Shown here: positions 1 through 64,000 of the stretch, piece by piece | How positions within the stretch are numbered: the stretch's first letter is position 1 | Layout: each line of letters begins with the position of its first letter | Origin: Geminicoccaceae bacterium | GTDB lineage: Bacteria > Pseudomonadota > Alphaproteobacteria > Geminicoccales > Geminicoccaceae | Reading direction: 5' to 3' | Length of the DNA stretch: 64,000 nt | NCBI GenBank assembly: GCA_025999455.1 | Contig: AP024683.1 | Location: 2,916,451 to 2,980,450, forward strand | The notes under the pieces: model-generated | What the model saw: only the letters and a program-made list of their open reading frames with translations | Database searches by the model: none | Told to the model about the DNA's origin: nothing | Translations under genes and position numbers: made by a program

Positions 1-1
1 G

Positions 2-595
2 GTGACCTTGCTGACCCTGACGATGGGCTCGCTTTCGGCCTGGACGATCGCCCGGCTCGGCTATCGCTGGACCCGTTGGCTCGTGAACGCGAGCCTGTTG
101 GCCCGCTTCGTCCCGGTCCTCACGCTCATGATCCCGCTCTACGTGGCGTTTCGCCAGTTGGGGCTCTTGAACTCGGTCGTGGGCGTGATCGTGGCGCTCA
201 CGGGCTTCCTCTTGCCTTACGCGATCCTGATCCTGGCACCCTATTTCGACCAGATCCCGAAAGAACTCGAGGACAGCGCCCGGATCGACGGCTGCTCGCG
301 CTTCGGCGCGTTCTGGCGGGTGAGCCTGCCGCTCGCCGCGCCGGCGCTCGCCTCCTGTGGTGCGCTCGTCTTCATCATCTCCTGGAACGAGCTCTTGATC
401 CCGTTGATCCTCGTCAACAAGGCCGAGTTCATGACCGTGCCCGTCGTCATCAACAGCCTGGTCGGCGACGTCCATGTCTTCTTCAATCTCATGATGGCGA
501 TTTGTCTCTTGGCGCTCCTGCCGTCGGTGATCCTCGTGCTGCTCTTGCAGAGGTTCGTGGTGGCGGGCCTCCAGGTGGGTGCCGTCAAAGGCTGA
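2..595 (+). CDS. carbohydrate ABC transporter permease, MalG type (5' partial)
   Basis: C-terminal part of a MalG/UgpE-type inner-membrane permease of a carbohydrate ABC importer. The window opens inside the gene, so the true start lies to the left and the GTG at base 2 is not a trusted start. The 197 visible residues hold about five hydrophobic segments and the EAA loop (around [16 protein letters not shown], residues 91-117) that docks on the ATPase. The gene runs toward the reverse-strand ATPase gene and overlaps its stop by 11 bp. It therefore belongs to a different importer operon lying to the left, not to the complete importer on the other strand. The substrate cannot be told. Confidence 0.85.
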
Positions 596-1661
596 CCCCC
601 GGGGCGGCGCGGAGCGTGCGGCCGTCGGGGCCGAAGAGATGGCAGGCCTCGGGCGGGATGCGCAGCCGCACCGGCTCGCCGGACCCGGCCCGCGCCGCCC
701 CGGCGGTCCGCACCGTGAGCGGCCCGGCCGCGGTCTCGACGTGGAGATAGGATTCGGCGCCCAGATGCTCGACGAGCCGCACCCGTCCGGCCAGCGTCGC
801 CGAGCCGTCCGCGGCGAGGAACAGGTGCTCCGGCCGCACCCCGAGCGTGAGCTCGCCCGCGCCGAGCGCGGCATCGGCGATCGGCAGGAGATCGCCCGAA
901 GCGAGGCGCACGCCGCCTTCGGCCGCGCGCACCGGCAGAAAATTCATCTTCGGGCTGCCGAGGAAGCCCGCGACGAACAGATTGGCCGGTCGGTGGTAGA
1001 GTTCGAGCGGCGGCCCCGCCTGCTCGATCCGCCCCTTCGAGAGGACCACGATCAGATCGGCCATCGTCATCGCCTCGACCTGGTCGTGGGTCACGTAGAT
1101 CATCGTGTTGCCGAGCCGTTCGTGGAGCGCCTGGAGCTCGATCCGCATCTGGACGCGGAGCTCGGCGTCGAGGTTCGAGAGCGGCTCGTCGAAAAGGAAG
1201 ATCTTGGGCTCGCGCACGACCGCCCGGCCGATCGCGACGCGCTGGCGCTGGCCGCCCGACAGCGCCTTGGGCCGGCGGTCCAAGAGCTCCTCGATCCGCA
1301 GCATCCGCGCCGCCTCGGCCACCCGGCGGGCGATCTCGTCCTTGGGCGTCTTCAAGTTCTCGAGGCCGAAGGCGAGGTTCTGGCGGACCGTCATGTGCGG
1401 GTAGAGGGCATAGGATTGGAAGACCATGGCGAGCCCACGGCGGGCCGCCGGCACCTCGTTCACCCGCACCCCGTCGATCCGAATCTCCCCGTCGGTGATC
1501 GCCTCGAGCCCGGCGATCATCCGCAGGAGCGTGGACTTGCCGCAGCCCGAGGGGCCCACGAACACGCAGAAGGCGCCCGAGGGCACCACGAGGTCGACGC
1601 CGTGGATCACCTCCACGGTCCCGTAGCGCTTGACGACCCGATCGAGCTCGAGCGTGGCCAT
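585..1661 (-). CDS. sugar ABC transporter ATP-binding protein (MalK/UgpC family)
   Basis: Cytoplasmic ATPase subunit that powers the carbohydrate importer encoded just upstream. At 358 residues it has the normal MalK/UgpC length. The Walker A motif GPSGCGKST lies at residues 36-44, the LSGGQ signature near 133, Walker B with [10 protein letters not shown] near 155, and a TOBE-type regulatory domain fills the last 110 residues. It is the last gene of a reverse-strand operon, 9 bp after the MalG-type permease. The family is certain; the sugar is not, because ATPases of this group serve several importers (maltose, glycerol-3-phosphate, other sugars). Confidence 0.93.
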
Positions 1662-1670
1662 CGCCGCGGC

Positions 1671-2738
1671 TCACTTGATCCCGGTCGTGGCGATGCCGGT
1701 CGTGATGTAGCGCTGCAAGAAGCCGAACACGAGCGTGATCGGCAGCAAGGTCAAGACCGTCATCGCCAGGAGATTGCCCCATTGGGTGTGCATCTCGCCC
1801 TTGAACGAGTTCAAGGCGAGCTGGAGCGTGAACTGCTCGGATTGCGACAGCACGATCAGCGGCAACAAGAAGTCGTTCCAGCGCCACATGACCGCGAAGA
1901 TCGCGAGCACGGCGAGGGCCGGCGCGGCGAGCGGGAGCACGATCCGCCAATAGATCTTCCACTCGGAGGCGTTGTCCATCCGCGCCGCGTCGATCAGCTC
2001 GTCCGGAATCGTGAGCATGTATTGGCGCAAGAGGAAGACACCCGTCGGTGTCGCGGCACCCGGCCAGATCACGCCCCAGGGCGTGTTCAAAAGACCGAGT
2101 TGCGAGACCACGAGGAAGACCGGCACGAGGACCACGGTCGGCGGGATCAGGAGTGTGGCGATCGTCAAGACGAAGACGAGATCGCGACCCCGGAAATCGT
2201 ACTTGGCGAGGGCGAATGCCGCCATCGAGTTGACGAGGAGCATGATCGCGGTCGCCACGACCGTGATGAACACCGAGTTCCACAAATAGCGGAGGAAGTC
2301 GAAACGTTCGAAGAGGAGGGTGTAGTTCTCGGTGGCGAGCGAAAGGGCACGCACCGGCTCGCGGTCGGCGACGTTCACCCGGATCACCACGCCGGGATCG
2401 GCCGGGTCGACCATCTGTGCTTGGATGCCGACCCGTCGGATCTGGGCGAGCTCGCGGATCGAGCCGTCGGGCAATCGGACTCGGAACAGCGGCAGGGGTT
2501 CGGGATGGCCCGGCACCTCGACCGTCACCTGCGCGTAGGGGAGCGCGGTGGGCGGGAACTCCATGAGCTGGGCCTCGCTCTTGAAGGAGGAGAGCACGAC
2601 CCAGACCACGGGGCCGAACATCAAGACGACGCCGAGCAGCAGATAGGCGTAGGCGAGCCAGTCGGTCCAGTGCAGCCGTTCCTTGCCGCGGGTCCTGGTC
2701 AAGAGATCGACGACACCCGCGGGGGCGAGACTAGCCAC
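1671..2738 (-). CDS. carbohydrate ABC transporter permease, MalG type
   Basis: Inner-membrane permease subunit (355 aa) pairing with the MalF-type permease encoded upstream, whose 3' end it overlaps by 8 bp. After the first membrane segment (about residues 28-52) there is an unusually long, probably periplasmic stretch of about 90 residues, rich in beta-prone and charged residues, before the remaining five membrane segments. The EAA loop ([19 protein letters not shown]) lies near residues 247-273. Most MalG/UgpE permeases have about 280 residues, so the insert explains the extra length. Its closeness to the binding-protein side suggests a role in substrate handover, which is inference. Confidence 0.92.
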   Translation of the reverse strand: MASLAPAGVVDLLTRTRGKERLHWTDWLAYAYLLLGVVLMFGPVVWVVLSSFKSEAQLMEFPPTALPYAQVTVEVPGHPEPLPLFRVRLPDGSIRELAQIRRVGIQAQMVDPADPGVVIRVNVADREPVRALSLATENYTLLFERFDFLRYLWNSVFITVVATAIMLLVNSMAAFALAKYDFRGRDLVFVLTIATLLIPPTVVLVPVFLVVSQLGLLNTPWGVIWPGAATPTGVFLLRQYMLTIPDELIDAARMDNASEWKIYWRIVLPLAAPALAVLAIFAVMWRWNDFLLPLIVLSQSEQFTLQLALNSFKGEMHTQWGNLLAMTVLTLLPITLVFGFLQRYITTGIATTGIK

Positions 2739-3705
2739 GATAGCTCCTCCGATTGGCCCAGAGCTGGAGGAGGGTCAAGATCATCAGAAGGACGGCCAAG
2801 AGCAGCGAAGCGGCGGCCGCGAGGCCGTAGAGTCGCGGCTGAGCCGCGAAGCCGGTCTCGTAGATGTATTGGACGATCAGCATCGTGGCGGAGCCCGGCC
2901 CGCCGCCCGTCAAGACGTAGATCTCGTCGAAGGTCTGCACGCCTTTGATGAGCGCGAGGACGATGACGACCAGCATGTTCGGCATCAAGAGCGGCAGCGT
3001 GATCCGGGTGAACACCCGCCAGGGCGAGGCCGCGTCCATCTCCGCCGCCTCGTAGACGTCTTTGGGGATCGCCTGCAGGCCGGCCAAGAGGATGAGCGTG
3101 TAGAAGCCCATGTGCGCCCAGATCGACACGAACACGATCCAGAAGAAGGACCAGCCGGCGTCGAGCAGCCACTGCAAGGGCTCGCCGCCGAACGCGACGA
3201 TCCAGGCGTTGAGCACGCCCTCGCGCTGGAGGATCCATTTCCAGATCAAGGCCACGACCACGGGGCTCAACAGGACCGGATAGAAGAAGACGCCGCGGAA
3301 GAAGCCGCGGCCGCGGATCTCGCGGTTGAGCACGAGCGCCGTGATCAAGGAGAAGAGGATCATGAAGCCCACTTGCAGGACCACGAAGCGGGCGGTGTTG
3401 AAGAGCGAACGCCAGAAGAGATCCTTGGAACAGGAGGACGGATCGAAATAGTCGCGGCAGTCGAGCAGGCTCGCGAAGTTCTCGAGGCCGACGAAGGGTC
3501 GTTCGGTGGGCAGGACCGCGAGCCCGCCGGTCGTCGCGTAGACGAAGTTCAAGGCGATCGGCAGATAGGTGAAGAGACCGAAGATGACGAGATTGGGGAC
3601 GAGGAAGACCCAGGCGAACCGCTCTTGCCCGATCCGCCGCTGCAGGGCCGCCATCGGCCGGTCGACGAGCTCCAGGAGCCCGCGCAACGGGGCGACGAGC
3701 GTCAT
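2731..3705 (-). CDS. carbohydrate ABC transporter permease, MalF/UgpA type
   Basis: First permease subunit (324 aa) of the carbohydrate importer, in the inner membrane. It has six predicted membrane segments, a cytoplasmic N-terminus of about 35 residues, a moderately long first periplasmic loop containing two cysteines (around CRDYFDPSSC), and an EAA loop (EAAEMDAASPW..ITLPLL) near residues 215-240. It lies 97 bp downstream of the solute-binding protein gene and overlaps the next permease gene, so the three are co-transcribed. Substrate is unknown. Confidence 0.92.
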   Translation of the reverse strand: MTLVAPLRGLLELVDRPMAALQRRIGQERFAWVFLVPNLVIFGLFTYLPIALNFVYATTGGLAVLPTERPFVGLENFASLLDCRDYFDPSSCSKDLFWRSLFNTARFVVLQVGFMILFSLITALVLNREIRGRGFFRGVFFYPVLLSPVVVALIWKWILQREGVLNAWIVAFGGEPLQWLLDAGWSFFWIVFVSIWAHMGFYTLILLAGLQAIPKDVYEAAEMDAASPWRVFTRITLPLLMPNMLVVIVLALIKGVQTFDEIYVLTGGGPGSATMLIVQYIYETGFAAQPRLYGLAAAASLLLAVLLMILTLLQLWANRRSYRG

Positions 3706-3802
3706 GGGCGAGGCCCTCGGGACGCGGGGTCGGCGGCGGGCCGCGAGCGGGTGCGCCGGCCGGACGGCCGCTCGGGTCCGCGGGCCGGCTTCGACCGCGG
3801 GC

Positions 3803-5065
3803 TCACTTCTTGGCCTGGGCCACCGCCTCGGCGACGTCCGCTTCGAGCTTCTTCATGGCCTCGTCGAACGAGAGCTCGCCCACGATCGCCTGGGTCACGC
3901 GCGTGACGGTCGCGTTGAACATGGCCCGGTTCAAGGGATAGCCCTGATAGGCGTAGGCGACGGGCGAGATCTTCGCGACCTCCCGGCTCCAGGCCTGCAA
4001 GGCCTTGCGCCCGGCCGGGGTGGCGTCCGGGTAGGCGAGCCCCTTGGCGGCGATGCCCTTGTGCGCCGGGACGTTCTTGGTCCGCTCGACGAGCTGGGCG
4101 TGGACCGGCTCGGAAGCGAAATAGTCGATCACCTTGGCGACCGCTTCGGGATGCGCGGTGCGCTGGAAGCCGACGATCGCCGCACCCCCCGGCATGCCGC
4201 TGCAGGCGGCCGGGCCGCAGGGCGTGCCCACCACCTCCCAGTCGAACGCGTCGCCGATCGCCTTCTCGAAGCGTCCGGTCTGCCAGCTCCCCGAATAGTA
4301 GTACACGACCCGGGCGTTGACGAATTCTTGCGCCGCGTCCTGATAGGCCGCCCCGCCCTGACTCACCCAGACGTCGCGGGCCATCGTGCCGTCGTTCATC
4401 CAGCCGACGAACTTGGCCATGAAGGCTTTGAAACCGTCGTCGACGAGCGCCGGCGTGCCGTCGGCCGCGAAGATCTTCGCGCCCATCGAGATCGCCGGCC
4501 CCGCGACCCGATGGCCGGTCCGGTCCATCGCCATCGGGAACCGGGTGCCGGTCGCCTTGGCGACCTTCCGCGTCGCCTCGGCCCACTCGTCCCAAGTCGC
4601 ACCGGGGCCGGGCAACGACACACCGGCCTGCTCGAAGAGCGTGCGGTTCACGAAGCCGCCCGTGATCGTGAGCTGGGTCATCATCCCGTAGATGCCCTTG
4701 TCGGTCGGGTCACGGCGGAACCAGGGCAAGGTCGCGCCGAAATTCTCCTCCCAATAGGCTCGGTTCACGTAGGGCGACAGGTCGAGATAATATTTGGCGA
4801 GGCCGCCCAGATCGGTGACCCGGGCGAGATCCGGGCCTTGGCCGGCCGCGAGCTGAACCGGTAGGCTTTCGAGGATCGCCTTGTAGGGCACGGTGTCGAC
4901 CGTGACCCGGATTCCCGGATTCGCCTTGTGGAAATCCTCGAGCAGCGCCTTCGCGACGTCGCACTCGTTGCCGTCCTGGTAGCACATGAAGCGGAGTTCG
5001 GTCGCCGCGGAGGCGGCTTGCGCCCCGAGCACGACCGCGAAGGCACCGATCCACCAAACTCGCAT
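3803..5065 (-). CDS. extracellular sugar-binding protein of ABC importer
   Basis: Periplasmic solute-binding protein (family 1, MalE/UgpB-like) that delivers substrate to the two permeases downstream. I chose the ATG at 5065 because it is preceded by a GGGGAGG ribosome-binding site and opens a clear signal peptide (MRVWW, a hydrophobic core, cleavage after AASA near residue 20); the open frame upstream of it has shadow composition. The mature protein begins ATELRFMCYQ and totals about 400 residues, the usual size. Four cysteines are present in the mature part. Its place between dehydrogenase genes and permease genes suggests a sugar, inositol or sugar-acid substrate, which is inference. Confidence 0.92.
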   Translation of the reverse strand: MRVWWIGAFAVVLGAQAASAATELRFMCYQDGNECDVAKALLEDFHKANPGIRVTVDTVPYKAILESLPVQLAAGQGPDLARVTDLGGLAKYYLDLSPYVNRAYWEENFGATLPWFRRDPTDKGIYGMMTQLTITGGFVNRTLFEQAGVSLPGPGATWDEWAEATRKVAKATGTRFPMAMDRTGHRVAGPAISMGAKIFAADGTPALVDDGFKAFMAKFVGWMNDGTMARDVWVSQGGAAYQDAAQEFVNARVVYYYSGSWQTGRFEKAIGDAFDWEVVGTPCGPAACSGMPGGAAIVGFQRTAHPEAVAKVIDYFASEPVHAQLVERTKNVPAHKGIAAKGLAYPDATPAGRKALQAWSREVAKISPVAYAYQGYPLNRAMFNATVTRVTQAIVGELSFDEAMKKLEADVAEAVAQAKK

Positions 5066-5136
5066 GAAGAACCTCCCCGAACCCCGAATGTCGCTAGCTC
5101 CGCCCGGCCGCCGACGGCGGGTGCGGCGAACTTGGC

Positions 5137-6213
5137 CTAGGTGGGAAGCCAGCGCAACCACCCGCCATAGGCCGGATGGGAAGGCCGGAGCGGCAGCTCG
5201 ACCGCCTCGCGGGTCGCGGCCGCGTAATAGAGGGCGGTCGCGAGTTCGATCGACCGCCGCGCGTCGGCCAGGGTGACGGGCGGCTCCGTGCCCGCCTCGA
5301 GGCTCGCCGCGAGCTCGGCGAAGAGGCCCTGGAAGCCCTCGGGACCGGGCCGGAAGTCTTCGAGCAGGGTCTTGATCTCGGCCGCCGTCTCGGCGTCGCG
5401 CGGCACGAAGCGCCAGGGATCGGAGGCCGGCCGATAGGGGTCGAGCGCGCTCTCGACCGTGAGGTTGGCGAAGCAGAAGCGCAGCCGGGTGATCTCCTCG
5501 GCCGAGCCGAGCGTGACGGAAAGCGTGACGAGGGCCCCGTCGGCCATCTCGAGGCAAGCGGCGGCGCAATCTTCGGTCTCGATGCAGTTGACGCGCGTCG
5601 CGATCACCGCCTGCACCCGGCGGACCGGGCCCAGGACCTCGGTCAAGAGATCGTGGGCGTGGATGGCGTGGCTCACCAGGGCACCGCCGAGCTCGCTGTC
5701 CTTGCGCCCGCGCCAGGGCACCCGATAATAGGCCGGGCCGCGGTTCCAATGGGTCTCGACCGTGGCGACGAGCGCCCGGCCCGGCACACCCGCCTCGACG
5801 AGCCGCCAGAGCTTCCGGATCCCGTTGCCGAAGCGGTACTGATAGACGGGGCAGACCACCCGGCCGGTCCGCGCGGCGAGGGCCGCGATCCCGTCGACCT
5901 CGGCGATCGAGGCGGCGAGCGGCTTTTCGCAGACCGCGTCCTTGCCCGACTGCAGCGTGGCGCGGACGGCCGCCACGTGCAGGGCGGGCGGCAGGCAGAT
6001 GTCGACCACGTCGACGTCGTCGCGGGCGAGCACGGCCTCGAGCGAGCTCACGACCTCGGCACCCGGCGCGCGCGCGGCGAGGGCGCGGGCGCGGTTCTCG
6101 TCCTTGTCGCAGACGACCCGGACCTCCCAGAGGTCCTGCAGGAGCAGGAGCGCGTCGAGATGCTGGGCGCCGATGCCGCAGCCGACGATCGCGATCCGCC
6201 GCCGCCCGCTCAC
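5137..6213 (-). CDS. Gfo/Idh/MocA family oxidoreductase
   Basis: NAD(P)-dependent dehydrogenase of the glucose-fructose oxidoreductase / inositol dehydrogenase family (358 aa). The N-terminal Rossmann fold shows IAIVGCGIGAQH at residues 6-17, and the family's catalytic lysine motif appears as CEKPLA near residue 98; the C-terminal half is the mixed alpha/beta substrate domain. The start is set at a GTG overlapping the TGA of the upstream dehydrogenase (GTGA), which indicates translational coupling; the longer open frame upstream is antisense-like filler. Two such enzymes next to a sugar importer suggest sequential oxidation of the imported polyol or sugar. The precise substrate is unknown. 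Confidence 0.9.
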   Translation of the reverse strand: MSGRRRIAIVGCGIGAQHLDALLLLQDLWEVRVVCDKDENRARALAARAPGAEVVSSLEAVLARDDVDVVDICLPPALHVAAVRATLQSGKDAVCEKPLAASIAEVDGIAALAARTGRVVCPVYQYRFGNGIRKLWRLVEAGVPGRALVATVETHWNRGPAYYRVPWRGRKDSELGGALVSHAIHAHDLLTEVLGPVRRVQAVIATRVNCIETEDCAAACLEMADGALVTLSVTLGSAEEITRLRFCFANLTVESALDPYRPASDPWRFVPRDAETAAEIKTLLEDFRPGPEGFQGLFAELAASLEAGTEPPVTLADARRSIELATALYYAAATREAVELPLRPSHPAYGGWLRWLPT

Positions 6214-7241
6214 GGCCGCACCCCGGTGGCTTCGGCCAGGGCCTGGGCTTCGAGCGCGAGCTCGGTCGCGGCGAAGGCGTGGGCCTGCGGCATCGCGCGC
6301 TCGGTCCGCTCGAGCACGTCTTCGACCAGGAGCCGATAGTAGGGCAGCTCGGCGTCCGCGCAGTCGATCCGCCGCACGCCCTTGCGGTCGACCAGGAACA
6401 GGTGATCGCCGCCCGGCCGGCCGTCGAGATCGACATATTTGCGGAGCTCGAGGTAACCCTCGGTGCCGAGCACGAAGAGCCGACCGTCGCCCCAAGTCGG
6501 AAGCCCGTCGGGGGTGTACCAGTCGACCCGGAAGAAGCCGCTCGCCTTCCCGGCGCGCAGCACGGCCTCGCCGAAATCCTGGAGCTCCGGTTCGTCCGGG
6601 TTGGCGAGGTTGGCGACCCGCGCCGTCACGACCTCGGCCTCGCGCTCACCCGTGAAGGCCAGGAACTGGTCGCACTGGTGGCTGCCGATGTCGGTGAGGA
6701 TGCCGCCGTAGCGCCGCCGCTCGAAGAACCAGCGGGGCCGCAAATGGCGGTTGAGCCGATGCGGCCCGAGCCCCGTCGTGTGGACGACCTCGCCGATGGC
6801 ACCGGCGCGCACGAGCTCGAGCGCCCGCGTCACGGAGCGGACCTCGAAGCGCTCGGAGAAGTTGACCGACCAGATCCGCCCGGTCTCGGCCTGGACCCGG
6901 CGGAGCTCGGCGAGCTGGTCGAACGAGACGCAGCCCGGCTTGTCGGTCATGACGTCCTTGCCGTGACGCATCGCCTCGATCGCCACGGCCGCCCGCTCGT
7001 CGTTCGGGGCGGCGGTCAGCACGAGCCGGATCTCGGGGTCCTCGAGGAGCCGGCGGCGGTCGTCGACCCGCGGCAGGTCGGGGAACCGTTCGCGGAAGCC
7101 CGCGAGCGGCTGCGGCTCACCCTCGGTCCACCAGCCTTTGCAGCGGCAACCGAGCTCCAGGAGCCGGCCGACCATCTCGTAGATGTGTCGGTGATCGAGA
7201 CCGATCGCCGCGAACGCGATCGGCGCGCGCTTCTCCCCCAC
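6210..7241 (-). CDS. Gfo/Idh/MocA family oxidoreductase
   Basis: Second NAD(P)-dependent dehydrogenase of the same superfamily (343 aa), apparently the first gene of the importer operon. The Rossmann strand (IAFAAIGLDHRH, residues 8-19) deviates from the usual GxGxxG, and the lysine motif is TDKPGC rather than EKP, as in subgroups of this family with divergent cofactor loops. RWFFERRRYGG followed by DIGSHQCDQF near residues 170-190 is the family's substrate-binding GGG/DxGxHxxD region. It overlaps the next dehydrogenase by four bases. It is only distantly similar to its neighbour, so a recent duplication is unlikely. Confidence 0.88.
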   Translation of the reverse strand: MGEKRAPIAFAAIGLDHRHIYEMVGRLLELGCRCKGWWTEGEPQPLAGFRERFPDLPRVDDRRRLLEDPEIRLVLTAAPNDERAAVAIEAMRHGKDVMTDKPGCVSFDQLAELRRVQAETGRIWSVNFSERFEVRSVTRALELVRAGAIGEVVHTTGLGPHRLNRHLRPRWFFERRRYGGILTDIGSHQCDQFLAFTGEREAEVVTARVANLANPDEPELQDFGEAVLRAGKASGFFRVDWYTPDGLPTWGDGRLFVLGTEGYLELRKYVDLDGRPGGDHLFLVDRKGVRRIDCADAELPYYRLLVEDVLERTERAMPQAHAFAATELALEAQALAEATGVRP

Positions 7242-7323
7242 CGCTGACCTCCCCCCGAGGCGGCTCCGCGGCCGCTTCTAGCAGGACGACGCCGGACAGC
7301 CAGCCGGTGCGCCGCCGTCCTCC

Positions 7324-7788
7324 TCAGCGCTCGTAGGTGCCGACCAGTTCGGTCCCGGCGATCACGTGCGGCTCGGCGGCGGCGAGCACCTCCCGGCAAC
7401 TCGGGCGCGGGCCGAGCGGCAGCGTGGCGACCGAAAGCGCCAAGAGCCGGAAGCGGTAATGGTGCGTGCCGTGCCCCCTGGGCGGGCAGGGGCCACCCCA
7501 GCCCGGCTTCTTGAAGTCGTTGATCGCCTGACGCAGCCGGCCGACCTTCTCGGCCTTGGCGAGCCCTTCGGGCAGGCTCGTCTGGTCGGCCGGGATGTCG
7601 AACACGGCCCAATGGTGCCAGGTGCCGGCCGGCGCGTCCGGATCCTCGCACGAGACGACGAAGCTCCGGGTGCCAGCGGGCGCGCCGCTCCAGCTCAAGG
7701 GTGGCGAGAGGTCGGCGCCGTCACAGGTGTGGCGGTCGGGAATCCGCCCCCCGGCCGCGAAGGCCGAACTCGAAAGCCGCATCGCCAT
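7324..7788 (-). CDS. YbhB/YbcL family PEBP-fold protein
   Basis: Small protein (154 aa) of the phosphatidylethanolamine-binding / Raf-kinase-inhibitor-like family. Both signatures are visible: CEDPDAPAGTWHHW (about residues 47-60) and GPCPPRGHGTHHYRF (about 99-113), which line the anion-binding pocket. No signal peptide is seen, so it is probably cytoplasmic. Bacterial members have no well-defined function. It stands alone: 82 bp separate it from the dehydrogenase operon, and it is divergent from the DUF2235 gene. Confidence 0.9.
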   Translation of the reverse strand: MAMRLSSSAFAAGGRIPDRHTCDGADLSPPLSWSGAPAGTRSFVVSCEDPDAPAGTWHHWAVFDIPADQTSLPEGLAKAEKVGRLRQAINDFKKPGWGGPCPPRGHGTHHYRFRLLALSVATLPLGPRPSCREVLAAAEPHVIAGTELVGTYER

Positions 7789-7927
7789 CGACGTTCCTCC
7801 CCCGACGGGCGGCGATCATGCCACGCCCGCGGGCCGACGCCAGGGGGCGAGGGGCCGACTCCACGGGTCGCGTCACGGTGGAACGGTCCGGCCCGTCTCG
7901 GCACGGGGCCGGCGCGCTCGCTCAACC

Positions 7928-7955
7928 TTGCGTCGAACCGACCACAACCTAGACT
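7928..7955 (+). promoter_or_regulatory. candidate sigma70-type promoter of the DUF2235-PilZ gene
   Basis: TTGCGT and TAGACT separated by 16 bp, ending 25 bp before the GTG start at 7981. The match is fair (TTG of -35; TA..-T of -10). It sits in a locally less GC-rich stretch of a 190-bp divergent intergenic region. Motif-level evidence only. Confidence 0.35.
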
Positions 7956-7980
7956 GTGCTCGAACGATCGGGAGGCGCCG

Positions 7981-9426
7981 GTGGACGAGAACGATGCGGG
8001 AAACGCGACGTCGGGCGGCCGCCATCTCGTGCTCTGTTGCGACGGCACCTGGAACGATCCGCGCAGCCGCACGAACGTCCGGCTGATCTTCGAGTTCTTG
8101 GCCGAACGCTGCGGCCGCGCGCCGGTCGAAGAGGGTGAGACGGCCGTTCTCGGACCGTGCCCCGCACCGGGCGGCGGCGAGATCCTCGCCTTCTACCAGA
8201 CCGGGCTCGGCACGCTGCCGGGCGAGCGGATCCGAGGCGGTCTCTTCGGCTACGGCCTGTCGCGCAAAGTGGCCGAGGCGTACGCCTTTCTCTGCCGGCA
8301 CTGGCGAGCCGGCGACGTCATCCACCTCGTGGGCTTCTCGCGCGGCGCGTTCATCGCCCGCTCGCTGAGCGGTGTCGTGGGCCGCCTCGGCCTCTTGCCG
8401 GCGGAAACTCCACGGGACCGCCTCTACGACGCCGTTCGGGCGAGCCAGGAAGGCCGGGCGGTCCCGCGAGGGGAACGCCTGCCGACGATCCGCTTCCTGG
8501 GCGTGTTCGACACGGTGGGCGCGCTCGGTATCCCGCTGCCGCAATTCAACTGGCTCAACCGGTTCTTCGGGCTCACCCGCTTCCACGACACGGTGCTCTC
8601 GCCGGTCGTCGAGCAGGCTTGCCAGGCACTCGCGATCGACGAACGGCGCGGCAACTTCCGGCCCGTCGTCTGGTCGCGGCGGCCCGGCTTCGTCCGGCTG
8701 CCGGACGGCAGCGAGACCGCGATCCGCCAGCGCGTGCTGCAGGTCTGGTTCGCCGGCTCGCACGGCGACGTGGGCGGCGGCTATCCGGAGCGCGATCTGA
8801 GCGACGTCGCACTCCGTTGGATGTTGCGGCGGATGGAAAAGGCCGGGTTGCCGCTCGGCGCGGACTGGGAAACGGCCCGCCCGGGCTGGGGCGAGCCGCT
8901 CGGCCTGCGCCACGACTCGACCCGCGGCATCTTTCGTCTCGCCGAAGGGGGTGTCGGCGCCGTCTTGCGCGCCGTGTTCCCGGCCGGTTCCTTTCTTTTC
9001 CGCTTGGCACCGTTGTTCGACCTGCTCCAGGTGGGCCCGTACGACCGGCCGCTCGTGGGCGAGATCCAGGCCGACGACCCCCACCTCTTCTCGGTTCCGG
9101 TCGGCCTGCAGGTCCACGAGTCGGTGGTCGAGCGCTTCGCCACGGGCGGCATGCCGGACAAGGTGCGCCGGGCGCTCGAGGCGAACATCCGCGTCTTCCG
9201 CGAGCCCGAGCGGCCCGCCAGCCCGGGCGCCCGTCTCGACGGCAGCAACGTGATCCTCCTCGACCGCTCGCCGAACGGCGCGGCGGTGAAGATCGAGCGC
9301 GGTGCCCCGCCGGCGCCGGGGACGAGCGTGACGCTCGAGCTGCCCGACGAGCCCTCCCCTCGCCGGGCGCGCGTCGCCTGGCGGCGCGAGGATCGGGTGG
9401 GCCTCGCCTTCGAACGGGCCGCCTGA
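7981..9426 (+). CDS. DUF2235 alpha/beta-hydrolase fused to a C-terminal PilZ domain
   Basis: Protein of 481 residues. The N-terminal about 390 residues are a DUF2235 domain, an alpha/beta-hydrolase fold that includes T6SS Tle1-type phospholipases: CDGTWND at residues 20-26 and the nucleophile elbow GFSRGA at 118-123 (Ser120). The last 75 residues look like a PilZ domain, the c-di-GMP receptor fold, with RxxxR (R407, R411) and DxSxxG (DRSPNG, 428-433), ending in ..VAWRREDRVGLAFE. I chose the GTG at 7981 because GGGAGG lies 6 bp upstream. No secretion genes are nearby. A c-di-GMP-gated lipase or esterase is inference from the domain pairing. Confidence 0.85.
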   Translation: MDENDAGNATSGGRHLVLCCDGTWNDPRSRTNVRLIFEFLAERCGRAPVEEGETAVLGPCPAPGGGEILAFYQTGLGTLPGERIRGGLFGYGLSRKVAEAYAFLCRHWRAGDVIHLVGFSRGAFIARSLSGVVGRLGLLPAETPRDRLYDAVRASQEGRAVPRGERLPTIRFLGVFDTVGALGIPLPQFNWLNRFFGLTRFHDTVLSPVVEQACQALAIDERRGNFRPVVWSRRPGFVRLPDGSETAIRQRVLQVWFAGSHGDVGGGYPERDLSDVALRWMLRRMEKAGLPLGADWETARPGWGEPLGLRHDSTRGIFRLAEGGVGAVLRAVFPAGSFLFRLAPLFDLLQVGPYDRPLVGEIQADDPHLFSVPVGLQVHESVVERFATGGMPDKVRRALEANIRVFREPERPASPGARLDGSNVILLDRSPNGAAVKIERGAPPAPGTSVTLELPDEPSPRRARVAWRREDRVGLAFERAA

Positions 9427-9441
9427 GTTCCGGTGCCGAGC

Positions 9442-9888
9442 TCAGGGCAGGTCGGCGGCGACGATGTCCGGACCGCGCCCGAGATAAAGGGACTTGAAGC
9501 GCGCCCGCCAGGCCTCGAAGTCCCAGGGCTCCTGCGTGGGCTCGAGGGCACCTGGCCGTGGCAAGTAGACCTGCGCCGCGAGCCGCTCGCCCGAGCGGAG
9601 CTCGACCTCGCAGATGACGCGCCGATAGCCCTCGCCTTCGTAGGCGTCGAGCCGGTCGAGATCGGCGGCCGAGGCGTGACGCCAGAGCCGGCCCTCGACC
9701 CGTTCGCCGGGGGCCGGAAGGAGCATCGGGTAGCTCGCCCCCCGCACCCGCACGCGCCGCCACCCCGAGAGCGTCGCGAGCTCGAGGGCGCTTTCCGCGA
9801 CCGGCCGGCCGATCACGAGGCCGAGCACGTCGGGATCCACGAGGGTGCCGTAGAAGAAGAGCGGGGTCTCCCCGGCGGGCTCGCTCAC
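9442..9888 (-). CDS. gamma-glutamylcyclotransferase-like (AIG2 family) protein
   Basis: Small cytoplasmic protein (148 aa) of the AIG2/gamma-glutamylcyclotransferase fold. The FYGTL motif is near residues 12-16, and the acidic residue expected for catalysis is in DAYEGEGYRR (about 91-100). The GTG start at 9888 overlaps the TGA of brnA (GTGA), so it is coupled to the toxin-antitoxin genes. Its frame is also continuous, without a stop, with the brnT frame 340 bp upstream; I treat this as accidental read-through, because the intervening 100 residues are arginine/proline-rich and match no family. The substrate is not known. Confidence 0.8.
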   Translation of the reverse strand: MSEPAGETPLFFYGTLVDPDVLGLVIGRPVAESALELATLSGWRRVRVRGASYPMLLPAPGERVEGRLWRHASAADLDRLDAYEGEGYRRVICEVELRSGERLAAQVYLPRPGALEPTQEPWDFEAWRARFKSLYLGRGPDIVAADLP

Positions 9889-10242
9889 CGCTCGGGCTCT
9901 CCCGACGGCTCGCCCGGGGCCTGCCGGCCGGCGCGTGCCGCTTCGACCGCGTCGCGATGGCGCTCCATGTAGCCGCGCAAGATCGTGTTGACCCGGCTCT
10001 GCCAGCCACCACCGAGCGACTTGAACCAGTCGAGGACGTCGGCGTCGAGGCGGATCGAGACCCGGCGCTGGGGCGGAGGCTCGACGAGCCGAGCTTCGGC
10101 CCAGAAAACCGCATCGGTCGGAGGCCCGGCGTCGGGATCGCTCGCCACCGCGCGCGCCACCTCGGCGTCGGTCATCCGACGGAGCCGCTTCCAATCCGTC
10201 CGGCCCGGCGGCGCGGTCAGCGGATCCGAACGCACGATGGAA
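9885..10242 (-). CDS. brnA: BrnA-type antitoxin
   Basis: Antitoxin of the BrnT/BrnA type II system. The conserved regions are TDWKRLRRMTDAEVARAVASD in the N-terminal part and the ribbon-helix-helix DNA-binding part RRVSIRLDADVLDWFKSLG followed by SRVNTILRGYMERH. The antitoxin binds the RNase toxin and autorepresses the operon. The frame is open far upstream into brnT; the start given is the GTG that opens VRSDPLTAPP, and the ATG of MTDAEV is a later alternative. The C-terminal tail after the RHH is about 20 residues longer than usual. It overlaps the following cyclotransferase gene by four bases. Confidence 0.8.
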
Positions 10243-10494
10243 GGCTTCTCTTTGCCTCTTTCCGGCCTTCCAGGCGCTGACGAGGCGGATTGCCCGGCCG
10301 CGGCGCGTGTAGACGATCTCGAGGACGACCCCGTCGACCTCGCCGAGCGCACGCCAACGCTCTTCACCGTAGTCACGTCGCTCGTCCTTCCGCTCGAGGA
10401 GCCGACCTCGGAACGCATGTTCGACGTCCTCGACATCGACCCCGTGCTTCTCGAGGTTGCGTCGGGCCTCGGCCGGGTCCCACTCGAACGTCAT
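10225..10494 (-). CDS. brnT: BrnT-type ribonuclease toxin, no in-frame stop at its normal end
   Basis: BrnT toxin, a RelE-like-fold ribonuclease. MTFEWDPAEARRNLEKHGV at the N-terminus and the later RRGRAIRLVSAWKA are the family hallmarks. The coordinates cover the about 90 residues that match the family. The frame has no stop where BrnT should end and stays open through brnA into the cyclotransferase gene at 9442, so the polypeptide would be 350 residues if translated as is. A lost stop or a small indel near the brnT/brnA junction (10225-10260) is the simplest reading. The toxin may be inactive or fused. Confidence 0.75.
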
Positions 10495-10579
10495 GCCGAG
10501 CCCCGAAACCGGGTCGGCCCCGTGGCACCCGAGCGCCGGCGCTCTCCTCCCTTAGATGATCGGAACGGCAGCGGAAGAA

Positions 10580-10608
10580 CCCCGGCGGACGGGTGCCGTC
10601 CGCCGGGG
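10580..10608 (-). terminator. rho-independent-type terminator hairpin after the binding-protein gene
   Basis: Perfect 11-bp inverted repeat (CCCCGGCGGAC / GTCCGCCGGGG) with a 7-base loop, 8 bp beyond the stop of the reverse-strand binding-protein gene. Read on that strand it is followed by TTCTTCC, a weak U-rich tract. It would end the permease/binding-protein operon before the BrnT start. Confidence 0.75.
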
Positions 10609-10615
10609 TCGGGTC

Positions 10616-11617
10616 TCACTTGGGCTGGGCGTTCCAGATCGCGTGCGTCCAGGCTCCCTGCGGCGGCTTCGAGATCACCGGATCCGAGCCACCCGCCAAC
10701 AGGACCTTGACTGTGCGCTCGTAGTCTTCGGGGTCGAGATAGCCGATGCCCTTCGAGCCGCCTTTGTCGATGAGCTTGGCGATCTCGCCCATCATCCGCT
10801 TCTGGTGCTTCTCGGTCTGAGCACCGGTCGTGTCGTTGTCGAGGACGATCATGGCCGCCTGGTCCTGGTTCTGGATCGCCCAGGCCCAGCCCTCCATCGA
10901 GGCTTTGAGGAAGCGGCCGAGCCGTTCGACCGCCTTGGGATCGGCGAGCGTGCGCTCGAGCGTGTAGAGCCCGTCCTCGAGCGTCGCCACACCCTGGTCC
11001 TCGTATTTGAAGACGACGAGGTCCTCGGGTTTGTAACCGGCATCGATGACTTGCCAATATTCGTTGTAGGTCATCGTGCTGATGCAATCCGCTTGCTTCT
11101 GCAGGAGCGGGTCGACGTTGAAGCCCTGCTTCAACACCGTGACCCCGTCCGGCCCGCCCGTGGTCTTGAGCCCGAGTTGGCTCATCCAGGACAGGAAAGG
11201 ATATTCGTTGCCGGCGAACCAGACGCCGAGCGTGCGGCCTTTGAAGTCGGTCTTGGGATCCTTGATGCCGGTGTCCTTCCGGCAGGTCAGCATCATGCCC
11301 GACTTCTTGAAGACCTGGGCGATGTTGACGAGCGGCAGGCCCTTCTCGCGCGCCGCCAATGCCGCCGGCATCCACTCGACGATGACGTCGGCACCCCCAC
11401 CCGCGATGACCTGCGGCGGAGCGATGTCCGGGCCGCCCGGCTTGATCGTCACGTCGAGCCCGTACTTGCTGTAGATGCCCTTGTCCTTGGCGACGAAGTA
11501 GCCGGCGAACTGGGCTTGCGTCACCCATTTGAGCTGCAGCGTCATCTTGTCGGCCGCCTCGGCCGTCGCAACCGAAAGCGCCAGTGCCGCGGCACCGGCC
11601 GAAAGGACCGTTCGCAT
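10616..11617 (-). CDS. NMT1/THI5-like ABC transporter substrate-binding protein
   Basis: Periplasmic binding protein (333 aa) of the NMT1/THI5/SsuA-like family. The ATG at 11617 follows a GGAGAGGAGG ribosome-binding site and starts a signal peptide cleaved after about residue 22 (..TAEA-ADK). The mature protein begins LQLKWVTQAQFAGYFVAKDK, typical of binding proteins for thiamine-precursor pyrimidines, riboflavin or related heterocycles; sulfonate and nitrate binders are more distant. It is the last gene of a reverse-strand operon with two permeases. No ATPase gene accompanies them here. Confidence 0.88.
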   Translation of the reverse strand: MRTVLSAGAAALALSVATAEAADKMTLQLKWVTQAQFAGYFVAKDKGIYSKYGLDVTIKPGGPDIAPPQVIAGGGADVIVEWMPAALAAREKGLPLVNIAQVFKKSGMMLTCRKDTGIKDPKTDFKGRTLGVWFAGNEYPFLSWMSQLGLKTTGGPDGVTVLKQGFNVDPLLQKQADCISTMTYNEYWQVIDAGYKPEDLVVFKYEDQGVATLEDGLYTLERTLADPKAVERLGRFLKASMEGWAWAIQNQDQAAMIVLDNDTTGAQTEKHQKRMMGEIAKLIDKGGSKGIGYLDPEDYERTVKVLLAGGSDPVISKPPQGAWTHAIWNAQPK

Positions 11618-11673
11618 CTTCGCCTCCTCTCCCGGACGGGGCCCATTGGACCGGCGTCGCCGCGACGCGCGGC

Positions 11674-12801
11674 TCAGCCCTCCACCCGCCGGAACGAGGG
11701 ATGCCAGAAGGTGAGCCGCCGTTCCAGAAGGGCGAGGAGCCCGTAGGCGGCGGAGCCCGAAACGGCCGCCACCGCGATCGTCGCCCAGACGAGGTCGAGC
11801 GCCATCTTCGCGACCTCGGTCGAGATCCGGAAACCCATGCCCACGATCGGCGTGCCGAAGAACTCGGCGACGATCGCGCCGATCAGGGCGAGGGTGCTGT
11901 TGATCTTCAAGGCGTTGAAGACGAAGGGGGCGGCCGTCGGCAGCCGCAGCTTCCAAAGTGTCACGAGGTACGAGGCCGCATAAGAGCGCATGAGATCCTG
12001 CTCGAGCCGGCCGGCGGCGCGCAGACCCTCGAGCGTGTTCACGAGCATCGGGAAGAAGGTCATGACGACCACGACCGCGGCCTTCGACTGCCAATCGAAG
12101 CCGAACCACATGACGAGGATCGGCGCGATCCCGACGATCGGAAGGGCCGCCACGAGATTGCCGAGCGGCAGGAGCCCGCGGGCGAGGAAGGGGATCCGGT
12201 CGGCCAACAGCGCCACGGCGAAGCCCGCGGCACAGCCCATGGCCCAGCCCGGGACGACGGCGCGCAGGAAGGTCTGGACGAAATCGGCGCGCAGGAGCTC
12301 GGCGTTCGCGACGAGCGCCCGGCCCACCGCCGAGGGCGGCGGCAAGAGCACGCCCGGAATGCCGAAGCCCCGGACCAGGAGCTCCCAGACGTAGAGGACC
12401 CCGATCCCGAAGAGCGCGGGCACGAGGAGGGCCGCCGGACCCCGCCTCGCGGTCGCGGCGGCGAGAAGCGCCATGGCCCGGAAGGCGGCGAGGACGAGGG
12501 CCAGGAGGAGGAGCCAGAGCCCCGGGGCGGCGAGCCCGGGCGGGGCGGCGGGGTCGATCACGAGGAGCGGGGCGGCCGAGGCCATGAGCACGGCCGCCGC
12601 GAGGGCGAGACCCGGCAGCGGGCCCGCGTGCGACCCTCGGGTCACCGCCGCGGCGAGCAGGAGGACGAGGAGGAGAAGAAAGGCGGTCGGGTGGGCGAAC
12701 CACCAGCCGGCCGGGCCGAGCGGCAGGAAGAGCGCGGCGACCGAGGCGACGAGCGCACCCGTCCCGGCGTCGGCGCGGCGTTCGCGCCCATCGCCGCTCA
12801 A
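11674..12801 (-). CDS. SsuC-type ABC transporter permease with extra N-terminal membrane domain
   Basis: Inner-membrane permease (375 aa) of the BPD_transp_1 family. The last 240 residues form the normal five- to six-helix permease core, with the EAA loop around WKLRLPTAAPFVFNALKI. The first 125 residues are an added, very hydrophobic segment with about four more predicted membrane helices, joined by PAAPPGL-type linkers; SsuC/ThiX-type permeases usually have about 260 residues. It overlaps the upstream permease gene by four bases (12798-12801). The two permeases are dissimilar at the N-terminus and probably form a heterodimer. Confidence 0.88.
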   Translation of the reverse strand: MSGDGRERRADAGTGALVASVAALFLPLGPAGWWFAHPTAFLLLLVLLLAAAVTRGSHAGPLPGLALAAAVLMASAAPLLVIDPAAPPGLAAPGLWLLLLALVLAAFRAMALLAAATARRGPAALLVPALFGIGVLYVWELLVRGFGIPGVLLPPPSAVGRALVANAELLRADFVQTFLRAVVPGWAMGCAAGFAVALLADRIPFLARGLLPLGNLVAALPIVGIAPILVMWFGFDWQSKAAVVVVMTFFPMLVNTLEGLRAAGRLEQDLMRSYAASYLVTLWKLRLPTAAPFVFNALKINSTLALIGAIVAEFFGTPIVGMGFRISTEVAKMALDLVWATIAVAAVSGSAAYGLLALLERRLTFWHPSFRRVEG

Positions 12802-13691
12802 GGGGCACCTCCGAGCTGGGCGCGCACGAACCGCTCGGCGAGCCCGACCGTGGCGACGAGGAGCGCGGCCAAGAGCGAGGCCACGACGAGGGCGGCCCAG
12901 ATCTGCACGGTCTGGCCGTAATAGGAGCCGGTCAAGAGTCGGGCCCCGAGCCCGGCCACCGCCCCGGTCGGGAGCTCGCCCACGATGGCGCCCACGAGCG
13001 CGATCGAGATCGCGACCTTCAAGCTCGCGAAGAGGAAGGGAAGCGAGGCCGGGAAGCGGAGGTAGCGCAGGACCTGGCCCTCGCTCGCGTTCCAGGTTTT
13101 CAAGAGCTCGAGTTGGATCGGCTCGGGCGAGCGCAGGCCCTTCACCATGCCGATCGTGACCGGGAAGAAGCAGAGATAGGTGCTGATCAAGGCCTTGGGC
13201 AGAAGGCCGGTGAGGCCGACCGCCGCCAGCACGACGACGATGATGGGTGCGATCGCGAGGATCGGCACGGTCTGCGAGGCGACGATCCAGGGGAGGAGCG
13301 CGCGGTCGAGCACCGGCAGATGGACGATCGCGACGGCGAGCAGGATGCCGAGGGCGGTGCCGAGCAGGAAGCCGAGGAGGGTCGAGGAGAGCGTGACCCA
13401 GGCGTGGTAGAGGAGCGAGCGGCGCGAGGTCGCCGGGAGACCGAGGGTCGTCTTGCGGATCTCGTCGAGGATCTGGTGCGGGGCGGGCAGCACCGGCCGT
13501 TCCATGGCCCAGGCCTCGGCCACGAGTTCGGCCGTGCCGGCCACCCGCCCCTCGCGCGCCCAGCGGTCGCGGATCTGGGGCGCGTTCAAGACCACCGCGG
13601 CGGCGTACCAGAGGAGCAGGATCGCGGCCACGACGACCGCGACCGGCCCCGCCTTCCCTTCCCCGATCCGCCGCCGGACCGCGCCGAGCAC
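12798..13691 (-). CDS. SsuC-type ABC transporter permease
   Basis: Inner-membrane permease (297 aa), first gene of the binding-protein/permease operon. The start is the GTG at 13691, preceded by GAGGAGG; the huge open frame running further upstream is antisense to the helicase operon and is not real. It has six membrane segments and an EAA loop in RYLRFPASLPFLFASLKVA. Its first about 24 codons, ribosome-binding site and leader lie in a 145-bp segment that is duplicated at 25757-25902, on the far side of the defence operon. Confidence 0.9.
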   Translation of the reverse strand: MLGAVRRRIGEGKAGPVAVVVAAILLLWYAAAVVLNAPQIRDRWAREGRVAGTAELVAEAWAMERPVLPAPHQILDEIRKTTLGLPATSRRSLLYHAWVTLSSTLLGFLLGTALGILLAVAIVHLPVLDRALLPWIVASQTVPILAIAPIIVVVLAAVGLTGLLPKALISTYLCFFPVTIGMVKGLRSPEPIQLELLKTWNASEGQVLRYLRFPASLPFLFASLKVAISIALVGAIVGELPTGAVAGLGARLLTGSYYGQTVQIWAALVVASLLAALLVATVGLAERFVRAQLGGAP

Positions 13692-13763
13692 CCCGCCTCC
13701 TCGCGCCTCCGTCCCGAGGGTTAGGGGCGCGAGGCGGCGCCTGTCGAGGGGGTGGGGGGTCGT
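13619..13763. repeat. direct repeat copy 1 (5' end of permease gene), left bracket of defence operon
   Basis: This 145-bp stretch covers the start codon, ribosome-binding site, first codons and leader of the reverse-strand permease gene. It is about 93-95% identical, in the same orientation, to 25757-25902. The only length difference is one base near 13710. Sequence similarity ends abruptly just past 13763 and fades to the left of 13619. The helicase/methyltransferase operon lies exactly between the two copies. By context this copy is the original, since it continues into an intact gene. Confidence 0.93.
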
Positions 13764-13775
13764 AAGTCGCGCGCC

Positions 13776-13804
13776 TTGGCGATCGCCCATTGGTTGTGTA
13801 GCAC
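13776..13804 (+). promoter_or_regulatory. candidate promoter of the defence operon
   Basis: TTGGCG and TAGCAC separated by 17 bp, 39 bp before the ATG at 13843, in the only non-coding space between the permease repeat and the operon. The -10 element is poor. The stretch starts immediately after the repeat ends, so the promoter would have come with the inserted DNA. Confidence 0.3.
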
Positions 13805-13842
13805 CGAGCAGCGATCGTGCCGTCGAACGCGGGGAGGCCGAC

Positions 13843-16697
13843 ATGGACGAAGCGGGTGCGGCCGAGCGCTGGTCACCGGGGAAGCTCGCGGCGGCCCGCG
13901 GGAGGCCGTGGATCGTCGTGGCTTCCGATCCGGCGACCGGCCTCGTCGAGTTGCGACCGCTCGCCGATCCGGACGAGGCCGCGAGCGCCCTCCTCCTCGA
14001 CCTGCGGCGCGAGACCATCCGACCGGCGACCTTCCCGCTGCCCGATCCGGCGCGCGCAGGTGACGCTTCGGGCGCGCTCGCGCTCTTCGATGCGAGCCGC
14101 CTCCTCCTGCGCAGTGCGGCCGCCCCTTGCGGGGGCTCGGCAAAATCTCCTGCACCCCACGCCCCTACCAGTACGTGCCGCTCCTCTTGGCGCTGCGCCG
14201 CCCCGATCCGGTCCGGCTCCTGATCGCCGACGACGTCGGCGTGGGCAAGACGATCGAGGCGGCACTCCTCGCCCGCGAGCTCGTCGATCGGGGGCTCGCG
14301 CGCCGGCTCGGCGTCCTCTGCCCCGCCCATCTCGTCGAGCAGTGGACCCGCGAGCTCAAGGAGAAGTTCGCCTTCCGGCCCGATCGGATCCAGCCCGCGA
14401 CCATGGCCGCACTCGAACGCCGCCTGCCGCGGCCGGATGCGAGCGTGTGGGCCTTCAGCGACTGCTTCGTGGCCTCGATCGACTTCGTCAAAGGCGAACG
14501 CCAGCGCGAAGCCTTCCTGCGCGACGCCCCGGATCTGTTGATCGTCGACGAGGCGCACGGCTGCGCCCGACCGGCCGGCGCGCGCAGCCGCGGCCAACAA
14601 TTGCGCTTCGAGCTCCTCGCGCGGCTCGTCGAACGTCGACCGAACCTCCACCTCGTGCTCGTCACCGCCACGCCGCATTCGGGCATCGAGGAGAGCTTCC
14701 GCTCGCTGCTCGGCTTGTTGAACCCGGCGTTCGACGGCGAGGACCGGCTCGACCGGCGCCGGCTCAAGCCCTTCCTCGTCCAGCGTCGGCGCCGCGACGT
14801 GGCGCGCTGGCTCGGCCCGACGACCCCGTTCCCGGAGCGCGCGCCGCGCGAGGTCACTTACCGGCTCGATCCCGACCAGGCCCGGCTGTTCGAGGCGGTG
14901 CTCGACCATTGCCGGGCGCGGGTGAGCGGCCCGGGCGGTACCCGCGACGCCCGCCAGCGCGTGCGCCACTGGGCGGCGATCGCGCTCTTGCGTTGTGTCC
15001 TCTCGAGCCCGCGCGCCGCCGCGACCGTCCTCACCCGCCGCGCCGGAGGCGGAGCACTGCTCACGGGCGAGGAGGATCCCGAGGCGATCGACGAGCGGTT
15101 CCGGCCGGACGTGTCGGACGCGGTCGACGAGACCGCGACGAGCGATCTCGCTCCGTCGGCCCCGCTCGACGCCGAGGCCCCGACCCTGCCCGAGGCCGAT
15201 CGTCGCCGTCTGAACGAGCTCGCCCGCCGGGCCGCCGCCCTCGAGGGCCCCGAACGCGACCCCAAGCTCGCCGCCGCCATCCGCGAACTGCAGGGCCTTC
15301 TCGCGCGCGGATTCTCCCCGATCGTCTTCTGCCGGTTCGTGCCGACCGCGAGCTATCTCGCCGACCATCTCGCCCGCGCCCTGCCCGGCGTCGAGGTCGC
15401 GGCGGTCACCGGCGAGCTCGCCGAGGAGGTGCGCCGCGAGCGGATCGAGGCGCTCGCCCGGGCACCGCGCCGGCTCCTCGTCGCGACCGACTGCCTTTCC
15501 GAAGGCATCAACCCCCAGGACCATTTCGACGCGGTCCTCCATTACGATCTGCCCTGGAACCCGAACCGCCTCGAGCAGCGCGAGGGCCGGGTCGACCGCT
15601 TCGGCCAAGCGAAGCCCGTGGTCGAGACGGTCGTCCTCTACGGTGCGGACAACGAGGTCGACCTCGCGGTGCTCGAGGTCCTGATCCGCAAGGCGCGCGA
15701 GATCCGCGCGGTGTTGGGCGTCGCGGTGCCGGTCCCGGCCGGCGCCGAAGAGGTGCTGGATGCGGTCGTCGCCTCGGTGTTGCTGCGCCGCGACCGCCGC
15801 CGCCAGCTCCGCCTCGACTTCGAGGACGAGGACCGGACCCGCTCCCTCCTCGCCGCCTGGGACCGGGCGGTCGAGGCCGAGCGTGAGGACCGCACCTACT
15901 TCGCCCAGGAAGGGATCCGCCCCGAGGAGGTCGTGAACGACCTCGCCGAGCTCTACCGCGTGCTCGGCGATCCGGCCGCCGTCGAACGCTTCCTGCGCAC
16001 CGTGCTGCCGCGCCTCGGCGGCTTCCTCCGGCCGACCGCGCGGCCCGACCGGTTCCTCCTCCACCCGGGCGAGCAGGAGAAGGAGCTCGCCGCACTCCTC
16101 GGCGGCGAGGTCCCGGTCGAGGTCTGCTTCGACCGCCTCCTCGACCCCGAGGCCCTCCATCTCGGGCGCACGCATCCCTTCGTCGAACGGCTCGCCGCCC
16201 GGGTCACGGGCCTCGCCCTCGAGGGCCGCGACGGCGGGCTCTTCGCCCGCTGCGGTGCCGCGCGCACGCCGCTCGTACGCGAGATCACGGCCCTCCTCCT
16301 CCTCCGCCTGCGCTACACGCTCGAAGAGGGCCGCGCCGAACGCTTCGCCGAGGAGGTCCGGGTCGTGGCCGCGACCCTCGACGATGCCGAGCGCCTCGCC
16401 TTCCTCGAACCACTCGACGCGACGGGGCTCGAGCTCCTCGAGCGGGCCGAACCGGTCGCCCCCGAACCGACCCGCTTCGAGCGCACGAGCTGGCTCGAAC
16501 GGTTCCTCGCGGCGATCCGCGCCGAGCCGCGCTGGCACGAGCCCGTGACCCGGGCGCGGAGGGCGGCGCTCGAGGCGCAGCACCGGCGGATCCGGGCCCT
16601 CGGCGGGGAGACCGGCCGCTTCCGCGTCCGGCCCCACGCCCCGCCCGATCTCTTGGGCCTCTTCCTCCTCTTCCCGACCACCGGAGACCGGCCGTGA
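13843..16697 (+). pseudogene. SNF2-family helicase, DrmD-like, interrupted by a -1 frameshift
   Basis: First gene of a three-gene operon; it would encode about 951 residues if the frame were restored. The ATG at 13843 follows GGGGAGG. Residues 1-94 (GKLAAARGRPWIVV..ALFDASRLLLRSAAAP) are in one frame; from about 14124 the protein continues in the -1 frame as LRGLGKISCTPRPYQYVPL, the normal continuation. One base appears missing from the C run at 14123-14126. The rest is a full SNF2 motor: Walker A DDVGVGKTIEA (14231), VDEAHG (14545), ATPHSG (14670), and helicase C ending in LEQREGRVDRFGQ (15600). The end, RPHAPPDLLGLFLLFP, is as in DISARM DrmD proteins. Either a recent mutation or a sequencing error. 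Confidence 0.82.
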
Positions 16698-19600
16698 GCA
16701 CGGTGATCGCGATCGAAGGCGGCCTCTTCGACCCCGAGCTCTTGGAGCGGCTCTTGACCGCACCCGAGGCGATCGAAGGCCAGGCGGCCGAAGCCTTCGG
16801 CTTCGAGAAGCGGGTCCGGCTCGCCGACGAGATCCAGGAGAGCTTCGGCCGCGTGCTCTCGCACTGGCGGAGCTTCGAGCGGCGACGGGCGGCGGTCGGC
16901 GAGGGCGGTGCCGGGCGGATCGCGCGCGAAGGCTGGATCGTGCCCTTCCTGCGCGAGCTCGGCTTCGCGCCCCGCTTCCTGCGCCGGGGCCTCGCCGGCC
17001 CGGCCGAGACCTTCCCGATCACCCACGCCGAGGGCGAGGAGGAAGCACCCACCGTCCCGATCCACGTCGTCCCTTTCGAGCAGGACCTCGATCAGCGGGG
17101 CGAGCGGCGCCTTTCCCCGCACGGTCTTTTGCAGTCCTGCCTCGACCGCACCGATTTCCTCTGGGGCCTCGTCACCAACGGGCGGCGGCTGCGGCTCCTC
17201 CGGTCGAGCGCCCGAACCACCCGCCAAGCCTTCCTCGAGGTCGACCTCGAGGCGATCGCCCGCGACGAGCTCTACCCCGACTTCGCCCTGCTGTTCCGCC
17301 TCCTCCACCGCTCGCGCTTCCCCGTGAGCCCCGGGGCGGCCCACCACTGTCTGCTCGAGCGCTGGTACCAGAAGGCGATCGAGGAGGGCGGCCGGGTCCG
17401 CGAGAAGCTCCGCGAAGGGGTCGAAGAGGCGCTCCGCATCCTCGGCACGGGCTTCCTCGCCCATCCCGAGAGCGACGCGCTCCGCCGAGCCCTCGCCGAA
17501 GGCCGACTCGCCCCCGAAGCCTACCGCGACCAGCTCCTGGCGCTCGTCTACCGGCTCCTCTTCCTGCTCACCGCCGAGGAGCGCCGGCTCCTCGTGCGCA
17601 CCGACGCCGACCCCGACACGGCCCGTCGCTACGCGATCTACGAGCGCTGGTACGGCATTTCGCGGCTGCGCGAGCGGGCCGAACGCCGAAGGCCGGACCC
17701 GCACGCAGATCTCTGGCTCGGCCTCGGCGTCCTCTTCCGCGCCCTGGACGAGCCCGACGAGGCGAAGAAACTCGGCCTTTCCGCCCTCGACGACGACCTC
17801 TTCGCCCTCAAGGCCTGCGCCGACCTCGAAGCCGCCCGGATCGCCAACGACCGGCTCCTCGAGGCGCTCTTCCACCTCTCGACCTTCGAGAGCGAGGAGG
17901 GCCGCGGCCGGCGGGCGCGACGGGGCCCGCGGCGGCGGGTGCGCTTTTCCGCCCTCGACGTCGAGGAGCTGGGTTCGGTCTACGAATCACTCCTCGAGCT
18001 CCACCCGGTCGTCGAGCCCGACCCGCCGCGCTTCGACTTCGTGCGGGGTGGCGAGCGCAAGAGCACGGGCAGCTACTACACCCCCGACCCGCTCGTCCGG
18101 GCGCTCGTCGAGAGCGCGCTCGAGCCCGTGCTCGAGGCCCGGCTCGCATCCGCTTCGAGCCCGGCCGAGCAGGAAAAGGCGATCCTCTCGCTCAAGGTCG
18201 TCGACCCGGCCTCGGGCTCGGGCCATTTCCTCTTGGCCGCCGCCCGCCGGCTCGCCCAGGAGCTCGCCCGGATCCGCACGGGCGAGCCCGAGCCGGCCCC
18301 GGCCGCCCGCCGCCGAGCACTCCGCGACGTCGTCCGCTCCTGCCTCTACGCGGTCGACCTGAACCGCCGCGCGGTCGAGCTCGCGAAGGTCGCCCTCTGG
18401 CTCGAGAGCCTCGTCCCGGGCGTGCCGCTCTCCTTCCTCGATCCCCACGTCCGCCGCGGCGACAGCCTTTTGGGCGTGTTCTCGCTCGAGCAGCTCGCCG
18501 AAGGCATCCCCGACGCGGCCTATGCGGCGCTCGAGGGCGACGATCCGGCGGTGGTCCGGGCCCTGCGCAGGCGCAACGAGGCCGAACGCGGCGCGGGCGG
18601 GACCGGGCTCTTCTTCCACGGCGTGCCGGAGCTCCTGCGGAAGCTCGCGGCGGGGCTCGAGGCGATCGCCGCCATGCCCGAGGACCGGCTCGAAGAGGTC
18701 CAGGCCAAGCGGCGGGCCTTCCGCGCCTGGCAGGCGAGCCCGGAGCACGAGCGGCTGCGCCTTGCCTGCGATCTCTGGTGTGCGGCCTTCTTCCTGCCCA
18801 AGCGGAACGAGACGGAAGGGCTCGTGCCGACGAGCCGGCATCTGGCCGAAGCGCTTTCGGGCGAGCGCGCCCGGCTGCCCTCGCAGATGGTGGCCGAGGT
18901 CGAGACCCTTGCCCGCGACGAAGGCTTCTTCCACTGGCCGCTCGAATTCCCGGAAGTGTTCGCCGCGGGCGGCTTCGACGTCGTGCTCGGCAACCCGCCT
19001 TGGGAGCGGGTCAAGCTCCAGGAGCAGGAATTCTTCGCCGCCCGCGACCCCGAGATCGCGAACGCCCCGAACGCGGCCGAGCGGCAACGGCTGATCCGGG
19101 CGCTGCGCGAGCGCGACCCGGCGCTCGCCGCGGCTTTCGCGGAGGCCAAGCGACGGGCCGAGGCCGCGAGCCGATTCTTGCGGACCTCCGGCCGCTTCCC
19201 GCTCACCGGCAAGGGCGACGTCAACACCTACGCCGTCTTCGCCGAGCTTTTTTCGGAGCTTCCGAACGAACGCGGCCGGGCCGGGCTGATCGTGCCGACC
19301 GGGATCGCGACCGACAAGACGACGAGCGGATTCTTCGAAGCGATCTCGACGAAGGGACGGCTCGCGAGCCTGTTCGATTTCGAGAACCGGGAGGGCATCT
19401 TTCCGTCCGTCCACAGAAGCTACAAGTTCTGCCTGCTGACGCTCGGGCGGAACGTCGCCGAAGCCGAATACGCCTTCTTCACGACGAACGTGGTGCAGCT
19501 CGCCGACCGAAGGCGGCGCTTTCGCCTGGGCCCGGCGGACATCGCCCGGATCAACCCGAACACGCGCACCTGCCCGATCTTCTGCACGGGCTACGATGCC

Positions 19601-20650
19601 GAGCTCACCGAGAAGATCTACGCCCGGGTGCCGGTGCTGATCGACGAGGCGAAGGGTGCGGCCGGCAATCCCTGGCGCATCGAGTTCATGGCGATGTTCC
19701 ACATGTCGAACGACAGCGGCCTGTTCTGCACCCGCCGGCAGCTCGAGGGAGCGGGCGCATGGCGCGAGGGCGTGAACTGGGTCGAGCCTTCGGGGCGGCG
19801 CTGGGTCCCGCTCTACGAGGCCAAGCTGGTCCACCAGTTCGACCATCGCTGGGCCACCTACGAGGAAGACGGCGAGACCACGCGGGACGTGACCGCGGCC
19901 GAGAAGGCCGACCCGGGCTTCGAGCCCCTTCCGCGCTATTGGATGCCGGAGGAAGAGGTCGAGGCGCGGCTGCGGGCGAAGGGCTGGAGCCGCGGCTGGC
20001 TCCTCGGCTGGCGGGACATCTGCCGCTCGACCGACGAGCGGACCGTGATCGCGGGGGTCGTGCCGAGGAGAGGAACCGGGCACAAGCTGCCACTTTTCTT
20101 TGCGAAGGCTTGTCCTGCCCGAACCGCCGCGCTCCTCGGAAACCTCAACTCGATCGTCCTCGATTTCTGCGCGAGGCAAAAAATCGGCGGTACCAACCTC
20201 ACATATTTTTACCTCAAACAGCTTCCTGTTCTATCGCCTGCGGCTTACCATGAGGACCGTTTGACCTTCATCCTCCCGCGCGTCCTCGAGCTCACCTACA
20301 CGAGTTGGGCCATGCGAAGCTTCGCCCGCGACCTGGGCTACGAGGGGCCTCCCTTCGTTTGGGACGAGGAGCGCCGGGCGCGCCTGCGCGCCGAGCTCGA
20401 CGCCTACTACGCCTTCCTCTACGGGCTCACGCGCGACGAGCTCCGCTACGTCCTCGACCCGAAAGAGGTCATGGGCGGGGATTGGCCCTCCGAGGCCTTC
20501 AAGGTCGTCAAAAAGAACGAACTGAAAAAATACGGGGAGTACCGGACGGGACGGCTCGTGCTCGAGGCTTGGGACCGGTTCGAGGCCGACGGCACGTTCG
20601 CGCGGGCGCGGGCCGGTGCGGCGGCGGCCGACCCGGGAGAAAAGCCGTGA
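16694..20650 (+). CDS. Eco57I-type adenine-N6 DNA methyltransferase, DrmMI-like
   Basis: Large DNA methyltransferase (1318 aa), second gene of the operon; its GTG start overlaps the helicase stop (GTGA). The N-terminal 450 residues are a helical/alpha-beta region without a recognisable nuclease active site. Then come STGSYYTPDPLVRAL (about 456), the SAM-binding motif DPASGSGHF (about 504) and the catalytic NPPW (about 765) of gamma-class N6-adenine methylases. A target-recognition half ends with NSIVLDFCARQKIGGTNLTYF (about 1150-1170). Length and layout match DrmMI of class 1 DISARM. It probably marks self DNA. Bases 20090-20240 in the recognition region are clearly lower in GC than the rest. 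Confidence 0.88.
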   Translation: MSTVIAIEGGLFDPELLERLLTAPEAIEGQAAEAFGFEKRVRLADEIQESFGRVLSHWRSFERRRAAVGEGGAGRIAREGWIVPFLRELGFAPRFLRRGLAGPAETFPITHAEGEEEAPTVPIHVVPFEQDLDQRGERRLSPHGLLQSCLDRTDFLWGLVTNGRRLRLLRSSARTTRQAFLEVDLEAIARDELYPDFALLFRLLHRSRFPVSPGAAHHCLLERWYQKAIEEGGRVREKLREGVEEALRILGTGFLAHPESDALRRALAEGRLAPEAYRDQLLALVYRLLFLLTAEERRLLVRTDADPDTARRYAIYERWYGISRLRERAERRRPDPHADLWLGLGVLFRALDEPDEAKKLGLSALDDDLFALKACADLEAARIANDRLLEALFHLSTFESEEGRGRRARRGPRRRVRFSALDVEELGSVYESLLELHPVVEPDPPRFDFVRGGERKSTGSYYTPDPLVRALVESALEPVLEARLASASSPAEQEKAILSLKVVDPASGSGHFLLAAARRLAQELARIRTGEPEPAPAARRRALRDVVRSCLYAVDLNRRAVELAKVALWLESLVPGVPLSFLDPHVRRGDSLLGVFSLEQLAEGIPDAAYAALEGDDPAVVRALRRRNEAERGAGGTGLFFHGVPELLRKLAAGLEAIAAMPEDRLEEVQAKRRAFRAWQASPEHERLRLACDLWCAAFFLPKRNETEGLVPTSRHLAEALSGERARLPSQMVAEVETLARDEGFFHWPLEFPEVFAAGGFDVVLGNPPWERVKLQEQEFFAARDPEIANAPNAAERQRLIRALRERDPALAAAFAEAKRRAEAASRFLRTSGRFPLTGKGDVNTYAVFAELFSELPNERGRAGLIVPTGIATDKTTSGFFEAISTKGRLASLFDFENREGIFPSVHRSYKFCLLTLGRNVAEAEYAFFTTNVVQLADRRRRFRLGPADIARINPNTRTCPIFCTGYDAELTEKIYARVPVLIDEAKGAAGNPWRIEFMAMFHMSNDSGLFCTRRQLEGAGAWREGVNWVEPSGRRWVPLYEAKLVHQFDHRWATYEEDGETTRDVTAAEKADPGFEPLPRYWMPEEEVEARLRAKGWSRGWLLGWRDICRSTDERTVIAGVVPRRGTGHKLPLFFAKACPARTAALLGNLNSIVLDFCARQKIGGTNLTYFYLKQLPVLSPAAYHEDRLTFILPRVLELTYTSWAMRSFARDLGYEGPPFVWDEERRARLRAELDAYYAFLYGLTRDELRYVLDPKEVMGGDWPSEAFKVVKKNELKKYGEYRTGRLVLEAWDRFEADGTFARARAGAAAADPGEKP

Positions 20651-23600
20651 CCTTCGACATCTTCGAGCTCGACCGGCGCGTCGCCGAAGAGTACCGCGAT
20701 TACGTCACGAGCTTCGTTCGGGTGCGCGAGCCGCGCCTGCGCGCCTTCGTCGAGGACGAACTCGGGAAGGGCCGGCTCTGGCCCGAGCCGATCCTCGAGC
20801 TCAACCCCGCCTTCGAGCGCGGCAAGAGCCTGGGCGAGCTCGCCCGCGAAGGGGTGATCCGCCCCGAGACGGCGCGCTTCTTCGGCGAGCGGCTCGTCTT
20901 GATGCGGCATCAGGAGGAGGCGATCCGGCTCGCCCTTTCCGGCCGGTCGGTCGTGGTCTCGACCGGCACGGGCTCGGGCAAGAGCCTCACCTATCTCGTG
21001 CCGATCGTCGACGCCGCCTTCCGCGCCGGGATCGAACGGCCGGGGGTGGTCGGGCTCTGCATCTATCCCATGAACGCGCTCGTGGGCTCGCAGCTCGAGG
21101 CCCTGCGCGCGTTCAAGAAGAAGAACTGGCCCGACTGTCCGCTGCGCTTCGAACGCTACACGGGGCAGGACCGCGACACCGAGCTGCGCAACGCGCTCCT
21201 CGGCAACCCGCACCACGTCATCCTCACGAATTACGTGATGCTCGAGCTCGCGCTCCTGCGGCCGACGGATCGCACGCTCGTCGAGCGGATGGTGCGCAAC
21301 CTCGCCGTGCTCGCGGTCGACGAGCTCCACGTCCATCGCGGCCGGCAGGGTGCGGACGTGGCGATGCTGTTGCGCCGGCTGCGCGAGCGGATCGAGCACG
21401 AGCCGGTCTGCATCGGCACCTCCGCCACGATCGCGAGCGAGGGCGACGGCGAGGCCCGCAAGAGAACGATCGCCCGGGTCGGCAGCCGGCTCTTCGGGGT
21501 CGAGATCGGGCCCGAGCAGGTCGTGGGCGAGAGCCTCGTGCGCCGCTGCCGGGTCGACCCGCCGGGCGACGGCGGCGCCCTGCGGGCGGCGATCGAGGCG
21601 CCGCCGCCCGAACCCGAGGCCGAAGCGCTCGCCCGCCACCCGCTCGCCGCCTGGGTCGAGAGCCGGTTCGGCGTGACCCGCCGGGGCGAGCGGATCGAGC
21701 GGGCCCGGCCGCTCGCCTTCGACGAGGGGGTGCGCGAGCTCGCGCGCGAGAGCGGCCTTCCGGTCGAACGCTGTGCGGCGGCGCTGCGGGCGGTGCTGCA
21801 GGCGGGCGCGCGGACGGCGCTCGAGGGCACGGGGCCCTTCTTCGCCTTCCGGCTGCACCGCTTCTTCTCCTCGGGGGCGAGCTTCTACGCCACGCTCGAG
21901 CCCGCCGAGCGCCGCCACCTCCAGGCCGAGCCCGCGCACCGGCTGCCCGGCGAGCCCCTCCGGCTGCTCGCCCCCTTGGCCTTCTGCCGGAGCTGCGGGC
22001 AGGACTTCCATCTGGTCGTGCGCACGGCCGAGGGCTTCCTGCCGCGCTCGCCCGAGCTCAACGCCCCGGCCGAGGAGATGGCGGGCGAGCCGGGCTTCCT
22101 GGTCGCGGCCGAGGCGGACTTCTGGGACCCCGAGGAGGAGGGCTGGCCGGACGATTGGCTCGAATGGCAGAACGGGCGGGAGCGACCGCGGCGCGAGTAC
22201 AAGGCCTACCGCCCCGAGCGGCTGTACGTGACGCCGGACGGGCGGGCGAGCCGGGAGCCGCGCGAGGGGGCGCTTGCCGTGCTCTGGCAGAAGCGGCCGT
22301 TCATGATCTGCCCGTGCTGCCGGACGAGCTACAATCTCCGCGTCAAGCGCGATTTCGGCAAGCTCGTGACCCTGTCCCAGATCGGCCGGTCGACCGCGAG
22401 CACGGTGCTGGCGGCGGCGACCGTGCGCGGCCTGCGCGCGCTCGCGGACGGCGAGGGTGCCGCCAAGCTCTTGAGCTTCACCGACAACCGCCAGGACGCC
22501 GCGCTCCAGGCCGGGCACACGAACGATTTCGTGCGGACCGTGACGATCCGCTCGGGGCTCGTGCGGGCGCTCGAGGTGAGGGGAACGCTGCGCGTGGCCG
22601 AGCTCGGCCGGGCGATCTTCGAGGCCCTCGCCTTGCCGCCCACGGCCTGGATGAAGACCCCGGTCGAGAGCGGCCCCGGCTTCGAGCGGGCGCGGCGGGT
22701 GATGCAGCGCGTCCTCGCTCATCTGGCCCTCACCGATCTCGCCCGCAGCTGGCGGGTCACCCAGCCGAACCTCGAAGATTGCGGGCTTTTGGCCCTCGAC
22801 TGGGAGGGGCTCGCCGAGCTTTCGGCCGACGACGGCCATTGGCGGGGCGTGCCGGTGCTCGAGGAGGTGCGGCCCGAGCTCCGGGAAAAGGTGGTGCGAG
22901 CGCTGCTCGACCATCTGCGGCGGGCGCTCGCGATTCGCACCGAGGATCTCGACCCCGAGAAGCTGCGGGAGCTCGCGCGGGAGAGTCGCGACGAACTCGG
23001 ACCGGGTTGGGCGATCGAGGAGGACCAGCCGGTCGGGTGGCGGATCGCCTTCTTGCCCGGGAGCCGCCCGCGCCGACGCGCCGAAGGCTTCGCCCTCGGC
23101 GCCCGCTCGACCTTCGGCCGCTATCTGCGGCTCCAGCGCGAACTCTGGTCGGACTTTCCCCCGCAGGCCGAGCTCGTCGAGCGGGTCGTCCTCGCCACGG
23201 TCGAAAAGCTCCGCGGCCATTTCCTCGTGCCGGCCGGTGAAGACGGGATCCAACTCCAGGCCGGAGCGCTGCTCTGGCGCAAGGGCGACGGACGGGTCCC
23301 GCCGGCCGATGCGGTCCGCACGGCCGGCCGGATCGCCGCGACCGCCGCGCGGGAGCGCGAGCCCAACGCCTATTTCACGCGCATCTACCGCGAGGGGCCG
23401 GAGCGGGTCTCCGGCCTCTCGGCGGCGGAGCATACGGGGCAGGTGTCGAGCGAGAACCGGCTCGCGCGCGAAAGGGCGTTCCGCGAGGGTGGGCTCGCGC
23501 TCTTGTGCTGCTCGCCGACGATGGAGCTCGGCATCGACATTCGCGATCTTTCCGCCGTGCATCTGCGCAACCTGCCGCCCGATCCGGCGCGCTACGCGCA

Positions 23601-25704
23601 GCGCGCCGGGCGGGCGGGGCGCGGTGGTCAGCCGGCGCTCGTCCTCGCCTTCGCCTCTTGGGGCAGTGCCCACGACCGGCACTTCTTCGCCCGGCGCGAG
23701 CGCATGGTGGCGGGGGCGGTGACCCCGCCGCTCTACGCCCTCGACAACGAGGAGCTGCTCGAGAGCCATCTCCATGCGGTCTGGCTCGCCGAGACCGGCG
23801 TCGGGCTCGGCGGCAGCGTGCGCGAGGTGCTCGACCTCGACGATCCGGCCTTGCCGCTCCAGCCCTCGATCCGCGAAGCCGTGGCGCTCCCCGAACGGCG
23901 GCAGGGCGCGCTCGTCGCGCGGATGCTGCGGCTCCTCGGCGAGGCGCTCGGGCGACCCACGAGCGAAGAGGACCGGCGCCGGATCGAACGGCTCGTGGCC
24001 GGTGCCCCGGCGCGCTTCGACCGCGCCTTCGACCGCTGGCGCGAGCTCTACCGGGCGGCGGTCCGGGCGCGCGAGGAGGCCCGGCGGGTGATCGACCGGC
24101 CGACCACGCCGCGCGTCGAGCGGCAGGATGCGGAACGGCGCGAGCGCGAAGCCAGGCGCGACCTCGAACTCCTACGCAACGAAACGGAGGAGGCCTCGCT
24201 CTCCGACTATTACCCCTACCGGTACCTGGCCGCCGAGGGCTTCATCCCCGGCTACAATTTCCCGCGCCTGCCGGTCCGCCTGCTGGTCCCGGTGGGTGAT
24301 CGGAGCGAGCAGATCGACCGGCCGCGTTTTTTGGGCCTCGCCGAGTTCGGGCCCGGCAATCTCCTCTACCACGAGGGGCAGCAATACCGGGTGAGCGGCC
24401 TCGTCCTGCCCTCGGCGGGCCTCGAGCAGGCGCTCAAGCGCGGCAAGCGCTGCCCGACCTGCGCCCGTCTCCATCTGGGCGAGGAGTTCGACCGCGAGCT
24501 CTGCGCGGGCTGCGGCCGCCGGCTCGACGGCGGCGCCGAGCTCTGGCTCGATCTCCTCGAGCAGAACGTCGCGCGCGCCCGACCCGTCCTGCGGATCACC
24601 TGCGAGGAGGATGAGCGGGCGCGCGAGGGCTACGACCTCGCGACCGCCTGGCGGTCGACCGTGCCGCTGCCCGAGGCCCGGCGCTTCGTCGATGCCGCGG
24701 GCGCGCCGCTCTGCGAGCTGCACCCGGTGCCGCGGGCCGAGCTCTGGCGCGTGAACCTCGGCTGGCGCCGGGGTCGCGACCGCGACCTGCTCGGCTTCCG
24801 GATCGATCCGAGCTTCGGCCGCTGGGCTCAGCGGGAGAGCCCGAACGGCGAGGAAACGGACCCCGGCCGCCGGGTCCTTCCGGCCGTCTTCGACGTCCGC
24901 AACCTCATCCGGCTCCGCCCGCTCGGCCTCGAGGGGGCGGACGACGCGGCCCTCTTGACCCTCGCCTACGCGCTGCGCCGCGGGGTGCAGCGCCGCTTCG
25001 AGCTCGAGGAGCACGAGGTCGCGGTCGAGCTCGTGGGCGAGGGTGCGGAGGCCTCGATTCTCCTCTGGGAGGCGGCGGAGGGCGGGCTCGGTCTCGTCGA
25101 GCGTCTGGCCGAGCCCGCGATCTTGCGCGAGCTCGCGCGGGCGACGCTCGAGCTCCTCCACGTCGACCCCGAGACCGGCGCGGAGCGGGCCGAAGCGGCG
25201 AGCCGCTGCGAGGCCGCCTGCTACGATTGCCTCTTGAGCTACGGCAACCAACGCGATCATCCCCGGCTCGATCGCCGGCTCGTCCTGCCCTGGCTGCGGC
25301 GGTTGGCCGAGCTGCGCGAGCCGGACGAGCGCGAGGCGCGGAAGGCCCGATTCGACGAGCTCTCGCGCCAGCTCGACCCGGCCTCGTCCTTCGAGCGCGC
25401 GGTGCTCGAGGCGATCTTCGAGGCGGGGCTCCCCCTCCCCGACCGGGCGCAGTTCTGCCCCGCAGCGGACCTTCCCGTCCAGGTCGATTTCTTCTGGAAG
25501 CGCGACCCGGCGCCCGGGCTCTGCCTCTTCGTCGACGGCCCCGCCCACCGCGATCCCGACCTCGCCGCCCGCGACCGGGCGCTCAGACGCGAGCTCGAAC
25601 GGCGCGGCTTCGTCCTCTTCGTGGTCGCGAGCGAGGCGAGCCTCGCGGAGCGGATCGGCGAGCTCGGGAAGCTCCTGGCCGAACTCGGCATCCAGGGCCC
25701 CTGA
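20647..25704 (+). CDS. giant DEAD/DEAH helicase with DUF1998 and C-terminal Vsr-like domain (DrmA+DrmB-like)
   Basis: Third gene of the operon (1685 aa); the GTG at 20647 overlaps the methyltransferase stop. Order of parts: Walker A TGTGSGKS (106-113), DELH box (225-228), TSAT (258-261), a long insertion with a CRSC and a CPCC cluster (about 446 and 554), helicase C (EHTGQVSSENR near 927 through QRAGRAGRGG), a CPTC..CAGC zinc element (about 1268), and DUF1998 with CEAACYDCLLSYGNQ (about 1520). The last about 105 residues resemble Vsr/DUF559 nucleases (VDFFW, VDGPAH). DISARM splits these functions between DrmA and DrmB; Druantia DruE also combines helicase and DUF1998. Likely the translocating core of the antiphage module. 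Confidence 0.87.
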   Translation: MTFDIFELDRRVAEEYRDYVTSFVRVREPRLRAFVEDELGKGRLWPEPILELNPAFERGKSLGELAREGVIRPETARFFGERLVLMRHQEEAIRLALSGRSVVVSTGTGSGKSLTYLVPIVDAAFRAGIERPGVVGLCIYPMNALVGSQLEALRAFKKKNWPDCPLRFERYTGQDRDTELRNALLGNPHHVILTNYVMLELALLRPTDRTLVERMVRNLAVLAVDELHVHRGRQGADVAMLLRRLRERIEHEPVCIGTSATIASEGDGEARKRTIARVGSRLFGVEIGPEQVVGESLVRRCRVDPPGDGGALRAAIEAPPPEPEAEALARHPLAAWVESRFGVTRRGERIERARPLAFDEGVRELARESGLPVERCAAALRAVLQAGARTALEGTGPFFAFRLHRFFSSGASFYATLEPAERRHLQAEPAHRLPGEPLRLLAPLAFCRSCGQDFHLVVRTAEGFLPRSPELNAPAEEMAGEPGFLVAAEADFWDPEEEGWPDDWLEWQNGRERPRREYKAYRPERLYVTPDGRASREPREGALAVLWQKRPFMICPCCRTSYNLRVKRDFGKLVTLSQIGRSTASTVLAAATVRGLRALADGEGAAKLLSFTDNRQDAALQAGHTNDFVRTVTIRSGLVRALEVRGTLRVAELGRAIFEALALPPTAWMKTPVESGPGFERARRVMQRVLAHLALTDLARSWRVTQPNLEDCGLLALDWEGLAELSADDGHWRGVPVLEEVRPELREKVVRALLDHLRRALAIRTEDLDPEKLRELARESRDELGPGWAIEEDQPVGWRIAFLPGSRPRRRAEGFALGARSTFGRYLRLQRELWSDFPPQAELVERVVLATVEKLRGHFLVPAGEDGIQLQAGALLWRKGDGRVPPADAVRTAGRIAATAAREREPNAYFTRIYREGPERVSGLSAAEHTGQVSSENRLARERAFREGGLALLCCSPTMELGIDIRDLSAVHLRNLPPDPARYAQRAGRAGRGGQPALVLAFASWGSAHDRHFFARRERMVAGAVTPPLYALDNEELLESHLHAVWLAETGVGLGGSVREVLDLDDPALPLQPSIREAVALPERRQGALVARMLRLLGEALGRPTSEEDRRRIERLVAGAPARFDRAFDRWRELYRAAVRAREEARRVIDRPTTPRVERQDAERREREARRDLELLRNETEEASLSDYYPYRYLAAEGFIPGYNFPRLPVRLLVPVGDRSEQIDRPRFLGLAEFGPGNLLYHEGQQYRVSGLVLPSAGLEQALKRGKRCPTCARLHLGEEFDRELCAGCGRRLDGGAELWLDLLEQNVARARPVLRITCEEDERAREGYDLATAWRSTVPLPEARRFVDAAGAPLCELHPVPRAELWRVNLGWRRGRDRDLLGFRIDPSFGRWAQRESPNGEETDPGRRVLPAVFDVRNLIRLRPLGLEGADDAALLTLAYALRRGVQRRFELEEHEVAVELVGEGAEASILLWEAAEGGLGLVERLAEPAILRELARATLELLHVDPETGAERAEAASRCEAACYDCLLSYGNQRDHPRLDRRLVLPWLRRLAELREPDEREARKARFDELSRQLDPASSFERAVLEAIFEAGLPLPDRAQFCPAADLPVQVDFFWKRDPAPGLCLFVDGPAHRDPDLAARDRALRRELERRGFVLFVVASEASLAERIGELGKLLAELGIQGP

Positions 25705-25756
25705 CCCCGCGCGGCGGCCGGTTGCGGAGCCTCGGCGGCGGCCCGGCGGAGGAGGA

Positions 25757-25902
25757 GGATCGCGGCCACGACGACCGCGACCGGCCCCGCCTTCCCTTCC
25801 CCGATCCGCCGCCGGACCGCGCCGAGCACCCCGCCTCCTCGCGCCCACGGCCCCGAGGGTCAGGGGCGCGAGGCGGCGCCTGTCGAGGGGGTGGTCGGTC
25901 GT
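25757..25902. repeat. direct repeat copy 2 (truncated permease 5' end), right bracket of defence operon
   Basis: Copy of 13619-13763 lying 52 bp after the stop of the giant helicase gene. It keeps the permease GTG start, ribosome-binding site and about 24 codons on the reverse strand, but the coding frame then runs into unrelated sequence, so this copy is a dead gene start. The differences from copy 1 are a handful of substitutions and one base of length. The 368-bp gap between the helicase stop and the next gene start at 26073 holds this repeat, a possible promoter at 25911 and nothing else recognisable. Confidence 0.93.
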
Positions 25903-25910
25903 TGCCGCCC

Positions 25911-25939
25911 TTGACGTTCCCGCTTGGCGGGTCTGCTAT
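25911..25939 (+). promoter_or_regulatory. candidate promoter for the orphan gene at 26073
   Basis: TTGACG and TGCTAT separated by 17 bp, directly after the end of repeat copy 2. The -35 is good and the -10 poor. If real, the transcript starts near 25947, so the coding start at 26073 would have a leader of about 125 bases. Motif evidence only. Confidence 0.3.
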
Positions 25940-26072
25940 GGGTCGGCTACGAAGCCTCGAGCACTTTACGCCCTTTTTCCGCATCGGACGGGAGCCGGAT
26001 GACGTTCGAGGTCTGCGACCACCTGGGTGGTGGGATTCTCAGGGTGTTGGAGACGAGGTGAGGCCTACAACG

Positions 26073-26681
26073 ATGCCGACGTCTCGACGAATTGTTGTCT
26101 GTCCAATGCCATGGGTGTGGGACGAGGTCTATCGCAGACTGCGCGACGCCGCAGCCAAAGCTGAACTGCCACCACCGCCCGTGCCGCTCATCCTCGCCGG
26201 CTGGGATGTTTCAAGCGATGCCGAAAAGCAGGATCGGTGGAGAGATACCGTGGCATGGGCCGAGAAAAATGGCATGAATCCTTCGCTCACAAATATTGAC
26301 GAGAGGTCTATGTATGTAGTCGATCAACTATCGTATCGTGCGCCTACTTATTCGTATTTGCGTTTCGAGCCCAAGCCTCGTGCCGATGGGGCGGCTCGAG
26401 CCAAGATGTTAGCGACCTTACGGACCAAATGGGCAGAAATAGCCGGTCCAGCTTTGGCAGCGTACACCTCGCCTCTGCGTTTCACAGGCAAAAAGGGACG
26501 CCGGCTGCTCGTACTCGTCAAGACGGACGAAGCTCCACCTTGGGGAAGCTGGACTTCGCTAGCCTACGATTCGCGAAAACGAAATTTCACGGCATTCAGA
26601 AAAGCTATAAATCTGTGTATCGCTCCACACGAAGTCGATCATGTAGACTTCAAAATTGTGTTAGGACCAGCGGCCGGGTAA
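26073..26681 (+). CDS. hypothetical protein, lower-GC orphan gene
   Basis: I do not recognise this 202-residue protein. It starts MPTSRRIVVCPMPWVWDEVYRRL, contains LILAGWDVSSDAEKQDRW (about 47-64) and LRFTGKKGRRLLVLVKTDE (about 131-149), and ends with IAPHEVDHVDFKIV. It has no signal peptide, no membrane segment and many tryptophans. The ATG at 26073 is preferred because an AGGTGAGG ribosome-binding site precedes it; an ATG at 25938 would add 45 residues of poor composition. GC is visibly lower (near 50-55%) than the surrounding 70%, with AT-rich codons, so it was probably acquired horizontally. It lies between the two duplicated gene fragments. Confidence 0.65.
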   Translation: MPTSRRIVVCPMPWVWDEVYRRLRDAAAKAELPPPPVPLILAGWDVSSDAEKQDRWRDTVAWAEKNGMNPSLTNIDERSMYVVDQLSYRAPTYSYLRFEPKPRADGAARAKMLATLRTKWAEIAGPALAAYTSPLRFTGKKGRRLLVLVKTDEAPPWGSWTSLAYDSRKRNFTAFRKAINLCIAPHEVDHVDFKIVLGPAAG

Positions 26682-26825
26682 CCCGGATCTCCACATCGCC
26701 GAATCTCTCACTGAGCGCTTGATCGGCAGGTCTCACCGCTCAAAGGAAAAGGGGGAGCCCTGACTGTCTCATTCGACCGAACGGCGGTCGCCGGCGGATG
26801 CGCGGATCCCAGTGGCGGCTTCGGC

Positions 26826-27111
26826 CGGTTGCCGAACCGCCCCGCGCTCCGGAGCCCGAACGGGAGCCACCGGGGAGAAGCCCGGTCCGGGACGGGATCC
26901 ATGGGCGTGCGCTGCAATTTCACTTGCCTCGTCGGCGAGGTCAGCGGCTGTCGAAGCGTGATCATTATACCCGAGACCCGGGGAGTCGAGTGAGGAAGCA
27001 CAGATTGGGGCGCGTGAGCGCCGAGCGCCGTCTCGTCCGGGCCGTGCCCTACGAGGATTCCGACAAGGAGGTGAAAGCGGCGGACCGGCTCATGTGAGGA
27101 GCTCGCCCGGA
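26826..27111 (+). pseudogene. decayed partial copy of cysK and its leader
   Basis: Bases 26826-26935 align with 28400-28513, the leader and first 13 codons of the intact cysK, at nearly 90% identity. About 230 bp of the original are then missing, and 26959-27111 resumes with the equivalent of 28747-28893, less well preserved. Translated in the cysK frame it reads MGVRCNFTCLVGEVSGCRSV, then VIIIPETRGVE and a TGA stop, so it is broken. The rest of the 541-bp gap between 26682 and 27223 holds no other gene I can support; 26682-26825 shows nothing. The toxin-antitoxin pair follows immediately. Confidence 0.85.
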
Positions 27112-27223
27112 TCGGTACGGGCCACCCCGAGCACACCCTGGGTGACACGCTCGCGGGCTTGACCGATCGAGGCTTTTCCGTTCTGTTGGAAATGCTGCGC
27201 ATCCATCCTTCTGGAGAACGGAC

Positions 27224-27631
27224 GTGGCAGGACCTGCCGCCGTCGCGGAACGGGCCGAGGAGCTCACCCTCGACGGCTCGGTCGACGAGGCGGCTCTGGT
27301 CGGCAAGGCCGTCGTGCGCGCGGCCGATCGCCTGGGCCTCACCAACCACGAGCTCGCGGCCGTCGTGGGGCTGTCGGAAGCCAGCGTCTCGCGGCTGCGC
27401 CGCGGCCGTTTCCGCCTGGAGCCCGGCGGAAAGCCGTTCGAGCTCGCCCTCCTTTTGATCCGTCTGTTCCGCGCCGTGGATTCGCTCACGGGTGGCGACG
27501 AGAAGATCGCACGGGCGTGGCTCCGCAACCCGAACACCGCCCTCGCTGCGGTGCCGATCGAACGGATCGCGACCGTGGCCGGGCTCCTCGATGTCGTCGC
27601 CTATCTGGACAGCCGCCGCGCCGTCTTCTGA
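27224..27631 (+). CDS. Xre/MbcA/ParS-type antitoxin (DUF2384)
   Basis: Antitoxin of a RES/Xre type II system (135 aa). The N-terminal part carries an Xre-like helix-turn-helix (LGLTNHELAAVVGLSEASVSRLRRG, about residues 38-62). The C-terminal part is the toxin-binding domain, ending in AWLRNPNTALAAVPIERIATVAGLLDVVAYLDSRR, where the NP..L....P......G...V..YL pattern is diagnostic. The GTG at 27224 follows GGAG. Its 3' end overlaps the RES toxin start by about 40 bases in another frame. It should repress its own operon and block the toxin. Confidence 0.9.
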   Translation: MAGPAAVAERAEELTLDGSVDEAALVGKAVVRAADRLGLTNHELAAVVGLSEASVSRLRRGRFRLEPGGKPFELALLLIRLFRAVDSLTGGDEKIARAWLRNPNTALAAVPIERIATVAGLLDVVAYLDSRRAVF

Positions 27632-28391
27632 GGCGCACCCCTACCGGGGCACCGTCCGGCGCCTCGTCGACGCGCAACACCAGGTCGCGACCCTGCCGCT
27701 CGTCGACACGATCGAGGAACAGGCGGCGCTCGAGCGGTTGCTGGACGCGACCGAGCCCTCCCTCCCGGCGCCCTGCCGCCACCTCCACGTCCTGCTGGCG
27801 ACGCCGTTCCGTCGGCGTCCCGCCCGGCACGAGTCGCGCTTCCGTCGGAAAGGCGATCCGCGCGGCGTGCTGTACGGCGCGGAAGAGGAGACGACGGCCC
27901 TCGCCGAAATCGCGTTCTGGCGGCTTCTGTTCTTCGCCGAGTCGCCGGCGACCCCTTGGCCGGACCGCCCGGTCCAGCTCACGGCTTTCAGCGCGGACCT
28001 CGCGAGCGAGCGCTCGCTCGACCTCGGCCGACCGCCCCTCGACCGGGACCGCTCCCTTTGGACACACCCCACGGACTACGAGCCGTGCCTAGAGCTCGCC
28101 GAGGCCGCACGAGAGGCGGCGATCGAGCTCCTTCGCTACCCCTCGGCGCGCGATCCGCGAGCAGGGACCAACGTGGCGGTCTTCGACTGCTCGGCTTTCG
28201 CCTCCGCCGAGCCCCTCGCCTACCGCACCTGGTACCTCGTTTTCGATTCGGGTGGCGTTCGCGCCCAGCGCGAGTTTCCTCTAGCCAGACTCGCCTTCGA
28301 CCGCAAAGCGTTCGCCCGCGACCCGCGGATCGCGGCGCTTCCGTGGGATCGGTCGGGCGCGGCGACGGGCCGTGAGCCGCGGCGCCGGTGA
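27591..28391 (+). CDS. RES-domain toxin (NAD+-degrading family)
   Basis: RES-domain protein (266 aa from the ATG at 27591, which overlaps the antitoxin 3' end; no later in-frame start precedes the conserved YRGTVRRLVDAQH). RES toxins such as MbcT and ParT attack NAD+ or modify host proteins with it. The family residues are present: Arg in HPYRG, the RFRRKGDPRGVLYGAEEETTALAE segment with its Tyr and Glu, and the Ser in LLRYPSARD. WTHPTDYEPC is also typical. Partnered with the Xre antitoxin upstream, it is a complete module lying between the cysK fragment and intact cysK. Confidence 0.88.
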   Translation: MSSPIWTAAAPSSEAHPYRGTVRRLVDAQHQVATLPLVDTIEEQAALERLLDATEPSLPAPCRHLHVLLATPFRRRPARHESRFRRKGDPRGVLYGAEEETTALAEIAFWRLLFFAESPATPWPDRPVQLTAFSADLASERSLDLGRPPLDRDRSLWTHPTDYEPCLELAEAAREAAIELLRYPSARDPRAGTNVAVFDCSAFASAEPLAYRTWYLVFDSGGVRAQREFPLARLAFDRKAFARDPRIAALPWDRSGAATGREPRRR

Positions 28392-28476
28392 CGGTCCGCC
28401 GGTTGCCGAACCGCCCCCGGCGCTCTAGAGCCCGGACGGGAGCCACCGCGAAGAAGCCCGATCCGGGACGGGATCC

Positions 28477-29478
28477 ATGGACGTCCGTCGCGATTTCACC
28501 CGCCTCGTCGGCAACACCCCGCTCGTGCGCCTGAAAAAGGCCTCGGAGCTCACGGGCTGCGAGATCCTCGGCAAGTGCGAGTTTCTCAATCCGGGCGGGA
28601 GCGTGAAGGACCGCGCCGCGCTCGCGATCGTCGAGGACGCCGAGAAGAAGGGCTTGCTGCGGCCGGGTGGGGTCATCGTCGAGGGCACGGCCGGGAACAC
28701 GGGCATCGGCCTCGCGCTCGTCGGCAACGTGCGCGGCTATCGCACCGTGATCGTCATGCCCGAGACCCAGAGCCAAGAGAAGAAGGACATGCTGCGGCTC
28801 GTCGGCGCCGAGCTCCGCCTCGTCCCCGCCGTGCCTTACAAGGACCCCAACAATTACGTGAAGGTGGCAGGCCGGCTCGCCGAAGAGCTCGCCAAGACCG
28901 AGCCCAACGGGGCGATCTGGGCCAACCAGTTCGACAACGTCGCAAACCGCGAGGGCCATTACCGGACGACCGGCCCCGAGATCTGGGAGCAGACGGGCGG
29001 GCGGATCGACGCCTTCACCTGCGCGGTCGGCACGGGCGGCACGCTCGCCGGAGTGGGCATGTTCCTCAAGGAACGCAAGCCTTCGATCCGGATCGTCTGC
29101 GCCGATCCGATGGGGGCGGCCCTCTATCACTGGTACAAGCACGGCGAGCTCAAAGCCGAAGGGAGCTCGATCACCGAAGGCATCGGCCAGAGCCGGATCA
29201 CGAAGAACCTCGAAGGGGCGCCGGTCGACGACGCGGTGCAGATCCCGGACGAGGAGGCACTCCCGATCATCTTCGACCTCGTGCGCGAGGAGGGGCTCGT
29301 GCTCGGCGGCTCCTCGGGCATCAACGTCGCGGGTGCCATCCGGGTCGCCAAGGAGCTCGGGCCCGGGCACACGGTCGTGACGATCCTTTGCGATTACGGC
29401 ACCCGGTACCAGAGCCGGCTCTTCAACCCCACCTTCCTGCGCGAGAAGGGCCTGCCGGTGCCGAGCTGGCTCGCCTGA
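28477..29478 (+). CDS. cysK: cysteine synthase A (O-acetylserine sulfhydrylase)
   Basis: PLP enzyme (333 aa) that makes cysteine from O-acetylserine and sulfide. The PLP lysine is K44 in NPGGSVKDRAA, the acetate/substrate loop is TAGNTGIGLA, and the phosphate-binding loop is GTGGTLAGVG. LGGSSGINVAGA near residue 272 completes the site. The C-terminus (PTFLREKGLPVPSWLA) is somewhat longer than in enteric CysK and common in alphaproteobacteria. It is followed at 38 bp by the sulfurtransferase gene, a sulfur-metabolism pair. The leader between 28400 and 28476 is also preserved in the decayed copy at 26826. Confidence 0.94.
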   Translation: MDVRRDFTRLVGNTPLVRLKKASELTGCEILGKCEFLNPGGSVKDRAALAIVEDAEKKGLLRPGGVIVEGTAGNTGIGLALVGNVRGYRTVIVMPETQSQEKKDMLRLVGAELRLVPAVPYKDPNNYVKVAGRLAEELAKTEPNGAIWANQFDNVANREGHYRTTGPEIWEQTGGRIDAFTCAVGTGGTLAGVGMFLKERKPSIRIVCADPMGAALYHWYKHGELKAEGSSITEGIGQSRITKNLEGAPVDDAVQIPDEEALPIIFDLVREEGLVLGGSSGINVAGAIRVAKELGPGHTVVTILCDYGTRYQSRLFNPTFLREKGLPVPSWLA

Positions 29479-29516
29479 GCCGCGCCCCTCACCTCACGCC
29501 CGCCCCGGAGATCGCC

Positions 29517-30350
29517 ATGAGCGCCCTCGTCTCGACCGACTGGCTCGCCGCCCGGCTGTCCGCGCCCGACATCCGGGTCGTGGACGCCACCTGGGTCATG
29601 CCCGATTCGGGCCGCGATCCGCGTGCCGAGTTCGAGGCGGGGCACATCCCGGGTGCGGTCTTCTTCGACATCGACGAGATCTGCGACGAGACGAGCCCCT
29701 ATCCGCACATGGTCCCCTCGGCCGCGGCGTTCAGCGCCAAGGTCCGCAAGCTCGGGCTCGGCGACGGGGTCACGGTCGTCGTCTACGATTCCAACCGCTT
29801 CTGCGCCTCGGCCCGGGTCTGGTGGATGTTCCGGCTGTTCGGCCACGAGGCGGTCGTCGTCCTCGACGGCGGGATGGAGCGCTGGCGGGCCGAGGGCCGG
29901 CCGCTCGAGGAGGGTTCGGCGCGGCCGCGCGAGCGCCATCTGACGGCACGGCAGAACCACACGCTCCTTCGCGAGCTCGACCAGATGCGCGCCAACGTGA
30001 CGAGCCGGCGCGAGCAGGTCGTCGACACGCGCTCACCCGGCCGGTTCAAGGGCGAGCTCCCGGAGCCGCGACCGGGGCTGCGCTCGGGCCACATCCCGGG
30101 CAGCGTCAACGTTCCCTACAGCGAGCTCCTCGCTCCCGACGGGCGGCTCAAACGGCCGAGCGAGCTGCGGCCGCTCTTCGTCCGCGCCGGGGTCGATCTC
30201 GGCAAGCCCATCGTCTGCAGCTGCGGGTCGGGCGTGTCGGCGGCGGTCGCGGCCTTGGCGCTCTTCGAGCTCGGCCGGCCGGACGTCGCGGTCTACGACG
30301 GCTCGTGGAGCGAGTGGGGCGCCCAGCCCGACACCCCGATCGAGCGCTGA
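29517..30350 (+). CDS. sseA: 3-mercaptopyruvate sulfurtransferase
   Basis: Two-domain rhodanese-fold enzyme (277 aa) that transfers sulfur from 3-mercaptopyruvate to thiol acceptors or cyanide. The N-terminal rhodanese domain (about 1-140) lacks the active cysteine; the C-terminal domain has the catalytic loop CGSGVSAA (about residues 236-243), the CG(S/T)GV(T/S)A form that separates mercaptopyruvate enzymes from thiosulfate rhodaneses. AGHIPGAVFFD and SGHIPGSVNVP are the paired domain signatures. The ATG at 29517 follows GGAG. It is co-transcribed with cysK and ends 13 bp from a convergent gene. Confidence 0.93.
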   Translation: MSALVSTDWLAARLSAPDIRVVDATWVMPDSGRDPRAEFEAGHIPGAVFFDIDEICDETSPYPHMVPSAAAFSAKVRKLGLGDGVTVVVYDSNRFCASARVWWMFRLFGHEAVVVLDGGMERWRAEGRPLEEGSARPRERHLTARQNHTLLRELDQMRANVTSRREQVVDTRSPGRFKGELPEPRPGLRSGHIPGSVNVPYSELLAPDGRLKRPSELRPLFVRAGVDLGKPIVCSCGSGVSAAVAALALFELGRPDVAVYDGSWSEWGAQPDTPIER

Positions 30351-30363
30351 GCCCGAGGCGCGC

Positions 30364-30990
30364 TCAGCCCTCGCCCCGGCGCGGCTCGACGAGCGGCACG
30401 CGCGGTGCCGCCTCGCGCGGCAGTACGCCCGAAAGACGCGGGTCCTCGAAGATCTCGATCGCCCGTTTGTAGGGCCGGAAGCCCGAGCGGATGTAGAAGT
30501 CGAGGGCTTGGGGATGGTCGAGGTGGCAGGTGTGGACCCAGACCCGGCCGATCCCGGGCCGCCAGGCCCGCTCGAGGGCGCGGGTCATGAGCCAGCGGCC
30601 GGCGCCCGTGCCGACCGCCTCGGGCACGAGGCCGAAAAAAGCGAGCTCGCACTCGCCCGCTCGGCGGAAATCGAGCTCCAGGATGCCGATCGGCGCGCCG
30701 TCGCGGAGCGGCAGGTACACCTCGAGGCCCGGGTCGTGGAGGATCGCGACGAGGGCGGGATCGTCCAGAAGCAGGCGCGAGAACCAGAGCCAGGGCTCGC
30801 CGATCCGCCGGTAGAGGGCGCGGTAGGCCTCGGGCTCCGGCCGCTCCCAGCGGCGCAGGACGAGGTCGGCCCGGTGCGGCACGTCGCGCGGCGGCGGGGG
30901 TGCCGTCATCTCGAGATAGGTCACGAGCGTGGCGAGCCGGCCGGGCGGTAGGTCGAGATAGCCAAGGGTATCGAGCAAGGGCGCACTCAA
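30364..30990 (-). CDS. GNAT family N-acetyltransferase
   Basis: Acetyl-CoA-dependent transferase fold (208 aa). The acetyl-CoA loop is GLVPEAVGTGAGRWLM (about residues 130-145), and VHTCHLDHPQALDFYIRSGF is the typical C-terminal motif. I set the start at the TTG at 30990, which has GGAGG seven bases upstream and overlaps the TGA of the preceding hydrolase gene (TTGA); a longer frame upstream is shadow. It is the last gene of the reverse-strand housekeeping run. The acceptor substrate is unknown. Confidence 0.85.
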   Translation of the reverse strand: MSAPLLDTLGYLDLPPGRLATLVTYLEMTAPPPPRDVPHRADLVLRRWERPEPEAYRALYRRIGEPWLWFSRLLLDDPALVAILHDPGLEVYLPLRDGAPIGILELDFRRAGECELAFFGLVPEAVGTGAGRWLMTRALERAWRPGIGRVWVHTCHLDHPQALDFYIRSGFRPYKRAIEIFEDPRLSGVLPREAAPRVPLVEPRRGEG

Positions 30991-31757
30991 GGGCCGACCT
31001 CCAAGACGAGCCCGTCGTGAGCCGGCAGGATGCCTCGGGGCAGCTGCTCGCACCAGTCCGCGTAAGAGAGCTCGTGGTTCATGTGGGTGAGGAAGGCGCG
31101 CTTCGGTCCCACCTTCTCGATCCAGGAGAGAGTGAGGGCGAGGTGCGCGTGGCTCGGATGCGGCCGTTCGCGCAAGCAATCGACGATCCAGCACTCGACA
31201 CCGCGGAGCACCTCGAAGGCCGCCTCGTCGAGCCCGTCGGTGTCGGTCGAATAGGCGAAGCGGCCGATCCGGAAGCCCCAGCTCTCACCGCGGCCGTGGC
31301 GCTGCAGGAAGGGGCGGACCTCGACGCCGCCGATCTCGAAGGGCCCGGTGAAGGGGTGCGGCTCGAGTTCGGGGCGCCAATAGCCGAACTCGCTGCGCCC
31401 GCCCTCGAAGACGTACGGGAAGCGGGCGCGGATCCGCTCGAAGACCGTGCCGTGGGCGAAGGTCGGGATCGCCCGCATCACGATGTTGTTGATCGCCCGC
31501 AGATCGTCGATCCCGTGCAGATGATCGGCGTGGGCGTGGGTGTAGAGGAGCGCGTCGATCGCCCCGATGCCGGCATCGAGACATTGCTGGCGCAGATCCG
31601 GCCCGGTGTCGATCAGGATCTTGGCACCTTCGACCTCGAGGAAGAGCGCGCAGCGGCGGCGCTTGTCGCGCGGGTCGGCCGAGCGGCAGACCCGGCAGTC
31701 GCAGCCGATCTGCGGCACCCCCGAGGAGGTCCCGCAGCCCAGGACCGTGACCTTCAT
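30987..31757 (-). CDS. MBL-fold metallohydrolase, PhnP-like
   Basis: Metallo-beta-lactamase-fold phosphodiesterase-like protein (256 aa). The metal motif THAHADH is at residues 73-79, and an N-terminal extra zinc site CDCRVC (19-24) is as in PhnP. Histidines in HMNHELSY (about 227-234) complete the active site. PhnP hydrolyses cyclic ribose phosphates in phosphonate breakdown, but there are no phn genes here; alphaproteobacteria commonly carry this gene just after tatD, as seen. The ATG at 31757 overlaps the tatD stop (ATGA). Confidence 0.9.
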   Translation of the reverse strand: MKVTVLGCGTSSGVPQIGCDCRVCRSADPRDKRRRCALFLEVEGAKILIDTGPDLRQQCLDAGIGAIDALLYTHAHADHLHGIDDLRAINNIVMRAIPTFAHGTVFERIRARFPYVFEGGRSEFGYWRPELEPHPFTGPFEIGGVEVRPFLQRHGRGESWGFRIGRFAYSTDTDGLDEAAFEVLRGVECWIVDCLRERPHPSHAHLALTLSWIEKVGPKRAFLTHMNHELSYADWCEQLPRGILPAHDGLVLEVGP

Positions 31758-32545
31758 GCCGCCTCGGCCAAAGGCCGCGCCTTGGCCACGAGGTCGAAGA
31801 AGGCCCGGGTCGTCACCCGCTCGACCTCGGCGAGCGGCACCGCCTTCAGCTCGGCGAGCGCCTTGGCGGTGTGGACCGTGAAGGCGGGCTCGTTGGTCTT
31901 GCCGCGGAACGGGACGGGGGCGAGGTAGGGGGCATCGGTCTCGAGCAGGCAGCGCTCGAGCGGCACGTCCTTCACGATGCCGCGCAGCTCCTCCGAGCGC
32001 TTGAAGGTCAAGATGCCGCCGATGCCGAGGTGGAAGCCGAGCGCGAGCGCCCGTTCGGCGAGCTTCCGCGAGGAGCTGAAGCAGTGGATCACGGCGCGGA
32101 ACGGGCCCTTCGCCATCTCGTCCTCGAGCACCGCGATGGTCGCCTCGTCGGCGTCGCGGGTGTGGACGACGAGCGGCAGGGCGGTGATCCGGCAGGCCTC
32201 GACGTGGGTCCGGAAACTCCGTTCCTGGGCCTCGCGCGGGGCGCGGTCGTAGTAGAAGTCGAGCCCGGTCTCGCCGATCGCCACGACCTTCGGGTGCCGC
32301 GCCGCCTCGACGAGCGGGGCGGGATCCTCGAGGCCCTCCTCGCCCGCATGGTGCGGATGGATGCCGACCGCGGCCCAGACCTCGGGCCAGCGTTCGGCGA
32401 TCGCGATCGCCTGCGTCCAGCCCGCGCGGGTCGTGCCGATCGTGAGCATCCCCACGATGCCGGCGGCGCGGGCGTTCGCGACGACCTCGGCCTCGCGCTC
32501 GGCGAGGCCCGGATAGTCGAGGTGGCAATGGCTGTCGACGATCAC
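31754..32545 (-). CDS. TatD family metal-dependent hydrolase
   Basis: TIM-barrel deoxyribonuclease of the TatD family (263 aa). Metal ligands are seen as DSHCHLD at the N-terminus (H6, H8), GETGLDFYY with its glutamate near residue 94, VVHTRDA, HCFSSS and ETDAPYL near the C-terminus. The start is the GTG at 32545, which overlaps the metG stop by four bases. Family members have 3'-5' exonuclease activity on DNA. The gene is in the conserved metG-tatD-MBL order. Confidence 0.92.
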   Translation of the reverse strand: MIVDSHCHLDYPGLAEREAEVVANARAAGIVGMLTIGTTRAGWTQAIAIAERWPEVWAAVGIHPHHAGEEGLEDPAPLVEAARHPKVVAIGETGLDFYYDRAPREAQERSFRTHVEACRITALPLVVHTRDADEATIAVLEDEMAKGPFRAVIHCFSSSRKLAERALALGFHLGIGGILTFKRSEELRGIVKDVPLERCLLETDAPYLAPVPFRGKTNEPAFTVHTAKALAELKAVPLAEVERVTTRAFFDLVAKARPLAEAA

Positions 32546-34080
32546 GCCGCGGCCTCCGCGAGGCGTGGGAACACCCCCTCCGGCTTGGGCAGGGGCGTCC
32601 CCGGCACGAGACGGGCGCCGTCCGGGCCGAGGCTCGAGAACCGCCGGGCGGGCTCGCTGACCGCGAGCTGGTCGAGGATCTTGGCCGAGGCGGTCGGCAT
32701 GAAGGGGAGCGTCGTCGTGGCGACGTGACGGATCGTCTCGCAGGCGGTCCACAAGACCGCGCGCAGCCGGACCGGGTCGCGCTTGGCGAGCACCCAGGGC
32801 GCCTGGGCGTCGACGTAGCGGTTGGCGCGGCCCACGACCTCGAAGATCGCCTCGAGCGCCTTGTGCGGGGCCACCTCCGCCATGGCCGCGCGGACGGTGG
32901 CCAGAAGCCCGTGCGCCGCGGCCAGGAGCTCGTCGTCCTCGGGGGCGAGGTTGCCGGGATCGGGGATCCGGCCCGCGCAGCCGCGCTGGACGAGGGTCAA
33001 GACGCGCTGGACGAGGTTGCCGTAGTCGTTGGCGAGGTCGTGATTGGCACGGCGCAGCATGGCCGCCCGGGAGAAGTCGCCGTCCTGGCCGAACGGCACC
33101 TCGCGCAAGAGGAAGTAGCGGACCTGGTCGAGGCCGTAGCGGGCGACGAGCTCGAACGGGTCGATCACGTTGCCGAGGGACTTGCTGATCTTCTGGCCCT
33201 CGTTGGTCCACCAGCCGTGGGCGAAGACGCGGCGCGGCGGGGCGAGTCCCGCGCTCATCAAGAAGGCCGGCCAGTAGACCGAGTGGAAGCGGACGATGTC
33301 CTTGCCGACCATGTGCAGGTCGGCCGGCCAGAAGGTCGTGAAGAGCTCGCTCTCGGTGTCGGGATAGCCGAGCGCGCTCAAGTAATTCGTGAGCGCGTCG
33401 AGCCAGACGTAGATGACGTGCTTCTCGTCGCCCGGGACGGGGATGCCCCAGCGGAAGCTCGTGCGCGAGACCGAGAGGTCCTGCAGCCCGCCCTTGACGA
33501 AGCTCACGATCTCGTTGCGGCGGGAGAGCGGCAGGATCGCCTGGGGCTCGCGCTCGTAATATGCCAAGAGCCGGTCCTGCCAGGCGGAGAGGCGGAAGAA
33601 GTAGGAGGGCTCTTCCACCCATTCGACCGGGGCACCGGTCGGCGCCTTGCCGTCGACGAGCTCGCTCTCGGCGTAGAACGCCTCGTCGCGGACCGAGTAC
33701 CAGCCGGCATAGGTGCCGAGATAGATGTCGCCGGCGTCGACGAGTTTCTGCCAGAGGGCCGCCACCGCCCGCTTGTGCCGCGCCTCGGTCGTGCGGATGA
33801 AGTCGTCCGGGCTCGTGCCCATGACCTCGACCATGCGGCGGAAGCGCTGCGAGACCTCGTCGGTGAAGGCCTGCGGCTCCTTGCCCGCCTCCTTGGCCGC
33901 CTTCTCGACCTTCTGGCCGTGCTCGTCGGTGCCGGTCAGGAAACGGACCCGGCGGCCGTCGAGCCGCATGAAGCGGGCCATCACGTCGCAGGCGAGCGTC
34001 GTGTAGGCGTGTCCGATGTGGGGGCTGTCGTTGACGTAGTAGATCGGCGAGGTGACGTAGAACGCGTCCCGCGCGGCCAT
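32542..34080 (-). CDS. metG: methionyl-tRNA synthetase
   Basis: Class I aminoacyl-tRNA synthetase charging tRNA-Met (512 aa). HIGH is at residues 21-24 (SPHIGHAY) and KMSKS appears as KISKS near 298, followed by the anticodon-binding helical domain. It is the short form: there is no C-terminal tRNA-binding/dimerisation domain and no zinc-knuckle cysteines in the connective peptide. The ATG at 34080 opens MAARDAFYVTSPIYYVND; the open frame further upstream belongs to the holB antiframe. Stop and start overlap with tatD indicates coupled translation. Confidence 0.95.
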   Translation of the reverse strand: MAARDAFYVTSPIYYVNDSPHIGHAYTTLACDVMARFMRLDGRRVRFLTGTDEHGQKVEKAAKEAGKEPQAFTDEVSQRFRRMVEVMGTSPDDFIRTTEARHKRAVAALWQKLVDAGDIYLGTYAGWYSVRDEAFYAESELVDGKAPTGAPVEWVEEPSYFFRLSAWQDRLLAYYEREPQAILPLSRRNEIVSFVKGGLQDLSVSRTSFRWGIPVPGDEKHVIYVWLDALTNYLSALGYPDTESELFTTFWPADLHMVGKDIVRFHSVYWPAFLMSAGLAPPRRVFAHGWWTNEGQKISKSLGNVIDPFELVARYGLDQVRYFLLREVPFGQDGDFSRAAMLRRANHDLANDYGNLVQRVLTLVQRGCAGRIPDPGNLAPEDDELLAAAHGLLATVRAAMAEVAPHKALEAIFEVVGRANRYVDAQAPWVLAKRDPVRLRAVLWTACETIRHVATTTLPFMPTASAKILDQLAVSEPARRFSSLGPDGARLVPGTPLPKPEGVFPRLAEAAA

Positions 34081-34085
34081 CGGCC

Positions 34086-35165
34086 TCACTCCGCTCCGGA
34101 TCGGCTCGCGGCGGTGATCCCACCCGTGCCGCCCACGGTCCGGACGAGCGGCAGGAGCGCCTGCACGGGGTCGAGATTGAGGGTCTCGACCGAGGCGGCG
34201 AGCGCCGCGAGCTTGTCCCACAAGGCCCCGCAGCGATCAAGGCCGAGCGCTCGGGCGCGCGCGGCGAGCCGCTCGCCCTCCCCCGCCACGAGCTCGACCT
34301 CGGGCGGTCGGCCGGCGGCAGCCCGCGCGCAGCGGTGGAGGAAGGTGGCGAGCAGGTCCACGGCCGCCTCGAGGCCGAGCCCGCGGGCCCGCTCGGCGAG
34401 CCGATCGGCCGCGGCGAGCGTCGCCTCGAGCCGGTCGCCCGCCCGCTCGAGCTCTTCCAACAACCCGGCATAGGCCTCGAGCCAGCCGTTCCGCTCGGCC
34501 TCGAGCGCCCGGCCCGGCCGGCCACGGGCGAGCTCGACGAGCCGCCTCCGACGCTCCTCGGGGAGGTCGGGGGCGAGGGTCGCAAGCGCACGGGCGAGCT
34601 CGGCCGGATCGAGCGGGTGCAGCGCGAGGCGGGCGCAGCGCGAGGCGATCGTCGCGGGCAAGAGCCCCGGCCGCTGCGCCACAATGAGGAAGAGGAGGCC
34701 CGCCGGCGGCTCCTCGAGGAGCTTCAAGAGCGCGTTCTCGCCCTCGATGTTGAGGGCGTCCTCGGCGTCCTCGATCAGGCAGAGCCGGCGATGGCCGGAA
34801 AGGCCGGTCCGCTGCAGGGCCGCCAGCGCCTCGCGGACCTCCTCGGCGGGGATCTCGGCCCGCTTGCCGTGCACGAGGCCCTTGTGGCGGGGCGCCAGGT
34901 GGACGAGGTCGGGATGCGCGCCGCTCGCGACCTGGCGGAAGACGGGATGCGCCGGATCGGAGGCCGCCGGATGGTCGGGGTCGCCCGCGAGCCAGCGGCG
35001 GGCGAGGCGCCAAGCGAGCGTCGCCTTGCCGACGCCGCGCGGGCCGGTGAGGAGCCAGGCGTGCGGCGGCCGACCGGTCCGCCAGGCGCGGGCGAACCGT
35101 GCCTCGGCGGCGGCGTGGCCGAAGAGGTGCGGGTTGGCCGCCGGCTCGGGTGCAGCGATCCTCAA
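34086..35165 (-). CDS. holB: DNA polymerase III subunit delta'
   Basis: Clamp-loader AAA+ subunit (359 aa) that with delta and gamma/tau opens the beta sliding clamp. Walker A-like GPRGVGKATL is at residues 41-50 and the SRC sensor motif is in IASRCARL. The middle portion LIEDAEDALNIEGENALLKLLEEPP is highly characteristic. The start is a TTG at 35165 overlapping the tmk stop (TTGA), in keeping with tight tmk-holB coupling. The zinc cysteines of the E. coli protein are absent. Confidence 0.93.
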   Translation of the reverse strand: MRIAAPEPAANPHLFGHAAAEARFARAWRTGRPPHAWLLTGPRGVGKATLAWRLARRWLAGDPDHPAASDPAHPVFRQVASGAHPDLVHLAPRHKGLVHGKRAEIPAEEVREALAALQRTGLSGHRRLCLIEDAEDALNIEGENALLKLLEEPPAGLLFLIVAQRPGLLPATIASRCARLALHPLDPAELARALATLAPDLPEERRRRLVELARGRPGRALEAERNGWLEAYAGLLEELERAGDRLEATLAAADRLAERARGLGLEAAVDLLATFLHRCARAAAGRPPEVELVAGEGERLAARARALGLDRCGALWDKLAALAASVETLNLDPVQALLPLVRTVGGTGGITAASRSGAE

Positions 35166-35803
35166 GCGTCGATCCCGAAGCGCGCGCGCAGGAGAGCGAG
35201 GATCGCGGCCTCGATCTCCTCGAGCGGGCGGTCGGCGTCGACCAGCGCGATCCGCTCGGGCTCGGCCGCGGCGAGCATCCGGAAGCCCTCGCGGACCCGG
35301 GCGTGGAAGGCCGGGCCTTTGCGCTCGAAGCGGCTCCCCGCACCGGCGGCACGGCGCCGGGCGAGCCCCACCTCGACCGGGAGGTCGAGGAGGATCGTGA
35401 GGTCGGGCAGGCGGAAGTCCAGAACCTCGCGCTGCAGCCGGTCGACCCGCTCGAGCCCGACCCCGCCTGCGAGACCCTGATAGACGCGGGTCGAGTCGAG
35501 ATAGCGGTCGCAGAGCACCCAGACCCCGGCCTCGAGCGCGGGCTCGATGACCCGGGCGAGATGCTCGGCACGTGCCGCCGCGACGAGCAGGAGCTCGGCC
35601 GTGGGCGTCCAGCGCTCGGCCCGGCCTTCGAGCAGGAGCCGGCGGATCGCTTCGGCCTCTTCCGTCCCACCCGGCTCGCGGGTCCGCAGCACGCGCAGGC
35701 CCACGGCCTCGAGCCGAGCGGCGAGGCGGGCGATCTGGGTCGATTTGCCGGCCCCCTCCCCTCCCTCGAAGGTGACGAACCGGCCCGGGCTCGTGCTCGC
35801 CAC
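35162..35803 (-). CDS. tmk: thymidylate kinase
   Basis: Phosphorylates dTMP to dTDP for DNA synthesis (213 aa, normal length). The P-loop GGEGAGKST is at residues 14-22, the DRY-type motif is CDRYLDSTRVYQG near 96-108, and an arginine-rich LID (ARRRAAGAGSRFERKG) lies near 150. It has the standard place upstream of holB, 6 bp after the carboxypeptidase gene. Confidence 0.95.
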   Translation of the reverse strand: MASTSPGRFVTFEGGEGAGKSTQIARLAARLEAVGLRVLRTREPGGTEEAEAIRRLLLEGRAERWTPTAELLLVAAARAEHLARVIEPALEAGVWVLCDRYLDSTRVYQGLAGGVGLERVDRLQREVLDFRLPDLTILLDLPVEVGLARRRAAGAGSRFERKGPAFHARVREGFRMLAAAEPERIALVDADRPLEEIEAAILALLRARFGIDA

Positions 35804-35809
35804 GCGGGC

Positions 35810-36955
35810 TCAAGCTCCGCCGAAGACGAGATAGGTCAGGGCACCCGTGAGCCGGCCGAGCACGCCCGCGCGTTCGACCGAATGACCCGCGAGGAGCGGC
35901 ACGACGAGCGGCTCGCGGCCGGGCACGGCGATCTCGAGCCGGCCGATCTCCTGGCCCGCGGCGATCGGCGCCGGCAAGGGCGCGTCGTAGCGGGCCACGA
36001 CCTTGAGGTCCTTGCGCTCCTCCCGCCGGAGCGTGACGCCCACGAGCTCCTTCGGCACGGCCGGGACGGTCGCGCTCGCGCCGAACCAAACCGGCACCTC
36101 GACGACCGTCTCGCCGGCGGCGAAGAGGCGGTATTCCTGGAACTCGCGGAAGGCGTATTCGAGCAGGAGCTCGGCCTCGGTCCGACGCTGACGGAGCGTC
36201 TCGAGGCCGGCGAGCACGGCGATCAATCGTCGCCCGTCGCGCTCGGCCGAGACGACGAGGCCGTAGCCCGCTTCCTCGGTGTAGCCGGTCTTCACCCCGT
36301 CCACGCCGGGCACGCCCGCCTGGAGGAGCGGGTTGCGGTTGGGCTGGCGGATCTTGGCGTATTCGAACTCCTTCTCGCCGTAATAGCGGTAGAAGCGCGG
36401 ATGGTGGCGGATGATCCAGCTCGCGAGCGTCGCCAGGTCGCGTACGCTCATGAGATGCTCGGGGTCGTGCAGGCCCGTGGCGTTCTTGAAGCGGCTCTTG
36501 GTGAGGCCGAGTTCCTGGGCGCGGCGGTTCATCCGCTCGGCGAAGGCCGCTTCGCTGCCGGCGAGCGCCTCGGCGAAGACGACACAGGCGTCGTTGCCGG
36601 ACTGGACGATCATCCCGCGCAGAAGGTCCTCGACCCGGACCCGTTCGCCGACCTTGACGAACATCTTCGATCCGCCGGTCCGCCAGGCCCGTTCGGAGAC
36701 CGGCAGCGTGTCGTCGAGCTTGAGCCGGCCCGCCTCGAGCTCCTCGAAGACGAGGAGCGCCGTCATGAGCTTGCTCATCGAGGCGGGCGGTACGGGCAGA
36801 TCGGGGTTCTTGGCGAAGAGCTCGCGGCCCGTGCGGTGGTCGATGACGATCGCCGCACGGGCCGCCGTCTCGAAGGCCGCGGGCGCCCCGGCCGGCGGGA
36901 CGAGGGCCGCGAGCAGAGCGGCGAGGCCGAGGACGAGGAAGCGGAAGGCAGGCAT
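35810..36955 (-). CDS. D-alanyl-D-alanine carboxypeptidase (PBP5/6-like)
   Basis: Peptidoglycan carboxypeptidase (381 aa) trimming pentapeptide side chains in the periplasm. The signal peptide is about 1-27 (cleavage after APAA). Active-site motifs are SMSK (S59-K62), SGN (119-121) and KTG (222-224), all intact. A C-terminal beta domain and a final hydrophobic/amphipathic stretch (about residues 355-378) would anchor it to the inner membrane, as in DacA/DacC. The ATG at 36955 is chosen for the signal peptide. It sits between rlpA and tmk, the usual alphaproteobacterial order. Confidence 0.94.
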   Translation of the reverse strand: MPAFRFLVLGLAALLAALVPPAGAPAAFETAARAAIVIDHRTGRELFAKNPDLPVPPASMSKLMTALLVFEELEAGRLKLDDTLPVSERAWRTGGSKMFVKVGERVRVEDLLRGMIVQSGNDACVVFAEALAGSEAAFAERMNRRAQELGLTKSRFKNATGLHDPEHLMSVRDLATLASWIIRHHPRFYRYYGEKEFEYAKIRQPNRNPLLQAGVPGVDGVKTGYTEEAGYGLVVSAERDGRRLIAVLAGLETLRQRRTEAELLLEYAFREFQEYRLFAAGETVVEVPVWFGASATVPAVPKELVGVTLRREERKDLKVVARYDAPLPAPIAAGQEIGRLEIAVPGREPLVVPLLAGHSVERAGVLGRLTGALTYLVFGGA

Positions 36956-36981
36956 GGACGGTCTCCGGACCCGACCGGGCC

Positions 36982-37914
36982 TCAGCAGCTCACGACCCGT
37001 TCGCTCGCGGCGGGGAGCACGACGGCGTCGGTGAAGCCGAGTCGACGGGCGCGTTCGGCGAGGGCCAAGGCTTCGCCGCGGTCCGCGGCCGGGCCGAGCC
37101 GGACGCGCAGCGCGGCGCGGCCGTTGATCAGCACGGGTTCGGCACGCGGCCGCTCGAGCGCGGCGAGCGTGCGCATCGCCGCGCGCCACCGGGCCTCCTC
37201 GGTGAAGGCGCCGACCTGGACCCAGTGCGGGCCGAGCCGGCAGCTCGCGCCGGCGGGCTCGGCGGCGAGGCTCGCGAGGCGCACCGCGGCGGCCGGCCGG
37301 GCGGTCGCGGCGGGTGGCTCCGCCGGACGCGGCGTGGCGGCGGGCGCGCGCGGCGGCTCCACCTCGCGCGACGCGAGCTCGCGCCGCTCCTCGCTCGGCG
37401 CCGGTCGGGCCACGCGCACCGTGGGCTCGGGCGGCGTGCCGCGGGCCACGTCGAGGGCGAGGAACTGGACCCGCACGCGGGCGAGCCCCTTCTCCTCGAA
37501 GCCGAGCTCGCGGGCCGCGGCTCGCGAGAGATCGATCAGCCGGTCGTCGACGAAGGGCCCGCGGTCGTTGACGCGCAGCTCGATCGACTTGCCGTTCTCG
37601 AGGTTCGTCACGCGCACCCGGCTCGGCAGCGGCAGGGTCGGATGCGCGGCGCTGATGCGGTCCTTGTCGAAGACTTCGCCGTTGGCGGTGGGCCGGCCGT
37701 GGAAATCGTCGCCGTACCAGGAGGCGATGCCGACCCGATCGTAATTCGGGTCGAACTCCGGCACGTAGAGGCGGCCGTTGATCCGGTAGGGCGCGCCGAG
37801 CTTGTAGACCCCGACGGTCGAGGCACCGTCGGCGTCGGGTACGGTTGGGGTACGCGAAGAACAGGCGGCGGCGAGCAACAGGAGACCTGCCGTGGCGGCC
37901 CGGGCAAGCCGCAT
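36982..37914 (-). CDS. rlpA: RlpA-type septal ring lytic transglycosylase with SPOR domain
   Basis: Outer-membrane lipoprotein (310 aa) that cleaves stem-peptide-free glycan strands at division septa. The signal peptide ends in a lipobox with C18 (LAAAC). The double-psi beta-barrel domain runs about 60-150, with GIASWYGDDFHGRPTANGE and RVNDRGPF. A proline/alanine linker follows, then a C-terminal SPOR domain (about 232-305, WVQVGAFTEEARWRAAM) for denuded-glycan binding at the septum. The ATG at 37914 fits the signal peptide. It is followed by the carboxypeptidase gene. Confidence 0.94.
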   Translation of the reverse strand: MRLARAATAGLLLLAAACSSRTPTVPDADGASTVGVYKLGAPYRINGRLYVPEFDPNYDRVGIASWYGDDFHGRPTANGEVFDKDRISAAHPTLPLPSRVRVTNLENGKSIELRVNDRGPFVDDRLIDLSRAAARELGFEEKGLARVRVQFLALDVARGTPPEPTVRVARPAPSEERRELASREVEPPRAPAATPRPAEPPAATARPAAAVRLASLAAEPAGASCRLGPHWVQVGAFTEEARWRAAMRTLAALERPRAEPVLINGRAALRVRLGPAADRGEALALAERARRLGFTDAVVLPAASERVVSC

Positions 37915-37946
37915 GCTCGTCTCTCCTCCACCTCCGGGCAGCGCGC

Positions 37947-38945
37947 TCAGGCGGCGGCCCCCACGAGCTCGTCGGCCAACAGTCCTACCGAAAGTGCGAA
38001 ATAAGTCGAGCGGTTCCACACCATGAGCGTGCGGAAGTTGCGGTAGACGAGGAAGGCGGGCCCGCCGTCGCCGTCCATCCGCAGGAGCGAGGCCTCGACC
38101 GGCGCGTTCGGCAAAGGGCCCCCGTCGGCCGCGCGCACACCGCGCCGGCTCCAGACCGCGAGCTCGGCACGGCGGTCGAGCCCGACGGTCGAGGGATCGA
38201 GGCTCGCGGGCACCCGTACCGGCCGCCCCCACCGCTCCCCGCCGACCCAGCCCGCCTCGACGAGGTAACGGCTCATCGAGGCGAAGACGTCGGGCAGGCT
38301 CGTCCAGATGTCGCGCCGGCCGTCGCCGTCGAAGTCGACGGCGTGGCGCAGATAGCTGCTCGGCATGAACTGGCACTGGCCCATGGCACCGGCCCAGGAG
38401 CCGAGCAGGCGGTCCGGATCGCGCTCGCCGCGCTCGATGATCTCGAGCGCGGCCAGGAGCTCGCGGCGGAAGAGCTCTGCCCGACGTCCCTCCCAGGCGA
38501 GCGTGGCGAGCGCGTCGATCACCCGCCAGCTCCCCTTGTAGGCGCCGTAGCTCGATTCGATCCCCCAGAGCGCGACGAGGGTCTGGGGCGGCACGCCGTA
38601 GCGCGCCCGCACCCGCTCGAGGAGCGGCCGGTGCTCGGCCAAGAGCTCGCGCCCGCGACGGATCCGCGCCGCGCTCACGACCTTCTCGCGATATTCGGTG
38701 AAGCTCAGCCGCCGTTCGGGCTGGCGGCGGTCGGCCTCGATCACGGCCTCGAGCGGTCGCACGCCCGCGAAGGCCCGCTCGAGCGTCGCGGGCGAAATGC
38801 CGCGGGCGCGGGCCTCGGCGCGGAAGGCGGCGAGCCACGCCTCGAAGCTCTCGGCAGGCTGGGCGAGCGCCCGCTCGGCGGCGAGGAGTGTGGCGAACCC
38901 GCCGCTCGCGAGGCGGAGGATGGTCCGTCTGGCGCAGCCCGACAC
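37947..38945 (-). CDS. lytic murein transglycosylase, MltB family
   Basis: Periplasmic peptidoglycan-cleaving enzyme (332 aa). The catalytic glutamate is E130 in WGIESSYGAYKG, and MGQCQFMPSSYLRHAVDFDGDG is the family signature near residues 191-212. The N-terminus (about 1-29, RRTILRLASGGFATLL, ..ALA-QPA) is a signal peptide with adjacent arginines. The last 50 residues (VYRNFRTLMVWNRSTYFAL) close the fold. It leads the run of cell-envelope genes and is separated from the small secreted-protein gene upstream by about 90 bp. Confidence 0.93.
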   Translation of the reverse strand: MSGCARRTILRLASGGFATLLAAERALAQPAESFEAWLAAFRAEARARGISPATLERAFAGVRPLEAVIEADRRQPERRLSFTEYREKVVSAARIRRGRELLAEHRPLLERVRARYGVPPQTLVALWGIESSYGAYKGSWRVIDALATLAWEGRRAELFRRELLAALEIIERGERDPDRLLGSWAGAMGQCQFMPSSYLRHAVDFDGDGRRDIWTSLPDVFASMSRYLVEAGWVGGERWGRPVRVPASLDPSTVGLDRRAELAVWSRRGVRAADGGPLPNAPVEASLLRMDGDGGPAFLVYRNFRTLMVWNRSTYFALSVGLLADELVGAAA

Positions 38946-39035
38946 CTGCCCGCTCCCTGCTGGCGCTGGTCCGATCTCCCCGAACCTAGCCGCCGGCGCG
39001 CCGGCGCGGAACCACCGGAAGCGACCTCGGCCGGC

Positions 39036-39353
39036 TCAAAAGATCGTGGTGAGCCAAGCAGCACCGTCGGCCGTCCGCTCGACCACGGTGCGGGCCGTCC
39101 CCGCCCCGCTCGCTGCGGCCGCGGCGGATCCGGTCCGGGCCGGCGCGCCGCGGGCGCCGACGGCCGGACAAGGCGCGAGCTCGGTGCCGAGGCCCGAGGG
39201 CGCCGGGACACGGCAGCTCTCGACGACCTGGACGGAGACCGAGAGCGTGCCCTCGACGCTGTCGGCCTCGGCCGGCGCGGCCCCGAGTGCCGGCAGGGTG
39301 GCGAGGAGGAGGACGAGCCGGCAGGTCGGTCGGCCCGGGACGTGTGGCGGCAT
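39036..39353 (-). CDS. small putative secreted protein
   Basis: 105-residue protein with a clear signal peptide (MPPHVPGRPTCR, then LVLLLATLPALGAAPAEA, cleavage near residue 30). The mature part begins DSVEGTLSVSVQVVESCRV, which recalls the first strands of SCPU/spore-coat-U or DUF4402-like beta sandwiches, followed by a second cysteine and an alanine/glycine-rich tail. It is too short for a full domain of that kind. Not recognised with confidence; codon bias supports coding. Confidence 0.55.
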   Translation of the reverse strand: MPPHVPGRPTCRLVLLLATLPALGAAPAEADSVEGTLSVSVQVVESCRVPAPSGLGTELAPCPAVGARGAPARTGSAAAAASGAGTARTVVERTADGAAWLTTIF

Positions 39354-39796
39354 GGCGTTCCCTCCGCGCGACGGCTCCGGGCCGCCGCGTCGGTGCGGAT
39401 CTTAGCGCGGAACGGGACGCCGTGTGTGAAGGCCCGGCAACCATGATCGCCGAGGCCTTCATCTACCGATGGTTATACAGATCGATCGGGAATACGGAGA
39501 AAAAGAAAGCCGGGGCTCGCGCCCCGGCCAGTGGTAGGGAGGAAACGCCTCAAGTCGGGTGTCACAGGGGAAACCCATGAACACGACATCTATATGCTAC
39601 AGGTTGAGGAAGCTGGCAACAGGAAAACGTCGGCGAGTGAGCTTTTTCGTCGAACTTTCGCATGCAACTTTAGGCGCCGTTTAATAAAATTTTAGAGATT
39701 CCGTGGACAGAACCGGGGACGGCTGTGGACGACTTCGGAAAAGCGCCGAAGAATCAACCTTTTGGCGAAAAGGGCACGAAACCGCCGGGCGCAGGA
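39354..39796. other. 443-bp intergenic region between two reverse-strand gene runs
   Basis: The region has noticeably lower GC than its surroundings from about 39450 to 39770. It contains the terminator at 39499-39528. It also contains a possible forward-strand small open frame at 39577-39684 (35 codons, MNTTSICYRLRKLA.., AGGGG about 7 bases upstream, TAA stop) that I cannot confirm as a gene. A TAATAAAATTTTAGAG stretch lies near 39681. Nothing else is recognisable; a small RNA gene is possible. Confidence 0.45.
39499..39528 (-). terminator. rho-independent terminator for the nuo-birA-coaX-rnj operon
   Basis: Perfect 8-bp stem (GCCGGGGC / GCCCCGGC) with a four-base loop; read on the reverse strand it is followed by TTTCTTTTTC, a good U tract. 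It lies 268 bp beyond the DUF1467 stop, the last gene of the long reverse-strand run that starts at nuoA, so it plausibly ends that transcript. On the forward strand it has no T run. Confidence 0.8.
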
Positions 39797-40039
39797 TCAG
39801 GGAGCCGGCGGCCTGAGGCTCACGAGATCGCTCTCGACCAGGAGCTTGACGGCGAAGGTCGCGACCGCCGCGAGCACCGTCGTGACCGCGAATTTGAGGA
39901 GGAGGCGCGGCTTTTCCGGCGCCGAGGGGACCGTGCCCGGGACCGGCTCGGCCGGCGGTTTCGCGCCCCAGGGCAGGACCATGAAGAGGATGAGCCACCA
40001 GCTCACCGCGAACGTGATGATGCCTTGGTAGAGCGTCAC
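39797..40039 (-). CDS. DUF1467 family membrane protein
   Basis: Small inner-membrane protein (80 aa) with two membrane segments (about 6-22 and 50-70) joined by a proline-rich loop (VLPWGAKPPAEPVPG). The start is the GTG at 40039, giving VTLYQGIITFAVSWWLILFMV. The family is confined largely to alphaproteobacteria and commonly follows the methylmalonyl-CoA epimerase gene, as here (13-bp gap). No function is established. Confidence 0.88.
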   Translation of the reverse strand: MTLYQGIITFAVSWWLILFMVLPWGAKPPAEPVPGTVPSAPEKPRLLLKFAVTTVLAAVATFAVKLLVESDLVSLRPPAP

Positions 40040-40052
40040 GGCCGGAACGGGC

Positions 40053-40457
40053 TCAGGCCTGCTCGAGTTCGACGAGCGTGCCGCAGAAATCCTTGGGGTG
40101 CAGGAACAGCACGGGCTTGCCGTGGGCGCCGATCTTGGGCTCGCCGTCGCCCAGCACCCGCGCCCCCTGCGCGCGCAGCCGATCGCGGGCGGCCAGGATG
40201 TCCTCGACCTCGTAGCAGAGATGGTGGATGCCGCCCGCCGGGTTGCGCTCGAGGAAGCCGGCGATCGGCGAGTTCTCGCCCAACACCCCCAAGAGCTCGA
40301 TCTTGGTGTTGGGGAGGTCGACGAACACCGTGCGGACACCGTGCTCGGGCTGGTCGACGATCGGCGAGACCCGGGCGCCGAGCGTGTCGCGGTAGAGGGC
40401 GCGCGCCGCCTCGAGGTCGGGGACGGCGATCGCGACGTGATTGAGACGGCCGATCAT
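40053..40457 (-). CDS. mce: methylmalonyl-CoA epimerase
   Basis: Vicinal-oxygen-chelate metalloenzyme (134 aa) that interconverts the epimers of methylmalonyl-CoA in propionyl-CoA assimilation. MIGRLNHVAIAVPDL carries the first metal histidine (H7), GGIHHLCYEV a second, and GTLVELEQ at the C-terminus the metal glutamate. PNTKIELLG is typical. The ATG overlaps the RNase J stop (ATGA). No mutase genes are in the window. Confidence 0.93.
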   Translation of the reverse strand: MIGRLNHVAIAVPDLEAARALYRDTLGARVSPIVDQPEHGVRTVFVDLPNTKIELLGVLGENSPIAGFLERNPAGGIHHLCYEVEDILAARDRLRAQGARVLGDGEPKIGAHGKPVLFLHPKDFCGTLVELEQA

Positions 40458-42154
40458 CGGGTGGGCGCCTTCTCCTCGTCGTCCTCGAGCCGGGCGAGCG
40501 TCTCGGCATCGAGACGGGTGATCTGGACCTGGACGAGCGGGCGGCGGTCGCGCGGCAGGTCGAGCCCCTGGCGGACCGCGACCCGCACCGCCTCCTCGAC
40601 CTCCGCGTCGTCGAGCACCGCCTCGTCGTCGAGCGCCTCGACCGCCTCGGCGATGGCGCTTTCGAGCTCGCCGCGCAGCTTCTCGAGGCGGGCCGGCTCG
40701 ATCACGCCGGGTGCGGCGAGCCGCGGTGTGGCCAAGAGGCTGCCGTGCTCGTCGAGCACGAGGCTCACGCTCACGACCCCGTTGCCGGCGAGCCGGCGAC
40801 GGGTGCGGAAGAGCTCGTCGCCCACGTCGACGAGCCCGGTGCTGTCGACCGCGAGCCGGCCGACCGGGACCTTGTCGACGACCGCCGCCGGCCCCGGCGC
40901 GAGGCGCACGAGGTCGCCATCGCCGATCAGGAGGGCCTGGCGGACGCCGAGCTTCTTGGCGAGCCGCACGTGCGCTTGGAGATGGCGCGCCTCGCCGTGC
41001 ACCGGTACCGCGATCTCGGGCCGGATCCAGCGGTACATCTGCTCGAGCTCGTCGCGACAGGGATGGCCCGAGACGTGGACGAAATGGTCTTCTTCGGTGA
41101 TGACCTCGACGCCCTGGGCGACGAGCTGGTTGTGCAGGTCGAACAGCACCCGCTCGTTGCCGGGGATGATCTTGGCCGAGAAGATGACCGTGTCGCCGGG
41201 ATCGAGCTTGAGCCGCGGATGGCTGCCGGCCGCGATCTTCTGCAGAGCACTGCGCGCCTCGCCCTGGCTGCCGGTCACGAGCGCCATGACCCGGTGGCGC
41301 GGCAACTCCATGATCTCGCGCTCGTCGCCCAAGGGCGGCAGATCCTCGAGATAACCCACCTCGCGGGCCGCCTCGAGCATCCGCCGCATCGACCGGCCGA
41401 TCACGAAGGGCCGCCGGCCCGCCGCCACGCCCGCGAGGATCGCGCTCTCCATCCGCACGAGGTTGGAGGCGAAGGTCGTGAGGACGACGCGGTTGGGCTG
41501 GGCCGCGACGAGCTCCATGAGGCTGTCGCGGACCTCGGCCTCGGAGCCCGAGGAGCCGGCCGAAAGCACGTTCGTGCTGTCGCCGATCATCGCGAGGATG
41601 CGGGTGTTGCCGGCCTCCTCGAGACCGTCGCGGTCGGTCGTGGGCCCGAGGAGCGGGGCCGGGTCGAGCTTCCAGTCGCCGGTGTGCAGGAGCCGGCCGG
41701 CCGGTGTCTCGATCACGAGCGCGTTCGCCTCGGGGATCGAATGGGTGACGTGCAGGAAGCGGCAATCGAACGGCCCGAGCCGGAAGCTCCGTCGCGGCTC
41801 GACCTCGCGGATCGCATCGCCGGGCGAGATCCCGGCATCGAGCAGCTTGCGGCGGAGCACGGCGGCGGCGAAGCGCGTGCACCAGATCGGGCAGCCGAGG
41901 CGCGGCCAGAGATAGGGCACCGCGCCCAGATGATCCTCGTGGGCGTGGGTCAAGACGAGGCCCACGAGCTTGTCCTTCTGGGATTCGAGGAAGCGCGGGT
42001 CGGGCAGCACGATGTCGACCCCGGGCAAACGGTCGTCGGCGAAGCCGATACCGAGGTCGACGAGCAGCCAGCGGTCGCCGTGGCCGTAGAGATAGGCGTT
42101 CATGCCGATCTCGCCGACCCCGCCCAGGGCGACGAAGCGGAGCTCCTCGGCCAT
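40454..42154 (-). CDS. rnj: ribonuclease J
   Basis: Metallo-beta-lactamase/beta-CASP ribonuclease (566 aa) with 5'-3' exonuclease and endonuclease roles in RNA decay and rRNA maturation. The zinc motif LTHAHEDHLG (H70, H72, D74, H75) is intact, and the beta-CASP region includes GDSTN and VTGSQGEARSAL. The C-terminal 100 residues form the usual extra domain with acidic stretches. The ATG at 42154 shares one base with the coaX stop (TGATG). Standard place after coaX in alphaproteobacteria. Confidence 0.94.
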   Translation of the reverse strand: MAEELRFVALGGVGEIGMNAYLYGHGDRWLLVDLGIGFADDRLPGVDIVLPDPRFLESQKDKLVGLVLTHAHEDHLGAVPYLWPRLGCPIWCTRFAAAVLRRKLLDAGISPGDAIREVEPRRSFRLGPFDCRFLHVTHSIPEANALVIETPAGRLLHTGDWKLDPAPLLGPTTDRDGLEEAGNTRILAMIGDSTNVLSAGSSGSEAEVRDSLMELVAAQPNRVVLTTFASNLVRMESAILAGVAAGRRPFVIGRSMRRMLEAAREVGYLEDLPPLGDEREIMELPRHRVMALVTGSQGEARSALQKIAAGSHPRLKLDPGDTVIFSAKIIPGNERVLFDLHNQLVAQGVEVITEEDHFVHVSGHPCRDELEQMYRWIRPEIAVPVHGEARHLQAHVRLAKKLGVRQALLIGDGDLVRLAPGPAAVVDKVPVGRLAVDSTGLVDVGDELFRTRRRLAGNGVVSVSLVLDEHGSLLATPRLAAPGVIEPARLEKLRGELESAIAEAVEALDDEAVLDDAEVEEAVRVAVRQGLDLPRDRRPLVQVQITRLDAETLARLEDDEEKAPTR

Positions 42155-42951
42155 CAGCTGCGCCCCCGCTTGCCGGCCCGCACCCGCTCGCGGTTGCGCT
42201 CGTAGATCTCGAGCAGCCCGGCCATGGTGAGATCGCGGTCGAGATGGTCGAACAGCCCGGCGCGCTTGTAGAAGAGCGGCGCGAGCCCGCCGGTCGCGAT
42301 CACCGTCATGGGCTCGCCCACTTCCTCGACGATCCGCTTCACGAGCCCCTCGATGAGGCCGACATAGCCCCAGAAGATGCCCGACTGCATGGCCTCGATC
42401 GTCGACCGGCCGACCACCCGCTCGGGGGCGTCGATCGCGATCCGCGGCAGCTTGGCGGCGGCCCGTGCGAGGGCGTCGATCGACAAATTGATGCCCGGGG
42501 CGATCGCCCCGCCACGATAGGTCCCGTCCCGGTCGACGACGTCGAAGGTCGTGGCGGTGCCGAAATCGACGATCACGAGCGGCGGCCGGTAGCGGGTGAC
42601 CGCGGCCACGGCGTTGACCACCCGGTCGGCACCGACCTCGGCCGGGTTGGCGAGGTCGATCCGGATCGGATAGTCGAGATCTTCGCCGACCACGAAGGCC
42701 TCGCAGCCGAAGAAGTCGCGGCTCATCCGGCGCAAGGGCAGGACCGCGGGCGGCACGACCGAGGCGATCACGACCGCCCCCACCCCGTCGGGGGTGAACC
42801 CCTTGAGCGCCATGAGCTGGATCAAGAGGGCCGCATATTCCTCGGTCGTGCGCTCGCGGTTGGTCGAAAGCCGCCATTGGCCGACCTGCTCGCGCTCGCG
42901 ATAGAGCGCGAAGACCGTGTTCGTGTTGCCGACGTCGATCGCGAGCAGCAT
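42154..42951 (-). CDS. coaX: type III pantothenate kinase
   Basis: First enzyme of coenzyme A synthesis (265 aa), ASKHA fold, not feedback-inhibited by CoA in characterised members. MLLAIDVGNTNTVFAL holds the phosphate-1 motif (D6, N9); GADRVVNAVAA and VIVDFGTATTFD supply the remaining catalytic and phosphate-2 residues, and GGAIAPGINLS the pantothenate site. It lies between birA and RNase J, its usual context. Confidence 0.94.
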   Translation of the reverse strand: MLLAIDVGNTNTVFALYREREQVGQWRLSTNRERTTEEYAALLIQLMALKGFTPDGVGAVVIASVVPPAVLPLRRMSRDFFGCEAFVVGEDLDYPIRIDLANPAEVGADRVVNAVAAVTRYRPPLVIVDFGTATTFDVVDRDGTYRGGAIAPGINLSIDALARAAAKLPRIAIDAPERVVGRSTIEAMQSGIFWGYVGLIEGLVKRIVEEVGEPMTVIATGGLAPLFYKRAGLFDHLDRDLTMAGLLEIYERNRERVRAGKRGRS

Positions 42952-42988
42952 GTCCGGAGCTCCGCCCGGCCGTGGCCGGGGCGCGTTC

Positions 42989-43804
42989 TCATAACCGGCC
43001 GGCAGCCGGCCTTGAAGCCTCGGCGGCGGGCGCCGTCGCCGCACGGGGCTCCTCGCCCTCGCCCAGGAAGAGCTCGCCCGCCGTGAACCGGACGAGGCAG
43101 CCGGCCGGGCTCTCGAGCAGGATCGAGCCGTCGCGGCCGAGATCGGCGAGCCGGCCCTCGTGGACGAGCTCGCCCACCGCGAGTCGGACCGGTTCCCCGA
43201 GCCCGACGGCACGCGCGAGCCAGGCTTCGCGGAGCGCGCCGAAGCCCTCCCGCTGCCAGAGCGCGTAGCGCGCGGCGAGCGGTGCGGAGAGCAGCTCGGC
43301 GAACGCTTCGAGGGTCGGGACGGGCTCGCCCAGGGCCGCGAGCGAGGTCGCGGGTCGGTCGAGGTCGGTCGGATGGTGCGCGAGGTTGACGCCGATCCCG
43401 AGGATCAGCGCGGCACAGCTCCCGTCCGGCGCGGCGATCGCCTCGGGCAGGATGCCGGCGAGCTTGGCCCGGCCCACGAGCACGTCGTTCGGCCATTTGA
43501 CGCGCGGCCGGATCCGGCCCTCGCAAAGGGTCTCGACCGCCTCGGCGACGGCGAGCGCCGCGACGAGCGACAGGGTGGCACACTCGCCGAGCGGGCGGGT
43601 CGGGCGCAAGAGGAGCGAGCCGTGGAAATTGCCGGCGGGCGAGGACCAGCTCCGGCCCTGGCGGCCGCGACCCGCGGTCTGCACCTCGGCCAGGATCCAG
43701 AGGCCCTCGGGCTCGCCCCGTTCGGCCGCGGCGCGGGCGAGATCGTTCGTGCTCGCGACGCGGGCGTGGCGTTCGACGCGGAAGTGGAGCTCGTCGGCGC
43801 TCAT
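42989..43804 (-). CDS. birA: biotin--[acetyl-CoA-carboxylase] ligase
   Basis: Attaches biotin to carboxylases via biotinyl-AMP (271 aa). The protein starts directly in the catalytic domain (RVASTNDLARAAAERGEPEG, GRGRQGRSWSSP, VKWPNDVLV), so it lacks the DNA-binding N-terminus and is not expected to repress biotin genes. The C-terminal SH3-like domain is present, followed by a 20-residue alanine-rich tail. The ATG overlaps the nuoN stop (ATGA), tying it to complex I transcription. Confidence 0.93.
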   Translation of the reverse strand: MSADELHFRVERHARVASTNDLARAAAERGEPEGLWILAEVQTAGRGRQGRSWSSPAGNFHGSLLLRPTRPLGECATLSLVAALAVAEAVETLCEGRIRPRVKWPNDVLVGRAKLAGILPEAIAAPDGSCAALILGIGVNLAHHPTDLDRPATSLAALGEPVPTLEAFAELLSAPLAARYALWQREGFGALREAWLARAVGLGEPVRLAVGELVHEGRLADLGRDGSILLESPAGCLVRFTAGELFLGEGEEPRAATAPAAEASRPAAGRL

Positions 43805-45282
43805 CGCACCGGGGCGGTCGGCGCCGGCGGGCCGAGGCTCGCGGCCGCACCGGCCGCGGCGTCGAAGAGCGGTCCGGGCAGAACGACGAAGCCCGCGACC
43901 AGGATGGCGGCGAGCCCGGTCACGAGTCGGAGCCCGGGCCCGCTCGGCGGCTCGAAGGGCTCGGCCGGCGGGTCGAAATAGGCGAGCTTGACGATCCGGA
44001 GATAATAATAGGCGGCCACGACGCTCGCGAGCACGCCCGCGATCGCGAGCCAGACGAGCCCGGCCTTCACCGCCGCGAAGAAGACGAAATATTTGCCGAA
44101 GAAGCCGGCCAGGGGCGGGATCCCGGCCAAGGAGAACATGAAGATCGCGAGCGCCGCGGCGAGCAAAGGCTGGCGGGTCGAGAGGCCGGCGAGCTCGTCG
44201 ATCCGCTCGACGTAGGTGCCCTGGCGGCGCATCGCCAGGATGCAGCCGAAGGCACCGAGCGTCATGGCGAGGTAGATCGCGACGTAGACGAGCGCCGCCT
44301 CGACCCCTTCGCGCGTGCCGGCCGCCACGCCCACGAGCGCGAAGCCGACATTGGCGATGCCGGAATAGGCCATGAGCCGCTTGATGTTGGTCTGGACGAG
44401 GCCGGCGAGCGCGCCGAGCACCATCGAGGCGAGGGCCACGAGCGCCACGACCTGCTGCCACTGGCCCACCCAATCGGCCATCGGCCCCATGAGGAGGCGG
44501 AGCGTGAGGCCGACCGCGGCGACCTTGGGCGCGGCGGCCAGGAACGCCGTGACCGAGGTCGGGGCACCTTCGTAGACGTCGGGCGTCCACATGTGGAAGG
44601 GCACGGCCGCGAGCTTGAAGGCGAGCCCGGCGATCACGAAGACGAGACCCACGACCGCGCCGGTCGGCACCCCGGCCGGGCTTCCCGGCCCGAAGCTCTG
44701 GGCGAGGGTCGTGAAGGAGAGGGTCCCCGTGAAGCCGTAGATCAGCGAGCAGCCGTAGAGGAGCATGCCCGAGGCGAGGGCGCCCAGGACGAAATATTTG
44801 AGGCCGGCTTCGGTCGAGCGGAGTTGGTCGCGCTGGAAGGCGGCCATGACGTAGAGCGGCAGGCTCTGCAGCTCGAGCGCCATGTAGAGGCCGAGCAGGC
44901 TCTCGGCACTCACCATGAGGCCCATGCCGAGGGCCGAGAAGAGCGCGAGGAGCGGCAGTTCGAAGCGGTCGATCCGCTCGTCCTCGACGTAGCTCGAACC
45001 GAGCAGGAGGCTCGCCGCGACGCCCAGGAAGACGAGCACCTTCAAGAAGGCGGCCATCGCGTCGAAGCGGAAATGGCCGCCCAGGAGGGTCTGCGGGGTG
45101 CGGTCGAGCACGCCCGCGAGGGCCGCGGCCACGAGGAGAGCGAGGACGGTGAGCGGGGCCACGATCCCGGCGGCCCGCACCCGCTCGCGCGCCGCACCCA
45201 GGACGAGCAGGAGCAGGGCTGCGACCGTGAGGACGAGTTCGGGGAGGAGCGGGACGAGGTCGAGGTGCAGGCTCGCGGGCAT
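43801..45282 (-). CDS. nuoN: NADH-quinone oxidoreductase subunit N
   Basis: Antiporter-like proton-pumping subunit of respiratory complex I (493 aa, about 14 membrane segments). HMWTPDVYEGAPTSVTAFL near residue 225 is the conserved broken-helix signature; lysine and glutamate residues of the proton path are visible in LMVSAESLLGLYMALELQSL. It is the last nuo gene, 9 bp after nuoM and overlapping birA. Confidence 0.95.
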   Translation of the reverse strand: MPASLHLDLVPLLPELVLTVAALLLLVLGAARERVRAAGIVAPLTVLALLVAAALAGVLDRTPQTLLGGHFRFDAMAAFLKVLVFLGVAASLLLGSSYVEDERIDRFELPLLALFSALGMGLMVSAESLLGLYMALELQSLPLYVMAAFQRDQLRSTEAGLKYFVLGALASGMLLYGCSLIYGFTGTLSFTTLAQSFGPGSPAGVPTGAVVGLVFVIAGLAFKLAAVPFHMWTPDVYEGAPTSVTAFLAAAPKVAAVGLTLRLLMGPMADWVGQWQQVVALVALASMVLGALAGLVQTNIKRLMAYSGIANVGFALVGVAAGTREGVEAALVYVAIYLAMTLGAFGCILAMRRQGTYVERIDELAGLSTRQPLLAAALAIFMFSLAGIPPLAGFFGKYFVFFAAVKAGLVWLAIAGVLASVVAAYYYLRIVKLAYFDPPAEPFEPPSGPGLRLVTGLAAILVAGFVVLPGPLFDAAAGAAASLGPPAPTAPVR

Positions 45283-45291
45283 GGGACCGTC

Positions 45292-46830
45292 TCAGGGCAT
45301 CTGGAGGGCGAGCCGGCCGGGGCCGACGGCGCCGATCTCGGCGAGCACCCGATCGATCGAGGCCGCCATCGGGTCGGTGAAGAGCGAGGGGTAGATCCCC
45401 ATGAGCAGGACGAGGAGGACGAGCGGCGCGAAGGCCAGGATCTCGTTCGGGCGCAGATCCTTGATGCCGGCGAGCGCGCTCTTCTCGAGGACGCCGAAGA
45501 TCACCCGCCGGTAGAGCCAGAGCATGTAGGCGGCGCCCAGGATCATGCCGGTCGCAGCGAAGAGGGCCACCCAGGAACCGGCCGCCGGGATCGCCGGGCT
45601 CTCGGGTGTGATGCCGAAGATCCCGACGATCACGAGGATCTCGCCCACGAAGCCCGAGGTGCCGGGCAAGCCCACGGAAGCGAGCATGAAGAGCATGAAG
45701 ATCGTGGCGTAGATCGGCATGCGCTCGGCGAGGCCGCCGTAAGCGGCGATCTCGCGCGAGTGGATGCGATCGTAGACCACGCCCACGACCATGAAGAGGG
45801 CGGCCGAGACGAGGCCGTGGCTCAGCATCTGAACGATGGCCCCCGTGAGGCCGAGCGAGTTCGCCGTGAAGCAGCCGATCGTGACGATCCCCATGTGGGC
45901 GACCGAGCTGTAGGCGATGAGCTTCTTCATGTCGGTCTGCACGAGCGCCACGAGCGAAGTGTAGACGATCGCGACGATCGAGAGCGCGAACACCATGGGC
46001 GCGAAATAGGCCGAGGCCTCGGGCAGCATCGGCAAGGAGAAACGCAAGAAGCCGTAGCCGCCGAGCTTCAGGAGCACGCCCGCGAGCAGGACCGACCCGG
46101 CGGTCGGCGCCTCGACGTGGGCGTCCGGCAGCCAGGTGTGAAAGGGCCACATCGGCACCTTGACGGCGAAGGACGCGAAGAGCGCCAGCCACAGCCAGGT
46201 CTGCATCGCGACCGGGAAGTCGTGGCGGGTGAGCTCGGGGATCGAGGTCGTGCCGGCCTCGCGGGCCATGACGACGATCGCGACGAGGAACAGCACGGAG
46301 CCCGCGAGCGTGTAGAGGAAGAACTTGAAGGCCGAATAGATCCGCCGCGGCCCGCCCCAGATCCCGATGATGAGATACATCGGGATCAAGATGCCCTCGA
46401 AGAAGACGTAGAAGAGGACGATGTCGAGCGCGCAGAAGGTCCCGACCATGAGGGTGTCCATGATCAGGAAGGTGATCATGTACTCCTTGACGCGCTCGGT
46501 GACCGAATACCAGGAGCCGACGACGACGAGGACGGTGAGGAGCGTGGAGAGGAGGACGAGCCAGAGCGAGATCCCGTCCACGCCCATGTGGTAGCGGATG
46601 CCGAGCGGCTCGAGCCAAGCCGCCTGCTCGACGAGCTGGTAGCCGCCCTGGGCCGGGTCGAAATTGGCCCAGATCATGAGCGAAAGGGCGAAGGTCGCGA
46701 GCGCCGTCCAGAGCGCCACGGCGCGCGCGTTCTGGGCGACGATCGCGGCCTCGCCACGGATGAAGAGGATGAAGGCCGCGCCCACGAGCGGCAAGAAGGT
46801 CGTGAGCGACAAGAGCGGCCAATCGCTCAT
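45292..46830 (-). CDS. nuoM: NADH-quinone oxidoreductase subunit M
   Basis: Antiporter-like membrane-arm subunit of complex I (512 aa, about 14 membrane segments). Conserved stretches include [17 protein letters not shown] with its key glutamate, [18 protein letters not shown] and [10 protein letters not shown]. It lies 4 bp after nuoL. The N-terminal hydrophilic stretch is short, so the start is well constrained by [14 protein letters not shown]. Confidence 0.95.
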
Positions 46831-46834
46831 GGGC

Positions 46835-48760
46835 TCAGCCTCCGATCACGAAGAGATAGAGGCCGACCAGCAGCACGAGGCCGATCAGCATCGCGAAGGC
46901 GTAGTGGTAGACGTAGCCGGTCTGCAGCCGCACCGTGCGCGCCCCGCCCGCAAGGGCCGTCCGCGCCACGCCGTCCGGGCCGAAGCGGTCGATGATCCCG
47001 ACGTCGCCGCCCTGCCAGAAGATCCGGCCGAGGACGAGCGCCGGGCGGACGAAGAGGAAATCGTAGAGCTCGTCGAAATACCATTTGTTGTAGAGGAACG
47101 TGTGGAGCGGCCGGAGCGCCGTCGCGACCCGCTCGGGCAGGTCCGGCATCTTCACGTAGAAGAGCCAGGAAAGGCCGAGCCCGGTCGCCATGGCGAGGGT
47201 CGGCGCGAGCTTCACGAGGAAGGGCACCTCGTGCATCGCGTGGAGCACGTGGTTGTCGGGCCCGGTGACGATCGCCCCGGCCCACCAAGCCCCCTCGGCG
47301 TCGAGCATGCCCTTGCCGAGCCAGCCCGCGAGGAGTGCTCCCACCGCGAGCACGACGAGCGGCACGGTCATGACCGGTGGGCTCTCGTGGACGTGCTCCA
47401 TCACGTGCGGATCGGCCCGCGACTCGCCGTGGAAGGTCAAGAACATGAGCCTGCCGGAATAGAAGGCGGTCAGCACCGCGGCGGCGAGCCCGAGCCAGAA
47501 GGCGTAGAGATGGAAGGCGTTGTGCGACGCCCAGGCGGCTTCGAGGATGGCGTCTTTCGAGAAGAAGCCGGCGGTCCCCGGGAAGCCCACGAGGGCGAGC
47601 GTGCCGATCCACATCATCGCGTAGGTGATCTTGATCTTGTCGGCGAGGCCGCCCATGCGGCGCATGTCCTGCTCGTCGGACATGGCGTGGATCACCGAGC
47701 CCGCGCCCAAGAAGAGGAGTGCTTTGAAGAAGGCGTGGGTCATCAAATGGAAGATGCCGGCGGCGTAGGCACCGACACCGCAGGCGAAGAACATGTAACC
47801 CAGCTGCGAGCAGGTCGAATAGGCGATGACCCGCTTGATGTCGAACTGGGTGAGGCCGACCGTGGCGGCGAAGAAGGCGGTCGAGGCACCCACGACCGTC
47901 ACGACCGCGAGGGCCGCCGGGGCGAGCTCGTAGACGGGCGAGAAGCGGGCGACGAGGAACACCCCGGCCGTCACCATGGTCGCGGCGTGGATGAGGGCCG
48001 AGACCGGGGTCGGGCCTTCCATCGCATCGGGCAGCCAGGTGTGGAGGCCGAGCTGGGCCGATTTGCCCATGGCACCCACGAAGAGGAGGAGGGCGATCAA
48101 CGTCAAGGCGTCGGCGGAAAGGCCGAAGACCTGGACCGTCTCCCCGGCGTGCCCGGCCGCCTCGGCGAAGATCACGTCGTAGGCGATGCTGTCGAAGACG
48201 AAGAAGCAGAGTGCCACACCGAGCGCCAAGCCGAAATCGCCCACGCGGTTGACGATGAAGGCTTTGATCGCGGCGGCGCAGGCCGAGGGCCGGGTGTACC
48301 AGAAGCCGATCAGGAGGTAGGAGGCGACGCCCACGCCTTCCCAGCCGAAATAGAGCTGGAGGAGATTGTCGCTCGTCACCAGCATGAGCATCATGAAGGT
48401 GAAGAGCGAGAGATAGGCGAAGAAGCGCGGCACACTCGCGTCGTGTGCCATGTAGCCGATCGAATAGATGTGGATGAAGCAGGAGACGAAGCTCACCACG
48501 AACATCATGACCGTGGAGAGCGTGTCGACGCGGAGCGCCCAGTCGACCTGGAAGCTGCCGACCTCGATCCAGCGCAGGACCGGCACCTTGAAGGCGGGCT
48601 CGCCGAGATGGAGGAACAGACCGATCACCGAGCAGGTGGCCGAGACCACCATGAGCCCGCAGGTGACGAGCTGGGCGCCGCGGTCGCCCAATCGGCGGCC
48701 GAACAGGCCCGCGAGCAGCGCCCCCAAGAGCGGGCTGAAGACCAGGACGAGATGCAGCAC
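46835..48760 (-). CDS. nuoL: NADH-quinone oxidoreductase subunit L
   Basis: Distal antiporter-like subunit of complex I (641 aa), with the long lateral helix and C-terminal transmembrane anchor expected for Nuo[19 protein letters not shown] contains the proton-path glutamate; [20 protein letters not shown] is the core signature; [15 protein letters not shown] follows. It starts 6 bp after nuoK ends. Confidence 0.95.
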
Positions 48761-48766
48761 GGCGGC

Positions 48767-49078
48767 TCAGCCCCGCATCAGGTTGATGTCCTCGACCTCG
48801 ATGCTGCCGCGGTTGCGGAAATAGACGACGACGATCGCGAGGCCGATCGCCGCTTCCGCCGCGGCCACGGTGAGGATGAACATGGCGAAGACCTGGCCCG
48901 CGAGGTCGCCGAGCGCGACGCTGAAGGCCACGAAGTTGATGTTGACGGCCAAAAGGATGAGCTCAACCGACATCAAGATCACGATCACGTTCTTGCGGTT
49001 CAAGAAGATCCCGAACACGCCGATCGTGAAGAGCGTGGCGGCGAGCGTCAGGTAATGGCCGAGCGGGATCACACCCAT
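48767..49078 (-). CDS. nuoK: NADH-quinone oxidoreductase subunit K
   Basis: Small membrane subunit of complex I (103 aa, three helices), the MnhC/MrpC-like subunit carrying two essential membrane glutamates, seen in [12 protein letters not shown] and [11 protein letters not shown]. The ATG at 49078 shares one base with the nuoJ stop (TGATG). Standard length. Confidence 0.95.
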
Positions 49079-49683
49079 CACACCCCCTTCCCCGGCTCGA
49101 CCCGCTCGAGGACGAGGGTCTCGGACGGCCGGCGATGGACCTGGCGGGCCACGTCCTGGCGCTTGACGCCGACCCGCTCGCGCAGCGTGAGCGCGATGGC
49201 GCCGACGATGGCGACGAGCAGCACGAGGCCTGCGATCTGGAAGACGAGGAAATGCTCGGTGTAGAGGAGCCGGCCCAGTGCGCGGGTGTTGTCGACGGCC
49301 TCGGCGAGGGCCGGGGCGGCGGGCGTGGTCGGCTCGCGCATGGCCCAGGTCCCGGCCACGAGCACGAGCTCGGCCAAGAGCACGAGGCCCACGAGGGCGC
49401 CGACCGGTAGATATTCGATGAAGCCCTCGCGCAGCCGGACGAAATTGATGTCCAGCATCATGACCACGAACATGAAGAGGACGGCCACCGCACCCACGTA
49501 GACGACGACGAGCACCATGGCGAGGAACTCGGCGCCGATCAGCACGAAGAGGCCGGCGGCGTTGAAGAAGCAGAGGATCAAGAAGAGGACGGAGTGGACC
49601 GGGTTCTTGGCGGAGATCACCATGACCGCGGAGGCCACGGTCACCGCGCCCATGAGCCAGAAGAGGAAGAGTTCGGCGCTCAA
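49078..49683 (-). CDS. nuoJ: NADH-quinone oxidoreductase subunit J
   Basis: Five-helix membrane subunit of complex I near the quinone chamber (201 aa). [20 protein letters not shown] and [21 protein letters not shown] are the conserved third-helix (pi-bulge) region. The hydrophilic C-terminal tail ([18 protein letters not shown]..) is typical of alphaproteobacterial NuoJ. It starts 15 bp after nuoI. Confidence 0.95.
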
Positions 49684-49698
49684 GGAGGTCTCCCGGGC

Positions 49699-50187
49699 TC
49701 AGCGATAGGGCGCGTCGCGCTCGAGATTGGCGGCGATCTCGCGCTCCCAGCGCTCGCCGTTCGCGAGGAGCTTCTCCTTCGTGTAGAAGAGCTCGGCGCG
49801 GGTCTCGGCGGCGAAAGCGTCGTTCGGGCCCTCGACGATCGCGTCGACCGGGCAGGCTTCCTCGCAGAAGCCGCAATAGATGCACTTCGTCATGTCGATG
49901 TCGTACCGGGTCGTGCGCCGGCTGCCGTCGGCACGGGGCTCGCTCTCGATCGTGATCGCCTGGGCCGGGCAGATCGCCTCGCAGAGCTTGCAGGCGATGC
50001 AGCGCTCCTCGCCGTTCGGGTAGCGGCGCAGCGCGTGCTCGCCGCGGAAGCGCGGCGAGAGCGGCCCCCGCTCGTAAGGATAGTTCAAGGTGACCTTGCG
50101 CTTGAACATGTAGCGGAAGGTCAAGGCGAAGCCCTTGATCAGCTCCTGCCAGAGGATCGTGCGGGCCACCTTGTCGAGCGTCGCCAT
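49699..50187 (-). CDS. nuoI: NADH-quinone oxidoreductase subunit I
   Basis: Peripheral-arm subunit of complex I (162 aa) carrying two [4Fe-4S] clusters (N6a, N6b). Both motifs are intact: [12 protein letters not shown] and [12 protein letters not shown]. The N-terminal helix ([19 protein letters not shown]) lies on the membrane. Length equals the alphaproteobacterial form. Confidence 0.96.
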
Positions 50188-50197
50188 CCTCTCCTCC

Positions 50198-51220
50198 TCA
50201 GCCCGCCGCGGACGGTGCGAGATCGAAGGCCAGCACGACCCCTGCGGTCAGCACGACCCAGGCGAGCGAGAGCGGCAGGAGCACCTTCCAGCCGAGGCGC
50301 ATGAGCTGGTCGTAGCGGTAGCGCGGCAGGGTCGCGCGGGCCCAGATGAAGACGAACAGCACGAGACAGATCTTGAGGATCAGCCACAAGGGCCCGGGGA
50401 TCCAGGTGAAGGGCCAGACGTCGAACGGCGGCAGCCAGCCGCCCAGGAAGAGCACGCTCGCGATCGCGCTCATCAAGATCATGTTGGCGTATTCGCCCAG
50501 GAAGAAGAGGGCGAACGTCATCGAGCTGTACTCGACGTTGTAGCCCGTCACGAGCGAGCTCTCGTCCTCCGGCAGGTCGAACGGGTGGCGATTGGTCTCG
50601 GCGAGGATCGAGACCAAGAAGATCATGAACATCGGGAAGTGCCAGAAGACGTACCAGCCCTGCTCGGCCTGGGCGCGCACGATCGCCGAGAGATTGAGCG
50701 AACCGGCGCTGATCAGGACCGAGATGATGATGAGGCCGATCGCGATCTCGTAGCTCACCATCTGGGCCGAGGAGCGCAGCGCGCCCAAGAACGCGTAGCG
50801 CGAGTTCGAGGCCCAGCCGGCCATGATGATGCCGTAGACCCCGAGCGAGCTCACCGCGAAGAGGTAAAGGACGCCCACGTTGATGTCGGCGAGGACGATC
50901 CCGTCGCCGAAGGGGATCACCGCCCAGCCGATCAGCGCCAGGATGAAGGTGACCATGGGCGCCAGGACGAACACGACCTTGTTGGCGCCGGTCGGGATCA
51001 CCGTCTCCTTGACGAAGAGCTTGAGCCCGTCGGCGAGCGGCTGCAGCAGGCCGTAGGGCCCCACCACCATCGGCCCCTGGCGGAGCTGCATCGCGGCGAT
51101 GACCTTGCGCTCGGCATAGGTGAGGTAGGCCACCGCCAAGAGGAGCGGCACGACGATCGCCAGGATCTGGAAGACCAGGACGGTCAAAGGCCAGATCGTC
51201 GAGGTGAAGAGCTCACCCAT
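50198..51220 (-). CDS. nuoH: NADH-quinone oxidoreductase subunit H
   Basis: Eight-helix membrane subunit of complex I that forms the quinone tunnel with NuoB and NuoD (340 aa). [16 protein letters not shown] near residue 31 and [19 protein letters not shown] near 208 are the quinone-site loops; the second is slightly varied from the usual EAEAELVAGYN. The 5' end overlaps nuoG by 8 bp. Confidence 0.95.
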
Positions 51221-53276
51221 GGGTGCCGGTCGCCTCCCGGGCTCGCGCGGCGGCGAGCGCGCTGCACTCGGCCATCACCGACGATGCGCGGCTGATCGGA
51301 CAGGTCCGCCAATAATCGCGGATCGGCGAGGTGAAGGGCGCCGGATCGACCGGCCCCGCCCGGCCGAAGCTCCCCCATTCCGCCGGCCGGATCCGATCGA
51401 TCTCGCCGAGCTGCGGGGCGAGCTCGGCCATCCGCATGCGCACCTGGGCGAGCGTGTCGAGCGGCACGGTCCGGCCGATCGCTTCGGAGAGGGCGCGGAG
51501 GATCCGCCAATCCTCCTTGGCCTCGCCGGGCGGGAACACGGCGAGCCGGCCGCGCTGCGGGCGGCCTTCGAGATTGACCCAGGTCGCGTTCTTCTCGGTG
51601 TAGGCGGCACCCGGCAGGATCGCACTCGCGATCGGCGCGGTGCGGTCGCCGTGCGTGCCGAGATGGACGACGAAGGCCTTCTCGAGCCGCTTCGGGTCGA
51701 TCTCCTCGACGCCGATCGAGAAGACGAGTTCGATCTCGCCGCGCTCGATGCCGTCGAGGATGCCGGCGAGATCGCGGCCGCCGGGCCCGGGCACGAGGCC
51801 GAGCTCGAGCCCGCCCACCCGGGCGGCGGCGGTGTGCAGGACGTTGAACCCGTTCCAGCCCTCGCGCACGAGGCGCACGCTTTCGGCCAGGCGATGGGCG
51901 AGCGAGAGGATCGCCGCCCCGTCCGGCCGGGCGAGGGCGCCCGTGCCCAGGATCAGCATCGGCCGTTCGGCCGCGGCGAGCTTTTCGGCGAAGCTGTGCC
52001 AGCCGTGGGCGACCTCCTCGAGCGTGGGCGGCCCCGCGCCCAGATCCTGGACCGGGTAGGTGAGGTCGAAGGGCACGCCGATCCGCCCGACGGTGAAGCC
52101 GCCGCGCCGCCAGCGCTTGCGGATGCGGGCGTTGACGAGCGGGGCTTCGAAGCGCGGGTTGGTGCCGACCAGGAGGCAGACGTCGGCCTGCTCGATCCCG
52201 GCGATCGTCGTGTTGAAGCGATATTGGGCGCGCGGCCGGGTGCCGAGCGGCGAGCCGTCCTGCCGGCACTCGACGTGCGGCGTGCCGAGCCGCTCGGCGA
52301 GCTCCTTGACGAGCACCATGGTCTCGCAATCGACCTGGTCGCCGATCAGGAAGGCGATCCGGTTCGGGTCGGTCGCCCGCACCCGCTCGGCCACCGCGGC
52401 GAGCACGGTCTTCCAATCGACGGGCTCGAGCTTGCCGGCCTTGCGCAGCATCGGCACGTCGAGCCGCCGCTTCTTGAGCCCGTCGTAAGCGAAGCGGCTC
52501 TTGTCGGCGAGCCACTCCTCGTTCACCTCCTCGTGGAGGCGCGGCAAGATCCGCATGACCTCGTTGCCGCGGCTGTCGATCCGGATCGAGGCGCCCACGG
52601 CATCGAGGACGTCGACCGATTCGGTCTTCTTGAGCTCCCAGGTCCGCGCCCGGTACTCGTAGGGCTTGGAGTTGAGCGCGCCCACCGGGCACAGATCGAT
52701 GATGTTGCCCTGGAGTTCGGAGCTGAGCGCCGCCTCGACCCAGGTCGTGATCTCCATGTGCTCGCCGCGGTGGACGGCGCCGAGCTCCTCCACGCCCGCG
52801 ATCTCGTTCAAGAAGCGGATGCAGCGGGTGCAGTGGATGCACCGCGTCATGTGGGTCGAGATCAAGGGCCCGAGATATTTGTCGGCGACCGGCCGCTTGT
52901 TCTCCTTGAAGCGGCTCTTGTCGGGCCCGTAGAACAGCGTGAGATCCTGGAGATCGCACTCGCCACCCTGATCGCAGATCGGGCAATCGAGCGGGTGATT
53001 GATCAACAGGAGCTCGAGGACGCCCTTCCGCGCTTTGTGGACGAGCGGGCTGTTGGTCCGGACCACCATGCCGTCGGCAGCCGGCAGCGCGCAGGAGGCC
53101 TGCGGCTTCGGCATCTTCTCGACCTCGACGAGGCACATCCGGCAGTTGCCGGCGATGTTGAGCCGCGGATGGTAGCAGAAGACCGGGATCTCGCGGCCCG
53201 CCGCCTCGCAGGCCTGGAGCACGGTCGAGCCGGGCGGGACTTCGACGAGCTCGCCGTCGATCGTGAGCTTGGGCAT
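51213..53276 (-). CDS. nuoG: NADH-quinone oxidoreductase subunit G
   Basis: Largest peripheral subunit of complex I (687 aa), carrying electron-transfer Fe-S clusters. The N-terminal ferredoxin domain has C34, C45, C48 and C62 for the [2Fe-2S] cluster N1b. The next domain has the HxxxC..C..C ligands ([15 protein letters not shown]) and [13 protein letters not shown] for N4/N5. The C-terminal half is a molybdopterin-oxidoreductase fold without cofactor. Normal alphaproteobacterial length. Confidence 0.96.
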
Positions 53277-53286
53277 CGCCGTCTCC

Positions 53287-54570
53287 TCAGGCCGCCCGCT
53301 TGGTCACGAGCTTGCGCTCGCGGATCCGTCGCTCGAGCTCGCCGCGGAAATGCCGGATCAGTCCCTGCACGGGCCAGGCCGCGGCATCGCCCAGCGCGCA
53401 GATCGTGTGGCCCTCGATCTCCTTGGTGACGTCGAGGAGCTGGTCGATCTCGGCGGGCTCGGCCTCACCGCGGGCCAGCCGCTCCATCATCCGCCAGAGC
53501 CAGCCCGTGCCCTCGCGGCAGGGCGTGCACTGGCCGCAGGACTCGTGCATGTAGAACTTCGAGAGGCGGGCGATCGCCTTCACGATGTCGGTCGAGCGGT
53601 CCATGACGATGACGCCCGCCGTGCCGAGACCGGAATGGACCTCGCGCAGGCTGTCGAAGTCCATCCGCACCGTGTCGCAGATCTCCTTGGGGATGAGAGG
53701 CACGGAAGAGCCGCCCGGGATCACGGCCAGGAGATTGTCCCAGCCGCCCCGCACCCCGCCCGCATGCTTCTCGAGCAGGGTCCTCAAGGGGATCCCCATC
53801 TCCTCTTCGACCGTGCAGGGATGGTTCACGTGGCCGGAGATGCAGAAGATCTTGGTGCCGGTGTTGTTCGGCCGGCCGAGCCCCGCGAACCAAGCGGCGC
53901 CGCGGCGGAAGATCGTGGGCGCGACCGCGATCGTCTCGACGTTGTTGACGGTCGTGGGCCGGCCGTAGAGCCCGACCGCGGCCGGGAAGGGCGGCTTGAG
54001 CCGCGGCTGGCCCTTCTTGCCCTCGAGGCTCTCTAACAGCCCGGTCTCCTCGCCGCAGATGTAGGCCCCCGCGCCGCGGTGGAGGTAGAGCTCGAAATCG
54101 TAGCCCGAACCGCAGGCGTTCTTGCCGATGAGCCCCGCTTCGTAGGCTTCGTCGATCGCCGCTTGCAGGATCTGCGCTTCGCGGACGAACTCGCCGCGGA
54201 TGTAGATGTAGCCCGCCGTGCAGCCCATCGCCGCGCCGGCCAAGAGGCAGCCTTCGATGAGCTTGTGCGGCTCGTTGCGGATGATCTCCCGGTCCTTGCA
54301 GGTGCCGGGCTCGGATTCGTCGGCGTTCACGACGAGATAGACGGGCCCGTCCGCCTGCTTCGGCATGAACGACCATTTGAGTCCGGTCGGGAAGCCGGCC
54401 CCACCGCGGCCGCGCAGCCCGGAGTCCTTCATCTCCTTGATCAGCCAGTCGCGGCCTTTGAGGATGAGGTCCTTGGTCCCGTCCCAGTCGCCGCGCCGGC
54501 GCGCCGCCTCGAGGTTCCAGGGCCGCTCGCCGTAGAGGTTGGTGAAGATCCGGTCGCGGTCGTGCAGCAT
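53287..54570 (-). CDS. nuoF: NADH-quinone oxidoreductase subunit F
   Basis: NADH- and FMN-binding subunit of complex I (427 aa). [16 protein letters not shown] (51-66) binds [19 protein letters not shown] binds FMN, and [15 protein letters not shown] (about 343-357) plus a later cysteine in HTICALGD hold [4Fe-4S] cluster N3. The ATG at 54570 shares one base with the nuoE stop. Confidence 0.96.
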
Positions 54571-55196
54571 CACTCGCCCACTTCCAAAAGCGTGGTCTTG
54601 CCGCCCGCCGGCATCGAACCTTTGCGGCCCGATTGCGGCCCCGGCGTGGGCCGCTCCCCCCGCACCACCGACTCGAGCACGGCCTTCGCCCGCTCGTAGG
54701 TCAGGTCCTCGTAGAAATCGTCGTCGATCCAGAGCACGGGCGCGTTCGCGCAAGCGCCCAGGCACTCGAACTCGCGCAGGAAGAAGCGGCCGTCGGGCGA
54801 GCTCTCGCCCGGCTCGCAGCCCAACACCTCGCGCGCCGCCCGCAACACCGCATCCGAGCCGCACAGCCAGCAGGGGGTCGTCGTGCAGACCCGGACCTGC
54901 ACCCGGCCGACCGGCTCGGTGTTGAACATGTCGTAGAAGGAGGCGACCTCGTAGACCCGGATCTTCGCCATGCCGAGGAACTCGGCCACGTAGTCGAGCG
55001 CCGCCTTGGGCAGCCAGCCGCCGTGCTGGGCCTGGGCGAGATGGAGGAGCGGCAGGACCGCGCTCGCCTGCCGGCCCGCCGGGTACCGGGCGAGGATCTT
55101 CTTCGCCTCCTCGAGGTTCTCGGGGGTGAAGGCGAAGCTCTCGACGTCCGGCGCCATCGCACCGTAGGGCTGCGGCCGGCCGGGGGCGGCGCTCAT
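54570..55196 (-). CDS. nuoE: NADH-quinone oxidoreductase subunit E
   Basis: 24-kDa-type subunit (208 aa), thioredoxin-like fold with the off-path [2Fe-2S] cluster N1a. Ligands C104, C109, C145 and C149 are all present (VCTTTPC, CLGAC). The N-terminal 15 residues before the conserved [14 protein letters not shown] may be extra, and an internal ATG (MAPDVESF) is an alternative start. It overlaps the nuoD stop by four bases. Confidence 0.94.
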
Positions 55197-56371
55197 CGGT
55201 CGATCTCCCCGAAGACGATGTCGAGCGAGCCGATGATCGCCACGACGTCGGCGAGCTGATGGCCCTTGCTCATGAAGTCGAGGGCCTGGAGGTGGACGTA
55301 ACCCGGCGAGCGGATCTTACAGCGATAGGGTTTGTTCGTGCCGTCCGAGACCAGATAGACGCCGAACTCGCCCTTGCCGCTCTCGACCGCGGCGTAGACC
55401 TCGCCGGCCGGCACCCGCACGCCCTCGGTGTAGAGTTTGAAGTGGTGGATCAAGGCCTCCATCGAGCTCTTCATGAGCGCCCGGGGCGGCGGGGCGATCT
55501 TGTAGTCCTGCACGCGGACCGGGCCTTTGGGCATCTGCTCGAGGCACTGCCGCATGATCTTCAAGGATTCGCGGATCTCGGCCATCCGCACGAGATAGCG
55601 GTCGTAGCAGTCGCCGTTCTTGCCGACCGGGACCAGGAAATCCATCCGGTCGTAGACCTCGTAAGGTTGCGCCTTCCTGAGGTCCCAAGGAATGCCCGAG
55701 GCGCGCAGCATCGGCCCACTGAAGCCCCAGTCGAGCGCGTCCTGCGCCTTGACGATCCCGATGTCGACCGTCCGCTGCTTGAAGATCCGGTTCTCGGTCA
55801 AGAGTTCGTCCATGTCGTCGAGCTTGGGGACGAACTGGTCGATCCAGGCCGCGATCCGGTCCTCGAGCCCGTCCGGGAGGTCGCGCGCCACCCCGCCGAA
55901 GCGGTAATAGTTGGCGTGCATCCGTGCCCCCGAGACGGCCTCGTAGAAGCCCATGAGCTTCTCGCGCTCCTCGAACATCCAGAGGAGCGGGGTCATGGCG
56001 CCGACGTCGAGCGCCATCGTCGTGACGTTCAAGAGATGGTTGAGGATCCGGGTGATCTCGTCGAACAGCACGCGGATGTACTGGGCGCGGATCGGCACCT
56101 CGCAGCCCAACAGCCGCTCGACGGCGAGCACGTAGGCGTGCTCCTGGCAGAGCATCGAGCAATAATCGAGCCGGTCGAAATAGGGGATGTTCTGGAGGTA
56201 AGGCCGGTACTCGATGAGCTTCTCGGTGCCGCGGTGCAAGAGGCCGATGTGCGGGTCGGCGCGCTCGACCACCTCGCCGTCCATCTCGAGGACGAGGCGC
56301 AGGACGCCGTGGGCCGCCGGGTGCTGCGGCCCGAAGTTGATCGCGAAGGTCTCGAGCCTGGTCTCGGCCAT
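55193..56371 (-). CDS. nuoD: NADH-quinone oxidoreductase subunit D
   Basis: 49-kDa-type subunit of complex I (392 aa), related to the large subunit of NiFe hydrogenases, which forms the quinone site with Nuo[23 protein letters not shown] at the start carries the quinone-pocket histidine; [16 protein letters not shown] and [10 protein letters not shown] are further hallmarks. It is separated from nuoC by 97 bp, the only sizeable gap in the operon. Confidence 0.96.
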
Positions 56372-56468
56372 GGCCGATCTCGTCCTCCTCGCGGGCGCCG
56401 CAGCGGCGTTTGAGCCGGCCGCGCCCGCGCTTCAAGGCGGCCGGAGCGCGACGGCGCGCCGCAGTTCC

Positions 56469-57095
56469 TCAGCGCGCCGCCTTCTCGTCGCCGGGCAGCA
56501 AGCCGCCCCCGCCCTCCCAGGGGCTCAGGAAGTCGAAGGTGCGGAAGTCCTGGCGGAGCTTGACCGGCTCGTAGACCACCCGCTTCTGCTCGTCGTCGTA
56601 GCGCAGCTCGACGTGGCCCGTTAGCGGGAAGTCCTTGCGCAACGGATGGCCCTCGAAGCCGTAGTCGGTCAAGATCCGGCGGAGGTCGGGATGGTCGGCG
56701 AAGTAGATGCCGTACATGTCCCACGCCTCGCGCTCGAACCAGCCGGCCGTCGAGAACAGCTCGACGACCGAGGGCACGGGCGTGGTCTCGTCGGTTTCGA
56801 CCTTCACGCGGATGCGTTGATTGTGTTTGAGCGAGAGGAGGTGGTAGACGACCTCGAAGCGGCGCTCGCGCTCGGGATAGTCGACCCCGCAGAGATCGAC
56901 GAGCTCCTTGAAGAGCATGTTCGGGTCGTCGCGCAGATAGCCGAGCACCCGGCGGATCGAGGTCGCGGGCACGGTGATCGTGAGCTCACCGTGGGCGATC
57001 TTGGCGGCGAGCAGGTGATCGCCGAGCACCGGCTCGATCAGCGCCAACAGATCCTGCAGCGCCGCCTCGCGCTCGGCCAGGGTCTCGACCGGCAT
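56469..57095 (-). CDS. nuoC: NADH-quinone oxidoreductase subunit C
   Basis: 30-kDa-type structural subunit of the complex I peripheral arm (208 aa). The signature ERKAWDMYG..F.gHPDLRRIL appears as [22 protein letters not shown] (about 131-152), followed by [15 protein letters not shown]. It is a separate gene here, not fused to nuoD. Confidence 0.95.
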
Positions 57096-57108
57096 CGCCT
57101 CCTCCGCC

Positions 57109-57639
57109 TCAGCGCAGGATCGTGGCCGTGCGGCGGATCTTCCGCTGCAGGAGCAGGATCCCGTAGACGAGCGCTTCCGCCGTCGGCGGGCAGCCCGGAA
57201 CGTAGACGTCGACCGGCACGATCCGGTCGCAGCCGCGGACCACCGAATAGCTGTAATGGTAATAGCCGCCGCCGTTCGCGCAGGATCCCATCGAGATCAC
57301 GTAGCGTGGCTCGGCCATTTGATCGTAGACCTTGCGCAAGGCCGGCGCCATCTTGTTGCAGAGCGTGCCGGCCACGATCATGACGTCGGATTGGCGGGGG
57401 CTCGGCCGGAAGACGCAGCCGAAGCGGTCGAGATCGTAACGCGAGGCCGCGGCGTGCATCATCTCGACCGCGCAGCAGGCGAGGCCGAAGGTCATGGGCC
57501 ACAAGGAGCCCGACCGCGCCCAACCCACGAGCTCGTCGAGCTTGGTGACGAGGAAGCCCTTGTCGCGGACCTCGCTCTCCACCCCGGCGAAGAACGGGTC
57601 GATCCCCGGCCGGGCGGCGATGGCAGCATCGGTGCTCAT
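57109..57639 (-). CDS. nuoB: NADH-quinone oxidoreductase subunit B
   Basis: Subunit holding the terminal [4Fe-4S] cluster N2 that reduces quinone (176 aa). Ligands C55, C56, C120 and C150 are present ([25 protein letters not shown]). I prefer the ATG at 57639, with GGGAG upstream, over an ATG 33 bp earlier that would overlap nuoA and add a non-conserved [11 protein letters not shown]. Confidence 0.95.
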
Positions 57640-57641
57640 GC

Positions 57642-58007
57642 TCACTCCCACTCGAGGGCACCCTTCTGCCATTCGTAGATGAAACCGACGGTCAAAACGG
57701 CAAGGAAGACGACCATCGACCAGAAGCCGAACAGGCCGATGTCACCCAGTGCCACCGCCCAGGGGAACAGGAAGGCGACCTCGAGATCGAAGATGATGAA
57801 GAGGATGGCGACGAGATAGAAGCGCACGTCGAAGCGCTGGCGGGCGTCGCCGAACGGCTCGAAGCCGCACTCGTAGGCCGACAGCTTCTCGGCGTCCGGG
57901 CGCTGCGGGGCGACCAGGAACGAGGCCAGCACGATGACGAGGGCCAAGCCCACGGCGATCCCGAGGAAGACCAGGATCGGCAGATATTCGAGGAGGTAGC
58001 CGTCCAT
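57642..58007 (-). CDS. nuoA: NADH-quinone oxidoreductase subunit A
   Basis: Three-helix membrane subunit (121 aa), first gene of the complex I operon. [20 protein letters not shown] carries the conserved cysteine-containing TM1-2 loop at the quinone site, and [13 protein letters not shown] the conserved glutamate. It begins about 38 bp after a likely promoter. Confidence 0.96.
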
Positions 58008-58044
58008 CCGCCCTCACTTGGTTCCGCCCGAGCCGGCGGCGCGG

Positions 58045-58073
58045 ACCTTAGGCTCGTACCCCGCGAAAGCCAA
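58045..58073 (-). promoter_or_regulatory. candidate sigma70-type promoter of the nuo operon
   Basis: On the reverse strand, TTGGCT and TAAGGT are separated by exactly 17 bp, about 38 bp before the nuoA start. Both hexamers match four or so of six consensus bases. It is well placed as the main promoter of the 18-kb reverse-strand operon. No experimental support. Confidence 0.45.
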
Positions 58074-58165
58074 GCCGCGATCGCCGCGACCGAGCGCGGC
58101 ATCGGCCACGCGTCGAAGGCTCGGCCATGCGTCGAGGGCGACGATAGGGCGATCGGGAGGCGCGG

Positions 58166-58242
58166 TGGCGAGGACGACGGGACTTGAACCCGCGACCTCC
58201 GGCGTGACAGGCCGGCGCTCTGACCAGCTGAGCTACGTCCCC
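58166..58242 (-). tRNA. tRNA-Asp (GTC)
   Basis: Cloverleaf visible on the reverse strand. The acceptor GGGGACG pairs with CGTCCTC with one G-U, the anticodon arm CCGGC-CTGTCAC-GCCGG gives anticodon GTC, the T loop is GGTTCAAGTCC, the discriminator is G and CCA is encoded. Total 77 bases including CCA. It is read in the same direction as nuoA, about 90 bp upstream of the nuo promoter. Confidence 0.96.
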
Positions 58243-58331
58243 GCGCGGTCGGGCGGCATGTAGGGGGACGCCCGGCCGCTGTCAACCGATCGCTCTTCCC
58301 TCGATCTCGACGATCGGGCTATCGCGCCCTC

Positions 58332-59582
58332 GTGTTCCGCCGGTTGCCCGACTTGATGCTGCTCGGGGCGAGCCTCCTCGTGGGTCTGGCGCTCGCCGAA
58401 GGCTCCCTTCGTCTTCTCGGATTGTCCTGGCCGGTGTTCTACCGACCGGATCCGATCCTGGGAGAAGTTCCGATCCCGGGCGCGGAGGGCTGGGATCGGT
58501 CCGAAAATGCGGTGTTCGTCCGGTTCAACGAGCACGGCATGCGCGATCGGCCGCGGAGCCTCCCGAAGCCGCCCGGCACACTGCGCATCGCCCTTCTCGG
58601 GGACTCGTACGTAGAAGCCAAGCAAGTCGATCTCGAAGAAACCGTCGGAGCCGTGCTCGAACGTGAGCTCGACCTTTGCCCGTCGCTCGAGGGGCGCGAG
58701 GTCGAGGTATTGAATTTTGGCGTCTCCGGCTACGGAACCACACAAGCTCTCTTGATGTTTCGAGAACGGGCGAGAAAGTTTGCTCCCGATATCGTGATCC
58801 TCGGCTTTTTCGTAGGCAACGACATCCGAAACAACAGCCTCGCGTTGCAAGGGGCGTCCAAGCCCCATTTCGTGGAGCGCGACGGCGACCTCGTGCTCGA
58901 CACGAGCTTCGCCGAGGGTATCGGCACGCTCTTGCGCAACAGCGCGCTGGGCCGCTCGTGGTACGAGATGACGCCCTATTCGCGGACCGCGCAACTGGTG
59001 GCCGCAACCCTGCGTGCGCGTCGCGAGCGCGAGCGCGAAGAACGGCGTCGAGAGGAAGAACGGACCGCCGCGACCGCGGCCGGCACACCCGGCTTCGAGC
59101 CCGGTCTCGACCATGCGATCTTCTTCGAGCCGGCTGCCGAACCCTGGGAAAGCGCCTGGCGTCTCTCCGAAAAGATCTTGGCGCGGCTCCGGGACGAGGT
59201 CGAGGATACGGGAGCGCACTTTCTCCTCGCCACGATCGGCACCGGCATCCAGGTCCACCCCGACCCAGCGGTACGCTCGGCCTTCGCCCGAACCCTGGGC
59301 GTCCCAGACCTCGAGGCACCGGAGCGACGACTCTCGCTGATCGCGCGCCGACAGGCGATCGACCACCTGCCGCTCGTTCCGCCGCTCAGGCGGTACGCCG
59401 AGGTGACCGGTTCGTGCGTGCACGGTTTCGTCGGCGCCGTCCCGTGCGGCGGCCACTGGAACAGCCTCGGCCACCGGGTGGCCGCTTCGGCACTCGCCGA
59501 GCGGATCTGCACACTTTCCGCCTCGCGAGCGATCGCCGATCCGGGGCCCGGCTCGCTTGCCCGGCGGCCCGCCGCTCGCTAG
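58332..59582 (+). CDS. SGNH/GDSL-family hydrolase, probably membrane-anchored
   Basis: Serine hydrolase of the SGNH superfamily (416 aa). Block I is LLGDSYVEA with the nucleophile near residue 91, block II FGVSGYGT, block III GNDI near 161, and block V HWNSLGH near 374. The first about 25 residues are a hydrophobic signal-anchor. A charged arginine/glutamate-rich coiled-coil-like insertion (RARREREREERRREEER) lies near 228-245. Relatives act as esterases or carbohydrate O-acetyl transferases/esterases; the substrate is unknown. It starts at a GTG and lies alone between two tRNA genes. Confidence 0.85.
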   Translation: MFRRLPDLMLLGASLLVGLALAEGSLRLLGLSWPVFYRPDPILGEVPIPGAEGWDRSENAVFVRFNEHGMRDRPRSLPKPPGTLRIALLGDSYVEAKQVDLEETVGAVLERELDLCPSLEGREVEVLNFGVSGYGTTQALLMFRERARKFAPDIVILGFFVGNDIRNNSLALQGASKPHFVERDGDLVLDTSFAEGIGTLLRNSALGRSWYEMTPYSRTAQLVAATLRARREREREERRREEERTAATAAGTPGFEPGLDHAIFFEPAAEPWESAWRLSEKILARLRDEVEDTGAHFLLATIGTGIQVHPDPAVRSAFARTLGVPDLEAPERRLSLIARRQAIDHLPLVPPLRRYAEVTGSCVHGFVGAVPCGGHWNSLGHRVAASALAERICTLSASRAIADPGPGSLARRPAAR

Positions 59583-59593
59583 AGCCGAAGCGG

Positions 59594-59668
59594 ACGGGCG
59601 TAGCTCAGGGGTAGAGCGCGACGCTTACACCGTCGTGGTCGGGGGTTCGAATCCCTCCGCCCGTACCA
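59594..59668 (+). tRNA. tRNA-Val (TAC)
   Basis: Cloverleaf visible on the forward strand. The acceptor ACGGGCG pairs fully with CGCCCGT, the D arm is GCTC..GAGC, the anticodon arm CGACG-CTTACAC-CGTCG gives anticodon TAC, the T loop is GGTTCGAATCC, the discriminator is A and CCA is encoded. Total 75 bases. Reverse-strand open frames crossing it produce the well-known spurious RRDSNPRP / GGIRTPD peptides. Confidence 0.96.
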
Positions 59669-60114
59669 GCGAGTGCCGCGGCCTCCTGCCCCAGCCGGCG
59701 GCGCAGCGGGGCGAGCGGCCCGTCGAGTCGCACGGGCTCTCCGTCGAGAAGCCGCACCAGGATCGACCGCGCGAGCGAAGGATCGAGCGTCTCGGCGAGG
59801 ACCGGGTCGAGCGCGAGCCCGCGCCCGTCGAGCCGTCGCAGCCGGCCGATCGGCTCGGCCGGCAAGCCCCAGCCGGCGAGTGCCGCCTCGGCGAGCCCGG
59901 GCAGCCTCGGCCGGGTGCGGAAGAGTGCCACGAGCCGGCCGGCGGTCCCCGGCTCGCGCTCCCAGAGCGCCCCCCAGATCCCGGGCGTGCGGAGCTCCTC
60001 GACCATGGTCGAAAAGGCCCCCACCGCGACCGAGTTGGGCCGCAGCTCGAGCGCGCCCTCGCCTTCGATCCCCGCCGGCAGCATCGGTGCCGGCACGATC
60101 CACGCCACACTCAT
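59605..60114 (-). CDS. hypothetical protein whose 3' end overlaps tRNA-Val
   Basis: Possible 169-residue protein, not recognised. The first about 148 residues have normal composition (MSVAWIVPAPMLPAGIEGEG, FSTMVEELRTPGIWGALWE, PSLARSILVRLLDGEPVRLD) and high third-position GC. The last about 20 residues (GGGIRTPDHDGVSVALYP) are simply the antisense of tRNA-Val, so the real 3' end is odd: the stop may have been lost to the tRNA. A plausible promoter lies upstream at 60193. A competing frame gives a worse protein. Confidence 0.5.
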   Translation of the reverse strand: MSVAWIVPAPMLPAGIEGEGALELRPNSVAVGAFSTMVEELRTPGIWGALWEREPGTAGRLVALFRTRPRLPGLAEAALAGWGLPAEPIGRLRRLDGRGLALDPVLAETLDPSLARSILVRLLDGEPVRLDGPLAPLRRRLGQEAAALAGTGGGIRTPDHDGVSVALYP

Positions 60115-60192
60115 CGACCGACTCCCGTCCCGAGCACGTCTCCTCGGGCCGCCTCCTGCCGCGGTTCGTCGAGAAACCCGCGACAGATCTTC

Positions 60193-60222
60193 TATCTAGA
60201 GTTGACAATCCCGCCTGGGCAA
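60193..60222 (-). promoter_or_regulatory. candidate promoter for the hypothetical gene at 60114
   Basis: On the reverse strand TTGCCC and TAGATA are separated by 18 bp, in a local AT-richer patch (60180-60210), about 75 bp before the ATG at 60114. This is motif-level evidence that the reverse-strand gene is expressed. Confidence 0.3.
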
Positions 60223-60335
60223 CAGCGAAGGCCGTGCTGCGACCGCGAAGGCCGGGCCGGCTCGCCACGACCGAGCCGGAAGGCTAGCTTGCCGCTCGCT
60301 CCCTCCCCCTCCCCTCGCGGAGCTCGTCGCGACCC

Positions 60336-63300
60336 GTGCCGGCCCGCCGCCCGTCTCCCGCCCGCGTGACCCCGGTCCACACCGCCGTGCCCGGCCGGGT
60401 CCGCGTCAAGGTCGCCGGGCTCAAAGGCTGCGGCCGTACCGCCCGTGCGCTGGAAGAGGGTGCGCGCGGGCACGAGCGGATCCGCCACGTCCGAGCGAAC
60501 CCGGTCACGGGCTCGCTCCTCCTCGAGCACCATCCCGGTCTCGAGCTCGGCGCGCTCCTGCGCTGGCTCGAAGGCCTCCTGGATCGGCTGCCCGAGCTCC
60601 TCGCCGCGGCGAGCGACCCGGCTTCGCAGCCGCCGTCGGCGCGGCCGGTCGATCCACCGCCGCCGGGGCCCGCTTGGCACCTCCTCTCGGTCGGCGAATG
60701 CGCGGCCCTCCTCGGGACCGACCCCGAGCGCGGCCTCGGCGCGGACGAGGCCCGGACCCGGCTCGCTCGCGACGGGCCCAACGCCCTGCCGTCGCTGCGG
60801 CGCCGCTCCGAGCTCGCCATCCTCGCCGATCAGCTCGCGTCCTGGCCGGTCGGGCTCTTGGCCGTCTCGGCGGTGGTCTCGATCGCCACGGGTGGCCTCG
60901 CCGATGCGGTCGTCATCCTGGGCGTGGTCGCGGCCAATGCGACGATCGGCTGGTACACCGAGAGCCGCGCCGAACGGATCATCGCCGGCCTCGAGACGGC
61001 CGAGCCGGCCCCCGCCCTCGTGATCCGCGACGGCCGCCCGCAGCGGGTGCCGGCCGAGGAGGTCGTCCGTGGGGATCTCCTGCTGCTGGAGCCGGGGACC
61101 CGGGTCGCGGCCGACGGCCGGCTCGTCGCGGTCGACGGGCTCGCCGTCGACGAGAGTGCGCTCACCGGGGAGAGCTTGCCGGTCCGCAAGCGGGTCGACG
61201 CGCTCGCCGACCCGACCGTGCCGCTCGCCGACCGGGTGAACCTCGTCTTCCGCGGGAGCGTCGTCACGGGTGGCGCCGGCCGGGCGATCGTCGTCGCGAC
61301 CGGGCCCGCGAGCGAGGCGGGGCGGATCCAAGCGCTCCTCGGCAGCGTCGCCCCGCCACCCACGCCCTTGCAGGCGCGGCTCGAGACCCTCGGCCGCCAG
61401 CTCGTGCTCGCGAGCGCCGGCATCTGCGTCGGCATCTTCGCGGTCGGACTCCTGCGCGGCCTCGGTCTCGCGCCGATGGCGAGCACCGCGGTCTCGCTCG
61501 CCGTCGCGGCCCTGCCCGAAGGCCTGCCGGCGGTCGCCACGACCACGCTCGCGCTCGGAGTCGGCCGGATGCGCGAGAAGGGCGTGCTCGTGCGCAAGCT
61601 CGCGGCGATCGAGACGCTCGGTTCGGTCCAGGTGCTCTGCTTCGACAAGACCGGCACCTTGACCCAGAACCGCATGGCGGTGGCGGCGGTCGGACTCGGC
61701 AGCGGCCCGGCCTATCGGCGCGGCACGGCCGTCGAGGAACTGCTCGGTCCGCGCGAGAGGCTCGCACCCGGTGGGGCCGATCTCTTAGCCGTGATAGCAC
61801 TCTGCAGCGAGGTCGAGCTCGACGGCGACGGGCCGGACGCCACCCTCGAGGGCTCGCCGACCGAAACCGCGCTCGTCCGGCTCGCGCTCGAGGCGGGGTT
61901 CGACGTCGTGGGCCTGCGCGCCGCCCGGCCGCGGCTTCGGCTCGTCCCGCGCAGCGAGGAGCGGCCCTGGATGGCGAGCCTGCACCCCCTGCCGGCAGGT
62001 GGCACCCTCGTCGCGGTCAAAGGCAGCCCCGGGGCGGTGCTCGAGCGCTGCACCCGGGTCCGCGAGGGTGCCGCACTCCTCCCGGTCGATGCCGAGCGTC
62101 GCCGGCGGATCCTCGCCATGAACGAATCGATGGCGGCGGAGGGGCTGCGGGTGCTGGGCTTCGCGATCGCCGAGCGGGCCGGTGACGGTGTCGACGCGAT
62201 CGACGAGCTCGTTTGGCTCGGGCTCGTGGGCCTCGCCGATCCGCTCCGGCCCGGCATGAAAGAGCTGATCCGGACCTTCCACGCGGCCGGCATCCGCACG
62301 GTCATGATCACCGGCGATCAGAGTGCCACGGCCTGGGCGATCGCCCGGGAGCTCGAGCTCGCGGGCGACGGCGAGATCGAGATCCTCGACAGCACCCACC
62401 TCGACCGGCTGGAGCCGGCCATGCTCGAGGCCCTGGCAGCTCGGGTCCACGTCTTCGCCCGGGTCAACCCCTCGCACAAGCTCGCGATCGTCCGCGCCCT
62501 GCAGCGCAAGGGCCTGGTCGTCGCGATGACCGGGGACGGGGTCAACGACGGTCCGGCGCTGAAGGCCGCCGACGTCGGCGTGGCGATGGGCAAGGGCGGC
62601 ACCGAGGTCGCCCGCGAGATCGCCGACATCGTGCTCGCCGACGACGAGCTTTCGACCATGGCGACGGCGATCGCCGAGGGCCGCACCACCTACGCGAACA
62701 TCAAGAAGACGGTGCACTATCTCTTGTCGACCAACCTCTCCGAGATCGCCGGGACGGCGGCCGGGGTGGCGCTCGGTGTCGCCGGGATCGTGAGCCCGAT
62801 CCAGCTCTTGTGGCTCAACCTCGTCTCCGACGTGCTGCCGGCGCTCGCCCTCGCCCTCGAGCCCGCCGAGCCCGACGTCCTGAAACGGCCGCCGCGCGAT
62901 CCGCGCCGGCCCTTCACCACGGGGCGCGAGCTCGCGAGCTGGGCCCGCGAAGGGGCGGTCATCGGCGCCGGTGCGCTCGCCGCCTGGGCCGGCGCGCGGG
63001 CGATCCACGGCCCGGCCTCGGCCGTGCCCGGGACCGTCGCGTTCCACACGCTCACGACGGCCCAGCTCCTCCACGCGCTCGCCTGCCGCAGCGAGCGCCG
63101 CAGCCTCTGGCCCGGCGCCCCGCGGCTCGCCCGCAACCCCTGGCTCGAGCTGGCCCTGCCGGCGAGCGGGGCGCTGCAGCTCGCGACGCTGCTCCTGCCG
63201 CCCTTGCGCCGACTTCTGCGGCTCGGCCCCGTGGGCCCGCTCGAGCTCGGCCTCGTGGCCGGCGGCAGCATCCTGCCACTCCTCCTCAACGACGCCCTCG

Positions 63301-63341
63301 AGCCGTCCGCCGCCGATCCCGGGGAAGGTGCGTCGCCATGA
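60336..63341 (+). CDS. cation-translocating P-type ATPase (P2-like core) with HMA-like N-terminus
   Basis: Membrane cation pump (1001 aa from the GTG at 60336; a GTG at 60366 is an alternative). An N-terminal HMA-like ferredoxin fold (about 13-85, PGRVRVKVAGLKGC) lacks the CxxC metal site. The core is intact: LTGES (about 275-279), CFDKTGTLTQN with the phosphorylated aspartate near 435, and MTGDGVNDGPALKAADVG near 730. Membrane helix 4 has PEGLPA, as in P2 (Ca2+/Na+-type) pumps, not the CPC of heavy-metal pumps. The transported ion cannot be told. Its stop overlaps the start of the methionine adenosyltransferase gene (ATGA). Confidence 0.9.
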   Translation: MPARRPSPARVTPVHTAVPGRVRVKVAGLKGCGRTARALEEGARGHERIRHVRANPVTGSLLLEHHPGLELGALLRWLEGLLDRLPELLAAASDPASQPPSARPVDPPPPGPAWHLLSVGECAALLGTDPERGLGADEARTRLARDGPNALPSLRRRSELAILADQLASWPVGLLAVSAVVSIATGGLADAVVILGVVAANATIGWYTESRAERIIAGLETAEPAPALVIRDGRPQRVPAEEVVRGDLLLLEPGTRVAADGRLVAVDGLAVDESALTGESLPVRKRVDALADPTVPLADRVNLVFRGSVVTGGAGRAIVVATGPASEAGRIQALLGSVAPPPTPLQARLETLGRQLVLASAGICVGIFAVGLLRGLGLAPMASTAVSLAVAALPEGLPAVATTTLALGVGRMREKGVLVRKLAAIETLGSVQVLCFDKTGTLTQNRMAVAAVGLGSGPAYRRGTAVEELLGPRERLAPGGADLLAVIALCSEVELDGDGPDATLEGSPTETALVRLALEAGFDVVGLRAARPRLRLVPRSEERPWMASLHPLPAGGTLVAVKGSPGAVLERCTRVREGAALLPVDAERRRRILAMNESMAAEGLRVLGFAIAERAGDGVDAIDELVWLGLVGLADPLRPGMKELIRTFHAAGIRTVMITGDQSATAWAIARELELAGDGEIEILDSTHLDRLEPAMLEALAARVHVFARVNPSHKLAIVRALQRKGLVVAMTGDGVNDGPALKAADVGVAMGKGGTEVAREIADIVLADDELSTMATAIAEGRTTYANIKKTVHYLLSTNLSEIAGTAAGVALGVAGIVSPIQLLWLNLVSDVLPALALALEPAEPDVLKRPPRDPRRPFTTGRELASWAREGAVIGAGALAAWAGARAIHGPASAVPGTVAFHTLTTAQLLHALACRSERRSLWPGAPRLARNPWLELALPASGALQLATLLLPPLRRLLRLGPVGPLELGLVAGGSILPLLLNDALEPSAADPGEGASP

Positions 63342-64000
63342 TGCGAGACTTCGTCTTCACCTCGGAATCCGTCACCGCCGGTCACCCGGACAAGCTCTGC
63401 GACCGGATCAGCGATGCGATCGTCGACCGGTTCGTGGCCCTCGACCCTTTCGCCCGGGTGGAGGCCGAATGCGCGGTCGCCACAGGCACGCTCTTCCTCG
63501 CCTGCCGCTTCGCGTCGCCCGTCCGGCTCGAGCTGCCCTCGATCGCGCGCGAGACGATCGCCCGGGTGGGCTACGTGGGCGGGGCCTTCGATGCCGCGAC
63601 CTGTTCGATCCTGACGAGCCTCGCCGAAACCACGACGGCAGCACGGCTCGAGGTGGACGAGGCCGACCTCGACGATGCCGGGCTCGAGGCCGTCGTGGCG
63701 ACCCATCAGGTGACGGCGTTCGGCTTCGCCTGCCGGCAGACGGCCGAGCTCGTACCCTTGCCGATCGCCCTCGCCCACCGCCTGGCGCGCGGGCTCGAGC
63801 GGGCGCGCGCGGAGCTCCCCTGGCTCATGCCCGACGGCAAGGTCCAGGTCGCGGTCGAATATCGCGACCGCCGGCCGGCCCGGATCCACGCTCTCGCGAT
63901 CGTCGCGGCCCTCGACCCCGATCGACGGCCGACGCCGGCGGCGCTCGAAGAGGCCTTGCGCGCCCGGGTGGTCGAGCCGAGCTTCGCCGATGCCGAGCTC
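63338..64000 (+). CDS. metK: divergent methionine adenosyltransferase (3' partial)
   Basis: S-adenosylmethionine synthetase family protein; the frame is open to the window end (221 codons seen). FTSESVTAGHPDKLCDRISD at the N-terminus holds the ATP-binding HPDK motif of MetK. Where canonical enzymes have GAGDQGLMFGYA, this protein has ATHQVTAFGFA, so the glycine loop and the conserved aspartate are lost. PLPIALAHRLARGL then matches the family again. It overlaps the P-type ATPase stop by four bases. It is probably a specialised paralogue rather than the housekeeping enzyme; its activity is uncertain. Confidence 0.8.
   Translation, partial: MMRDFVFTSESVTAGHPDKLCDRISDAIVDRFVALDPFARVEAECAVATGTLFLACRFASPVRLELPSIARETIARVGYVGGAFDAATCSILTSLAETTTAARLEVDEADLDDAGLEAVVATHQVTAFGFACRQTAELVPLPIALAHRLARGLERARAELPWLMPDGKVQVAVEYRDRRPARIHALAIVAALDPDRRPTPAALEEALRARVVEPSFADAEL

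Follow-up and report, generated by a model that had tools for sequence, protein, structure and literature searches.

A putative ARMADA Type I anti-phage operon with the gene order armA-armB-armC in a Geminicoccaceae bacterium

Introduction

ARMADA (armA-armB-armC) was named in a bioRxiv preprint of September 2025, where it occupies its own place in a YprA helicase tree of nearly 52,000 proteins and is defined by a BrxHII-like helicase, a PglX-like methylase, and a YprA helicase with a C-terminal Vsr domain (PMC12458937). Type I systems are devoid of ArmD, and the A-B-C order has been reported for them in many archaea and cyanobacteria; the Type II system of E. coli blocked phage without growth arrest, all four of its genes being needed (PMC12458937). 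Among YprA helicases, fusion of the helicase with DUF1998 is the usual condition, DISARM being the split state (PMC12458937). DruE, a relative of ArmC, is reported to be a helicase-nuclease that loads on 3' single strands (PMC13192584).

In this study we analysed a stretch of 64,000 nucleotides from a Geminicoccaceae bacterium (AP024683.1, positions 2,916,451 to 2,980,450 of the forward strand), hereafter the window, to which all coordinates refer unless another record is named. An initial annotation had described a compact DISARM-like or Druantia-like module of three genes at 13843-25704. Our data indicate that this locus is probably an ARMADA Type I putative anti-phage operon, in the order armA-armB-armC.

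Results

The three-gene module itself is genuine; its proteins are an SNF2 helicase, an adenine methylase of the Eco57I type, and a DEAD/DUF1998 helicase of 1685 aa whose C-terminus is Vsr-like. Pfam confirmed the domains initially assigned to the three proteins (SNF2-rel_dom and Helicase_C on the main piece of ArmA; Eco57I on ArmB; DEAD, Helicase_C, and MZB, i.e., DUF1998, on ArmC), and active-site motifs were found in all three enzymes. A chance origin of the module is excluded by E-values down to 1.8e-148 together with the existence of homologous loci. At each of the two junctions, neighbouring genes share exactly four bases (16694-16697 and 20647-20650), so that the initial picture of three genes joined by such overlaps holds for the methylase, the DUF1998 helicase, and both junctions, but not for the SNF2 gene, which lies in two frames.

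Indeed, no single open frame runs through armA from 13843, as the piece starting at ATG 13843 and that starting at 14127 are in different frames. The N-terminal piece of this BrxHII/RapA-like SNF2 helicase (13843..14130, plus strand) matched positions 4-88 of the PADLOC profile PDLC02853 (E 4.6e-8, obtained with translation P0001, begun at 13819), and the main piece of 856 aa (14127..16697, plus strand), which carries the Walker A GKT, DEAH, and a helicase C-terminal domain, matched positions 89-973 with 494 bits and the DrmD profile PDLC02621 with 265 bits. Since the two pieces match consecutive parts of PDLC02853, we consider armA to be one gene with a frame change near 14,125. Sequencing errors are common in GC-rich runs, and the frame change, which is either genuine or an artefact of sequencing, falls within such a run. 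Given its split armA, the ARMADA copy of the window may not function, unless the shift is such an artefact or is somehow bypassed.

In this context, a decayed ARMADA locus, the operon being a remnant with a frameshifted armA, would be an addition to the ARMADA reading and not a different family. The splitting of armA is consistent with decay, as are two features of a contig from the same genus (L007), namely an in-frame TAG in armC ahead of the Vsr domain and an armA whose first ~110 residues are unrelated; however, armB and armC are fully open across 3,003 codons with their motifs intact, and the armA change is located in a GC-rich run, where errors of sequencing are common, so that we regard decay as possible but on balance unlikely. 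The odd N-terminus of the L007 armA gave no match in the genome of the window, and an ORF on the minus strand of L007 had no Pfam match at 0.001.

The second gene, armB (16694..20650, plus strand, GTG start), encodes a PglX/Eco57I-like adenine methyltransferase of 1318 aa, which matched the DrmMI profile PDLC02643 with 275 bits and Pfam Eco57I with 66 bits, and carries the motifs DPASGSG (residue 504) and NPPW (residue 767).

The third gene, armC (20647..25704, plus strand, GTG start), encodes a YprA-family helicase of 1685 aa that holds on one chain a DEAD domain corresponding to RecA1 (20905..21438; PF00270, residues 87-264), a helicase C-terminal domain corresponding to part of RecA2 (23413..23628; PF00271, residues 923-994), an MZB/DUF1998 zinc-binding domain (24961..25233; PF09369, residues 1439-1529), and a C-terminal Vsr-like PD-(D/E)xK nuclease domain (25381..25701) with conserved E1583, D1614, D1630, and H1634, all on the plus strand. 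The Vsr-like character of the C-terminus, already proposed in the initial annotation, is supported at the level of the aligned family, whose profile matches a DUF559-type endonuclease (3hrl, E 0.0022); the domain of the window alone matched only MTES_1575 (E 0.008, 16.7 bits), below the cut-off of that model. In Foldseek, the model of the C-terminal part of ArmC had MrfA (6znp) as best match (E 1.9e-9), and no nuclease was matched significantly. Among 28 other Type I ArmC proteins, 8 have an incomplete set of the Vsr-like residues, a count that leaves out L007, where the ArmC ORF ends ahead of this domain. Judged from sequence, the C-terminus of ArmC is Vsr-like and probably a nuclease.

At residues 285-412, where a BrxA-like helical insert after RecA1 (a mark of the ARMADA lineage) was sought, there was no PDB match and no Pfam match above cut-off. 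The model of the N-terminal part was poor (pLDDT 57.7) and Foldseek returned nothing for it at E <= 0.001, the top rows being DEAD-box helicases with MrfA at rank 7. Furthermore, zinc modules of the OB region were counted as CxxC motifs in the sequence, ARMADA Type I having one module and Type II two. Exactly two CxxC motifs, i.e., one module, were present in 28 of 30 Type I rows and none in the remaining two, while both E. coli proteins (Type II ArmC and DruE) have a third.

ArmC is carried by 29 homologous loci, of which 21 run C-A(-B) and eight have B before C, likewise the order of the window. This count excludes a second Thermus plasmid (L010, same as L042), L066 (overlapping L026), two loci with ArmC fragments (L027 and L028), and L055-L057 (fragments or a second copy, unscored); loci on viral contigs (L067-L073) were counted apart. 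For plasmids, 20 of the 72 records with a match were examined, and a search of a phage collection gave one record (partial, 31%). In L017, a Type I relative, a UvrD-like gene that weakly matches ArmD (78 bits) lies immediately ahead of armC. The survey of homologous operons that had been suggested initially found the three-protein core recurring in relatives, with ArmC as one chain in the loci read; separate drmB and drmC genes, whose routine presence had been named as evidence against the initial reading, were not a regular part of the operons read. drmA/drmB were listed in one of 18 annotated plasmid stretches (L014), as a separate cluster.

When compared against 29 near full-length ArmC ORFs, ArmC of the window scored 799-1,203 bits to 28 of them and 2,568 to the other, which is from the same genus, versus about 145 bits to the E. 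coli Type II ArmC and 126 bits to E. coli DruE. In the ArmC tree, these two E. coli proteins formed the outgroup (a single Type II sequence and a single DruE), and their separation from all 30 Type I rows was fully supported (FastTree 1.0; IQ-TREE 100/100). No match to a 557-aa part of E. coli ArmD was found within window positions 8001-34000. The score gap to the E. coli Type II protein, the single OB zinc module, and the lack of ArmD together lead to assignment as Type I, with reversed order. The usual Type I order armC-armA-armB, which is general and not strict, is not that of the window, whose A-B-C order is allowed for a subset of Type I. A clade of A-B-C systems plus Chlorohelix had a support of 0.208 in the unrooted FastTree tree and was not recovered by IQ-TREE; descent of the A-B-C systems as a single lineage is not supported by the ArmC trees.

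The operon is located in a defence hotspot bordered by the genes for an ABC permease and a probable cysteine synthase, a site at which related bacteria have other defence genes. The operon is flanked by a direct repeat, of which the left copy (13611..13763; repeat families D1 and D3), comprising the 5' end and upstream region of the ABC-transporter permease gene, is identical at 146/154 positions to the right copy (25749..25902). The same hotspot holds, outside ARMADA, an Xre-type antitoxin and RES-domain toxin pair (27224..28391, plus strand; PF20432, PF09722, PF08808), and its right border is a pyridoxal-phosphate enzyme, probably a cysteine synthase (28477..29478, plus strand; PF00291, 269 bits), a gene present in 6/6 genus genomes searched, including that of the window. 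No empty site was found: the permease contigs of G002 and G005 stop near the border, and the contig of G001 stops about 1.9 kb above the cysteine synthase, nothing being recognised in that stretch. The junction ORF of G002 had no Pfam match at 0.001 and was assigned to HmaC by PADLOC.

Discussion

The system found here has already been named, and the module is a further member of ARMADA, neither DISARM nor Druantia. Of ARMADA, the window shows all three protein families with their motifs, the fusion of helicase and DUF1998 in one chain, and the Vsr-like C-terminus. Moreover, the A-B-C order is common to class 1 DISARM, to Type II of ARMADA, and to several deep branches of Type I (the genus of the window, G017/Thermus, and cyanobacteria). 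A doubtful proposal, offered tentatively, is that an ancestral A-B-C arrangement could have given rise to C-A-B Type I and that, in the genus of the window, the operon might move independently of any integrase, through recombination in the duplicated 5' ends of the two genes bordering the hotspot (those for the permease and the cysteine synthase), the cell retaining a class 1 DISARM as well.

The initial annotation had proposed a class 1 DISARM in which DrmA and DrmB were fused and DrmC was lost. The A-B-C order does equal drmD-drmMI-drmA, as in a true class 1 DISARM located in the same genome about 2 Mb off, and ArmA and ArmB score 265 and 275 bits on the DrmD and DrmMI profiles, respectively; however, the genuine DISARM reaches 939, 1111, 857.6, and 245 bits for DrmD, DrmMI, DrmA, and DrmB, whereas in the window the best listed DrmA score is 40.5 bits and DrmB is not among the best 25 of 32 PADLOC families. 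The genuine DISARM also scores 502 on NF038324 and contains the only other MZB match and the only DrmB_fam match of the genome (G000:C1:923138-924880). In addition, ArmC is nearer to DruE (273 bits) than to DrmA. A fused DISARM is very improbable. The supposed merging of DrmA and DrmB is in fact reversed, since the fused form is usual among YprA helicases and DISARM is the split one (PMC12458937). A PLD nuclease is missing from the module, as had been stated (no PLD match). The suggestion that the Vsr-like domain replaces DrmC was rejected: a Vsr-like C-terminus belongs to the stated rule for ARMADA and need not replace anything.

A Druantia-type system, consisting of DruE with an accessory methylase and helicase, is hardly tenable. 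In PADLOC, ArmC does score best on DruE profiles (DruE3 273 bits, DruE1 247 bits), but no match to E. coli DruH was found within window positions 8001-34000, ArmC has no PLD match in Pfam, its partners are ArmA and ArmB, and its scores of at least 799 bits to 29 ArmC ORFs compare with 126 to E. coli DruE. The kinship with DISARM and Druantia perceived in the initial annotation is real, although the module fails as DISARM on DrmA and DrmB and as Druantia III on DruH and PLD. Least credible is a Dpd-like system (7-deazaguanine modification), suggested by the label DpdE of PDLC02853, the best profile of the SNF2 protein (494 bits), for this profile is also best in 4/4 further Type I ArmA proteins examined (487-769 bits), ArmA of the window reaches 189 bits with the NCBIfam DpdE model, whose cut-off is 500, and no Dpd partner occurs among seven neighbouring ORFs scanned. 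The DpdE label seems to cover Type I ArmA, and annotation relying on PDLC02853 may mislabel Type I ARMADA loci.

As an ARMADA system, the operon would act by self-methylation, helicase scanning, and Vsr cutting. ArmB would methylate host DNA at adenine, thereby marking self; ArmA, a RapA-like translocase, and ArmC would load on invading DNA that is unmethylated or has an unusual structure, e.g., intermediates containing single strands, and the OB-CON-DUF1998 canopy of ArmC may clamp the strand. The YprA helicase would then unwind the DNA of the invader and the Vsr-like domain would nick or cut it, the host surviving.

The locus of the window independently supports the view that ARMADA is a defence core in its own right, and it shows the reversed order of Type I, A-B-C, in an alphaproteobacterial family. 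Furthermore, one chromosome carries both ARMADA and a genuine class 1 DISARM, a natural pairing in which to study why a cell would retain the two.

In brief, from comparison with known systems, the window shares with Druantia III a DruE-like helicase, and differs from it in carrying ArmA and ArmB and in having neither a DruH match nor a PLD domain. With class 1 DISARM it shares an SNF2 helicase, an adenine methylase, and a YprA helicase in equal order, but DISARM separates the helicase (DrmA) from DUF1998 (DrmB), and DrmC is often present in addition. The armA-armB-armC order is also that of ARMADA Type II (E. coli ATCC 8739, NC_010468.1:4239557-4255798), which differs by an ArmD (RelE-like plus GajB-like helicase) after ArmC, an extra CxxC in the OB region, and an ArmC about 145 bits from that of the window. 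From ARMADA Type I as described, the operon departs by its A-B-C order in an alphaproteobacterium (of a genus shared with a Geminicoccaceae MAG) and by a frameshifted armA, and it agrees in the BrxHII/RapA-like helicase and PglX-like methylase, in the YprA helicase, which includes a fused OB-CON-DUF1998 and ends in a Vsr-like nuclease, in the absence of ArmD, and in the one zinc module of the OB region.

Operon structure and system assignment

The interval 13843-25704 holds three plus-strand genes, with four-base overlaps at both the A/B and B/C junctions: armA, armB (16694-20650, +, 1318 aa) and armC (20647-25704, +, 1685 aa). armA is split over two frames, one piece starting at ATG 13843 and the second spanning 14127-16697; since these cover adjoining parts of the same PADLOC profile (positions 4-88 and 89-973 of 985), they represent a single gene whose reading frame shifts near 14,125; the shift may be either a mutation or a sequencing error. 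An armA ORF of at least 924 codons was present in 23 of 29 relatives, among them a same-genus MAG contig (L007) whose ArmA N-terminus is unusual; for the remaining six, the stretch ended within the gene or did not include it. The first ~110 ArmA residues of this contig (L007:1871-2240) are unlike those of the window and resemble another SNF2 helicase, which may reflect a swap or a chimeric contig. Its armC also carries an in-frame TAG (L007:13235), between DUF1998 and the Vsr-like domain.

According to the preprint that named it, ARMADA combines a BrxHII/RapA-like helicase, a PglX-like methylase and a YprA helicase with a C-terminal Vsr nuclease, with ArmD added in Type II (PMC12458937). In the window, Pfam domains were SNF2/Helicase_C in gene A, Eco57I in gene B, and DEAD, Helicase_C and MZB (DUF1998) in gene C, with intact motifs in each (GKT and DEAH; DPASGSG and NPPW; TGSGKS and DELH, respectively). 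The initial annotation had read a DISARM-like/Druantia-like module with merged DrmA and DrmB functions. The best PADLOC match of gene C was DruE3 (273 bits), the top listed DrmA profile reached 40.5 bits, and DrmB was absent from the best 25 of the 32 families matched, the 25th scoring 16 bits. Gene B matched DrmMI best (275 bits), and gene A a profile labelled DpdE (494 bits; DrmD, 265), while its NCBIfam scores were 298 bits for DISARM_DrmD against a cut-off of 610 and 189 for DpdE against 500. The DpdE-labelled profile, PDLC02853, was likewise the top match of all four other Type I ArmA proteins tested, unlike the E. coli Type II ArmA, for which DrmD was best. The operon is real, well defined and of an already described kind, most probably an ARMADA Type I system in the order A-B-C.

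Relatives, gene order and phylogeny

Relatives were drawn from plasmids (72 records matched; 20 stretches from 19 organisms examined, two of them unannotated), from whole genomes (4/60, 3/190 and 10/200 matches, each including the window's own genome), from genome contigs (one locus) and from the Type II locus of E. coli ATCC 8739. In Type I, the order C-A-B is reported as usual, with A-B-C in many archaea and cyanobacteria (PMC12458937). Among 29 loci with a near full-length ArmC, 21 had C-A-B, or C-A where the stretch ended before B, and eight had B ahead of C (L007, L026, L042, L015, L043, L044, L045 and L017, the last with armA outside the stretch). Five cyanobacterial loci carry extra genes between B and C, and in Thermus armB occupies two ORFs. 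On the Pseudanabaena plasmid pPg_03, a UvrD-like gene (L017:6155-8578) immediately precedes armC of a Type I system; its weak similarity to an E. coli ArmD fragment (78 bits) was the sole ArmD match among these relatives. Of seven viral-contig loci, three had C-A-B, three showed only ArmC, and one (L067) had armA fragments followed by armB and armC.

The window ArmC scored 799-1,203 bits against 28 of the 29 relatives' ArmC ORFs and 2,568 against L007, compared with ~145 against Type II ArmC and 126 against DruE. In ArmC trees, built on 32 rows and 1680 columns, the two E. coli proteins separated from all 30 Type I rows (FastTree 1.0; IQ-TREE 100/100), the window paired with L007 (1.0; 100/100), and 18 C-A-B rows formed a clade excluding the window (1.0; 99.9/70). 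The next neighbour of the window ArmC differed between trees, being G017 plus Thermus in FastTree (0.833) and Caballeronia plus G361 in IQ-TREE (89.6/74). A single clade of all A-B-C systems with Chlorohelix had a FastTree support of 0.208 and was missing from the IQ-TREE tree. The window-L007 pair was left unplaced in the ArmA tree and joined the C-A-B group in the ArmB tree (0.912). The reversed order is thus scattered over deep branches, and a single descent is not supported. In the OB region, 28/30 Type I rows have exactly two CxxC motifs, and the rows of Caballeronia and G361 lack them; each of the two E. coli proteins has a third, in agreement with the one (Type I) versus two (Type II) insertions described in the preprint (PMC12458937).

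Vsr-like C-terminus of ArmC

Across 11 aligned C-terminal domains, E, D, DG and H are invariant. Their profile matched best, in the PDB, the DUF559-related, endonuclease-like protein 3hrl (E 0.0022); Vsr structures were weak (E 0.7-1). Scanned at E <= 10, these domains matched DUF559 in 8/11 (best E 3.6e-6), MTES_1575 in 7/11 (6.9e-7) and Vsr in 3/11 (0.023), and the window's domain on its own matched only MTES_1575 (E 0.008; 16.7 bits against a cut-off of 38.2). A predicted model of residues 1046-1685 (pLDDT 80, pTM 0.58) shows a C-terminal helix/strand pattern that is compatible with a PD-(D/E)xK domain. Its single Foldseek match at E <= 0.001 was the DUF1998 helicase MrfA (6znp, E 1.9e-9), and the PD-(D/E)xK nuclease TnsA came no closer than E 0.6-1.2.

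The preprint describes the Vsr-like domain as predicted active (PMC12458937). In one MAFFT alignment, in which L007 was not countable, the window and 20 of the 28 other Type I rows retained all six positions E-D-D-G-H-D, which were incomplete in Chlorohelix, Hydrogenimonas, Streptomyces, Mesorhizobium, Acidithiobacillus, Paracoccus, Croceicoccus and Methylorubrum (as a set, loci L011, L016, L018, L019, L020, L021, L023 and L046). The E. coli Type II ArmC has F in the H column. The eight incomplete Type I domains argue against a universal need for cleavage by this domain.

A defence hotspot in the genus

The operon's left neighbour is an ABC-transporter permease gene (12798-13715, -), and the right border a pyridoxal-phosphate enzyme gene (28477-29478), probably a cysteine synthase. 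A second copy of the permease 5' end (13611-13763) lies across the operon at 25749-25902, with 146/154 positions identical, and the 5' end of the cysteine synthase gene (28416-28512) recurs at 26840-26936 (86%). An Xre/MbcA/ParS antitoxin and RES-domain toxin pair (27224-28391) lies between operon and cysteine synthase.

Among same-genus genomes, G004 (L007) has the cysteine synthase gene directly after armC. An HmaC/DUF499-like ORF begins just beyond the permease border in G002 (L040; 99 bits over 137 aa, the ORF being cut by the contig end). Above the cysteine synthase gene, G003 (L084) carries fragments of an HsdR-like protein (357 bits) and of a SNF2 helicase, and G005 (L085) a sequence sharing 74% identity with the Xre-RES pair; the 1.9 kb at this border in G001 contained nothing recognisable. 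Defence-type genes thus occupy the site in five of six genomes, counting the window and Xre-RES, which points to a defence hotspot. No empty site was found among these genomes, and insertion at this place is presumed. No integrase was found among the ORFs scanned around the operon. Further left, the ORF at 7366-9426 has a Tle1-like phospholipase catalytic domain (PF09994), and sequence like 7339-7846 recurs above cysteine synthase in G003.

Comparison with known systems

Within openly licensed PMC literature, where absence is weak evidence, Geminicoccaceae was unnamed in the three phage-defence papers mentioning ARMADA among those listed (PMC12458937, PMC13192584, PMC12904381), and no paper joined Geminicoccaceae and DISARM; supplementary tables of PMC12458937 may already include this lineage. 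As far as these searches go, ARMADA in A-B-C order in this lineage, the genuine DISARM in the same genome and the shared defence hotspot are new.

By analogy, ArmB would mark host adenines by methylation, ArmA and ArmC would scan DNA that is unmarked or contains single strands and unwind it, and the Vsr-like domain might cut it. ARMADA is counted in a review among systems of unknown restriction mechanism (PMC12904381). The E. coli Type II system reportedly protects without growth arrest and requires all four genes (PMC12458937), DruE is described as a helicase-nuclease preferring 3' single strands (PMC13192584), and DISARM DrmAB as an ATPase responsive to DNA structure and methylation (PMC9142583).

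On the Nocardioides plasmid pNOCA01, annotated drmA and drmB (L014:1-4581) lie a few kb from its Type I operon. As a positive control, the window's own chromosome encodes a genuine class 1 DISARM (G000:C1:912731-924928; L075:4732-16929), with DrmD at 939, DrmMI at 1111, DrmA at 858 and DrmB at 245 bits (502 on NF038324, cut-off 240); DrmC was not found directly after DrmB, the next called ORF being on the opposite strand. On the same profiles the window proteins reached 265 (DrmD), 275 (DrmMI) and at most 40 bits (DrmA), with no DrmB among the families listed, a gap that marks ARMADA and DISARM as distinct systems within one cell.
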